Shown here: in pieces, positions 1 to 32,613 of the stretch
How positions within the stretch are numbered: position 1 is the stretch's first letter
How the letters are laid out: each line of letters starts with the position of its first letter
Source: Solirubrobacterales bacterium
Lineage (GTDB): Bacteria; Actinomycetota; Thermoleophilia; Solirubrobacterales; Solirubrobacteraceae
Length of the DNA: 32,613 bases
Reading direction: 5' to 3'
Assembly: GCA_027451345.1 (NCBI GenBank)
Contig: DAIDJO010000126.1
Span: forward strand, 1-32,613
Made by a program: the position numbers and the translations under genes
The notes under the pieces: generated by a model
The model's input: the letters and a program-made list of their open reading frames with translations, nothing else
Databases searched by the model: none
Told to the model about the DNA's origin: nothing

Positions 1-1173
1 ATGGGCACCGACCTGCGCCACACGCCCGTCGTGGGCGGCGAGGCGGGGTATCCGGACCTGGTCGTGCGTCCCGACCTCTCGACGATGGTGACCCTGCCGT
101 GGGAGCCGGGCGTCGCCTGCTGCCTGGCCAACCTCGAGCCCGCCGACCCGGACACGCCGATCTGCGACCCGCGCGGCGCCCTGGCCCGCGCGGTCGCGAC
201 CGTCGGCGAGCTCGGCTTCGAGCCGATCGTCGGGCCGGAGCTCGAGTTCTTCCTCGTCGTGCGCGATCCGGCCGCCCCGAACGGCATCCGCCGCAGCGTC
301 GACAACCTGAGCATGGTCTACACGGTCGGCCCGCTGGCCGACCCGAACGGCCTCGTCCGCCGGATGACCGAGCAGCTCGCCGCCATCGGGCTGCACGTCT
401 TCGCCGTCAACCACGAGTTCATGAACTCGCAGTACGAGATCAACCTCCGCCATTCGGGGGCGCTCGACGCGGCCGACCGGGCGTTCCGGTTGAAGTCCGC
501 CGTCAAGGACATCGCCGCTCAGCACGGGCTGCACGCGACGTTCATGGGCAAGCCGTTCAACGACCAGGGCGGGTCGGGCACCCACCTGCACCTGTCGCTC
601 AACCGTGACGGCGCCAACGCCTTTGCCGATCCGAACGGGGACCACGGGGTGACGGCGGAGCTCGGGCACTTCACCGCCGGGCTGATCGCCCACGCCCCGG
701 CGCTGATGGCGTTCCTCAACCCGACCGTCAACGCGTATCGGCGGCTGCAACCTGACTCGCTCGCTCCCACCCATGCCAACTGGGGCTTCGACAACCGGGC
801 GAGCTTCGTGCGGATCCCGCCGGAGCGCGGCGGCGCCACCCGCATCGAGCTGCGCGTCGGCGACGGGTCGGCCAACCCGTACCTCGGCATCGCGGCCGTC
901 CTGCTGGCCGGCGCCGACGGCGTCCGGCGGCGGCTCGCCCCACCGGCCCCCGTGAGCGGCGACGCCTACCGCGCCGACCCTGACCTGATCGGCCCCGCGC
1001 TGCCGACCTCGCTCGACGAGGCGCTGACGGCGCTGCGTGACGACGCGGTCCTGCGTGAGGGCCTCGGCGACGCGATCGTCGAGACGTTCCTGGCCATGAA
1101 GGGCTTCGAGCTCGAGCGTCACCGCGCCTGGGTCTCGGACTGGGAGATCAGCGAATACCTGCACCACCTCTAG
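1..1173 (+). CDS. Glutamine synthetase-like (gamma-glutamyl-amide/amine) ligase, 5' end outside window
   Basis: Type I glutamine-synthetase fold ligase. It would use ATP to join glutamate to ammonia or, more likely here, to an amine. Visible motifs are the GPELEFF metal site (about residues 78-84), NHEFMNSQYEINL, KPFNDQGGSGTHLHLSL with the HxH metal site, NPTVNAYRRL with APTHANWGFDNR for ATP, and RIELRVGDGSANPYL. The 390 residues begin at the second half of the N-terminal beta-grasp domain. Family members are usually about 440-460 aa, so some 60 residues probably lie upstream and the ATG at base 1 is probably internal. It heads an operon with a P450, an extradiol-type dioxygenase, an aldehyde dehydrogenase and an amino-acid/amine permease. 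This favours a catabolic gamma-glutamylating enzyme (as in aniline, isopropylamine, polyamine or ethanolamine use) over the housekeeping GlnA. The family is certain; the substrate is inferred. Confidence 0.9.
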   Translation: MGTDLRHTPVVGGEAGYPDLVVRPDLSTMVTLPWEPGVACCLANLEPADPDTPICDPRGALARAVATVGELGFEPIVGPELEFFLVVRDPAAPNGIRRSVDNLSMVYTVGPLADPNGLVRRMTEQLAAIGLHVFAVNHEFMNSQYEINLRHSGALDAADRAFRLKSAVKDIAAQHGLHATFMGKPFNDQGGSGTHLHLSLNRDGANAFADPNGDHGVTAELGHFTAGLIAHAPALMAFLNPTVNAYRRLQPDSLAPTHANWGFDNRASFVRIPPERGGATRIELRVGDGSANPYLGIAAVLLAGADGVRRRLAPPAPVSGDAYRADPDLIGPALPTSLDEALTALRDDAVLREGLGDAIVETFLAMKGFELERHRAWVSDWEISEYLHHL

Positions 1174-1185
1174 GAGCGAGCCCCG

Positions 1186-2403
1186 ATGTCCGTAACGAGC
1201 GACTTCATCGACCTCTCCGACCACGACAACTTCGTCGACGCCGTTCCCCACGAGGCGTTCGCGCGGTTGCGCCACGAGGACCCCGTGCACTGGAACCCGG
1301 AGCCCGCGGGACGCGGCTTCTGGGCAGTGACGCGGTACGAGGACATCCGCTCCGTGCACCGCACCCCGGAGGTCTTCTCCTCCGAGATCGGCGGCACCTC
1401 GCTCGAGGATCTCGAGCCCGAGCACATCGAGGCGCGCAAGTCGATGATCGACATGGACCCGCCACGGCACGACGAGCTGCGCGCGCTCGTCAACCGCCGG
1501 TTCACCCCGCGGGCCGTCGGGGTCTGGGAAGAGCAGGTGCGCAACGTGGTTCGCCAGGTGCTCGACACGGCGCTGCCGAAGGGCGAGTTCGACTTCGTGC
1601 ATGAGGTCGCCTCGGAGATCCCGATGCAGGTCTTCGCCGAGATCCTCGGGGTGCCCCAGGAGGAGCGTCGGGAGATCATCGAGATCGGTGACCGCCTGCT
1701 CGGCAACGCCGACCCGGAGTACGCCCACGACGGCGACGACGACGCGCACCGCCACCTGCCGTTCTCGAGCCCCGCAGCGCTCGACATGTTCGCGTTCGGC
1801 CGCCGGATCGCGGAGGAGCGCCGCCACAGCTCGCGGGAGGACATCATGAGCGACCTGGTGCGGGCCGGCCTGACCCAGCGCGAGATGGACGTGTACTTCG
1901 TGCTGCTGGCCACCGCCGGCAACGAGACGACGCGGCACACGATCAGCCACGGGCTGATCGCCCTCTGTGAGCACCCGCAGGAGCGCCGCCGGCTGCGCGA
2001 GAACTACGCGGAGCTCGGCCGGACGGCCGCCGAGGAGATGCTGCGCTGGGCCACCCCGGTCCACCACTTCCGGCGAACCGCGGCCGTCGACACGGTGCTG
2101 GGCGGCCGGGAGATCCACGCCGGAGACAAGGTCACGACCTGGTTCGTGTCCGGCAACCGGGACGAGAGCGTGTTCGCGGAGCCGATGCGCTTCGACGTCG
2201 GGCGGACGCCGAACCCGCACATGACCTTCGGCCCCGGTGGGATCCACCATTGCCTCGGCGCGCACCTCGCGAAGATGGAGGTCCGGCTCACGTTCGAGGA
2301 TCTGCTCTCGCGCGGCGTCGAGCTCGAGCTGGCCGGTCCGCCCGAGCGGCTGCGCTCGAACTTCTTCAACGGCATCAAGCGCGTTCCGGTGCGGGTGCGC
2401 TGA
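1186..2403 (+). CDS. Cytochrome P450 (CYP124/125/142-like)
   Basis: Soluble bacterial class I cytochrome P450, a haem-thiolate monooxygenase that needs a ferredoxin and reductase, neither of which lies nearby. The 405 residues match the usual bacterial length. The I-helix oxygen-activation motif AGNETT is at 244-249, the K-helix ExxR pair is E284/R287, and the haem loop FGPGGIHHCLG is at 348-358 with Cys356 as axial ligand. The loop has one residue more between Phe and Cys than the common FGxGxHxCxG form; this longer form occurs in CYP125 and CYP124 lipid/steroid hydroxylases. An AGGAG ribosome site lies 9 nt before the ATG, and the gene starts 12 nt after the ligase stop, so the two are co-transcribed. 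In this operon it probably hydroxylates the pathway substrate, possibly an aromatic ring. The substrate cannot be read from sequence. Confidence 0.95.
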   Translation: MSVTSDFIDLSDHDNFVDAVPHEAFARLRHEDPVHWNPEPAGRGFWAVTRYEDIRSVHRTPEVFSSEIGGTSLEDLEPEHIEARKSMIDMDPPRHDELRALVNRRFTPRAVGVWEEQVRNVVRQVLDTALPKGEFDFVHEVASEIPMQVFAEILGVPQEERREIIEIGDRLLGNADPEYAHDGDDDAHRHLPFSSPAALDMFAFGRRIAEERRHSSREDIMSDLVRAGLTQREMDVYFVLLATAGNETTRHTISHGLIALCEHPQERRRLRENYAELGRTAAEEMLRWATPVHHFRRTAAVDTVLGGREIHAGDKVTTWFVSGNRDESVFAEPMRFDVGRTPNPHMTFGPGGIHHCLGAHLAKMEVRLTFEDLLSRGVELELAGPPERLRSNFFNGIKRVPVRVR

Positions 2404-3341
2404 TGATCGAGCTGCACCGGATCGACCATGTCGGCCTGCGGGTGGCCGACCTCGCCGAGGCGACGGCGCGGTGGTGCACCCAGTTCGGCCTGCACGTCCG
2501 CGAGCGCCGGGCCGACACGGTGAGGCTCGCCTGCGACGACGAGCCCTGCGCGCTCGAGCTGATCGCCGGCGCGCCCGCGGGCCTGCACCACGTGGCCTAC
2601 GAGCTCGCACCCACCTGCACGATCGATCAGGCGTGCGAGCACCTCGAGCGGCAGGGGGCGGCCGTCGCCGCGCGCGCCGGCCGCCTCGACACCATGGATG
2701 CCGACGGCAACGCGATCCAGCTGCTCGCCCACCGCGAGCCGGCGTCGCGCCTGGTCGCCCACGCCCGTCCCGCGGGCCACGCCGTCCCGGGGCACCCGCG
2801 CAAGCTCGGCCACGTGAACTTCCTCACCGGCAACCTCGAGGACCAGGTCCGCTTCTACACCGAGACGCTCGGGATGCGGCTGACCGACTGGCTCGGCGAG
2901 GACGGCGTGTGGTTCCACGTCAACTCCGACCACCACGTGATGGCGCTGATTCGAACCCAGCCGCCCCAACCCCACTTTCACCACCTCGCCTTCGACGTCG
3001 TCGACGTCGGCCAGATGCGCCTCGCGCTCGACCACCTCGGCCGCCACGGGCGGTGGCTCGGCTGGGGCCCGACGCGGCACGGCGTCGGCGGCAACATCGC
3101 CTCGTACGTGCGGATCGTCGAGGAGGAGTGCTTCGTCGAGCTGTACTGCGACATGGAGCAGCTGCAGGCCGATCACCGGCCGCGTCGCTGGCCGGACGAC
3201 CGCTTCTCCTCCAACACGTGGGGCCCGCTGCCGCCCCGGTCCTACTTCCGCTTCGACCAGGCGGCGATCGACTCCGAGCGCGAGAGCCTCGAGATGCTCG
3301 GGACGCCGCTGCCACCCGCGCCGGCTCAGGAGGCCGTATGA
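2403..3341 (+). CDS. VOC-family extradiol-type ring-cleavage dioxygenase
   Basis: 312-residue two-domain vicinal-oxygen-chelate protein of the type I extradiol catechol dioxygenase class. Such enzymes open catechol rings next to the diol using Fe(II) or Mn(II). The N-terminal domain starts IDHVGLRVADL (about residue 6) and the catalytic C-terminal domain starts LGHVNFLTGNLEDQVRFYTETLG. The expected 2-His-1-Glu metal site is present: His137 (GHVNF), His193 or His194 (HFHHLAF) and Glu246 (CFVELYCDM). The layout resembles homoprotocatechuate and dihydroxybiphenyl dioxygenases. The ATG at 2403 overlaps the P450 stop by 1 nt; an upstream in-frame start at 2250 would run deep inside the P450 gene and is unlikely. 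A semialdehyde dehydrogenase two genes on supports a meta-cleavage route. A glyoxalase-like isomerase role cannot be excluded. Confidence 0.85.
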   Translation: MIELHRIDHVGLRVADLAEATARWCTQFGLHVRERRADTVRLACDDEPCALELIAGAPAGLHHVAYELAPTCTIDQACEHLERQGAAVAARAGRLDTMDADGNAIQLLAHREPASRLVAHARPAGHAVPGHPRKLGHVNFLTGNLEDQVRFYTETLGMRLTDWLGEDGVWFHVNSDHHVMALIRTQPPQPHFHHLAFDVVDVGQMRLALDHLGRHGRWLGWGPTRHGVGGNIASYVRIVEEECFVELYCDMEQLQADHRPRRWPDDRFSSNTWGPLPPRSYFRFDQAAIDSERESLEMLGTPLPPAPAQEAV

Positions 3342-4141
3342 CGCTGCAGGGCTACACCGTCCCGCGCACGCCCGAGGGCCGTGCCAGCCTCGTCCCCGCG
3401 CCCCCGTGGCACTACGTCGGTGACTTCCTCGTCGTCGACTTCCACGCGGACCCGGCCGCGGCCACCTCGCTGCTGCCCGAGGGGCTGGAACCGCACCCCG
3501 ACCCCGGGCGCTGTGCGGCCGTGTTCGTCGACTGGCAGTCCTGCTCGGAGAGCGGCGACGAGCTGACGGACCCGGCGCGCTCGCAGTACCGGGAGTGCTA
3601 CCTCGTCGTCAGCGGACTGCTCGACGGCCAGCCGGTGACCACCTGCCCGTTCATCTGGGTCGACCAGGACTTCGCCATGGCCCGCGGGTGGATCCAGGGC
3701 TATCCGAAGAAGCTCGGGGCGGTCTGGATGACCCGCGCCTTCCAGCTCGATGCGACGGCCTCCCCCGGCATCCACGCCGGCTCGCGCTTCGGCGCGACCT
3801 GCTCGGCGCGCGGCCGCGAGCTCGCGCGGGCAACGATCACGCTCGAGCGGGAGAGCGAGACCGGTTCCGTCCACACCGATCCCCCCCTCGTCAACGTCCG
3901 CCACTTCGCCCGGCTCGCGGCGGGACGCCACGCCGAGCCGCAGGTCCACGAGCTGGTGCGGGCGCGCAGCCGCGACCGCAGCGTCTCCCCGGTCTGGGAG
4001 GGCGCGGCCACGCTCGAGCTCTTCCCCGCCCCCGGCGAGGAGCACACGCTGCTCGCTCCCGTGAGCATCGCCCGCGGCTACCGCTTCACGTTCGCCTACA
4101 CGGTGGACGACCTCGAGACCGTGCGGGAGTACGTGGGATGA
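3338..4141 (+). CDS. Acetoacetate decarboxylase-family protein
   Basis: 267-residue member of the acetoacetate decarboxylase (ADC) fold. The family uses a Schiff-base lysine with a pKa-lowering neighbour lysine to decarboxylate beta-keto acids; some relatives act as aldolases, dehydratases or cyclases. The Lys-Lys pair is present as GYPKKLGAVWM (Lys124-Lys125). The preceding WIQGYP segment and the length fit the family. An AGGAGG ribosome site (3328-3333) lies 4 nt before the ATG, which overlaps the dioxygenase stop by 4 nt. Between an extradiol-type dioxygenase and a hydroxymuconate-type aldehyde dehydrogenase it may process a ring-cleavage product, taking the place of a 4-oxalocrotonate decarboxylase or hydratase. 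That role is inferred. No acetone/butanol genes lie nearby to suggest true acetoacetate decarboxylase. Confidence 0.85.
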   Translation: MTLQGYTVPRTPEGRASLVPAPPWHYVGDFLVVDFHADPAAATSLLPEGLEPHPDPGRCAAVFVDWQSCSESGDELTDPARSQYRECYLVVSGLLDGQPVTTCPFIWVDQDFAMARGWIQGYPKKLGAVWMTRAFQLDATASPGIHAGSRFGATCSARGRELARATITLERESETGSVHTDPPLVNVRHFARLAAGRHAEPQVHELVRARSRDRSVSPVWEGAATLELFPAPGEEHTLLAPVSIARGYRFTFAYTVDDLETVREYVG

Positions 4142-5604
4142 GTGGCGGAGCCCACACCGCAGTGGCCACGGTCGCCGGTCACGAGGTCTGCACCGATCAC
4201 TGGATCGGCGGCGAGCGGGTCCCGAGCCCCGAGCGCTTCGACGTGATCACCCCGATCGACGGCAGCGTGATCGCCGAGGTGGCGGCCGGTGGGGAACGGG
4301 AGGCGGATCTGGCCGTGCGGGCCGCGCACGAGGCCGCCGCCGGCTGGGCGGGGCTCGGCGCCGCCGGCCGGGCGGCGCTCCTGCACCGCCTCGCCGACCT
4401 GATCGACGCCAACGTCGAGCGACTCGCCGCCGTCGAGTGCGCGGACATGGCGATGCTGCTCGAGTCGCTGCGGCTGCGCGTGATCCACCGGGCGGCGGCG
4501 AACTTCCGCAACTACGCCGATCTGGCCGTCGCCTACGAGGAGCGCGACTGGCACTCAAAGGGCACGTGGAACCGCGTTCAGCGGATGCCGGCCGGCCCGG
4601 CGGCGGTGATCACACCGTGGAACGCGCCATTCATGCTCTCCACCTGGAAGGTGGCTCCCGCCCTCGCCGCCGGCTGTCCGGTGGTGCTCAAGCCCGCCGA
4701 GTGGTCCCCCCTCTCCTGCTCGCTGCTCGCCGAGCTCACGCGGGCGGCGGGCTTTCCTCCCGGCGTGTTCAACGTGCTGCAGGGCGTCGGTGAACAGGTC
4801 GGCGCGGCGCTCGTCGGGCACCCGCTCCTGCGCCGGATCTCCTTCACCGGGTCGCCCGAGACGGCGCGCCACATCGGCGTCGCGGCCGCCCGCAACCTCG
4901 TGCCCTTCACCGGCGAGCTCGGTGGCAAGGGCCCGCTGATCGTCTTCGACGACGCGGATCTCGACGCGGCCGCCGCCAAGGCCGCAGGCCAGTACGACGA
5001 CGCCGGCCAGGTCTGTCTGGCCGGGACCCGGCTGCTCGTCCAGGAGAGCATCCGCGAACCGTTCCTCGAGCGCTTCCACGCCGCGGTCGACCGGCACGTG
5101 CTCGGGGACCCGCGCGAGCCGGAGACGACGGTCTCCCCGCTCATCCATCCCGACCATCTCGAGCGCGTCGACGGGTTCGTCCAGCGGGCGATCGCCGCCG
5201 GGGACACGCTCGTGCGCGGGGGCCGGCGGCTCGAGGGGCTGCTCTACGAGCCGACCCTGTTCGAGCCGCGCTCCAACGACGCCGAGATCGTCCAGCGGGA
5301 GGTCTTCGGCCCGGTGCTGACGTTCCAGACCTTCGCCGACGAGGAGGAGGCGGTCGCCCTGGCCAACTCGACGCAGTACGGGCTCTCGGGGATCGTCTAC
5401 ACCGGCTCGATGGGCCGCGCGGACCGCGTCGGCCGAGCGGTGCGAGCCGGGATCGTGTGGGTGAACACGTTCCTGGTGCGCGACCTGACCGCCCCGTTCG
5501 GCGGCGTCGGCATCTCCGGCATCGGCCGGGAGGGCGGCAACTACGCGCTCGACTTCTACTCGGACCTGAAGACGCTGCAGGTGCTCGACGGCAGCGTCCG
5601 CTGA
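4138..5604 (+). CDS. Aldehyde dehydrogenase, 5-carboxymethyl-2-hydroxymuconate semialdehyde dehydrogenase (HpaE)-like
   Basis: 488-residue NAD(P)+-dependent aldehyde dehydrogenase. The oxyanion Asn162 (TPWNAPF), general base Glu260 (ELGGKGP) and nucleophile Cys293 (GQVCLAG) are all present, so the enzyme should be active. The C-terminal stretch RDLTAPFGGVGISGIGREGG followed by NYALDFYSDLK closely resembles HpaE/DhaS-type dehydrogenases, which oxidise the semialdehyde made by meta-cleavage of homoprotocatechuate. The start overlaps the ADC-family gene by 4 nt (ATGA). An earlier in-frame start at 3595 lies inside that gene and would add no recognisable domain. With the upstream dioxygenase it supports a meta-cleavage pathway. 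The exact aldehyde is not determined; betaine- or gamma-aminobutyraldehyde-type substrates remain possible. Confidence 0.92.
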   Translation: MSGGAHTAVATVAGHEVCTDHWIGGERVPSPERFDVITPIDGSVIAEVAAGGEREADLAVRAAHEAAAGWAGLGAAGRAALLHRLADLIDANVERLAAVECADMAMLLESLRLRVIHRAAANFRNYADLAVAYEERDWHSKGTWNRVQRMPAGPAAVITPWNAPFMLSTWKVAPALAAGCPVVLKPAEWSPLSCSLLAELTRAAGFPPGVFNVLQGVGEQVGAALVGHPLLRRISFTGSPETARHIGVAAARNLVPFTGELGGKGPLIVFDDADLDAAAAKAAGQYDDAGQVCLAGTRLLVQESIREPFLERFHAAVDRHVLGDPREPETTVSPLIHPDHLERVDGFVQRAIAAGDTLVRGGRRLEGLLYEPTLFEPRSNDAEIVQREVFGPVLTFQTFADEEEAVALANSTQYGLSGIVYTGSMGRADRVGRAVRAGIVWVNTFLVRDLTAPFGGVGISGIGREGGNYALDFYSDLKTLQVLDGSVR

Positions 5605-5645
5605 TCGGACACACGGAGAGGGACAACCGCAATGAGGAGAGGGAT

Positions 5646-7130
5646 ATGAGTGAGGGTTCCGCCCAGGGGCACCTGGGCGAGCGACGGTTGACGACGATCC
5701 ATGCCGTGGGTCAGTCGCTGGCGATCGGGCCGATGTTCTCGGCCGGTCTGCTCACCGGGCTGGTCGCGAGCGTGGCGGGGTACAGCACGCCGCTCTCGGT
5801 GCTGCTCGGCACGGTCGGGGCGATCTGCCTCGGCTACGTGATCTCGCTGTTCGCCCGCCGCTTCGCGGGCGCCGGCGCGATGTACGAGTACCTGGTGCAC
5901 GGCGCCCACCCCGGCGTCGGGGTCTTCGGGGCGGGGATCTACGGCCTCGGGATCCTCTTCCTCGGCGGCGGGGGCGTGTTCATCGCCAACGGCTTCCTGG
6001 CCCAGGCCTTCCTCGCCGACATCCACGTCAGCATCACCTGGTGGATCCTCGGCATCGTCGTGCTGCTGATCGCCGTCGGCCTCAACCACGTCGGGGTGCG
6101 CGTCGCGGTCCAGGGCGTGCTCGTGCTCGCCGGCATCTCGATGATCCCGTTCCTCATCCTGGCCGTCACGATCATCGCCAAGGGCGGCGCCGCCGGCAAC
6201 ACGCTCGCCGTGTTCGGCACCGGCCACAGCTCGTGGAACAGCGTCTTCCACGGCATCCTGTTCGCGGTCACGCTGTTCATCGGCTTCGAGGCCGCCGCCT
6301 CCCTCGGAGAGGAGGCGCGGGAGCCGCACCGGGCGATCCCGGTGGCGCTGATCGGCTCGGTCGCGCTCGCCGGCCTCTTCTATCTGCTCGTCACCTACGC
6401 GGGCGCGATCGGCTTCGGGGTCAAGGGCGCGGCCACCGCGTGGGTCGCCGATCCCTCGCCGATGGGGGCGCTGGCCCAGCAGTACGACGGGCACTGGCTG
6501 TCGGTGCTGATCGACCTCGTCGTGATGCTCGACTCGATCTCCGTCGCGCTCGCCTTCACGGTCGCCGGCTCCCGCGTGTTCTTCGCGCTCGGCCGGGACG
6601 GCCTGCTGCCGAGCTTCACCACCCGCGTCTCGACGCACGACACGCCGCTCGGGGGCAACCTGATCATCCTCGGCGCGGGCCTGCTCGCCGTCCTGCTCGG
6701 CGGGATCACCACGCTCGGCGACCTCGTCAAGCTGCCCAACAACATCGAGGCGTTCCAGATCAGCGCGGGAGTCGGCTCGTTCCTCATCGAGGCGGTCTAC
6801 GCGATGCTCGCGCTCGCCGCCTTCCGCATCGTCTGGCGGGACTGGAGCGGGGGCGCCCGGTTGTGGCGGCTCGCCGTCGCGGTCGTCGGCGTCGCGACGC
6901 CCGTGCTCGCGTACTACGGGTCACTGCATCCGTTCCCGCCCTACCCCGGGGATCTCAGCCTGATCATCGCCGGTGGCTCCGCCGTGGTGGTGCTCGCCTG
7001 GTTCCTGTACCTGCGCAGCGCGCACCCGGAGCGGATCGCCGCGGCGGCGCGGCACGCCGAGCAGCACCACGGCGTGCCGCCGCTCGACGAGTCCCTCTCC
7101 TTCCATCACGAGCCAGGCCTGCCGGCCTGA
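5646..7130 (+). CDS. APC-superfamily amino acid/amine permease
   Basis: 494-residue polytopic inner-membrane transporter of the amino acid-polyamine-organocation family, with about 12 hydrophobic segments. The first helix holds the glycine-rich substrate region (AIGPMFSAGLLTGLVASVAG). A second conserved block is FIGFEAAASLGEEAREPHRAIP (about residues 213-234), typical of APC transporters in which an acidic loop follows helix 6. A GAGGAGAGGG ribosome site lies just before the ATG. The gene starts 41 nt after the aldehyde dehydrogenase and is last in the operon. It probably imports the amine or amino acid degraded by the upstream enzymes. The substrate is inferred from context; no periplasmic binding protein is present, as expected for a secondary transporter. 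Confidence 0.9.
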   Translation: MSEGSAQGHLGERRLTTIHAVGQSLAIGPMFSAGLLTGLVASVAGYSTPLSVLLGTVGAICLGYVISLFARRFAGAGAMYEYLVHGAHPGVGVFGAGIYGLGILFLGGGGVFIANGFLAQAFLADIHVSITWWILGIVVLLIAVGLNHVGVRVAVQGVLVLAGISMIPFLILAVTIIAKGGAAGNTLAVFGTGHSSWNSVFHGILFAVTLFIGFEAAASLGEEAREPHRAIPVALIGSVALAGLFYLLVTYAGAIGFGVKGAATAWVADPSPMGALAQQYDGHWLSVLIDLVVMLDSISVALAFTVAGSRVFFALGRDGLLPSFTTRVSTHDTPLGGNLIILGAGLLAVLLGGITTLGDLVKLPNNIEAFQISAGVGSFLIEAVYAMLALAAFRIVWRDWSGGARLWRLAVAVVGVATPVLAYYGSLHPFPPYPGDLSLIIAGGSAVVVLAWFLYLRSAHPERIAAAARHAEQHHGVPPLDESLSFHHEPGLPA

Positions 7131-7141
7131 GAGCCCGACCC

Positions 7142-7177
7142 TTCACCGTCACGATTCCGCGGAATCGTGACGGTGAA
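7142..7177. repeat. Perfect 36-bp palindrome
   Basis: The left half TTCACCGTCACGATTCCG (7142-7159) is followed directly by its exact reverse complement (7160-7177). It lies 11 bp after the permease stop and 15 bp before the -10 box of the ThyA-like gene. As RNA it would form a stem of about 16 bp with a 4-nt loop but no U tract. It may be an actinobacterial U-less terminator for the operon, or an operator over the -35 region of the next gene. Confidence 0.9.
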
Positions 7178-7192
7178 ACAGGACGGAGTCGT

Positions 7193-7198
7193 TAGGCT
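7193..7198 (+). promoter_or_regulatory. -10 box (TAGGCT) for the ThyA-like gene, leaderless
   Basis: TAGGCT fits the actinobacterial TANNNT consensus. It ends 6 nt before the GTG at 7205, so transcription would begin at or next to that start codon. This favours GTG 7205 over GTG 7199, which touches the box. No convincing -35 is seen; the 36-bp palindrome occupies that area. Confidence 0.5.
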
Positions 7199-7204
7199 GT
7201 GCCG

Positions 7205-7897
7205 GTGACCGAGACGACGCTCGACGCGGGCACGATCGGGGAGGCCTGGCTCGCCGTCGCCCGCCGGATCCTCGAGGACGGCGCCGCCTCGACCTACGAC
7301 GGCCGAGCGATCCTCGACCTGGAGCGGGTGACGCTGCGAATCGACGCCCCGGCCAGCGAGGACCCGGTGGTCCGCGAGCTCGGGGATCCCGAGCGACTCG
7401 CCTGGATGCACGCCAACTTCACCGACCACCGGCTCGTGGCGGAACTGGGCCACGCCCGCAGCTACGCGAGCCGGCTCCATGACTACGGCGGCACCGGCCG
7501 CGATCAGGTGCGCTGGGTGATCGAGCGGCTGCGCGCCGACCCGACGTCACGCTCGGCGACGATCACGACCTTCGAGCCGCTGCTCGACACGACCTACATC
7601 CCGTGCGTGAGCCTGCTCGACTTCTGGATCAGCGCGGGCCGGCTCACCGCGATGGTGTACGCCCACTCGATCGACTTCGGCACGAAGGGCTACGGCAACC
7701 TCGTCGAGCTCGCGCACCTGATGGAGCGGGTGGCGGAGGGCGTCGCGCGGCCGGTCGGGCCGCTCCACTTCGTGGTGAAGTCGGCGCACATCTACGACCC
7801 CGAGCTCGCGCGGATGCGCGAGGTGACGCGGGAACGAAAGAGCGGCCCGGGGGCGACGATCACGCCTGCTCTCGCGCGTAGCCTGCGCGCGAAATAA
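7205..7897 (+). CDS. Thymidylate synthase (ThyA)-family protein, atypical
   Basis: 230-residue protein of the thymidylate synthase/pyrimidine hydroxymethylase fold. Canonical members methylate dUMP with methylene-tetrahydrofolate. Visible matches are DQVRWVIERLRADPTSRSA (100-118, compare the TS DQ..-DP.SRR region), the nucleophile in YIPCVSLLDF (Cys134), the block YAHSIDFGTKGYGN (152-165) in place of the TS QRSxDxxLGxPFN, and SAHIYD (His195, Tyr197). The phosphate-binding Arg of RSxD is His154 here, while the equivalents of the dUMP-contacting Asp and Asn are kept (Asp157, Asn165). At 230 aa it is shorter than E. coli ThyA (264), close to archaeal forms. It stands alone, convergent with fabI. 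It could be a genuine divergent thymidylate synthase or a nucleotide hydroxymethylase. Fold confidence is good; activity is uncertain. Confidence 0.75.
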   Translation: MTETTLDAGTIGEAWLAVARRILEDGAASTYDGRAILDLERVTLRIDAPASEDPVVRELGDPERLAWMHANFTDHRLVAELGHARSYASRLHDYGGTGRDQVRWVIERLRADPTSRSATITTFEPLLDTTYIPCVSLLDFWISAGRLTAMVYAHSIDFGTKGYGNLVELAHLMERVAEGVARPVGPLHFVVKSAHIYDPELARMREVTRERKSGPGATITPALARSLRAK

Positions 7898-7915
7898 GCC
7901 TCGTCGTTCGCCTTT

Positions 7916-7955
7916 GGGAGCGCCACTTCGCTTGGCTGTCGCTGGCGTCGCTCCC
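7916..7955. terminator. Inverted repeat between convergent thyA-like and fabI genes
   Basis: GGGAGCG (7916-7922) pairs with CGCTCCC (7949-7955). CCA (7923-7925) can add to TGG (7943-7945) across a small bulge, leaving a loop of about 17 nt. It begins 19 nt after the ThyA-like stop, with no T run. It is a possible bidirectional terminator. The rest of 7898-8120 shows no gene, only a short AATTTGAGCGAATTT direct repeat near 8027-8041. Confidence 0.35.
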
Positions 7956-8120
7956 TCCCGAACCGCTGCGTGAACCATATGTCGGGCCGAGGCGACGCAC
8001 AAGGCCGTGGCCGACACGATCCCGCAATTTGAGCGAATTTGTGCCGGGGGTTCCGGCGTCAATCGCGCGGTGGACGCAGCCGGTTGGCGATCGCCCGGCC
8101 GGCCGTTCCGCGGCGCCGGG

Positions 8121-8900
8121 TCAGACCGCGGGAGCGCCGACGGCGTGAAAGCCGCCGTCAACGTGCACGATCTCCCCGGAGATCCCGCGCGAGAGGTCGG
8201 AGAGCAGGAAGCAGATCGGGCCGGCGACGACGCTCGGATCGTCGATGTCCCAGCCGAGCGGCGCCTGCTGCTGCCAGAGCGCGGCGAGCCGCTCGAAGCC
8301 CGGAATGCCACGGGCGGCAACGGTGCCGAGCGGCCCGGCGCTCACCAGGTTGACGCGGATGCCCTGGGCGCCAAGGTCGCGGGCGAGGTAGCGCGAGACG
8401 GACTCGAGCGCCGCCTTGGCCACGCCCATCCAGTCATAGATCGGCCAGGCCACCGACGCGTCGAAGTCGAGCCCGACAACGCTCGAACCCGCCGGCATCA
8501 GCGGGGCGAGGGCGGCGGCGAGCGCCTTCAGGGAGTACGCGCTCGTCTGGAAGGCGATCGCGGCGCTCTCCGCCGGTGCCGTCATGAACCGGCCGCCGAG
8601 GGCGTCCTCGGGGGCGAAGGCGATCGCGTGCAGCGCGCCGTCCACGCGCCCCCACCGGGAGCGGAGCTCTTCGGCCACCGCCTCGAGGTCCTCCGGGCGG
8701 TTGACGTCGAGCTCGAGCACCTCGACGGGGGTGTCGAGGCGCTGTGCCGCGCGCTCGGTCAGGCGACGGACCCGCCCGAAGCTCGTGAGCAGGACCTCCG
8801 CTCCCTCCGCCTGAGCGCGCTGGGCGACGTGGAAGGCCATCGACTCCTTGGTGATGACGCCCGTGATGAGCAGGCGCTTCCCGGCCAGCAGTCCCGCCAT
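8121..8900 (-). CDS. fabI: Enoyl-[acyl-carrier-protein] reductase, InhA-like
   Basis: 259-residue NADH-dependent enoyl-ACP reductase, the last reductive step of type II fatty-acid elongation. The dinucleotide-binding start is LLITGVITKESMAFHVA (compare InhA GIITDSSIAFHIA). The catalytic Tyr155-x6-Lys162 lies in WPIYDWMGVAKAALES, almost the InhA MPAYNWMTVAKSALES. The motif GLDFD at 143-147 matches the InhA segment with the substrate-gating Phe149. At the position of InhA Ser94 (VHSIGF) this protein has Ala92 (LHAIAF). It is the last gene of the fab operon, 22 nt after fabF. The close match to InhA points to Actinomycetota. Confidence 0.95.
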   Translation of the reverse strand: MAGLLAGKRLLITGVITKESMAFHVAQRAQAEGAEVLLTSFGRVRRLTERAAQRLDTPVEVLELDVNRPEDLEAVAEELRSRWGRVDGALHAIAFAPEDALGGRFMTAPAESAAIAFQTSAYSLKALAAALAPLMPAGSSVVGLDFDASVAWPIYDWMGVAKAALESVSRYLARDLGAQGIRVNLVSAGPLGTVAARGIPGFERLAALWQQQAPLGWDIDDPSVVAGPICFLLSDLSRGISGEIVHVDGGFHAVGAPAV

Positions 8901-8922
8901 CAGACGACCCGCTCGCGGTGGC

Positions 8923-10146
8923 TCACCCCTGTCCCCTGATCACGAGCGAGACGTTGTGTCCGCCGAACGCGAACGAGTTGGAGATCGCCGCTGGGGCGCC
9001 GCCGCCGGCGAGGACGAGCTCGCGGGCCACGCCGGGCACGTAGTCGAGGTCGAGCCCCTCATCCGGCACCTCGTAGTTGAGCGTCGGCGGGATGATCCGG
9101 TCGTTCAGCGCCTGCACGGTCGCCACCGCCTCGATCGCGCCGGCCGCCCCGAGCAGGTGGCCGGTCGCCGACTTGGTCGAGGAGACCGGGATCCGGTAGG
9201 CGTGCTCGCCGAGGGCGAGCTTCAGGGCCGCGGTCTCGGCCGCATCGTTGAGCTCGGTCGAGGTGCCGTGCGCATTGACATAGACGATCTCCGACGGCGT
9301 CAGCCCGGCGTCCTGGATGGCGAGCGTGATCGCCTGAGCCGCGGGGCGACCGGTGGGTTCGGGCGCGGTGAGGTGGTGGGCGTCCGAGGTCGACCCGTAG
9401 CCCGCGACCTCACCGAGGATGCGTGCGCCGCGGGACCTGGCCGCCTCGTACTCCTCGAGCACCAGCACCCCCGCGCCCTCGCCCATGATGAAGCCGTCGC
9501 GACGGGCATCGAACGGGCAGGAGACCCCGATCTTGGACAGGGCCGACATCGTGTTGAACGACCCGAAGCCGAAGTCCGTCAGGGTCGCCTCCGCACCACC
9601 GGCGACCACCGCATCCGCGTCCCCGTACTGGATCATGCGCGCCGCCAGGCCGATCGCGTGACCGCTCGAGGCACAGGCCGAGGCGACGGCGAAGGCCTGT
9701 CCCTGGATGCCGTGTCGCATCGAGACGGCGGCCGCCGCGGCGTTTGGCATGTACATCGGGATGCCGAGCGGGGAGATGCGCATCGCGCCCTTCTCGCGCA
9801 TCACGTCCAGGTTCGCCTGCACTGTGGTGAACCCACCGATGCCGGTGGCCATGATCAGGCCGATCCGCATCGGGTCGCACGGCGGGCCGTCCGACCAGCC
9901 GGCGTCGGCGATCGCCTCATCGGCGGCCACGACCGCGAACTGCGCGAACCGGTCGAGGCGGCGTGCCTCCTTCACCGAGAGGTGCGCCGCCGGATCGAAC
10001 TCGTCGCAGTAGCCGCCGGCCTGGCCGTCGCGGACGCTGACGCCGCTGATCCCCTGGGACCAGCGCTCATGCAGCGCACGCGCGCCCACCCCGAGCGGGG
10101 TGACCGCACCGATCCCGGTGATGACGGCTCGGCGCTTCTCAGGCAT
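8923..10146 (-). CDS. fabF: 3-oxoacyl-[acyl-carrier-protein] synthase II
   Basis: 407-residue condensing enzyme that extends acyl-ACP with malonyl-ACP. The Cys-His-His triad is complete: Cys158 (ASACASSG), His293 (NAHGTSTELND) and His330 (STKSATGHLLGAAG), with Lys325 also in place. The C-terminal FAFGGHN glycine loop is present. A GGAGA ribosome site lies upstream of the ATG (minus strand, 10146). It sits 30 nt downstream of acpP, the common acpP-fabF pairing. A Cys-His-His rather than Cys-His-Asn triad makes it FabF/FabB type, not FabH. Confidence 0.96.
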   Translation of the reverse strand: MPEKRRAVITGIGAVTPLGVGARALHERWSQGISGVSVRDGQAGGYCDEFDPAAHLSVKEARRLDRFAQFAVVAADEAIADAGWSDGPPCDPMRIGLIMATGIGGFTTVQANLDVMREKGAMRISPLGIPMYMPNAAAAAVSMRHGIQGQAFAVASACASSGHAIGLAARMIQYGDADAVVAGGAEATLTDFGFGSFNTMSALSKIGVSCPFDARRDGFIMGEGAGVLVLEEYEAARSRGARILGEVAGYGSTSDAHHLTAPEPTGRPAAQAITLAIQDAGLTPSEIVYVNAHGTSTELNDAAETAALKLALGEHAYRIPVSSTKSATGHLLGAAGAIEAVATVQALNDRIIPPTLNYEVPDEGLDLDYVPGVARELVLAGGGAPAAISNSFAFGGHNVSLVIRGQG

Positions 10147-10176
10147 GGCGTCTCCAGTCTGCCCGCCGACGGGCGT

Positions 10177-10422
10177 TCAGTTGGCGCGCTCGGTGATCAG
10201 GTCGACGGCCTCGCCGACGGTCTTGAGCTCCTTCATGTCCTCGCCCTTCAGCACGACGCCGTACTCGTCCTCGACGATCTGGGCGAGCTCGACGAGATCC
10301 AGGGAGTCGATGTCCAGATCCTCGAACGTCGCGTCGGGCGTGATCTCGCTGGCATCGGGGCCGAAGCTCGCCAGCGCCTCGGTGACGCGCTCCTGCACCT
10401 GCTCCTTGGTCACTGCACTCAT
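10177..10422 (-). CDS. acpP: Acyl carrier protein
   Basis: 81-residue acidic acyl carrier protein. Ser40 in DLDIDSLDLVEL is the 4'-phosphopantetheine site. Helices II and III (LVELAQIVEDEYGVVL, MKELKTVGEAVDLI) fit the family. I chose the ATG at 10422 because an AGAGGA ribosome site lies a few nt upstream and the length becomes standard; the open frame continues to 10485 but adds a basic, non-ACP-like tail. It lies between fabG and fabF in the fatty-acid operon and carries the growing acyl chain for the neighbouring enzymes. Confidence 0.97.
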   Translation of the reverse strand: MSAVTKEQVQERVTEALASFGPDASEITPDATFEDLDIDSLDLVELAQIVEDEYGVVLKGEDMKELKTVGEAVDLITERAN

Positions 10423-10465
10423 TCGTCTGATCCTCTTTCGTGTGGTTCTGCCGGCGGGCGAGCGG

Positions 10466-11233
10466 TCAGGCCGCGAGCCCGCCATCGACTGTAAGCACCG
10501 CGCCGGTCACGTAGCCGGCCTGCTGCGATACGAGGAAGCGTACGCAAGCGGCGACCTCCTCGGGCGTTCCCGCGCGCTTGGCCGGGATGGCGGCCAGCAG
10601 CTCCGGGCCGATCAGCTCCGCCGTCATGTCGGTGGCGATGAAGCCGGGGGCCACCGCGTTGATCGTGACGCCGCGGCGGGCCACCTCGACGGCCGCCGTG
10701 CGGGTGAACTGCACGAGCCCGGCCTTGGCGGCGGCGTAGTTGCTCTGCCCCGGGTTGGCGCGCAGGCCGCTGACCGACGCGATGTTGACGATCCGGCCGG
10801 TGCGGGCGCGCATCATCCCCTTCAGGGCCCGGCGCGTGAAGCGGAATGCGGCGGTGAGGTTCGTGTCGATCACGGCCTCCCACTCCTCGTCGGTGAGCGA
10901 CGGGGTCAGGTTGTCCCGCGTGATGCCGGCGTTGTTGACGAGGGCCAGCACGGGCCCGCCCAGCGCCGACTCGGCCGCCTCGAAGACCCGTTCGGGGGCG
11001 TCCGGTGCCGCCACGTCGCCCGCAACGGCGACGGCCCGGCCGCCCGCCCGCGTGATCTCGTCGACGACGCGATCCGCCGCCTCGGCGCCGGAGTGGTAGC
11101 CGACGGCAACGGCCCAGCCGTCGGCGGCGAGCCCGCGCGCGATGGCGGCTCCGATGCCGCGCGAGCCACCGGTGACGAGCGCGCAGCCCTCCGGCGGCCA
11201 CGCCCGCGGCGCGGCCGCGCCCGCGTCAGGCAC
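10466..11233 (-). CDS. fabG: 3-oxoacyl-[acyl-carrier-protein] reductase
   Basis: 255-residue short-chain dehydrogenase. It has the NADPH-binding TGGSRGIG loop (21-28), NNAG (100-103) and the catalytic Ser153, Tyr166, Lys170 (YAAAK). It would reduce 3-ketoacyl-ACP to 3-hydroxyacyl-ACP. Its start overlaps the fabD end by 8 nt, showing translational coupling. A 10-15-residue N-terminal extension before the first beta strand is slightly long for FabG; a later start is possible, but no alternative ATG is close. Operon position between fabD and acpP makes FabG more likely than a general SDR. Confidence 0.94.
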   Translation of the reverse strand: MPDAGAAAPRAWPPEGCALVTGGSRGIGAAIARGLAADGWAVAVGYHSGAEAADRVVDEITRAGGRAVAVAGDVAAPDAPERVFEAAESALGGPVLALVNNAGITRDNLTPSLTDEEWEAVIDTNLTAAFRFTRRALKGMMRARTGRIVNIASVSGLRANPGQSNYAAAKAGLVQFTRTAAVEVARRGVTINAVAPGFIATDMTAELIGPELLAAIPAKRAGTPEEVAACVRFLVSQQAGYVTGAVLTVDGGLAA

Positions 11234-12059
11234 TGAGCATCTCCACGTCCCTGAGCGTCCGCTTGACGAGGCCGGTGAGAACGCGGCCCGGACCGACCTC
11301 CACGAACCGGGTCACCCCCCGGGCGTGCAGTCCGAGCAGCACCTCGCGCCAGCGCACGGGCCCGGTGAGCGCTTCGACCAGACGGGCGCGGACATCATCG
11401 AACGGCTCGGCGGTCACGGCCGAGACGACGGTGGTGGCCGCCGGTCCCAGCTCGACGGCGGCGAGGGCCCGCTCGAACTCGGGCACGGCGGAGGCCATCA
11501 TCGGCGAGTGGAAGGCGCCGGTCACCGGCAGGATCATCGCCCGCAGCCCGAGCGCGCGCGCCGTCTCCTCGGCGGCCGGGAGCGCGACGCGGGGCCCGGA
11601 CAGCACGACCTGCTGCGGTGAGTTGTCATTGGCGACCGAGAGGCCGTGCGGGGTGGCGACCTCGAGCGCACGCTCGGCCGCCTCGGCGCCGAGCAGCGCG
11701 ATCATGCCACCGTCGCCCGCCGTCTCCCCCGCCCGCTGCATCAGGCGGCCGCGGAGCGCGACGAGCTCGAGCCCGTCCCGCTCGGTCAGCACGCCGGCGG
11801 CAACGAGCGCGCCGAGCTCGCCGAGCGAGTGGCCGGCTACGAACTCGTGCAGCGGCCGGCCGAGCTCCCACCACCCGGCGATGCTCGCGCAGAAGATGGC
11901 GGGCTGCGCGTAGGCGGTGCCGTCGTTGACCCGGTCGAACGGGTCCTCGCCCACCACCGCGGCGGCGAGCTCGAGCAGGTCGGGGCGCACGCGCGCCACG
12001 AGGTCGCGCATGTCGTCGGTCTGGCTCCCCTGTCCGGGAAAGAGAAGTGCCGTGGTCAT
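11226..12059 (-). CDS. fabD: Malonyl-CoA:ACP transacylase
   Basis: 277-residue transacylase that moves malonyl from CoA to ACP. It has the N-terminal GQGSQ loop (9-13), the nucleophile Ser78 in GHSLGE, Arg103 (RGRLMQ) for the malonyl carboxylate and His184 (GAFHSP) as the catalytic His. Length is slightly below E. coli FabD (309). It is the first gene of the fab operon. A TAGGGT -10 box lies 8 nt before its ATG, suggesting that the operon mRNA is leaderless. Confidence 0.96.
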   Translation of the reverse strand: MTTALLFPGQGSQTDDMRDLVARVRPDLLELAAAVVGEDPFDRVNDGTAYAQPAIFCASIAGWWELGRPLHEFVAGHSLGELGALVAAGVLTERDGLELVALRGRLMQRAGETAGDGGMIALLGAEAAERALEVATPHGLSVANDNSPQQVVLSGPRVALPAAEETARALGLRAMILPVTGAFHSPMMASAVPEFERALAAVELGPAATTVVSAVTAEPFDDVRARLVEALTGPVRWREVLLGLHARGVTRFVEVGPGRVLTGLVKRTLRDVEMLSA

Positions 12060-12067
12060 CTCCCCCT

Positions 12068-12073
12068 ACCCTA
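12068..12073 (-). promoter_or_regulatory. -10 box (TAGGGT) of the fab operon
   Basis: On the minus strand TAGGGT (TANNNT type) ends 8 nt before the fabD ATG. Transcription would start at or very near the ATG. The 8-nt spacer AGGGGGAG looks like a ribosome site but touches the ATG, too close to work as one. Confidence 0.5.
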
Positions 12074-12113
12074 CGCGTCCCGGCCTCGGCGGGTACGCGC
12101 GCCGCCCGCGCCA

Positions 12114-12129
12114 TCCCCCGGTCGGGGGG
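12114..12129 (-). terminator. Short GC-rich hairpin after the lipase-like gene
   Basis: CCCCC and GGGGG flank a 4-nt GGTC loop, about 33 nt downstream of the lipase-like stop and upstream of the fabD promoter. There is no T run. It could end the lipase transcript before the fab promoter. The support is weak because such repeats arise by chance in GC-rich DNA. Confidence 0.25.
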
Positions 12130-12162
12130 ACGTCCGCCGTCGGCCGGCGGTCCCCGGCGCGC

Positions 12163-13446
12163 TCAGGCGGTCCGGCGCAGCGGGACGACGTTGCCCGTGG
12201 GGGCCGGCGAGCGGAACGACCGCGGCGCGGCGAGCCGGTCCTGCAGCCAATCGAGCGCCATCGGCACGCCGGCGACGGCGCCGCTCAGGTGGTCGAAGCC
12301 GCCGCGGGTGACGCGCAGCGTGACGTCGACCCCGAGCGCCTGCCAGTCGTCGAGCAGCTGCTCGGAGTGTTCGAAGGCGACGATCTGGTCGTGTCGTGCG
12401 TGGTGCAGCAGGACCGGCGCGGCGGGCGCCAGGGTCCCGAGCCGGTTCTCCCGCAGGCGGCGGCGCCAGGACGGAAGTTCGAGCACGTTCGGGCTCGTCA
12501 GCTCATCCACGCGGGCGAAGCGGGGGCCGCGGACGGCCGCCTGGAGGATGTTGGTGAGCCGCAGGTCGTCGATCGCGCGGACCCCGTCCCCGACGAGATA
12601 CGGCTCGAGCTCGAGCTCGGGGTAGGCGGCGGCGTAGCCGATCGCCCCGTACGCGAGGAAGAAGGAGAAGAAGCTTCCCTCGAGCGTCGGGCCCGCGAGC
12701 TCGATGTCGGCGGCGGCCGCCCCGGCGGCCACGCCCGCCAGGTCGAGCTCGGGAGCGTAGAGGGGCTGCAGCTGCGCGGCCCACGCCGCCGCGGTGCCTC
12801 CCTCCGAATAGCCCATGACCCCGACGGGTGCCTCGGCGGAGAGGGCGGCCTGCGCGACCTGACGGCTCGCGCGGATCGCGTCCAGGACGTTGCACCCGAG
12901 CGCGCGACCGACCATGTACGCGTGGTCACCGGCGGTCCCGAGCCCCTGGTAGTCGGAGATCACGACCGCACAGCCCCGGCCGAGCGCGAGCGCCATCAGT
13001 CCCGCCTCCCAGTCACGGCCGGTGGCCAGGAGCCGCGACGGGGCGGCGGCGTCACCGATCCCGTGCGTGCCCGCCGCGTAGGCGACGAGCGGAACCGGCG
13101 TGGTGCGTGCGCCGACGGGCAGGAGCAGCGTTCCCGAGACGGCGGTCGGCTCGCCGACCGCCCCGGTCGAGCGGTGGAGCAGGCGCCAGGCGTGTGCGCG
13201 CAGCCGTACACCGGGGACGAGATACGCGTCCATCGGCTCGGCCCGGATCAGCTCACCGGGAGCGAGCGCGGAGAGGTTCGCGGGAGCGTCGTAGAAGCCC
13301 GGGGTCCACGGCACGCGACGGCGCGGGGTGGAGAGCAGCGCGAGGTGGGTGCGGGTGCTGCGCACGCGCTGCGGGGCCCGGGCCACCTGGGCTCCGGTGG
13401 TGAGGGCGAGGCCCCCGGCGGTTCGTGCGATGTCGACCACGCTCAT
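12163..13446 (-). CDS. Alpha/beta-hydrolase, secretory-lipase (LIP) family-like
   Basis: About 427 residues from the ATG at 13446. It shows an alpha/beta-hydrolase core: a strand VPLVAYAAGTHG (118-129), CAVVISDYQGLGTAGDHAYMVG, and the nucleophile elbow MGYSEGG with Ser214 in GxSxG. Near the C-terminus come HARHDQIV (Asp candidate) and GGFDHLSG (His candidate). This order matches the secreted lipase family best known from fungi and mycobacteria/nocardiae. The segment around 5-25 is only weakly hydrophobic, so export is uncertain. The open frame extends to a GTG at 13545; I prefer 13446 because GAGAGAG lies 10 nt upstream and the added N-terminus has no recognisable feature. It lies alone between fbiC and the fab operon. 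The substrate is unknown. Confidence 0.75.
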   Translation of the reverse strand: MSVVDIARTAGGLALTTGAQVARAPQRVRSTRTHLALLSTPRRRVPWTPGFYDAPANLSALAPGELIRAEPMDAYLVPGVRLRAHAWRLLHRSTGAVGEPTAVSGTLLLPVGARTTPVPLVAYAAGTHGIGDAAAPSRLLATGRDWEAGLMALALGRGCAVVISDYQGLGTAGDHAYMVGRALGCNVLDAIRASRQVAQAALSAEAPVGVMGYSEGGTAAAWAAQLQPLYAPELDLAGVAAGAAAADIELAGPTLEGSFFSFFLAYGAIGYAAAYPELELEPYLVGDGVRAIDDLRLTNILQAAVRGPRFARVDELTSPNVLELPSWRRRLRENRLGTLAPAAPVLLHHARHDQIVAFEHSEQLLDDWQALGVDVTLRVTRGGFDHLSGAVAGVPMALDWLQDRLAAPRSFRSPAPTGNVVPLRRTA

Positions 13447-13517
13447 GACGTCAGCGCTCTCTCTTCGCCATGAACCGATGATCGACCTGCGCGGCGCATT
13501 CGTGAGTTCTGTCACAA

Positions 13518-13523
13518 AGGCTA
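13518..13523 (-). promoter_or_regulatory. Possible -10 box (TAGCCT) for the lipase-like gene
   Basis: TAGCCT on the minus strand lies about 70 nt upstream of the preferred ATG and just after the fbiC stop. If used, the mRNA would have a leader of roughly 65 nt and the longer frame from 13545 could not be translated. There is no clear -35. Confidence 0.3.
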
Positions 13524-13575
13524 GAGCGCTCGCGGGACGGACCACCGGTGCGCGAGCGGGCTCGGGCGCGCGGGA

Positions 13576-15795
13576 TCAGCGTGCGAGGGCCGCCTCGCCG
13601 ATGGGGAATTCCCGGCGGACCTCGTAGAGCGTGCTGCGCTCGGCCGCCGGGCGGCCGGCCGAGTGGGCGGCGGCGATGAGGTCCTGCGGGCCGAGCTTCA
13701 CACCGTGGTAGCTACCCGCCAGGCGACTGATCGACTCCTCCATGAGCGTCCCGCCGAGGTCGTTGACGCCCCAGCGAAGCGACTCGGTGGCCGCCTCGAG
13801 CCCCATCTTCACCCAGCTCGCCTGGAGGTTGCGGACCGTGCGGCCGAGGGCGAGCCGGAACACGGCGGTGTGCTTGAGGTTCTCCTCGGGCGTGATCTCC
13901 TCGATCCCGTGCGTGCGCCCCAGCAGCGTCTGGAAGGGAATGAACGAGAGCGGCACGAACTCGGTGAACCCGCCGGTCCGCTCCTGGAGCGCGCGCACGA
14001 CGCGCATGTGCTCGGCGAGCTCCCAGGGCTCCTCGATGTGGCCGAACATCACGGTGGCCGTCGAGCGCAGGCCGGCGCGGTGGGAGGCCTCGATGATCTC
14101 CACCCAGCGGGCGACCGGCAGCTTGTTGGGTGAGATCCGCTCCCGCACCCCGTCGTGGAGCACCTCGGCGGCCGTGCCCGGGGTCGAGCCGAGCCCGGCG
14201 TCGCGCAGGCGGGCGAACACCTCGCCGGGCGCCAGTCCCGAGATGTCGCACATGTGGGCGATCTCCATCGGCGAGTAGGCGTGAAGGTGCAACTGTGGCG
14301 CACAGGATTTGGCGAAGCGCAGCCAGCCGAGATACGTCTCGAGGCTCCAGTCGGGGTGAATCCCGGACTGGATGCAGAGTTCGGTGGCCCCGAACTCGAC
14401 CGCCTCGGCGATGCGGCGGGCGAACTCCTCCTCGGAGTGCTCGTAGGCGTCGGGCGAGCGTCTGCCCTGCCCGAAGCCGCAGAAGGCGCACCCGACCGTG
14501 CAGACGTTCGAGACGTTGATGTTGCGGTTGACGACGAACGTGACGGTCTCGCCCGCCAGCTCGGCCCGGAGCTGGTCGGCGCCGGCACGCAGCTCCTCGA
14601 TCACCTCGGGCCGCTGCTCCGCGAAGAGCGCGGTGAGCTCCTCGGCCGAGAGCTCGTCGCCCCGTACGCCCTTCTCGATCGCGCGACCGGCCACGTCCGG
14701 GGCGACGGACACCTCGCCCCGCCGTCCCGACCCACGCCTGGGGATGAACGACCAGTAGTCGGTCCTGATCAGGTCGAGCACCCCCTGCGACATCCACTCC
14801 GGGTCGATGTAGTCCGGGTAGACGCAGAGACGCTCGGAGAGCGCGTACCCGTCCTGTGCCAGACGCCGGCGCACCTGAGCGGGCGACGGGAACGGGTGCT
14901 CGGGGGAGATGTGGTCGCCGTTGGCCGACAGCCCGCCGAGATCGGTCGCTCCGGCGGCGACGAGCTCCGGCCACCAGTCCGAGAGGTTCGGCGGCACCTG
15001 GATTCCCACCCCGGGCAGCACCTCGCGCGCGTGCCCGATCAGCTCCCGAAGGTCGTCGATGGAGACCGGGGAGGACCACTTCGGCGCCCCCACCTGCGGA
15101 CCGTTGTCGATGCCCGTGCGCCAGTACTCGGCCGCCGCCCGCGTGGCGATCTCGGCCGGCTCCCGCCCGTAGTAGCTCTCGTGCGGAACGAAGTTCTGGA
15201 TGATGATCTCCTGGAGGTGCCCGTACTCGGCGTGCACCTCCGCGAGCGCGTCGAGCGCCGCGAACCGGTCCTGTGGGCTCTCGCCGATGCCGACGAGGAT
15301 GCCGCTCGTGAACGGGATGCGCAGCTCACCCGCGGCCCGGATCGTGTCGAGCCGTCGAGCCGGGTGCTTCGTCGGCGACCCCTGGTGGGCGACCAGGTCG
15401 GGGTTCACCGATTCGAGCATCAGGCCCTGTGAGGCGGTGACCTCGCGCAGGCGGCCGAGATCCTCGCGGTCGAGCACCCCCAGGTTGCTGTGGGGGAGCA
15501 TCCCCCGCTGCAGCGCCTGCTCGCAGACCCACACGACGTAGGCGACGAAGTCCTCGAACCCGAGCTCGGCCAGCCGGGCGCGCACCCCGGCGTTCACCTC
15601 GGGCCGCTCGCCGGTGAGGACGAGGAGCTCCTTCGCGCGGTGGCGCTTGACGGCGCGGTCGAGCAGCTCGAGCACCTCGTCGGGCTCGTGCAGGTGGGCC
15701 TGGTGGGTCGCGAAGGCGCAGTACTTGCAGTAGCAGCGGCACGTGCGCGAGAGCGAGAGCGTGACGTTTCGGCTGAAGGTGACGCGGCGACGCAC
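13576..15795 (-). CDS. fbiC: FO synthase (fused CofG/CofH), F420 biosynthesis
   Basis: 739-residue protein with two radical-SAM halves. It makes the deazaflavin FO from tyrosine and 5-amino-6-ribitylaminouracil, the chromophore of coenzyme F420. Each half carries a CxxxCxxC 4Fe-4S motif: Cys19, 23, 26 in TCRCYCKYC (CofG half), and Cys432, 436, 439 in VCTVGCAFC (CofH half). Further matches are NLGVLDREDLGRLREV, QEIIIQNF and ASWVKMG. The start is GTG 15795; an in-frame stop lies five codons upstream, so no longer N-terminus is possible, and a TAGAAT -10 box sits 9 nt before it. Mycobacterial FbiC has an extra N-terminal stretch of about 70 residues that is absent here. It implies that the cell makes F420. 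It stands alone, divergent from the ThiY-like gene. Confidence 0.97.
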   Translation of the reverse strand: MRRRVTFSRNVTLSLSRTCRCYCKYCAFATHQAHLHEPDEVLELLDRAVKRHRAKELLVLTGERPEVNAGVRARLAELGFEDFVAYVVWVCEQALQRGMLPHSNLGVLDREDLGRLREVTASQGLMLESVNPDLVAHQGSPTKHPARRLDTIRAAGELRIPFTSGILVGIGESPQDRFAALDALAEVHAEYGHLQEIIIQNFVPHESYYGREPAEIATRAAAEYWRTGIDNGPQVGAPKWSSPVSIDDLRELIGHAREVLPGVGIQVPPNLSDWWPELVAAGATDLGGLSANGDHISPEHPFPSPAQVRRRLAQDGYALSERLCVYPDYIDPEWMSQGVLDLIRTDYWSFIPRRGSGRRGEVSVAPDVAGRAIEKGVRGDELSAEELTALFAEQRPEVIEELRAGADQLRAELAGETVTFVVNRNINVSNVCTVGCAFCGFGQGRRSPDAYEHSEEEFARRIAEAVEFGATELCIQSGIHPDWSLETYLGWLRFAKSCAPQLHLHAYSPMEIAHMCDISGLAPGEVFARLRDAGLGSTPGTAAEVLHDGVRERISPNKLPVARWVEIIEASHRAGLRSTATVMFGHIEEPWELAEHMRVVRALQERTGGFTEFVPLSFIPFQTLLGRTHGIEEITPEENLKHTAVFRLALGRTVRNLQASWVKMGLEAATESLRWGVNDLGGTLMEESISRLAGSYHGVKLGPQDLIAAAHSAGRPAAERSTLYEVRREFPIGEAALAR

Positions 15796-15804
15796 GGGCC
15801 ATCG

Positions 15805-15810
15805 ATTCTA
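15805..15810 (-). promoter_or_regulatory. -10 box (TAGAAT) for fbiC, leaderless
   Basis: On the minus strand TAGAAT lies 9 nt before GTG 15795. The in-frame stop just upstream leaves no room for a ribosome-binding site, so the mRNA probably starts at the GTG. It shares a 40-bp interval with the opposite -10 box at 15820. Confidence 0.55.
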
Positions 15811-15819
15811 GGGAGTGCC

Positions 15820-15825
15820 TATCCT
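15820..15825 (+). promoter_or_regulatory. -10 box (TATCCT) for the ThiY-like gene, leaderless
   Basis: TATCCT fits TANNNT and ends 10 nt before ATG 15836. There is no Shine-Dalgarno. This supports ATG 15836 over the GTG at 15815, which lies upstream of the box. Confidence 0.5.
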
Positions 15826-15835
15826 CGGCCACGCC

Positions 15836-16843
15836 ATGACGAAACCCCGCCGCCTTCTCACCCTCGCACTCATCAGCGCGCTGCTCGGCGCCGGCGCGAC
15901 CGCCGGAGCGGTCGCGGGCGGCGCCGCCGCGAGCGCTCCCGCCCGCGCCGCCTCGCTGATGCTCGACTTCACGCCCAACGCGATCCACACCGGGATCTAC
16001 GCCGCTGTGGCACGACATCTCGATGCCGCCAACGGCGTGGCGCTGCACGTCCGGATCCCGGGGGCGAGCACCGACGCGATCTCGCTGTTGGCCGCGGGGC
16101 GCGTCGATTTCGCGATCCTTGACATCCACGATCTGGCCATCGCCGACGAGCAGGGCCGCCACCTCGTCGGGATCATGGCGCTCGAGCAGCGACCGCTCGC
16201 GGCCGTGATCGCTCAACCGCGCTTCACGAGCCCACGCCAGCTCGACGGGCGGACGATCGGCGTGACCGGCGCCCCGAGCGACCTCGCCGTGCTGCGGTCG
16301 ATCGTGGCCGGCGCGGGGGGCCGCCCCCGGACGCTGCGGACGCTCACCATCGGCTATGACGCGGTGCCCGACCTGCTGAGCGGCCGCGTCGCCGCGGCCA
16401 CGGCGTTCTGGAACGACGAGGGCGTGCAGCTCACCCACCTCGGCGCCGGTCATCGCCCCTTCCGCGTCTTCCGGGTCGACCGCTTCGGGGCCCCGTCCTA
16501 CCCGGAGCTGGTCCTCTGCGCGACCGCGCAGGAGCTGCGACGCTCGCCGGGCCTCGCCCGCCGGGTCGTGCGCACGCTCGTCGAGGGGTACCGCTTCGTC
16601 CTGCGTCATCCACTCGAGGGCGAACACGACCTCGAGGCGGAGGTGAGCGGGCTGGCGCCGCACGCCGTGGCGCTGCAGCTCGCGGCGGAGCTCCCCGCCT
16701 TCCTGCCGCGTCAGGGCGGCGCCTACGGCTCGCTCTCGCCGACGGTGCTCGCCGCCTGGGCGCGGTGGGAGCGGCGGTTCGGCATCGTCAAGCGCACCCC
16801 GAACGTGGCGACGATGTTCGACCGCAGCTTCCTCCCGGGATAG
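15836..16843 (+). CDS. ThiY/THI5-like ABC transporter substrate-binding protein
   Basis: 335-residue exported solute-binding protein of the NMT1/THI5-like family. Residues 1 to about 35 form a Sec signal: basic MTKPRR, a hydrophobic core LLTLALISALLGAG, and an Ala-rich end with a likely cut near ARAA. No lipobox Cys is seen. The mature start LMLDFTPNAIHTGIYAAVARHLD closely matches the family hallmark (LDWxPNxxHxGxY). Then follow GRVDFAILDIHDLAIADEQGR and the hinge region LDGRTIGV. Relatives bind the thiamine precursor HMP or its formyl-amino form, or other aromatic ligands. No permease or ATPase gene lies nearby, so the partner and ligand are unknown. It is divergent from fbiC and probably co-transcribed with the RNA methyltransferase 6 nt downstream. 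Confidence 0.82.
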   Translation: MTKPRRLLTLALISALLGAGATAGAVAGGAAASAPARAASLMLDFTPNAIHTGIYAAVARHLDAANGVALHVRIPGASTDAISLLAAGRVDFAILDIHDLAIADEQGRHLVGIMALEQRPLAAVIAQPRFTSPRQLDGRTIGVTGAPSDLAVLRSIVAGAGGRPRTLRTLTIGYDAVPDLLSGRVAAATAFWNDEGVQLTHLGAGHRPFRVFRVDRFGAPSYPELVLCATAQELRRSPGLARRVVRTLVEGYRFVLRHPLEGEHDLEAEVSGLAPHAVALQLAAELPAFLPRQGGAYGSLSPTVLAAWARWERRFGIVKRTPNVATMFDRSFLPG

Positions 16844-16849
16844 CGGCCG

Positions 16850-17557
16850 GTGGACCTCGCCGACGTCGAGCGGGCGCGACGCCGGCGGGAGCTCGTCGTG
16901 CTCGAGGGCTTTCATGCCGTCAAGCACGCGATCCGCTTCGGCGGCGAGATCCTCGCGACCTTCACCGCCGATGCGGCGGAGCTCGAGGACCTGCGCGCGC
17001 GCCTGGCGCCGGACATCGAGCTCGCGGTGCAGGTCGTGGCGGCCGACGACCTGCGGCGGGTCGTGCCACGCGCCCAGGTGGTGGCGGTCGCGACTCGCCC
17101 GGTCCAGCCGGATCCGGACACGGTGCTGGCCGGCGCCGGCCATGTCGTGCTGCTCGAGGACCCGCGGCACCTGGGCAACCTGGGCGCGGCGGTACGGGTG
17201 GCCGCCGCCGCCGGGGCGGCCGGCGTGATGACCACCGGCCGGCAGGACCCGTGGCATCCGGATGCCCTCCGGGGCAGCGCCGGGCTGCACTTCGCCCTGC
17301 CGGTGCACCACCTGCACGCCGTCCGGACACAGGGCCGCGAGCTGGTCGCCCTCGATCCGGACGGCGAACCGCTGCGGCCGGGCATGCTGCCCGGCGCGGC
17401 GGTGCTCGCCTTCGGCACCGAGCGCGACGGCCTGAGCGACGGGTTGCTGCAACGGGCCGACCGCCGGATCGCGCTGCCGATGACCCCCGGCGTCTCGTCG
17501 CTGAACCTGGCCACCGCGGTGGCGGCCACGCTGTACGCGCTGAAGCTCGGCGGTTGA
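16850..17557 (+). CDS. TrmH/SpoU-family RNA 2'-O-methyltransferase
   Basis: 235-residue SPOUT methyltransferase with a trefoil-knot SAM site. The three family motifs are HLGNLGAAVRVAAA (107-120; Asn110, Arg116), AVLAFGTERDGLS (184-196) and IALPMTPGVSSLNLATAVAATLYAL (207-231). An N-terminal region with LEGFHAVKHAI corresponds to the RNA-binding start seen in RlmB/TsnR-type enzymes. It would methylate a ribose in rRNA or tRNA. The GTG start is 6 nt after the ThiY-like stop, so it is co-transcribed without an obvious functional link. The target nucleotide is unknown. Confidence 0.9.
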   Translation: MDLADVERARRRRELVVLEGFHAVKHAIRFGGEILATFTADAAELEDLRARLAPDIELAVQVVAADDLRRVVPRAQVVAVATRPVQPDPDTVLAGAGHVVLLEDPRHLGNLGAAVRVAAAAGAAGVMTTGRQDPWHPDALRGSAGLHFALPVHHLHAVRTQGRELVALDPDGEPLRPGMLPGAAVLAFGTERDGLSDGLLQRADRRIALPMTPGVSSLNLATAVAATLYALKLGG

Positions 17558-17574
17558 CGGCTCGGTGGCCGCCG

Positions 17575-17937
17575 CTACTGCGCGCGGAGCCGGCGGAACT
17601 CCTCGCGCACCGACTCCGGCCGGCCCCACATCTGGAGCGTCTCGACGCGGCCGGTGCGCGTCTCGCGCAGGGCGAGCTCGCCGGCGATGCCGGCGTCATC
17701 GAGCAGCGTGAGCGCCGTGTGCACGGCCGGGACCGAGGCGGCGTGGCCGAAGCGATGGGCCACCAGCAGTCGCCAGTGCCAGTCGCGCCGGGAGTACGGC
17801 TGTGCGTTGCAGGTGACGAGCAGCGTGGCCGCCTCGACGTAGCGGCGCTCATCGAGGACGCGCAGGTCGAGCTCCAGGTCGGTCCAGTCGTCGGGCAGCG
17901 ACTCGACGATCTCGGTGAAGGTGTCCGCGAGGGCCAT
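17575..17937 (-). CDS. Conserved-looking hypothetical protein, 120 aa
   Basis: I do not recognise this protein. It is soluble, begins MALADTFTEIVESLPDDWTD and has a mixed alpha/beta pattern: a strand LELDLRVLD, then VEAATLLVTCNAQPY, WHWRLLVAHRFGHAA, and a terminal region RVETLQMWGRPESVREEFRRL. I chose ATG 17937 because a TACTGT -10 box lies 8 nt upstream (leaderless). The frame runs open to 18015, but the longer forms would overlap or abut the divergent YgfZ-like start at 18002. It is convergent with the RNA methyltransferase (17 nt gap). Codon use matches its neighbours, so it is likely a real gene. Confidence 0.65.
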   Translation of the reverse strand: MALADTFTEIVESLPDDWTDLELDLRVLDERRYVEAATLLVTCNAQPYSRRDWHWRLLVAHRFGHAASVPAVHTALTLLDDAGIAGELALRETRTGRVETLQMWGRPESVREEFRRLRAQ

Positions 17938-17945
17938 CGCGGCGA

Positions 17946-17951
17946 ACAGTA
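17946..17951 (-). promoter_or_regulatory. -10 box (TACTGT) for the 120-aa gene
   Basis: TACTGT on the minus strand ends 8 nt before ATG 17937, with no Shine-Dalgarno between. It lies in the 64-bp interval shared with the divergent YgfZ-like gene. Confidence 0.45.
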
Positions 17952-18001
17952 GCGAGCCGTCCCCCGGGGCGTCTGCGCGCGTGTGCGAAGCTGTCATCGG
18001 G

Positions 18002-18955
18002 ATGAGCGCGACCACCCGCCTGGAGACCGACTACGCCGTCGCCACCGAGCGCGTCGGGCTGATCGACCGCTCCGAGCGCGGCAAGCTGGCGCTGAGCGGC
18101 GAGGACGCCAAGGAGTTCCTCACCGGTCAGGTGACCCAGGACATTCTCGCCCTCACCCCGGGGCACGGCGGCTACGCCGCGTTCCTCACCCCGAAGGGCA
18201 AGATGCTCGGCGACCTGCGCGTGCTCGACACCGGCGAGGAGCTGCTGCTGGACACCGAGCGCGTCGCGCTCCAGGCCCTGTTCAACATGATCCGCCGCTA
18301 CTCGCTCGGCTACCGGGTGGCGCTGCACAAGCGCACGCTGGAGTGCGGGTTGCTCTCGCTCATCGGCCCGCTGGCCGATGAGCTCGTCGCGCGCGCCGGC
18401 GGGACGCTCGGCGCCGCCGAGCACGACCACACCGCCCTCAGCGTCGACGGCGTTCCCGCGCGGGCGATCCGCACGGACCTCGGCGTCGACCTGCTCTGCG
18501 CGGCCGACGAGCTGCCGGCGCTCCGGGCGGCGCTCGCCGCGGCGGGCGCGGTGGCGATCGGCGAGGAGGCCGCCGAGATCCTGCGCATCGAGCGTGGACG
18601 GCCGCGCTACGGGGTTGACCTCGACGATTCGGTCATCCCGCAGGAGGCGCAGCTCAACGAGCGTGCCGTCTCCTTCACCAAGGGGTGCTACGTCGGCCAG
18701 GAGACGGTCGCCCGGCTCTACTACCGCGGCAAGCCCAACCGCCAGCTCCGCGGGCTGGCCTCGGCGGCTCCGCTGCCCGTCGGGGCCGAGCTGTGGCTCG
18801 AGGATCGCGTCGTCGGCACGGTGACGAGCTCCGGCCTCTCCCCCCGCCTGGGCCCGCTTGCGCTCGCGCTCATCCGGCGGGAGGCGCCGGTGGGATCGAT
18901 CGTGCGCTGGGGCGGGGATCACGAGGCGGTCGTCGCGGAGCTCCCGTTCGATTAA
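18002..18955 (+). CDS. ygfZ: YgfZ/GcvT-like folate-binding protein (Fe-S cluster maintenance)
   Basis: 317-residue member of the aminomethyltransferase-fold YgfZ family. The signature KGCYVGQE occurs at 227-234 with the essential Cys229. The GcvT-like N-terminus (IDRSERGKLALSGEDAKEFLTGQVTQDI) and the C-terminal barrel (NRQLRGLASAAPLPVGAEL) are both present. E. coli YgfZ uses tetrahydrofolate and helps keep certain Fe-S enzymes active; this is known for the family, not shown here. The length fits (E. coli 326 aa). The start is ATG 18002; an earlier in-frame ATG at 17915 would overlap the opposite 120-aa gene. A partner could be any Fe-S enzyme, including the radical-SAM FO synthase nearby, but that is only a suggestion. 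Confidence 0.88.
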   Translation: MSATTRLETDYAVATERVGLIDRSERGKLALSGEDAKEFLTGQVTQDILALTPGHGGYAAFLTPKGKMLGDLRVLDTGEELLLDTERVALQALFNMIRRYSLGYRVALHKRTLECGLLSLIGPLADELVARAGGTLGAAEHDHTALSVDGVPARAIRTDLGVDLLCAADELPALRAALAAAGAVAIGEEAAEILRIERGRPRYGVDLDDSVIPQEAQLNERAVSFTKGCYVGQETVARLYYRGKPNRQLRGLASAAPLPVGAELWLEDRVVGTVTSSGLSPRLGPLALALIRREAPVGSIVRWGGDHEAVVAELPFD

Positions 18956-19021
18956 GGCCGCTCCGAGCGCCCATTAAGCAGGCCTAACCGACCGCTAGCC
19001 CGATGTGACCGGCCCGCGGCG

Positions 19022-19053
19022 TACCATCGAAGCTGTCAAAGAGGAGGAAGGAG
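19022..19053 (+). promoter_or_regulatory. Promoter -10 (TACCAT) and ribosome site for the 71-aa gene
   Basis: TACCAT at 19022-19027 fits TANNNT. A purine-rich AGGAGGAAGGAG run (19042-19053) ends 6 nt before GTG 19060 and decides that start. Unlike several neighbours, this gene would carry a leader of about 25 nt. Confidence 0.5.
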
Positions 19054-19059
19054 CCGCTC

Positions 19060-19275
19060 GTGGAAACGATCGCCCCCGACACTGAGAAGCTGCGTGAGCT
19101 CGACGATGAGGAACGTCGAGCGTGGAACGAGTATTACGACGACCTCCAGGACCTGACCGGCAACGAGTACGAGCGGGTCGAGCTGGAATCGTGGGACACG
19201 CTGCAGGGTGAGCTGCGCCGCATCGAGCACAGCCGTCAGCTGCTGAGCGCCTCGTCGAGCCCGCCGTCCGGCTAA
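19060..19275 (+). CDS. Small acidic hypothetical protein, 71 aa
   Basis: I do not recognise a family. The protein is strongly charged and probably helical: EKLRELDDEERRAWNEYYDD, then a second stretch with ERVELESWDTLQGELRRIEH, and a Ser/Pro-rich tail. It has no membrane segment or cysteine. A strong ribosome site (AAGGAG, 6 nt spacing) precedes a GTG start, and codon use fits the neighbourhood, so it is likely translated. Its stop codon TAA is the first half of the -10 box of the next gene. The acidic amphipathic composition would suit a small regulator or partner protein; the function is unknown. Confidence 0.65.
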   Translation: METIAPDTEKLRELDDEERRAWNEYYDDLQDLTGNEYERVELESWDTLQGELRRIEHSRQLLSASSSPPSG

Positions 19276-19278
19276 GAT
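19273..19278 (+). promoter_or_regulatory. -10 box (TAAGAT) overlapping a stop codon, for the 123-aa gene
   Basis: TAAGAT fits TANNNT and ends 8 nt before ATG 19287. Its first three bases are the TAA stop of the 71-aa gene. No Shine-Dalgarno lies between, so the downstream gene is probably leaderless. Confidence 0.5.
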
Positions 19279-19286
19279 CCCGCGCC

Positions 19287-19658
19287 ATGGCCAGAGGTGT
19301 GATGCACGTCCAGTGGTACGCCACCGTGTTCCGGGGCGACATGTTCGTCGACGCGGTCGCGGAGTTCGCGGCCCCGGTCACGCTCGAGTACGGCGCGCTC
19401 CGCTACACCGTGCAGCGCTCGCTCGACGACCCGTACAAGATCCTCGAGCAGATCTGGTTCGAGTCCAAGGACGACTGGTACCGCTACTGGGAGGGGCCGG
19501 AGATGCGCGAGTTCCGCGCCCGCTACTCCGGCAAGTACCAGGTGCCGATCACCTACACCTGGCACGACGAGTACGCGGCGGGCGGCGAGATGCCGCAGAC
19601 GGTGACGCCGGGCGATCTCGATCCCGAGCCGCACCCGACGCCCTACGCCGGCGCCTGA
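19287..19658 (+). CDS. Small dimeric alpha/beta-barrel-like protein, 123 aa
   Basis: Probably a ferredoxin-like dimeric alpha/beta-barrel protein of the antibiotic-biosynthesis-monooxygenase (ABM)/stress-response type. The pattern is strand (MHVQWYATVFR), helix (DMFVDAVAEFAAPVTLEYG), strand (ALRYTVQRSLDDPYKILEQIWFES), helix (DDWYRYWEGPEMREFRARYS) and strand (YQVPITYTWHDEY). The central E-x-W/I-F-x-S strand followed by an aromatic-rich helix is common in this fold. The fold call comes from the pattern only; no catalytic residues are assigned. The C-terminus is Pro-rich and acidic. The gene stop is 3 nt from the convergent MFS gene stop. An internal ATG at 19302 is possible, but the -10 box favours 19287. 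Confidence 0.6.
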   Translation: MARGVMHVQWYATVFRGDMFVDAVAEFAAPVTLEYGALRYTVQRSLDDPYKILEQIWFESKDDWYRYWEGPEMREFRARYSGKYQVPITYTWHDEYAAGGEMPQTVTPGDLDPEPHPTPYAGA

Positions 19659-19661
19659 CGC

Positions 19662-20819
19662 CTACGCCGGGGCCCGACGTCTCGCCCCGGCCCGCAGGCC
19701 GACGAGCGTCACCAGACACAGGGCCGTGATGGCGAGCGTCGGCGCGCCGTCGCCGAACGCCTTGCCGGCGGCGCCGCTGCCGGCCGCCCCGACGATCTGG
19801 CCCACCGCCCAGGCGAGGTTCATCAGCGCCACGGCGTGCGCCTGCTCGATCCCGTGCCCCTCGGCGACGTCGGAGACGAGCGCCATGACCGGCGCCCAGA
19901 AGACGCCGAGCTGGATCATCCCGAGGATCACGAGCAGCACGAGCACCGGGGCGCTGCGGGGCAGCGAGAAGCAGGCGAGTACGGCCCCGAGGCCGACGAG
20001 CCCACCGCGCAGCGGCAGGGTGCGGCCGTGCCGGTCGGAGAGGTGCCCGACCGCCGGCGAGATCAGCGCCTCGATGCCCGCCCCGGCGAGGAAGGTGAGG
20101 CCGATCACCCCGGCCCCCGCCCCGAGCCGGTGCAGCTGCAGCGGGCCGAGGACGTTGAACGCCCCGGAGACGATGGCCGGCAGGGCCATCAGCCACATCG
20201 CGCCGGCCAGCGCCGGGCGGTGGAGCAGCCGCACCACGTCGGCCACCCGCTGGGCCGACGCGCTGCGGGCCTCCGGCTGGAGGGCGATCGGGATGGTGAG
20301 GGCCGTCGCGAGCCCGGCGAGGCCGCAGAACAGCCCGGCCCGTCCGATCGCGGCCGCGAGCGCCCCGATCGCCGGCCCGAAGAGCGCGCCGGCGATGGCG
20401 GCGCCGAGGGCGCGGCCCATCACCGCACCGCGCCGCTGCGCCGGGGTCGCCGCGACGATCCAGGCGAGCCCCCCGGCCCACGCGCAGGCGCCGCCGGCCC
20501 CCTCCAGGAGGCGCGCGAGGTCGAGCGCGAGCGTCGCGTGCAACAGGCCGAATCCGACCGTCGAGACGACGACGAGCGCGAGGCCGAAGATGAGCGTGAA
20601 GCGCGGGCCCCGGCGGACGGCGAGCGCGCCGCCCGGCAGCGCGCCGACGAGCGTGCCCGCCGGATAGGCCGCGGTCATCACCCCCGCCGCCAGCTTCGAG
20701 AGGTGCAGCTGGTGGCTGAGCTCGGGCAGGAGCGGCGTGATGACCGCGTAGAAGAGCGTCTCGAGGAAGACGGCGGCGCTGACGATCCCCAGGAGCCGCG
20801 CGCTGGCCTCGCGCCTCAT
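19662..20819 (-). CDS. MFS-family efflux transporter
   Basis: 385-residue major-facilitator transporter of the inner membrane with about 12 helices. The first helix region LGIVSAAVFLETLFYAVITPLLPEL and the loop GALAVRRGPRFTLIFGL (the MFS GxLaDrxGrrxxl motif A region) are clear. A second A-like loop, GHLSDRHGRTLPLRGG, starts the second half. This type of protein usually exports drugs or metabolites. Its ATG overlaps the PucR-type regulator stop by 4 nt, so the two form one operon and the regulator probably controls it. The substrate is unknown. Confidence 0.88.
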   Translation of the reverse strand: MRREASARLLGIVSAAVFLETLFYAVITPLLPELSHQLHLSKLAAGVMTAAYPAGTLVGALPGGALAVRRGPRFTLIFGLALVVVSTVGFGLLHATLALDLARLLEGAGGACAWAGGLAWIVAATPAQRRGAVMGRALGAAIAGALFGPAIGALAAAIGRAGLFCGLAGLATALTIPIALQPEARSASAQRVADVVRLLHRPALAGAMWLMALPAIVSGAFNVLGPLQLHRLGAGAGVIGLTFLAGAGIEALISPAVGHLSDRHGRTLPLRGGLVGLGAVLACFSLPRSAPVLVLLVILGMIQLGVFWAPVMALVSDVAEGHGIEQAHAVALMNLAWAVGQIVGAAGSGAAGKAFGDGAPTLAITALCLVTLVGLRAGARRRAPA

Positions 20820-21985
20820 CGCCTCACGCGCAGCGCCAGGGCCAGCCAGAAGCGCCGGTCGGGATCCTCGAGCGCGTCTCCGAAGAGCTCGCGGAGGCGG
20901 GCGAGCCGGTAGCGGGCCGTCTGCGGGTGGATCCCGAGCCGCTGCGCCGCCGGCCCGAGCCGGCCCTGCTCGTCGAGCCAGGCGGCGAGCGTGGCGGTCA
21001 GCCGCTCCCGCGAGCCGGGCGAGAGCTCCGCGAGGGGCGCCAGCTCGCCCGCGGCGACCTCCGCCGCGAGGATCGGATCGGCCCGCAGAAGCAGGGCGCC
21101 GGCGTGCTCGCTCGCGCTGACGAGCGGCTCGTCGATGTCGGGGGCGAGCGCGAGCGCCGCTCGCGCTCGCCCGAAGCTGAGCGCGGCATCGCTCCAGGCG
21201 ACCGTCGTGCCGAGCCCCGCCCGGGCGCCGGCCTGCCGCAGCGCGCGCTCGAGCTGCCGGCGCCGGCCGGGGGCGTCGGGGTCGGGGACGATCGCGCAGA
21301 GCAGCTCGCCGAGGTCCTCGCTGAGCGCGCCGACGGGCAGGCGCAGCGCCTGCGCGGGACGGCCGTCCGGGCCATCGCCGGTACCCGTCGTGATGGCGAG
21401 CACGGCGAGGCTGCGCGGCAGCTCCCAGGCCGCCTCGCGGGAGGCCGCCTGCACGAGCTCGGCGTCGGCCGGGGGATCGCGGACGAGCAGGCGCACGAGC
21501 CGCCGCCGCGCCAGCTCGGTCTCCCCCGCCAGCTGGGTCTGCTCGAGCGCGTACCCCTCGGCCGACTCGCCCGAGAGGACGTCGATATAGGCGAAGATCG
21601 ATTCGGCGAGCAGATACAGCGTCGCCGGCTCGAGGCCGCTCGCCTCACCGGCCTGCGCGACGCGCCGCCACATCACGCGCGCGCCGACGCGGTAGGCGCT
21701 GAGCAGCGCGTCGAGGCTCCGGCCCGCCCGCATCTCGCCCCGCCCGAGCCGCCGGTACACGTCGGGCCGGCGCACCGGCCCGCCGGCCTCGATCTCCCGG
21801 ACGAGGTGGGTGAGCGCCTCCTCGACTCCCGCCCGCACGCCGATGCCGAAGTCCCCCTCGAGCGGACGCTGATACGCCGGGACAGTGCCCACCGCGGCGA
21901 TGATCTCGTCGACGAGGGCGGGCAGCAGCGGACGGATGACGGCCGCGACGGCGGGTGGGAGCTCGTGCCAGGGCTGACGGACCAT
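20816..21985 (-). CDS. PucR-family transcriptional regulator
   Basis: 389-residue regulator. The C-terminus carries the PucR-type helix-turn-helix: LAAWLDEQGRLGPAAQRLGI, HPQTARYRLARLRELFG, then a DPDRRFWLALALRVRR end. The middle resembles the GGDEF-like domain of CdaR/PucR proteins, and the N-terminal part (LVREIEAGGPVRRPDVYRRL to YLLAESIFAYIDVL) resembles the regulatory RsbR-like helical domain. I chose ATG 21985 (MVRQPWHELPPAVAAVI). The frame continues to a GTG at 22057, which would overlap the desaturase control region and adds a Cys-containing tail unlike the family. A weak CAATCT box lies 9 nt upstream of the ATG. It probably controls the overlapping MFS gene and perhaps the divergent desaturase. 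Confidence 0.87.
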   Translation of the reverse strand: MVRQPWHELPPAVAAVIRPLLPALVDEIIAAVGTVPAYQRPLEGDFGIGVRAGVEEALTHLVREIEAGGPVRRPDVYRRLGRGEMRAGRSLDALLSAYRVGARVMWRRVAQAGEASGLEPATLYLLAESIFAYIDVLSGESAEGYALEQTQLAGETELARRRLVRLLVRDPPADAELVQAASREAAWELPRSLAVLAITTGTGDGPDGRPAQALRLPVGALSEDLGELLCAIVPDPDAPGRRRQLERALRQAGARAGLGTTVAWSDAALSFGRARAALALAPDIDEPLVSASEHAGALLLRADPILAAEVAAGELAPLAELSPGSRERLTATLAAWLDEQGRLGPAAQRLGIHPQTARYRLARLRELFGDALEDPDRRFWLALALRVRR

Positions 21986-22030
21986 ATTCGTGGGAGATTG
22001 ACAACTTTTGCGGCCGATGTCGTCCTGGCA

Positions 22031-22064
22031 GGTGAAGAAACCCTTCACCGAGGGCACTTAACAT
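22031..22064 (+). promoter_or_regulatory. Inverted repeat and -10 box upstream of the desaturase
   Basis: GGTGAAG (22031-22037), a 5-nt spacer and CTTCACC (22043-22049) form a perfect 7-bp inverted repeat over the expected -35 region. TAACAT (22059-22064) fits TANNNT and ends 6 nt before ATG 22071, which suggests a leaderless mRNA. The repeat is a candidate operator, possibly for the divergent PucR-type regulator or a fatty-acid-responsive factor. Confidence 0.45.
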
Positions 22065-22070
22065 GGTGAG

Positions 22071-23021
22071 ATGACCCGCGCGCACAAGGCGGCCAACCTG
22101 ATCGGCGTCGGCCTCCCGCCGCTCGCGCTCGTCGTCGCCATCGTGCTCCTCTGGCACCGGGCGGTCGGCCCGCTCGAGCTCGTGGTGATGGCGGTGCTCT
22201 ACCTGTTCACCGCCTTTGGGGTCACGCTCGGCTACCACCGGATGTTCACCCACCGCGCGCTCGAGGGGCCGCCGGCGCTGCGGGTCATCCTCGCCGTCCT
22301 CGGCTCGATGGCGGTCGAGGGATCCGTCATCACGTGGGTCGCCGACCACCGCAAGCACCACACCTTCACCGACCAGGAGGGCGACCCACACTCCCCGCAC
22401 CTGAGTGGACCCGGCTTCCTGGGGGCGGTCCGCGGCCTCTTCCACGCCCACGTCGGCTGGCTGCTGCAGACCGTCGGGCAGGCCGAGCGAGAGCGGTTCG
22501 CCCCCGACCTGATGCGCGACCGCGCGATCCGCCTGATCGACCGGCTGTTCCTCGTGTGGGTGGCGCTCGGCCTCGCCGTGCCGTTCGCGCTCGGCTGGGC
22601 CATCGGCGGAGGCCTGGGCTCGGCCCTGAGCACGCTGCTGTGGGCGGGCCTGGTGCGCGTCTTCCTGCTGCACCACGTCACCTGGTCGATCAACTCCGTC
22701 TGCCACTTCTTCGGGCGGCGCCGCTTCGCCGTCGAGGACGAGTCGCGCAACGTCTTCTGGCTGGCGCCGTTCTCGATGGGGGAGGCCTGGCATCACAACC
22801 ACCACGCCTTCCCCACCTCCGCCTTCCACGGCCTGCGCTTCTGGGAACGCGTGAGCGACCCCACGGGACTGCTCATCGCCCTGCTCGAGCGACTCGGGCT
22901 CGTCTGGAACGTCGTGCGGATCAGCCCGGAGCGACAGGCGGCAAAGCTCGCCGAGCCGGCCGCCTACCCCTCTTCGAGCGGCGCCATCGTCAAGCCCGCG
23001 CCGTCGAGGCTCACCCAGTAG
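22071..23021 (+). CDS. Membrane acyl-CoA/acyl-lipid desaturase (delta-9 type)
   Basis: 316-residue integral-membrane di-iron desaturase. It would introduce a cis double bond in a fatty acyl chain and so adjust membrane fluidity. The three histidine boxes are HRMFTH (56-61, HxxxxH), HRKHH (93-97, HxxHH) and HHNHH (241-245, HxxHH). Hydrophobic segments precede box 1 (PPLALVVAIVLLW, MAVLYLFTAFGV) and follow box 2 (LFLVWVALGLAVPFALGWAI, LLWAGLVRVFLLHHV). The pattern and length fit bacterial stearoyl-CoA desaturase-like enzymes. The last 58 bp overlap the convergent ClpS-like gene, so the C-terminal tail (SSSGAIVKPAPSRLTQ) is encoded opposite the ClpS C-terminus. Electron donors are not nearby. 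Confidence 0.92.
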   Translation: MTRAHKAANLIGVGLPPLALVVAIVLLWHRAVGPLELVVMAVLYLFTAFGVTLGYHRMFTHRALEGPPALRVILAVLGSMAVEGSVITWVADHRKHHTFTDQEGDPHSPHLSGPGFLGAVRGLFHAHVGWLLQTVGQAERERFAPDLMRDRAIRLIDRLFLVWVALGLAVPFALGWAIGGGLGSALSTLLWAGLVRVFLLHHVTWSINSVCHFFGRRRFAVEDESRNVFWLAPFSMGEAWHHNHHAFPTSAFHGLRFWERVSDPTGLLIALLERLGLVWNVVRISPERQAAKLAEPAAYPSSSGAIVKPAPSRLTQ

Positions 23022-23251
23022 CTCTCGGCATCCTCGCGCGCGCCGCTCCACACGATGGCGCAGCCGTTGTTGTGGATGCGGTCGGCGAGGCGGTATCCCT
23101 CCGCCAGCGTGACGCCCGGAATGTGGGCGGCGAGGGTCTCGGCGACGTGGTCGAACGTGTTGTGGTGATCGTTCAACACCACAACCCGCCACTGCCCCCC
23201 GAGTCCGCTGCCTGGTCCCTGCACTCGCGGCAATTCAACCGTCAGCGACAT
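22964..23251 (-). CDS. clpS: ClpS-like Clp protease adaptor
   Basis: 95-residue protein with the ClpS core. WRVVVLNDHHNTFDHVAETL (21-40) matches E. coli ClpS KVILVNDDYTPMEFVIDVL, and RIHNNGCAIV (59-68) matches AVHYQGKAIC with the His that helps hold N-degron residues (His60 here). ClpS delivers N-end-rule substrates to ClpA/ClpC. The acidic pair that binds the substrate amino group (Asp35-Asp36 in E. coli) is Asp28-His29 here, an uncommon change. The ending GLTMAPLEEG resembles actinobacterial and cyanobacterial ClpS paralogs. It overlaps the desaturase 3' end by 58 bp on the opposite strand and has its own promoter. Confidence 0.85.
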   Translation of the reverse strand: MSLTVELPRVQGPGSGLGGQWRVVVLNDHHNTFDHVAETLAAHIPGVTLAEGYRLADRIHNNGCAIVWSGAREDAESYWVSLDGAGLTMAPLEEG

Positions 23252-23260
23252 TGGGGCGCA

Positions 23261-23290
23261 AGAATACCGCCCGGTGCGTCACATTCTCAA
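23261..23290 (-). promoter_or_regulatory. clpS promoter, TTGAGA / TATTCT, leaderless
   Basis: On the minus strand TTGAGA (23290-23285; one mismatch to TTGACA) lies 18 nt from TATTCT (23266-23261), which ends 9 nt before the clpS ATG. It is the best two-part promoter in the window. It sits between the inositol cluster end and clpS, so clpS is a separate unit. Confidence 0.6.
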
Positions 23291-23318
23291 GGACGGGTGG
23301 TGACGGCGGTCAGCTCTC

Positions 23319-24269
23319 TCAGCCACCGGCCTCGATCATGCGCACGACGCGGCGTTGCCGATGTGAACACTCGGCGGCGATGGCGATCCGCATCGCCGCC
23401 AAGCACTCGCGCCCGGGACACGGATTGGGCCGGCCCCCGGCCACCAGGTCGAGGAAGGCGCTCATCTGCGCGACCAGCGCGTCGTGGAAGCGCTCTCGAT
23501 AGTCCGCGTAGCGTTCGTCCCCGATCGTGATCGAGCCGACACCCCCGACGACCTCCGCGCGCATCAGGTACCCGGCCGTGTCCTGACGGCTGCCGCGGAT
23601 CGTCACCGGCAGCCCGTCACTCATTCTCAGGACGGTCGCGGTCGTATCGACGTCGCCAAGGGCGTCGAGGAACTCACAGGGACCGCGCCGCGCGGAGACG
23701 GTGACCACGTCCGCCGCCTCCTCGCCGGTGAGCCAGCGCGCGAGGTCGAAGTCGTGGATGTGGAGATCCAGGAACATGCTTCCGGATACGGCGGCGAACG
23801 CCTCGCTCGGCGGGTCGCGATCATGCGATGTGAGCGTGACCGACTGCAGGGCGCCCAACTCCCCGCCGGCGATGGCTGCCCGCAGGCGCATCAGGTCCGG
23901 GTCAAAGCGGCGGTCGAAGCCCACCTGGAGGGGAACGCCGGCGCGCTCCGCCTCCTCGACAAGGGCCTCGGCGTCCTCCAGCGTGCCGGCGATCGGCTTC
24001 TCGCAGAACAGCGGCACCCGCAGACCGAGGGATGCGCGGATGTCCTGCGCGTGGCGCGCGGTCGCACTCGCGATGACGACCGCGTCGGGCGAGGCCGCCA
24101 GCATCTCGGTCACCGTGCCAACCGCGTCGGCACCCGCCTGCGCGGCCGCGTCCCGCCCCCACTCGGCTCGCGAACTGCCGATCCCCAGCCACGTCACTCG
24201 TGGATCGGCCGCGAGAGCGCTCGCGTGCAGGCGAGCGATCTTGCCGCTGCCCAGGACGACGATCCTCAT
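23319..24269 (-). CDS. Gfo/Idh/MocA-family dehydrogenase (second inositol-type dehydrogenase)
   Basis: 316-residue NAD(P)-dependent oxidoreductase. The Rossmann start is VVLGSGKIARLH (4-15). The conserved CEKPIAG gives Lys91, and FLDLHIHDFD gives Asp168 and His172, equivalent to the Lys97-Asp172-His176 catalytic set of B. subtilis IolG. It keeps these at the same residue numbers as the iolG product two genes upstream, so the two are paralogs. It is the last gene of the inositol cluster, with a 4-nt overlap with the iolE-like gene. It may oxidise another inositol stereoisomer (scyllo- or chiro-) or a sugar, or reduce a keto-inositol. The substrate is not determined. Confidence 0.88.
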   Translation of the reverse strand: MRIVVLGSGKIARLHASALAADPRVTWLGIGSSRAEWGRDAAAQAGADAVGTVTEMLAASPDAVVIASATARHAQDIRASLGLRVPLFCEKPIAGTLEDAEALVEEAERAGVPLQVGFDRRFDPDLMRLRAAIAGGELGALQSVTLTSHDRDPPSEAFAAVSGSMFLDLHIHDFDLARWLTGEEAADVVTVSARRGPCEFLDALGDVDTTATVLRMSDGLPVTIRGSRQDTAGYLMRAEVVGGVGSITIGDERYADYRERFHDALVAQMSAFLDLVAGGRPNPCPGRECLAAMRIAIAAECSHRQRRVVRMIEAGG

Positions 24270-25162
24270 GAACCGTCGCGGTCGCCGGCCGGCTCAAGGC
24301 TGCGCAGGAACTCCATGCTGGCCCGGATCCCGCTGATCGGACCAGCCCCCTCGGGTTCGCCGGGCAGCATCTGATCGAGCTCCGGGACGTACCAGCCACG
24401 GTAGCCGGCGCCCTCCAGCGATTGGACGATCGAGGTGAGGTCCACATCGCCCGCGCCGAGCGTCGTATACAGGCCCCGCCGAACCGCCTCGCTGTAGTCC
24501 AGACTGCCGTCCTGGACGGCGGCCGCAAGCCGCGTGTCGACGTCCTTGAGGTGCGCGTGCGCGATCCGCTCCGGGACCGACCGCGCGATCGCCACCGCGT
24601 CAGCACCACCAACGGTGAGATGACCGGTGTCGAGGCAGAGTGGGACCTCGCAACTGTCAAGGATCCGCTCGACCTCTTCAGCGGTCTGGATCAGGGTTCC
24701 CATGTGAGGATGCACGCACGCGATGATCCCCCGCTCCCGGGCGAGCGCCTCTGCCCGCTGCAGGTTGTCGGTCAGCGTCTGCCATTGCTCTGCGCTCAAC
24801 TCGGGACGCCGGTCGTAGGTGTCGGCCCCGGTGGCCACGGCGATCACCATCATGTCCGCCCCCGTGACCCGGAATCGCTCGAGGATCTCGTTGACCGGCG
24901 CCTCGATCGAGATCGAGGACTCGTGCAGGACCAGCGGGCAGAACTCCCCCAGTGCCGTGAGCCCGTATGACTCCAGCAGCTCACGCTGCTCGGCGGGTGC
25001 ACCCGGGATGAAGCCCTCCGGACCGAGCTCGGTGGCTCGGACGCCGAGCTCCCGCATGTCGGCCAGAACCCGATCGACGGGGAGCTGGTAGCCCCAGTCC
25101 GGCAGTTCGCAGATCCCCCAGGAGGCCGGAGCGGCGGCGATGCGATCGGCCAGCCGAGTCAT
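24266..25162 (-). CDS. IolE-like TIM-barrel dehydratase/isomerase
   Basis: 298-residue xylose-isomerase-like TIM-barrel protein. It starts RIAAAPASWGICELPDWGYQ (7-26), the family start seen in inosose dehydratase/isomerase proteins. Candidate metal ligands are His151/His153 (VHPHMGT), Asp178 and His181 (LCLDTGH), His204 (AHAHLKDVD) and Glu261 (VPELDQ). In context it most likely does the 2-keto-myo-inositol dehydration (IolE role), since no other IolE is present in the window; an IolI-type inosose isomerase is the alternative. The ATG at 25162 overlaps the iolG stop by 4 nt, which decides the start although the frame is open further upstream. Confidence 0.82.
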   Translation of the reverse strand: MTRLADRIAAAPASWGICELPDWGYQLPVDRVLADMRELGVRATELGPEGFIPGAPAEQRELLESYGLTALGEFCPLVLHESSISIEAPVNEILERFRVTGADMMVIAVATGADTYDRRPELSAEQWQTLTDNLQRAEALARERGIIACVHPHMGTLIQTAEEVERILDSCEVPLCLDTGHLTVGGADAVAIARSVPERIAHAHLKDVDTRLAAAVQDGSLDYSEAVRRGLYTTLGAGDVDLTSIVQSLEGAGYRGWYVPELDQMLPGEPEGAGPISGIRASMEFLRSLEPAGDRDGS

Positions 25163-26178
25163 GCGCGTGACCTCCCCGCCAGCGTGACCTCCTCGACATC
25201 GACGACTCGTCCCTCGCGCAGCGAGAGGTCGGCCGCATCCGCGATGTAGGCCGCGGCGAGCGCCTCCTGGACCGTGCACGGGCTCTCGCGCCGGCCCGCC
25301 GCCATCTCGATGAAGGCACTGATCTCGGCCGCGTAGGCGGTGCGGAACCGCTCGGCGAACCCGACCCAGCTCGGGCCCGCCGGGAAGGCGATGCCCGGCT
25401 CCGCGGAGCTCAGGGGGGAGCGGTCGGCCAGCCCGACCACGGTCGTCCCGTCGGTGCCCGCGACGTCCATTCGGATGTCGTAACCGGCTCCGTTGTACCG
25501 GGATCCCTGCGCGGTGACGAGCGTTCCATCGTCGAGCACGAGGAGCGTGACGACCTCGTCCACGTCGGAGGCCTCGCGGAAGAACGCCGCGCCGCGGTTG
25601 GCGCCGACCGCGTACACCCTGCTGACCTCGCGGCCGGTGACGAAACGAAGGATGTCGAAGTCATGGATGTGAAGGTCGCGGAAGATGCCGCCGGAGGTGC
25701 GGATGTACGACGCGTCCGGCGGCGCCGGGTCGGCGCTGACGACGTGAACTCGCCTCAGCTCACCGAGGCCTCCGCTCGCGAGCGCGTTGCGGGCCGCGAT
25801 GTAGCCGGGGTCGAATCGACGGTGAAACCCGATCTGCACCGGCACGCTCGAGGCCGCCACCTGCGCGAGCACATCCTCGGTCTGCTCGCTGTCGAGGGCG
25901 ACGGGCTTCTCACAGAACGTGGGGACGCCGTGCGCGATGCCGCGTGTGATGAGTTCGGCGTGGGAGCCGGTGGCGGTCGCGACGGCGAGCCCATCCAGTT
26001 CCGAGTCGAAGAGCTCATCGAGGGTGTGGACGGCCGTCGCCTCGAGCTGCTTGGCCATCTCGCTGGCCCGGTCCGTGTCGGCGTCATAGAGCACCAACTC
26101 GGTCACCTCGTCGTGCGCGGCGAGCACCTCCGCGTGCATGACCCCGATTCGCCCGACCCCGGCAAGACCAATTCTCAT
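25159..26178 (-). CDS. iolG: myo-Inositol 2-dehydrogenase
   Basis: 339-residue Gfo/Idh/MocA dehydrogenase. The Rossmann motif is GLAGVGRIGVMHAEVL (4-19). The catalytic Lys91 (CEKPVAL) and Asp168/His172 (FRDLHIHDFD) match IolG. It oxidises myo-inositol to 2-keto-myo-inositol with NAD+, the first step of the pathway. A GAGAGAGAG stretch about 8 nt upstream of the ATG serves as ribosome site. It opens the second part of the inositol cluster after a 118-bp gap. I assign IolG here rather than to the paralog because it lies first and directly precedes the iolE-like gene; the reverse assignment is possible. Confidence 0.88.
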   Translation of the reverse strand: MRIGLAGVGRIGVMHAEVLAAHDEVTELVLYDADTDRASEMAKQLEATAVHTLDELFDSELDGLAVATATGSHAELITRGIAHGVPTFCEKPVALDSEQTEDVLAQVAASSVPVQIGFHRRFDPGYIAARNALASGGLGELRRVHVVSADPAPPDASYIRTSGGIFRDLHIHDFDILRFVTGREVSRVYAVGANRGAAFFREASDVDEVVTLLVLDDGTLVTAQGSRYNGAGYDIRMDVAGTDGTTVVGLADRSPLSSAEPGIAFPAGPSWVGFAERFRTAYAAEISAFIEMAAGRRESPCTVQEALAAAYIADAADLSLREGRVVDVEEVTLAGRSRA

Positions 26179-26242
26179 GTCAATCGCTCTCTCTCGATGT
26201 GGTTGCTGTCAAGGACAGATGGGGCGGCCGGGTCCCGGCATG

Positions 26243-26257
26243 GGCCGGCGTCCGGCC
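26243..26257 (-). terminator. GC hairpin between mmsA and iolG
   Basis: GGCCGG (26243-26248) and CCGGCC (26252-26257) flank a 3-nt loop, about 40 nt downstream of the mmsA stop. There is no T run. It may weaken read-through from the iolD-mmsA unit into iolG. A TTGACA at 26212-26207 (minus) could be a -35 for iolG, but I see no matching -10. Confidence 0.3.
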
Positions 26258-26296
26258 AGGTGGCTTGGCTGTGCGACACCGAGCGTCTCGCCCTCG

Positions 26297-27808
26297 TCAT
26301 TGGGTCTGGGGGAAGCCCAGGTCGACGGTGGACGTCGCGGGGTCCGGCCAGCGTGCGGTCACGACCTTCGTGTGGGTGTAGAAGTCGATCCCCTCGGAGC
26401 CGTAGAGGTGGCGGTCGCCGAACAGGCTGTTCTTCCACCCACCGAAGCTGTAGTAGGCGACCGGAACCGGGATCGGGACGTTGATCCCGACCATCCCGGC
26501 CTGCACGTCGAACTGAAACTGGCGTGCGGCGCCGCCGTCCCGCGTGAAGATCGCGGTTCCGTTCCCGTACGGGTTCTCGTTGATGAGCGCCACGGCCTCC
26601 TGGTAGCTGTCCACCCGCGTGACGCTCAGGACCGGTCCGAAGATCTCGTCGTCGTAGCAGGCCATTCCGGGCCTGACGTCGTCGATCAGCGAGGGCTGCA
26701 GGAAGAAGCCACGGTCTGGGCTCGATGGACGACCGTCCACCCGGACCGTGGCACCCTCGCCGGGGGCGCGCTCGATGTATGCGGAGACGGCGTCACGGTG
26801 ATCGGCGGTGATCAGCGGGCCCATCTCCGACGCCGGGTCCATGCCGTCACCGACGACGATCTTGGCGATTCGCCGCTCAATCGCGTCGAGCAGCGGCTCG
26901 GCGACCTCTCCCACCGCCACGAGGAGCGATATGGCCATGCACCGCTCCCCGGCCGAGCCGTACGCCGCACTGACCGCAGCATCCGCCGCCATCTCGACGT
27001 CGGCGTCGGGCAGGACGACCATGTGGTTCTTGGCGCCGCCCAGCGCTTGGCAGCGCTTCCCGGCGCCGGTCGCCTTCGCATAGACGTAGCGTGCGATCGG
27101 GGTTGAGCCGACGAAGCTCACCGCCGCCACATCCGGGTGCTCGAGCAGGGCGTCCACCGCCTCCTTGTCTCCCTGAACGACGTTGAACACGCCGTCGGGC
27201 AGTCCGGCCTCCGCGAGCAGGCGCGCCAGGTAGATGGCGACCGACGGATCCTTCTCCGAGGGCTTCAGAACGAACGTGTTGCCGCACGCGAGCGCGGTCG
27301 CCCACATCCACATCGGAACCATGGCGGGGAAGTTGAACGGTGTGATGCCGACGACCACTCCCAGCGGTTGACGAATCGAGTACACGTCGATCCCCGTGGA
27401 TGCCTGCTCGCTCATGCCACCCTTGAGCAGGTTCGAGAGACCGCAGCACACCTCGATCACCTCAAGGCCGCGGGTGACCTCCCCGCGCGCGTCGCCGAGC
27501 ACCTTGCCGTGCTCTGCCGTGATGAGGCGCGCGATCTCGTCGCGATGCTCGAGCACGAGCTGGCGGATCCTGAACATGAGCTCAGTGCGCCGGGCGAGCG
27601 ACAACGCCCGCCACGCCGGGAACGCCGCCTTTGCGGTCTGGACCGCCCGGTCGACATCCTCGGTGGTGGCGAACGCGACGGTGCCCGTCCGCTCTCCGGT
27701 GCTCGGGTTGTAGACGGATCCGGTCCGGGTCGAGGAGCCTCGACACGCCTCGCCGCCGATCCAGTGGGTGATCGGCTCCGTCATCGTGGGTGCCTCGGTC
27801 TCGGTCAC
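26297..27808 (-). CDS. mmsA: Methylmalonate/malonate-semialdehyde dehydrogenase (CoA-acylating)
   Basis: 503-residue CoA-dependent aldehyde dehydrogenase (IolA/MmsA). It converts malonate semialdehyde to acetyl-CoA and CO2, the last step of inositol breakdown. Asn159 (TPFNFP) and Cys290 (GSAGERCMA) are present. The family hallmark LGGAKNHMVVLPDAD (256-270) stands where ordinary aldehyde dehydrogenases have ELGGK with a general-base Glu, as expected for MmsA. The C-terminal SFGGWKNSLFGDRHLYG and GIDFYTHTKVVTARWP are also typical. I chose GTG 27808 because AGGAGG lies 5 nt upstream and GTGA overlaps the aldolase stop by 4 nt; an ATG 24 nt further in is the alternative. Confidence 0.95.
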   Translation of the reverse strand: MTETEAPTMTEPITHWIGGEACRGSSTRTGSVYNPSTGERTGTVAFATTEDVDRAVQTAKAAFPAWRALSLARRTELMFRIRQLVLEHRDEIARLITAEHGKVLGDARGEVTRGLEVIEVCCGLSNLLKGGMSEQASTGIDVYSIRQPLGVVVGITPFNFPAMVPMWMWATALACGNTFVLKPSEKDPSVAIYLARLLAEAGLPDGVFNVVQGDKEAVDALLEHPDVAAVSFVGSTPIARYVYAKATGAGKRCQALGGAKNHMVVLPDADVEMAADAAVSAAYGSAGERCMAISLLVAVGEVAEPLLDAIERRIAKIVVGDGMDPASEMGPLITADHRDAVSAYIERAPGEGATVRVDGRPSSPDRGFFLQPSLIDDVRPGMACYDDEIFGPVLSVTRVDSYQEAVALINENPYGNGTAIFTRDGGAARQFQFDVQAGMVGINVPIPVPVAYYSFGGWKNSLFGDRHLYGSEGIDFYTHTKVVTARWPDPATSTVDLGFPQTQ

Positions 27809-28707
27809 ACGATCCTCCTCGCGTGCAGTTCGGTGATCTTGCACAGTCGTTCGCACAGGGGCAGCGAGTGCTGTCTCAGCCATTCCCGCGCGGCGGCCGG
27901 CGCCAGGGCGAGCGCATCGCCCCAGATCGCCCGGCCCGCGATGAACCCGCAGGCGCCCGCGGCGCAGGAGTCGTGCAGCTGCGAGGCGAACGTCTCGCCG
28001 TCGATCTCGCCGCCGAGCAGCGTCCACGGCAGCGGCGCCGCTGCCTCGGTGAGTCGCTCACACCGCGCCGGGTCTCCGGGGTACTGGAGCTTCAGCAGAT
28101 CCGCGCCCGATCGCGCCAGGTCGCGCGCACCGGCGATGACGAGCTCACCGAACTCCCGCTCGTAGGCGTCGAGTCCCTCGTCGGCGAGCCGATAGACCTT
28201 TGGCTCGACGATCAGCGCCAGGCCGTGTCGATGGCATTCCTGCGCCGCGGCCGCCGCCAGCTCCCACTGCCGCTCGGCGGTGGCCCGATGATCCGCGCGG
28301 TAGTAGAGCAGCAGCTTGCATCCCTGTGCCCCGTATCGCGCCGCCTCCGACGGGTCGAAGTCGGCCATCAGGCGGTTGAGCCGGCCCCCATCCAGGTGCT
28401 CATAGCCCTGCGTCTCCAGCGGCATCATCACGCCCAGGGAGGCGGGCCGTGGGAGCGTGACGGCAAGCGAGTCGAGCAGGATCGCCGACACCGGCGAGCC
28501 CAGCTCCTCGATGATCTGCCGCTTCGCCTCCAGCATCACCTGGTCGCTCACCGGCTCGACGCCGACCCGCTGGTAGGCGTGACGCATCGCGTCGCGATGA
28601 TCGAGGGCCAGAACGCAGATGAACCCGGTGCTCGATGCGAACGGCAGCAACGATGCGCCCGCACCCGCCCGCTCAGGCGCGGACGTTCCCTCGCCGACGC
28701 CGGTCAC
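27805..28707 (-). CDS. LacD-like class I aldolase, probable DKG-6-phosphate aldolase (IolJ role)
   Basis: 300-residue class I aldolase-type TIM barrel resembling LacD tagatose-bisphosphate aldolase and the DUF2090 domain fused to IolC in many proteobacteria. Visible are FICVLALDHRDAMRHAY (29-45), GCKLLLYYRADH (129-140, Lys131), LALIVEPKVYRL (163-174), and SGADLLKLQYPGD (200-212), where Lys206 is the expected Schiff-base residue. The barrel closes with GACGFIAGRAIWGDAL. In this operon it most likely splits 2-deoxy-5-keto-gluconate-6-phosphate into dihydroxyacetone phosphate and malonate semialdehyde, replacing the zinc-dependent IolJ of Bacillus. It overlaps iolB and mmsA by 4 nt each, so it is co-translated with the pathway. 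Confidence 0.82.
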   Translation of the reverse strand: MTGVGEGTSAPERAGAGASLLPFASSTGFICVLALDHRDAMRHAYQRVGVEPVSDQVMLEAKRQIIEELGSPVSAILLDSLAVTLPRPASLGVMMPLETQGYEHLDGGRLNRLMADFDPSEAARYGAQGCKLLLYYRADHRATAERQWELAAAAAQECHRHGLALIVEPKVYRLADEGLDAYEREFGELVIAGARDLARSGADLLKLQYPGDPARCERLTEAAAPLPWTLLGGEIDGETFASQLHDSCAAGACGFIAGRAIWGDALALAPAAAREWLRQHSLPLCERLCKITELHARRIV

Positions 28708-29546
28708 CGCGGGCCCGCCTGCGGCGTGCCGATAGGCAGATCGATCTGGCCCCTGGACCAGTCGTCGCGGATCCAGGTGGTGGCCGGATCGAAGTACGGA
28801 GCGGTGCTGCGCGCCTCACCCTCGAGGTCGCCGGCGAGGAAGTTCAGTATCCACATGTTGCTCCCTGGCGCCGTCGTGGTGACGTGGAAGCCGCGGGGCA
28901 CGGCCACAAAGTCGTCCTGGTGCACCGTGAAGGTCTCGTCGAACCCGTCCGGGTCGTAGTTGCGATGGAACCCGAAGCCGTCCGGTCGGTCGAACCGGAA
29001 GAAGTAGGTCTCCTCCAGTCGCGGCGAGCCGTTCACACCATCGTGCCGGTGAGGAGGCCACCCGGCCCATGCGCCACCCGGGAGATAGACCTCGTAGACG
29101 ATCAGCCGTTCGGCTTCGAGCGGCGGCGCGAGCAGATGATTGACCTGCCGTCGCGCGGCCCCCCCACCGCGGATCTCCACGTGCACCTCGTCGGGGTGGA
29201 TGAGCCTCGCCGGATAGCGACCCTCCGCATGAGCCGTGCCGACGGCGAACTCAATGCCCAGCTCCGTCGAGATCCGGGCCGGCGTCCGCGGCGGCAGATA
29301 GAGGAGGCTCCCGCACTCAGCGAAGATGCTCTGACGCGCGAGCTCGTAGCGCGCGGCGCTCGTCTCGACCGTGGCCCGGCCGCTCATCGGGATCAGCGCG
29401 GCCTCGCGGGGACCGGGATCCAGGACGAGCTCGTCTCGTCCGGCGAGCCGATGCACCGCGAAACCGAGCTGCTCCCAGTTCAACGCTGCGGGTTCGAGCG
29501 ATACCACCTCGGAGCCCGGGTTGGGACGGATGAGGTCGGAGGTCAT
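28704..29546 (-). CDS. iolB: 5-Deoxy-glucuronate isomerase
   Basis: 280-residue double-cupin isomerase. It converts 5-deoxy-D-glucuronate to 5-keto-2-deoxy-gluconate in the inositol pathway. The second cupin holds the metal ligands: WPPHRHDG (His166, His168), LEETYFFRF (Glu178 or Glu179) and RGFHVTTTAPG (His221). The segments VYEVYLPGGAWAGWPPHRHD and MWILNF are strong IolB matches. Length is normal (about 270). Both ends overlap neighbours by 4 nt. Confidence 0.96.
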   Translation of the reverse strand: MTSDLIRPNPGSEVVSLEPAALNWEQLGFAVHRLAGRDELVLDPGPREAALIPMSGRATVETSAARYELARQSIFAECGSLLYLPPRTPARISTELGIEFAVGTAHAEGRYPARLIHPDEVHVEIRGGGAARRQVNHLLAPPLEAERLIVYEVYLPGGAWAGWPPHRHDGVNGSPRLEETYFFRFDRPDGFGFHRNYDPDGFDETFTVHQDDFVAVPRGFHVTTTAPGSNMWILNFLAGDLEGEARSTAPYFDPATTWIRDDWSRGQIDLPIGTPQAGPR

Positions 29547-30514
29547 CCGGCGTGCGGGCTGACGAGGCGGTGGTCATCGAGAAAGCGCTCCACCTCATGC
29601 GGGTAGGGAAAGCCGGCAGAGCAGCCGGGGCGGCTCACGACGATGGCGGCCGTGGCGCTGGCGAACTCGCCGGCGGCGTTCCAGTCCAAGCCGGTGAGGC
29701 GAGCGTGGATGAGACCTGCGGCGAACGAATCGCCAGCGCCAACTGAGCTCGCCTCGCGAACGGGAAAGCCTCCGAAGCGAAGAGTCTCATCGGCGACCAA
29801 CGCTGTGGCACCGCGCGAGCCCTGCTTGATGATGTGAACACCGGGCCACTCCGATCGTCGCTGAAGGAGAAGGCTGGGGACGGCTGACGGATCGCCGGCT
29901 TCGAGCAGTGTCGCGAACTCCTCCTCGGTGCCGAGGATCACGTCGAACCGAGCCACCAGGTCACGCACGGTCCGCGCGTATGCCTCCATGTCGGACCAGT
30001 TCACCTCGCGCAGATCGAGGTCGAGGAAGGTGGTCGCTCCCGCGGCTCGGGCCGCCGCGACGATCGGCTCGCAGACCGCGGGGGTGGTGCCACGGGCACA
30101 GGCGTCGGCGGAGATCAACACGGCGCGGGCCTGCTGCACCGGCAACGTCGCCGCGTCGGCGGCCGTCAGATGGACATCCGCCGGGTCATGACGAAAAAAC
30201 GCCAGAGGGTGGTCCGGGGGTCGCTGGGCCCGGAGCGCCAGCGACGTATGCGGCCCGTGCTTGCGCGCGATGTAGGTGGTGTCGACGCCCTCCCGCCGGA
30301 GAGCGGCAAGCACCCAGTCGCCGACCAGATCGACACCCACGGCGGTGAAGATCGCGGTACGCAACCCCAGCCGGGACGCGGCGATGGCGACGTTGGTCGG
30401 GCTGCCACCGACCATGGCATCCCAACCCCGCACCTCGCTGAACTCGACGCCCCTCTCCTGCGCGTAGAGGTCGAGGTTGACGCGCCCGACGGTGATCAGA
30501 TCGAGGCTAGGCAC
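29543..30514 (-). CDS. iolC: 5-Dehydro-2-deoxygluconokinase
   Basis: 323-residue PfkB-type sugar kinase. It phosphorylates 5-keto-2-deoxy-gluconate (DKG) at C6. The N-terminal LDLITVGRVNLDLYAQERG, the substrate loop MVGGSPTNVAIAASRLG (34-50) and the C-terminal SVGAGDSFAAGL with the catalytic Asp262 are all present. It lacks the C-terminal DUF2090 extension of the fused IolC, consistent with the separate aldolase gene two positions downstream. The start overlaps the iolD end by 8 nt. Confidence 0.96.
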   Translation of the reverse strand: MPSLDLITVGRVNLDLYAQERGVEFSEVRGWDAMVGGSPTNVAIAASRLGLRTAIFTAVGVDLVGDWVLAALRREGVDTTYIARKHGPHTSLALRAQRPPDHPLAFFRHDPADVHLTAADAATLPVQQARAVLISADACARGTTPAVCEPIVAAARAAGATTFLDLDLREVNWSDMEAYARTVRDLVARFDVILGTEEEFATLLEAGDPSAVPSLLLQRRSEWPGVHIIKQGSRGATALVADETLRFGGFPVREASSVGAGDSFAAGLIHARLTGLDWNAAGEFASATAAIVVSRPGCSAGFPYPHEVERFLDDHRLVSPHAG

Positions 30515-32465
30515 GGTTCGCTGTCGAGGGTCCGGCGGTGGCGGGTGAGCTGTTCGCCTCCGCCTCGGGGGCGTGTCCGTCGGGCGACCAGTGGGGGTGC
30601 CCCGGCACCATCAGGTAGCGCTCGCGAGGCTTCTCACGCTCGTACTCCCGGCGCGCCTCCGTGACGGCGGGGATGGTTGCGACCTGGGCGGTGGCCATGT
30701 CCCACCAACATGAGGCGTAGCCGGGAACGCGCTCGTCCCAGTCGGTGTTCACGGTGATGCAGGTGGTGGTTGTGGCGGCCCGAGCCTGCTGGAGCGCCGC
30801 GGCGAGCTCCTCCCTGCTCTCAACGTGGATCGCGCTCGCGCCGAGCCCACGGCAGATGGCTCCGAAGTCGACGCTCAGCGGTTCGCCGTCGTACAGGCCC
30901 GACTCGCCCCGCGCGCGGTAGTGGCATCCGAAGCCTTCGCTGCCCACCTGCTCAGAGACCCGGCCGACACTCGAGAAGCCAACGTTGTCAATGATGATGA
31001 TGATCACCTTGAGCCCCTCCTGCACCGCGGTGGCGATCTCGCTGTTCATCATCAGGAAGGACGCATCACCCACCATCACGTAGACCTCGCGGTCGGGGGC
31101 GGCAAGCTTGGCGCCGAGCCCTCCGGCGACCTCGTACCCCATGACCGAATAGCCGTATTCGACCTGATAGCTGAGCGGATCCCGGGAGCGCCAGAGCTTC
31201 AGCAGGTCGCCGGGCAGGCTGCCCGCGGAGGTGACGACGACATCCTGGGGATCGGCGGAGGCCTCGACCAGTCCGATGATCTCCCCCTGGCTGATCGGGT
31301 CGCGGCCGAGGCTGTACAGCCGCTCGACCTCGGTGTTCCAGTCGAGGTTGAGGCGCTCCACCTCCGCGCGATACTCCGGGCTGGTCTCGAAGCCGCCGAG
31401 CACCTCGGTGAGTTCCTCGACGGTCGCCCGCGCATCGCCCACGAGCGGCACGGCCGCGTGCTTGTAGGCGTCGTGCTCGAAGACGTTGATGTTCACGAAG
31501 CGCACGGCCGGGTTCTGGAACGCGGTCTTGGACGCCGTGGTGAAGTCCGTGTACCGGGTACCGATCCCGATGACCAGATCGGCCGACTCGGCGATCACGT
31601 TGGCGGCTCGGGTTCCCGCGACACCGGCTCCCCCGAGACTCAGGGGGTGGTCGTAGCTGAGAGTGCCCTTTCCGGCGTGCGTCTCGGCGACCGGGATACC
31701 CGTTCGCTCCGCGAGCAGACGGACGGTCTCCGTCGCCTGGCTGTACCGGACGCCGCCGCCCGCGACGATGATCGGCCTGCGGCTGGCTCGGATCCACGCG
31801 CCGGCCTCCTCCAGCAGCGCGCGATCCGGCCGCGGCCTGGGGATATGCCAGACCCGGGGCTGGAACATCTCCTCCGGGAAGTCGAAGGCGAACGTCTGCA
31901 CGTCCTGGGGAAGCCCGAGGAACACGGCGCCCGTGTCCGCCGGCGAGGTGAGCGTGCGCATCACCTCGGGCAGGCTCGGGATCAGCTGCTCAGGACGCGT
32001 GATCCGGTCCCAGTAGCGCACCACGCTGCGGAAGGTGTCGTTCGCGGTGACATCGCCCGCGTGCTCGGACGTGATCTGCTGGAGCACGGGGTCCTGAAGG
32101 CGCTCCGTGAAGGTGTCGCCGGACACGAGCAGGACCGGCAGCCGGTTGACGGTCGCCGTCGCGGCGCCGGTCACCATGTTCGTGGCGCCGGGACCGATCG
32201 AGGTCAGACACGCAAAGGCCTGACGTCGGTTCTTGAGCTTGGCGAAGGCCACCGCGGCGTGCACCATCGCCTGCTCGTTGCGGCCCAGGTAGTACGGGAA
32301 GGCCGGGCCGACCTCCTGCAGGGCCTCGGCGACGCCACCGATGTTGCCGTGCCCGAAGATGCCCCACATCCCGGCGAAGAACGGTTCCTCGCGACCGTCG
32401 AATTCGATCCGCTGATTCATCAGATAGCGGACGAGTGCCTGCCCGGTTGTGAGGCGGATGCTCAA
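30507..32465 (-). CDS. iolD: 3D-(3,5/4)-trihydroxycyclohexane-1,2-dione acylhydrolase
   Basis: 652-residue thiamine-diphosphate enzyme that opens the ring of the diketo-inositol intermediate to 5-deoxy-glucuronate. The N-terminal pyrimidine domain has the catalytic Glu64 in YYLGRNEQAMVHAAVAFAK. The C-terminal ThDP/Mg site starts GDASFLMMNSEIATAVQEG (466-484) and ends in DNVGFSS. The iolD-specific start MWGIFGHGNIGGVAEAL (33-49) is clear. The start codon is TTG at 32465 with AGGAGA 7 nt before it; the conserved RLTTGQALVRYL follows at once, so a later ATG (residue 16) would cut into the fold. It is the first iol enzyme gene visible here. Confidence 0.96.
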   Translation of the reverse strand: MSIRLTTGQALVRYLMNQRIEFDGREEPFFAGMWGIFGHGNIGGVAEALQEVGPAFPYYLGRNEQAMVHAAVAFAKLKNRRQAFACLTSIGPGATNMVTGAATATVNRLPVLLVSGDTFTERLQDPVLQQITSEHAGDVTANDTFRSVVRYWDRITRPEQLIPSLPEVMRTLTSPADTGAVFLGLPQDVQTFAFDFPEEMFQPRVWHIPRPRPDRALLEEAGAWIRASRRPIIVAGGGVRYSQATETVRLLAERTGIPVAETHAGKGTLSYDHPLSLGGAGVAGTRAANVIAESADLVIGIGTRYTDFTTASKTAFQNPAVRFVNINVFEHDAYKHAAVPLVGDARATVEELTEVLGGFETSPEYRAEVERLNLDWNTEVERLYSLGRDPISQGEIIGLVEASADPQDVVVTSAGSLPGDLLKLWRSRDPLSYQVEYGYSVMGYEVAGGLGAKLAAPDREVYVMVGDASFLMMNSEIATAVQEGLKVIIIIIDNVGFSSVGRVSEQVGSEGFGCHYRARGESGLYDGEPLSVDFGAICRGLGASAIHVESREELAAALQQARAATTTTCITVNTDWDERVPGYASCWWDMATAQVATIPAVTEARREYEREKPRERYLMVPGHPHWSPDGHAPEAEANSSPATAGPSTANRA

Positions 32466-32502
32466 GGTGGATCTCCTGTCGGTTCTGGTGTGGGGTTGGG
32501 CT

Positions 32503-32613
32503 TCAGCTCGTGGCGGCCTGTGCGGCTGGCTCGAGCCCGGCGATCCGGGCGCTCAATTCCTGAGCGATCGCCATGACATGCTGCGCGAGCTCCTGGATGC
32601 GCTCCTCGGTCAC
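32503..32613 (-). CDS. 3' end of an unknown gene, possibly IclR-family regulator
   Basis: The last 36 codons of a minus-strand frame that runs out of the window. The peptide TEERIQELAQHVMAIAQELS, then ARIAGLEPAAQAATS, looks like the C-terminal helix of IclR-type regulators (commonly xERVxELxPLVxxAAxxISxRLG). It ends 37 nt before the iolD TTG, so it may be the first gene of the iol operon and its regulator. The match is short. The whole visible frame could also be a small protein starting with the GTG at 32613. Confidence 0.4.
   Translation of the reverse strand: MTEERIQELAQHVMAIAQELSARIAGLEPAAQAATS

Follow-up and report, generated by a model that had tools for sequence, protein, structure and literature searches.

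Among described systems, the hpa/hpc (homoprotocatechuate) pathway resembles the operon analyzed here in its hydroxylation, 2,3-extradiol cleavage, HpaE-like aldehyde dehydrogenase (ALDH) and HpaG-like FAH-family protein, and some loci related to the operon also encode HpaB/HpaC-like proteins. Unlike hpa/hpc, the operon adds a glutamine synthetase (GS)-like ligase and a cytochrome P450 and encodes an ADC-fold protein, and no HpaF-like gene occurs among its scanned genes. The aniline and 1-naphthylamine systems (atd, tdn, npa) also place a GS-like amide synthetase beside a GAT-like protein and then oxygenate the ring, according to excerpts of PMC11335346. In place of their Rieske dioxygenase, a family absent from the scanned operon proteins, the operon has the P450, a ferredoxin and a ferredoxin reductase, together with an Hpa-type lower pathway and, at some loci, a decarboxylase. 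In the Puu system (PuuA/PuuC/PuuD/PuuP), PuuP is an APC permease; a permease of this superfamily, gamma-glutamyl protection of the amine and a predicted common intermediate, gamma-glutamyl-aminobutyraldehyde, are points of likeness, but here the aldehyde would arise from ring cleavage rather than from PuuB. The steps of the putrescine pathway are taken as given in excerpts of PMC10606097. The phenol cluster of Saccharolobus solfataricus includes ADC-fold proteins that are induced along with catechol meta-cleavage and are proposed aldolases; it differs in its phenol substrate and toluene-4-monooxygenase-type hydroxylation, and the excerpts of PMC7820114 name neither a ligase nor a P450. The tyramine/dopamine catabolon of Pseudomonas putida U has the probable substrates of the operon in common. 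That strain reportedly removes the amine ahead of ring cleavage, whereas the operon is predicted to keep it, protected by glutamate. A reference title in PMC10606097 places the Pseudomonas route via 3,4-dihydroxyphenylacetate.

The window, a 32,613-nucleotide stretch of a Solirubrobacterales genome, contains the following features.

<1-1173, plus strand: GS-like gamma-glutamyl amine ligase (GoaS-like; PF00120), 5' end lost at the contig edge
1186-2403, plus strand: cytochrome P450 (PF00067), CYP125/CYP124-like by closest solved structures; gap of 12 nt from the ligase gene
2403-3341, plus strand: two-domain VOC (type I) extradiol dioxygenase, distantly HpaD-like; overlap of 1 nt with the P450 gene
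3338-4141, plus strand: ADC-fold protein, proposed hydratase-aldolase (Sbi_00515-like); overlap of 4 nt with the dioxygenase gene
4138-5604, plus strand: HpaE-like ALDH (TIGR02299); overlap of 4 nt with the ADC-fold gene
5646-7130, plus strand: APC-superfamily permease (AA_permease_2), presumed amine or amino acid importer; gap of 41 nt
7142-7177, no strand assigned: perfect inverted repeat 3' of the operon, read in the sequence, perhaps a transcript-end hairpin

These coordinates confirm the six codirectional genes, with their gaps and overlaps, of the original prediction, and the Pfam matches score 344 (343.8) bits for Gln-synt_C, 82 for p450, 72 for Glyoxalase, 182 for ADC, 483 for Aldedh and 111 for AA_permease_2. 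The region 7131-7175 has a predicted folding energy of -24.6 kcal/mol, and no T run follows the inverted repeat in the sequence. The truncation of the first gene is genuine, base 1 of the window being base 1 of its contig. The last 10 bases of a second contig of the same genome, C50, are the first ten of the window, and C50 encodes the missing ligase N terminus in frame (the first 60 codons, with a likely GTG start at C50:15688). C50 also adds four operon genes and carries a divergent LysR regulator and a PLP decarboxylase. The earlier remark that no amidase or ferredoxin gene is visible holds inside the window but not for the operon as a whole; the proposed reading upstream of base 1 yielded the LysR regulator, an amidotransferase and a ferredoxin. 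On the best explanation, the six window genes are the 3' part of a catabolic operon of ten (FAH-family hydrolase, ferredoxin and its reductase, class I amidotransferase, ligase, P450, dioxygenase, ADC-fold protein, ALDH and permease) that tags an arylethylamine of the tyramine/dopamine type with glutamate, hydroxylates it, cleaves the ring and degrades the product by homoprotocatechuate-type steps, an explanation to which, taken whole, we assign a probability of roughly 55%.

The gene set was compared across 45 loci from Solirubrobacterales, Rubrobacter, Thermomicrobium, Deinococcales and others, with counts taken from tblastn under score thresholds because the gene caller was crude and missed genes. 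The GS-like ligase and the ADC-fold protein each occur at 37 loci, the ALDH at 36, and the P450 and FAH protein at 35 each, followed by the APC permease (26 loci, in two kinds of 12 and 14), GAT (24), the ferredoxin reductase (15), the PLP decarboxylase (12) and HpaB (8); since many contigs are short, absences are weak evidence. One weak match (L088) is included among the 45 as a miss, and 11 of the 20 loci from one search were dropped as duplicates of genome-contig loci already counted. No ADC match was obtained by tblastn at the Agromyces, Leucobacter and Sciscionella loci. Because the gene set recurs, often in the same order, in Actinomycetota, Thermomicrobiota and Deinococcota, it represents more than a chance association, and the expectation that the six families co-occur elsewhere was borne out. 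A LysR or GntR regulator is linked to the set in many loci. Conexibacter sp. S30A1, a complete genome (L059) with a full-length ligase gene at L059:7486-8799, is among those with the gene set, and the VOC dioxygenase group is present in 55 of 399 sampled genomes of the class.

The sequence of the first gene supports an amine ligase rather than a glutamine synthetase. Like GoaS, it combines a Gln-synt_C domain with the loss of Asp50 and of the flap Glu, both of which belong to the ammonium site in glutamine synthetase. The Asp50 and Glu327 positions are lost in all 40 aligned cluster ligases, the window copy included (one short copy was excluded), but both are kept in alignments of the genome's own GlnA (L109) and of a second GlnA, and excerpts of PMC11335346 describe this same loss for organic-amine ligases. 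Neither the 5'-truncated protein (295 bits) nor the full-length Conexibacter ligase (309 bits) reaches the 469.6-bit cut-off of the type III glutamate--ammonia ligase model TIGR03105. A housekeeping glutamine synthetase, the outcome that would have counted against an amine ligase, is ruled out by the lost ammonium-site residues and by the separate GlnA in the genome.

The P450, with an AGNET motif and the heme-Cys stretch FGPGGIHHCLG in its translation, best matches PDB structure 8vxi, a CYP125 ancestor (428 bits). Its predicted role gains support from the ferredoxin and reductase encoded in the same operon. The ferredoxin gene lies between those for FAH and the reductase at 13 of 44 loci and in this genome, and at two more loci, one of them weak, it adjoins FAH without a reductase match. 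At four loci, P450 and HpaB are both present, so the P450 may not make the catechol. These loci, and a Foldseek match of the dioxygenase model to AphC, solved with 4-ethylcatechol, favor an alternative in which Hpa-type cleavage acts on a different amine with the nitrogen in its side chain, namely phenethylamine, octopamine or a methoxylated phenethylamine; the P450 would carry out para-hydroxylation or O-demethylation, and the catechol would be formed by HpaB in the loci that have it. This alternative is unlikely: given how few loci have HpaB, a count made less telling by short contigs, the P450 would elsewhere need to perform more than one step.

The third gene was predicted to encode an intact extradiol dioxygenase, as both its active site and its fold indicate. 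H137, H194, E246, H178, H226 and Y235 are kept in 44 of 44 aligned VOC relatives and in two annotated HpaD proteins; together they account for the 2-His-1-Glu metal site and the catalytic His and Tyr residues. The AlphaFold model (pLDDT 79, falling below 50 at residues 221-231, 271-281 and 309-312) has the two-domain extradiol fold of the type I enzymes, and its Foldseek matches include AphC, 3b59 (E = 5e-21) and homoprotocatechuate 2,3-dioxygenase, HPCD (E = 1.7e-18), with TMq of ~0.7. The protein misses the cut-off of the HpaD equivalog TIGR02295 (96 versus 321 bits), and in a tree that took in 23 of the 44 cluster rows, the cluster proteins stand apart from the two annotated HpaD; no clustering with non-ring-cleaving VOC proteins was seen. 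The active site, the fold matches and an enzyme exchange in cousin clusters rule out a non-ring-cleaving VOC protein.

This exchange was seen in five cousin clusters on plasmid records from Streptomyces, Embleya and Novosphingobium. In Streptomyces canus, S. lunaelactis and Novosphingobium, a LigB-fold, HpaD_Fe-like enzyme (127-130 bits) takes the place of the VOC protein; sequence similarity indicates the same replacement in two Embleya records. The VOC query had no match in the five cousins, and the LigB queries had none in the 44 VOC-type loci or in the two contigs of this genome. That one key enzyme is swapped for an unrelated one in distant bacteria points to a breakdown route. PuuC- and PuuD-like genes occur together in three of the five cousins (S. 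lunaelactis and both Embleya records); the S. lunaelactis protein falls short of the PuuD cut-off (92 versus 266 bits), and no P450 match was found in the cluster stretch of that species. Its plasmid copy lies near condensation-domain, aromatase/cyclase and SARP genes, as might be expected if the cluster instead built a pyrroline- or pyridine-type natural product, like L-DOPA 2,3-dioxygenase in lincomycin-type pathways, and MppR, matched at 189 bits, is a biosynthetic ADC-fold protein. We regard biosynthesis as highly improbable, since the APC importer, the HpaE-like ALDH, the HpaG-like FAH protein and the LysR or GntR genes linked in many loci look catabolic.

The ADC-fold protein itself misses the cut-off of the MppR equivalog TIGR04460 (206 versus 380 bits) and aligns with PDB structure 4zbo (E = 2e-79), presumably a Sbi_00515-type aldolase-dehydratase with Schiff-base Lys and active-site Tyr residues. 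Both residues are present by alignment: K124 is the counterpart of K122 in 4zbo and Y254 that of Y252, a Tyr position at which 6eej differs. K124 occurs in 37 of 37 ADC relatives and Y254 in all 35 with a letter there. The original prediction knew of no parallel for such a protein in a meta-cleavage operon, but a precedent exists in the ADC-like Sso1221/Sso1222 of the Saccharolobus phenol cluster, proposed aldolases in excerpts of PMC7820114. Among plasmid records, 15 have an ADC match; of the 11 examined, five contain the cluster (L099, L102, L103/L107, L106 and L124) and six do not (L100, L101, L104, L105, L125 and L126), so the ADC fold by itself is no pathway marker.

The lower-pathway proteins lean toward Hpa models without reaching their cut-offs. 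For the ALDH (motifs GQVC and ELGG), the best model is HpaE, TIGR02299, at 500 bits against a cut-off of 638; it also matches a hydroxymuconic semialdehyde dehydrogenase model (399 bits) and aminomuconate semialdehyde dehydrogenase structures. The FAH protein of locus L050 scores 266 bits with a generic FAH model and 219 with the HpaG C-terminal domain model TIGR02303 (cut-off, 276). The muconic-type matches, like the GS-like and GAT-like pair also found in aniline systems (excerpts of PMC11335346), would suit a route in which a ring-nitrogen arylamine is glutamylated, the P450 does the work of the Rieske dioxygenase, and the catechol, once freed, enters ordinary meta-cleavage. Such a route is improbable: homoprotocatechuate models give the best fit both for the ALDH and for the LigB enzyme of the cousins, the FAH protein scores higher with HpaG than with any other model of defined function and lower only than with a generic one, the PLP decarboxylase and the PuuC/PuuD genes of three cousins are ill-suited to an arylamine, and one P450 hydroxylation alone does not convert an anilide to a catechol. 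The original idea of an amine operon stands with respect to ligase, P450, dioxygenase and co-occurrence, but the gene set is homoprotocatechuate (4-HPA)-like rather than aniline/catechol-like.

A plain member of the hpa pathway was also rejected: in none of 21 genomes was HpaH or HpaI over cut-off, a difference from hpa/hpc to be read alongside 0 of 14 control genomes, which leave the sensitivity of the test unproven. Matches below cut-off were HpaI-like in 7 of the 21, this genome included (182 bits), and HpaH-like in 4. A GABA transaminase, from a family with many paralogues, was over cut-off in 1 of 21. The operon contains neither PuuC nor PuuD, its amidotransferase being of the GMP-synthase type. 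Two proteins encoded elsewhere in the genome resemble Puu enzymes, one of them PuuD (42%) and the other, an ALDH, PuuC (48%), with no match to operon partners in the surrounding stretches examined.

Beside the gene set, its conservation, the active-site residues and the gene replacement, all of them observed, we infer the substrate, every reaction and their order. The permease would bring in either an arylethylamine or the amino acid behind it, which the PLP decarboxylase could convert to the amine; an amine derived from an amino acid is favored by the presence of this decarboxylase among the loci. The ligase would couple glutamate to the amine, yielding a gamma-glutamyl amide, and the P450, with ferredoxin and reductase, would hydroxylate the ring to a catechol; an HpaB-like flavin hydroxylase is present in some relatives. 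The dioxygenase would open the ring beside the diol, the ALDH would oxidize the semialdehyde, and the FAH protein would decarboxylate and isomerize the product. The ADC-fold enzyme would then hydrate and split the 2-oxo-3-enoate in one active site, in place of HpaH and HpaI. From gamma-glutamyl-dopamine, these steps would give pyruvate and gamma-glutamyl-gamma-aminobutyraldehyde, the PuuC substrate; aldehyde oxidation and removal of glutamate, by PuuD or the operon's amidotransferase, would lead to GABA. The tag may keep the amine from cyclizing onto the ring-cleavage semialdehyde, as suggested by the L-DOPA 2,3-dioxygenase product, which cyclizes onto its own amine (excerpts of PMC12311729). 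Weighing against this pathway are the unreached HpaD, HpaE and HpaG cut-offs, the presence of the PLP decarboxylase at only 12 of 45 loci and its model fit: the L034 copy scores 211 bits with a diaminobutyrate decarboxylase model versus 78 with a tyrosine decarboxylase model, and its nearest structures are mixed.

A literature search of open-licence papers, and so a weak one, found no description of the whole gene set. We tentatively suggest, at somewhat less than even odds, an undescribed aerobic route for arylethylamines, perhaps derived from aromatic amino acids, in which the amine stays glutamylated during P450 hydroxylation and ring opening, an ADC-fold enzyme serves for HpaH/HpaI, the path merges with Puu, and ring cleavage has been filled independently by VOC and LigB enzymes. 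If true, this would be a new mineralization of biogenic aromatic amines, in which the nitrogen is protected by glutamate rather than removed first, so that the ring could be opened without cyclization of the product before merging with polyamine catabolism. An ADC-fold subfamily, a VOC group and a P450 that comes with a dedicated ferredoxin and reductase would then each have a physiological function, in a gene set carried by the complete Conexibacter genome and, as cousin clusters, by both Streptomyces species.

The original prediction of six plus-strand genes in the window, with their gaps and overlaps, was borne out by the coordinates, and Pfam and NCBIfam concur on the family of each:

<1-1173, + strand, GS-like ligase
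1186-2403, + strand, P450
2403-3341, + strand, VOC dioxygenase
3338-4141, + strand, ADC-fold protein
4138-5604, + strand, ALDH
5646-7130, + strand, APC permease

Window base 1 coincides with the start of its contig, in a 3.31-Mb genome of 133 contigs that is 85% complete, and relatives carry additional genes 5' of the ligase. With the amidotransferase and reductase proteins of Conexibacter sp. S30A1 (the closest named relative encountered) as queries, counterparts were found at the end of another contig of the same genome (C50; 15,877 bases), whose last ten bases are the first ten of the window and whose tail supplies the N-terminal coding sequence of the ligase in frame. The sequence 5' of window base 1, where the prediction had suggested looking for a regulator, amidase or ferredoxin, contains LysR, ferredoxin, reductase and amidotransferase genes (families by Pfam, except the ferredoxin, assigned from the Conexibacter and Streptomyces canus copies):

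C50 10203-11642, - strand, PLP decarboxylase
C50 11617-12603, - strand, LysR
C50 about 12648-13517, + strand, FAH-family hydrolase
C50 13543-13731, ferredoxin, 62 aa
C50 13740-14975, ferredoxin reductase
C50 14972-15691, class I amidotransferase
C50 15688, ligase start

Given the gene order on C50, the full operon comprises ten tightly packed genes, divided between C50 and the window, and the P450 is predicted to be served by its own operon-encoded ferredoxin and reductase. The amidotransferase retains GLCYG and HPE motifs, presumably the nucleophile Cys and the His-Glu usual for its class.

Directly 3' of the operon lies a thymidylate-synthase-like gene (7199-7897, + strand; Pfam, 54 bits) that scores 80 bits against the methanogen-type model (cut-off 175) and is outside the set of conserved operon partners. 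The minus strand carries a probable fatty-acid synthesis cluster (8121-12059: enoyl-ACP reductase-like and ketoacyl synthase genes by Pfam, then a short ORF, FabG-like and FabD-like genes by eye); a 739-aa, probably fused and FbiC-like F420 cofactor synthase (13576-15795) that has two radical SAM stretches and, C-terminally, a CofH region; and a probable myo-inositol breakdown cluster (23319-32465: two GFO/IDH/MocA dehydrogenases, KduI/IolB, PfkB kinase, TPP enzyme and ALDH).

Within the family, 21 of 146 genomes have VOC protein matches of at least 280 bits, at 23 places altogether (next best, 106 bits), and matches at E 1e-60 or better occur in 55 of 399 genomes of a class-wide sample. GTDB species contigs returned 35 loci, and in 34 of them the match spans most of the protein (43-80% identity). 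The loci come from Solirubrobacterales, Rubrobacter, other Thermoleophilia, Thermomicrobium, Deinococcales, Agromyces, Leucobacter and Sciscionella. These loci, nine further non-duplicate loci and the own genome were compared by tblastn; among the 45, matches were found for VOC in 44, GS 37, ADC 37, ALDH 36, P450 35, FAH 35, APC permease of either kind 26, amidotransferase 24, reductase 15, PLP decarboxylase 12 and HpaB-like 8. In 13 of 44 loci a ferredoxin gene is flanked by FAH and reductase; in L044 and, weakly, L065 it adjoins FAH without a reductase match. In the Agromyces, Leucobacter and Sciscionella loci (L082, L084, L087) the VOC relative (43-45%) is accompanied by a GS-like gene, which is divergent, and by a regulator of the PucR type, with no ADC match by tblastn; the three loci perhaps represent a sister pathway.

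The Asp50 and Glu327 positions, which we take to be the ammonium site and flap in glutamine synthetase numbering, are altered in all aligned ligases (36 window-type and four from plasmid records), and the GlnA of the same genome retains both (FDGSS, GYEAP). According to the 1-naphthylamine ligase paper (PMC11335346), Asp50' and the flap Glu (Glu357 in the text) are no longer present in organic-amine ligases. The ligase scores under the cut-off of ammonium ligase models.

Six residues of the VOC protein (H137, H194, E246, H178, H226 and Y235), presumably metal ligands and catalytic residues after homoprotocatechuate 2,3-dioxygenase, are kept in 44 of 44 relatives and two annotated HpaD proteins. 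Since nine family paralogues keep them too, they mark an extradiol-type site and not the substrate. The AlphaFold model (pLDDT 79; <50 at 221-231, 271-281 and 309-312) matches Novosphingobium 3b59, AphC and homoprotocatechuate 2,3-dioxygenase, and the cluster proteins form a single group in the tree, separate from HpaD references and paralogues.

Searches with the ADC protein reached five cousin clusters in plasmid records:

Streptomyces canus: P450, GS, ferredoxin, reductase, ADC, ALDH, dioxygenase, FAH, TetR, P450, ferredoxin, LLM oxidoreductase, APC permease
S. lunaelactis pSLUN1: permease, GS, MarR, ADC, PuuD-like, PuuC-like ALDH, HpaE-like ALDH, dioxygenase, FAH, PLP decarboxylase (no P450 match within this stretch)
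Novosphingobium EMRT-2: 2Fe-2S protein, ALDH, FAH, ADC, ALDH, GS, P450, dioxygenase
Two Embleya records (tblastn): P450, GS, ADC, PuuD, PuuC (split across two frames in one record), ALDH, LigB, FAH, ferredoxin, reductase

In the three annotated clusters the dioxygenase is LigB-fold (HpaD_Fe 127-130 bits; cut-off 316). LigB queries had no match in 44 VOC-type loci or the own genome's two contigs, nor did the VOC query in the five cousins. That two unrelated extradiol enzymes occur in the same gene set is strong evidence that this step is ring cleavage of a homoprotocatechuate-like catechol. Public records label two of the three LigB-fold enzymes catechol 1,2-dioxygenase (L106 13794-14651; L107 13387-14361), which looks like a wrong name.

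As outlined in part of PMC12718150, the homoprotocatechuate route proceeds through dehydrogenase, isomerase, decarboxylase, isomerase, hydratase and aldolase to pyruvate and succinic semialdehyde. HpaI and HpaH models gave nothing above cut-off in the 21 operon-bearing genomes, and likewise nothing in control genomes; sub-cut-off matches occur in seven (HpaI, own genome included) and four (HpaH) of the 21. The structures nearest to the ADC-fold protein are 4zbo/6eej, which we take to be Sbi_00515, an aldolase-dehydratase; the protein retains the Lys and Tyr of 4zbo. Acting in reverse on a 2-oxo-3-enoate, the ADC-fold enzyme would stand in for hydratase and aldolase. The Saccharolobus phenol cluster likewise contains ADC-like proteins, earlier proposed as aldolases in a passage of PMC7820114.

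Followed by hand, these steps would convert gamma-glutamyl-dopamine to pyruvate and gamma-glutamyl-gamma-aminobutyraldehyde, the PuuC substrate in the Puu steps summarized in a section of PMC10606097. With this product one would expect an additional ALDH and a PuuD-like hydrolase; both are found in three of the five cousin clusters. The own genome's PuuC- and PuuD-like genes lie away from the operon, and a single genome of the 21 has a GABA transaminase above cut-off. In S. lunaelactis, one of the three clusters with both Puu-like genes, there is also a decarboxylase that fits tyrosine decarboxylase models best (129 and 125 bits; cut-offs 905 and 299). The window-type decarboxylase is less clear than this copy, its best model being diaminobutyrate decarboxylase and its nearest structures mixed. 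Confidence is lowest for the substrate in this proposal, whose enzyme activities are predicted; both P450 and HpaB are present in four of the loci. Searches of open-licence papers found no description of the whole pathway or gene set.

As an alternative role, the amidotransferase could reverse unwanted glutamylation, as a passage of PMC11335346 states for AtdA2/NpaA2. An ArgE/DapE-type deacylase accompanies the operon in nine of 45 loci (L042, L045-L048, L060, L063, L070, L077). Seven of the 45 (L047, L071-L073, L076-L078) have an HDAC-like protein that by eye is related to acetylpolyamine amidohydrolases. Each of the two is a candidate for taking off an acyl or glutamyl group. In the proposed route through a gamma-glutamylated arylethylamine, the glutamate tag makes chemical sense: cleavage of L-DOPA yields a product that cyclises with its own amine (part of PMC12311729).
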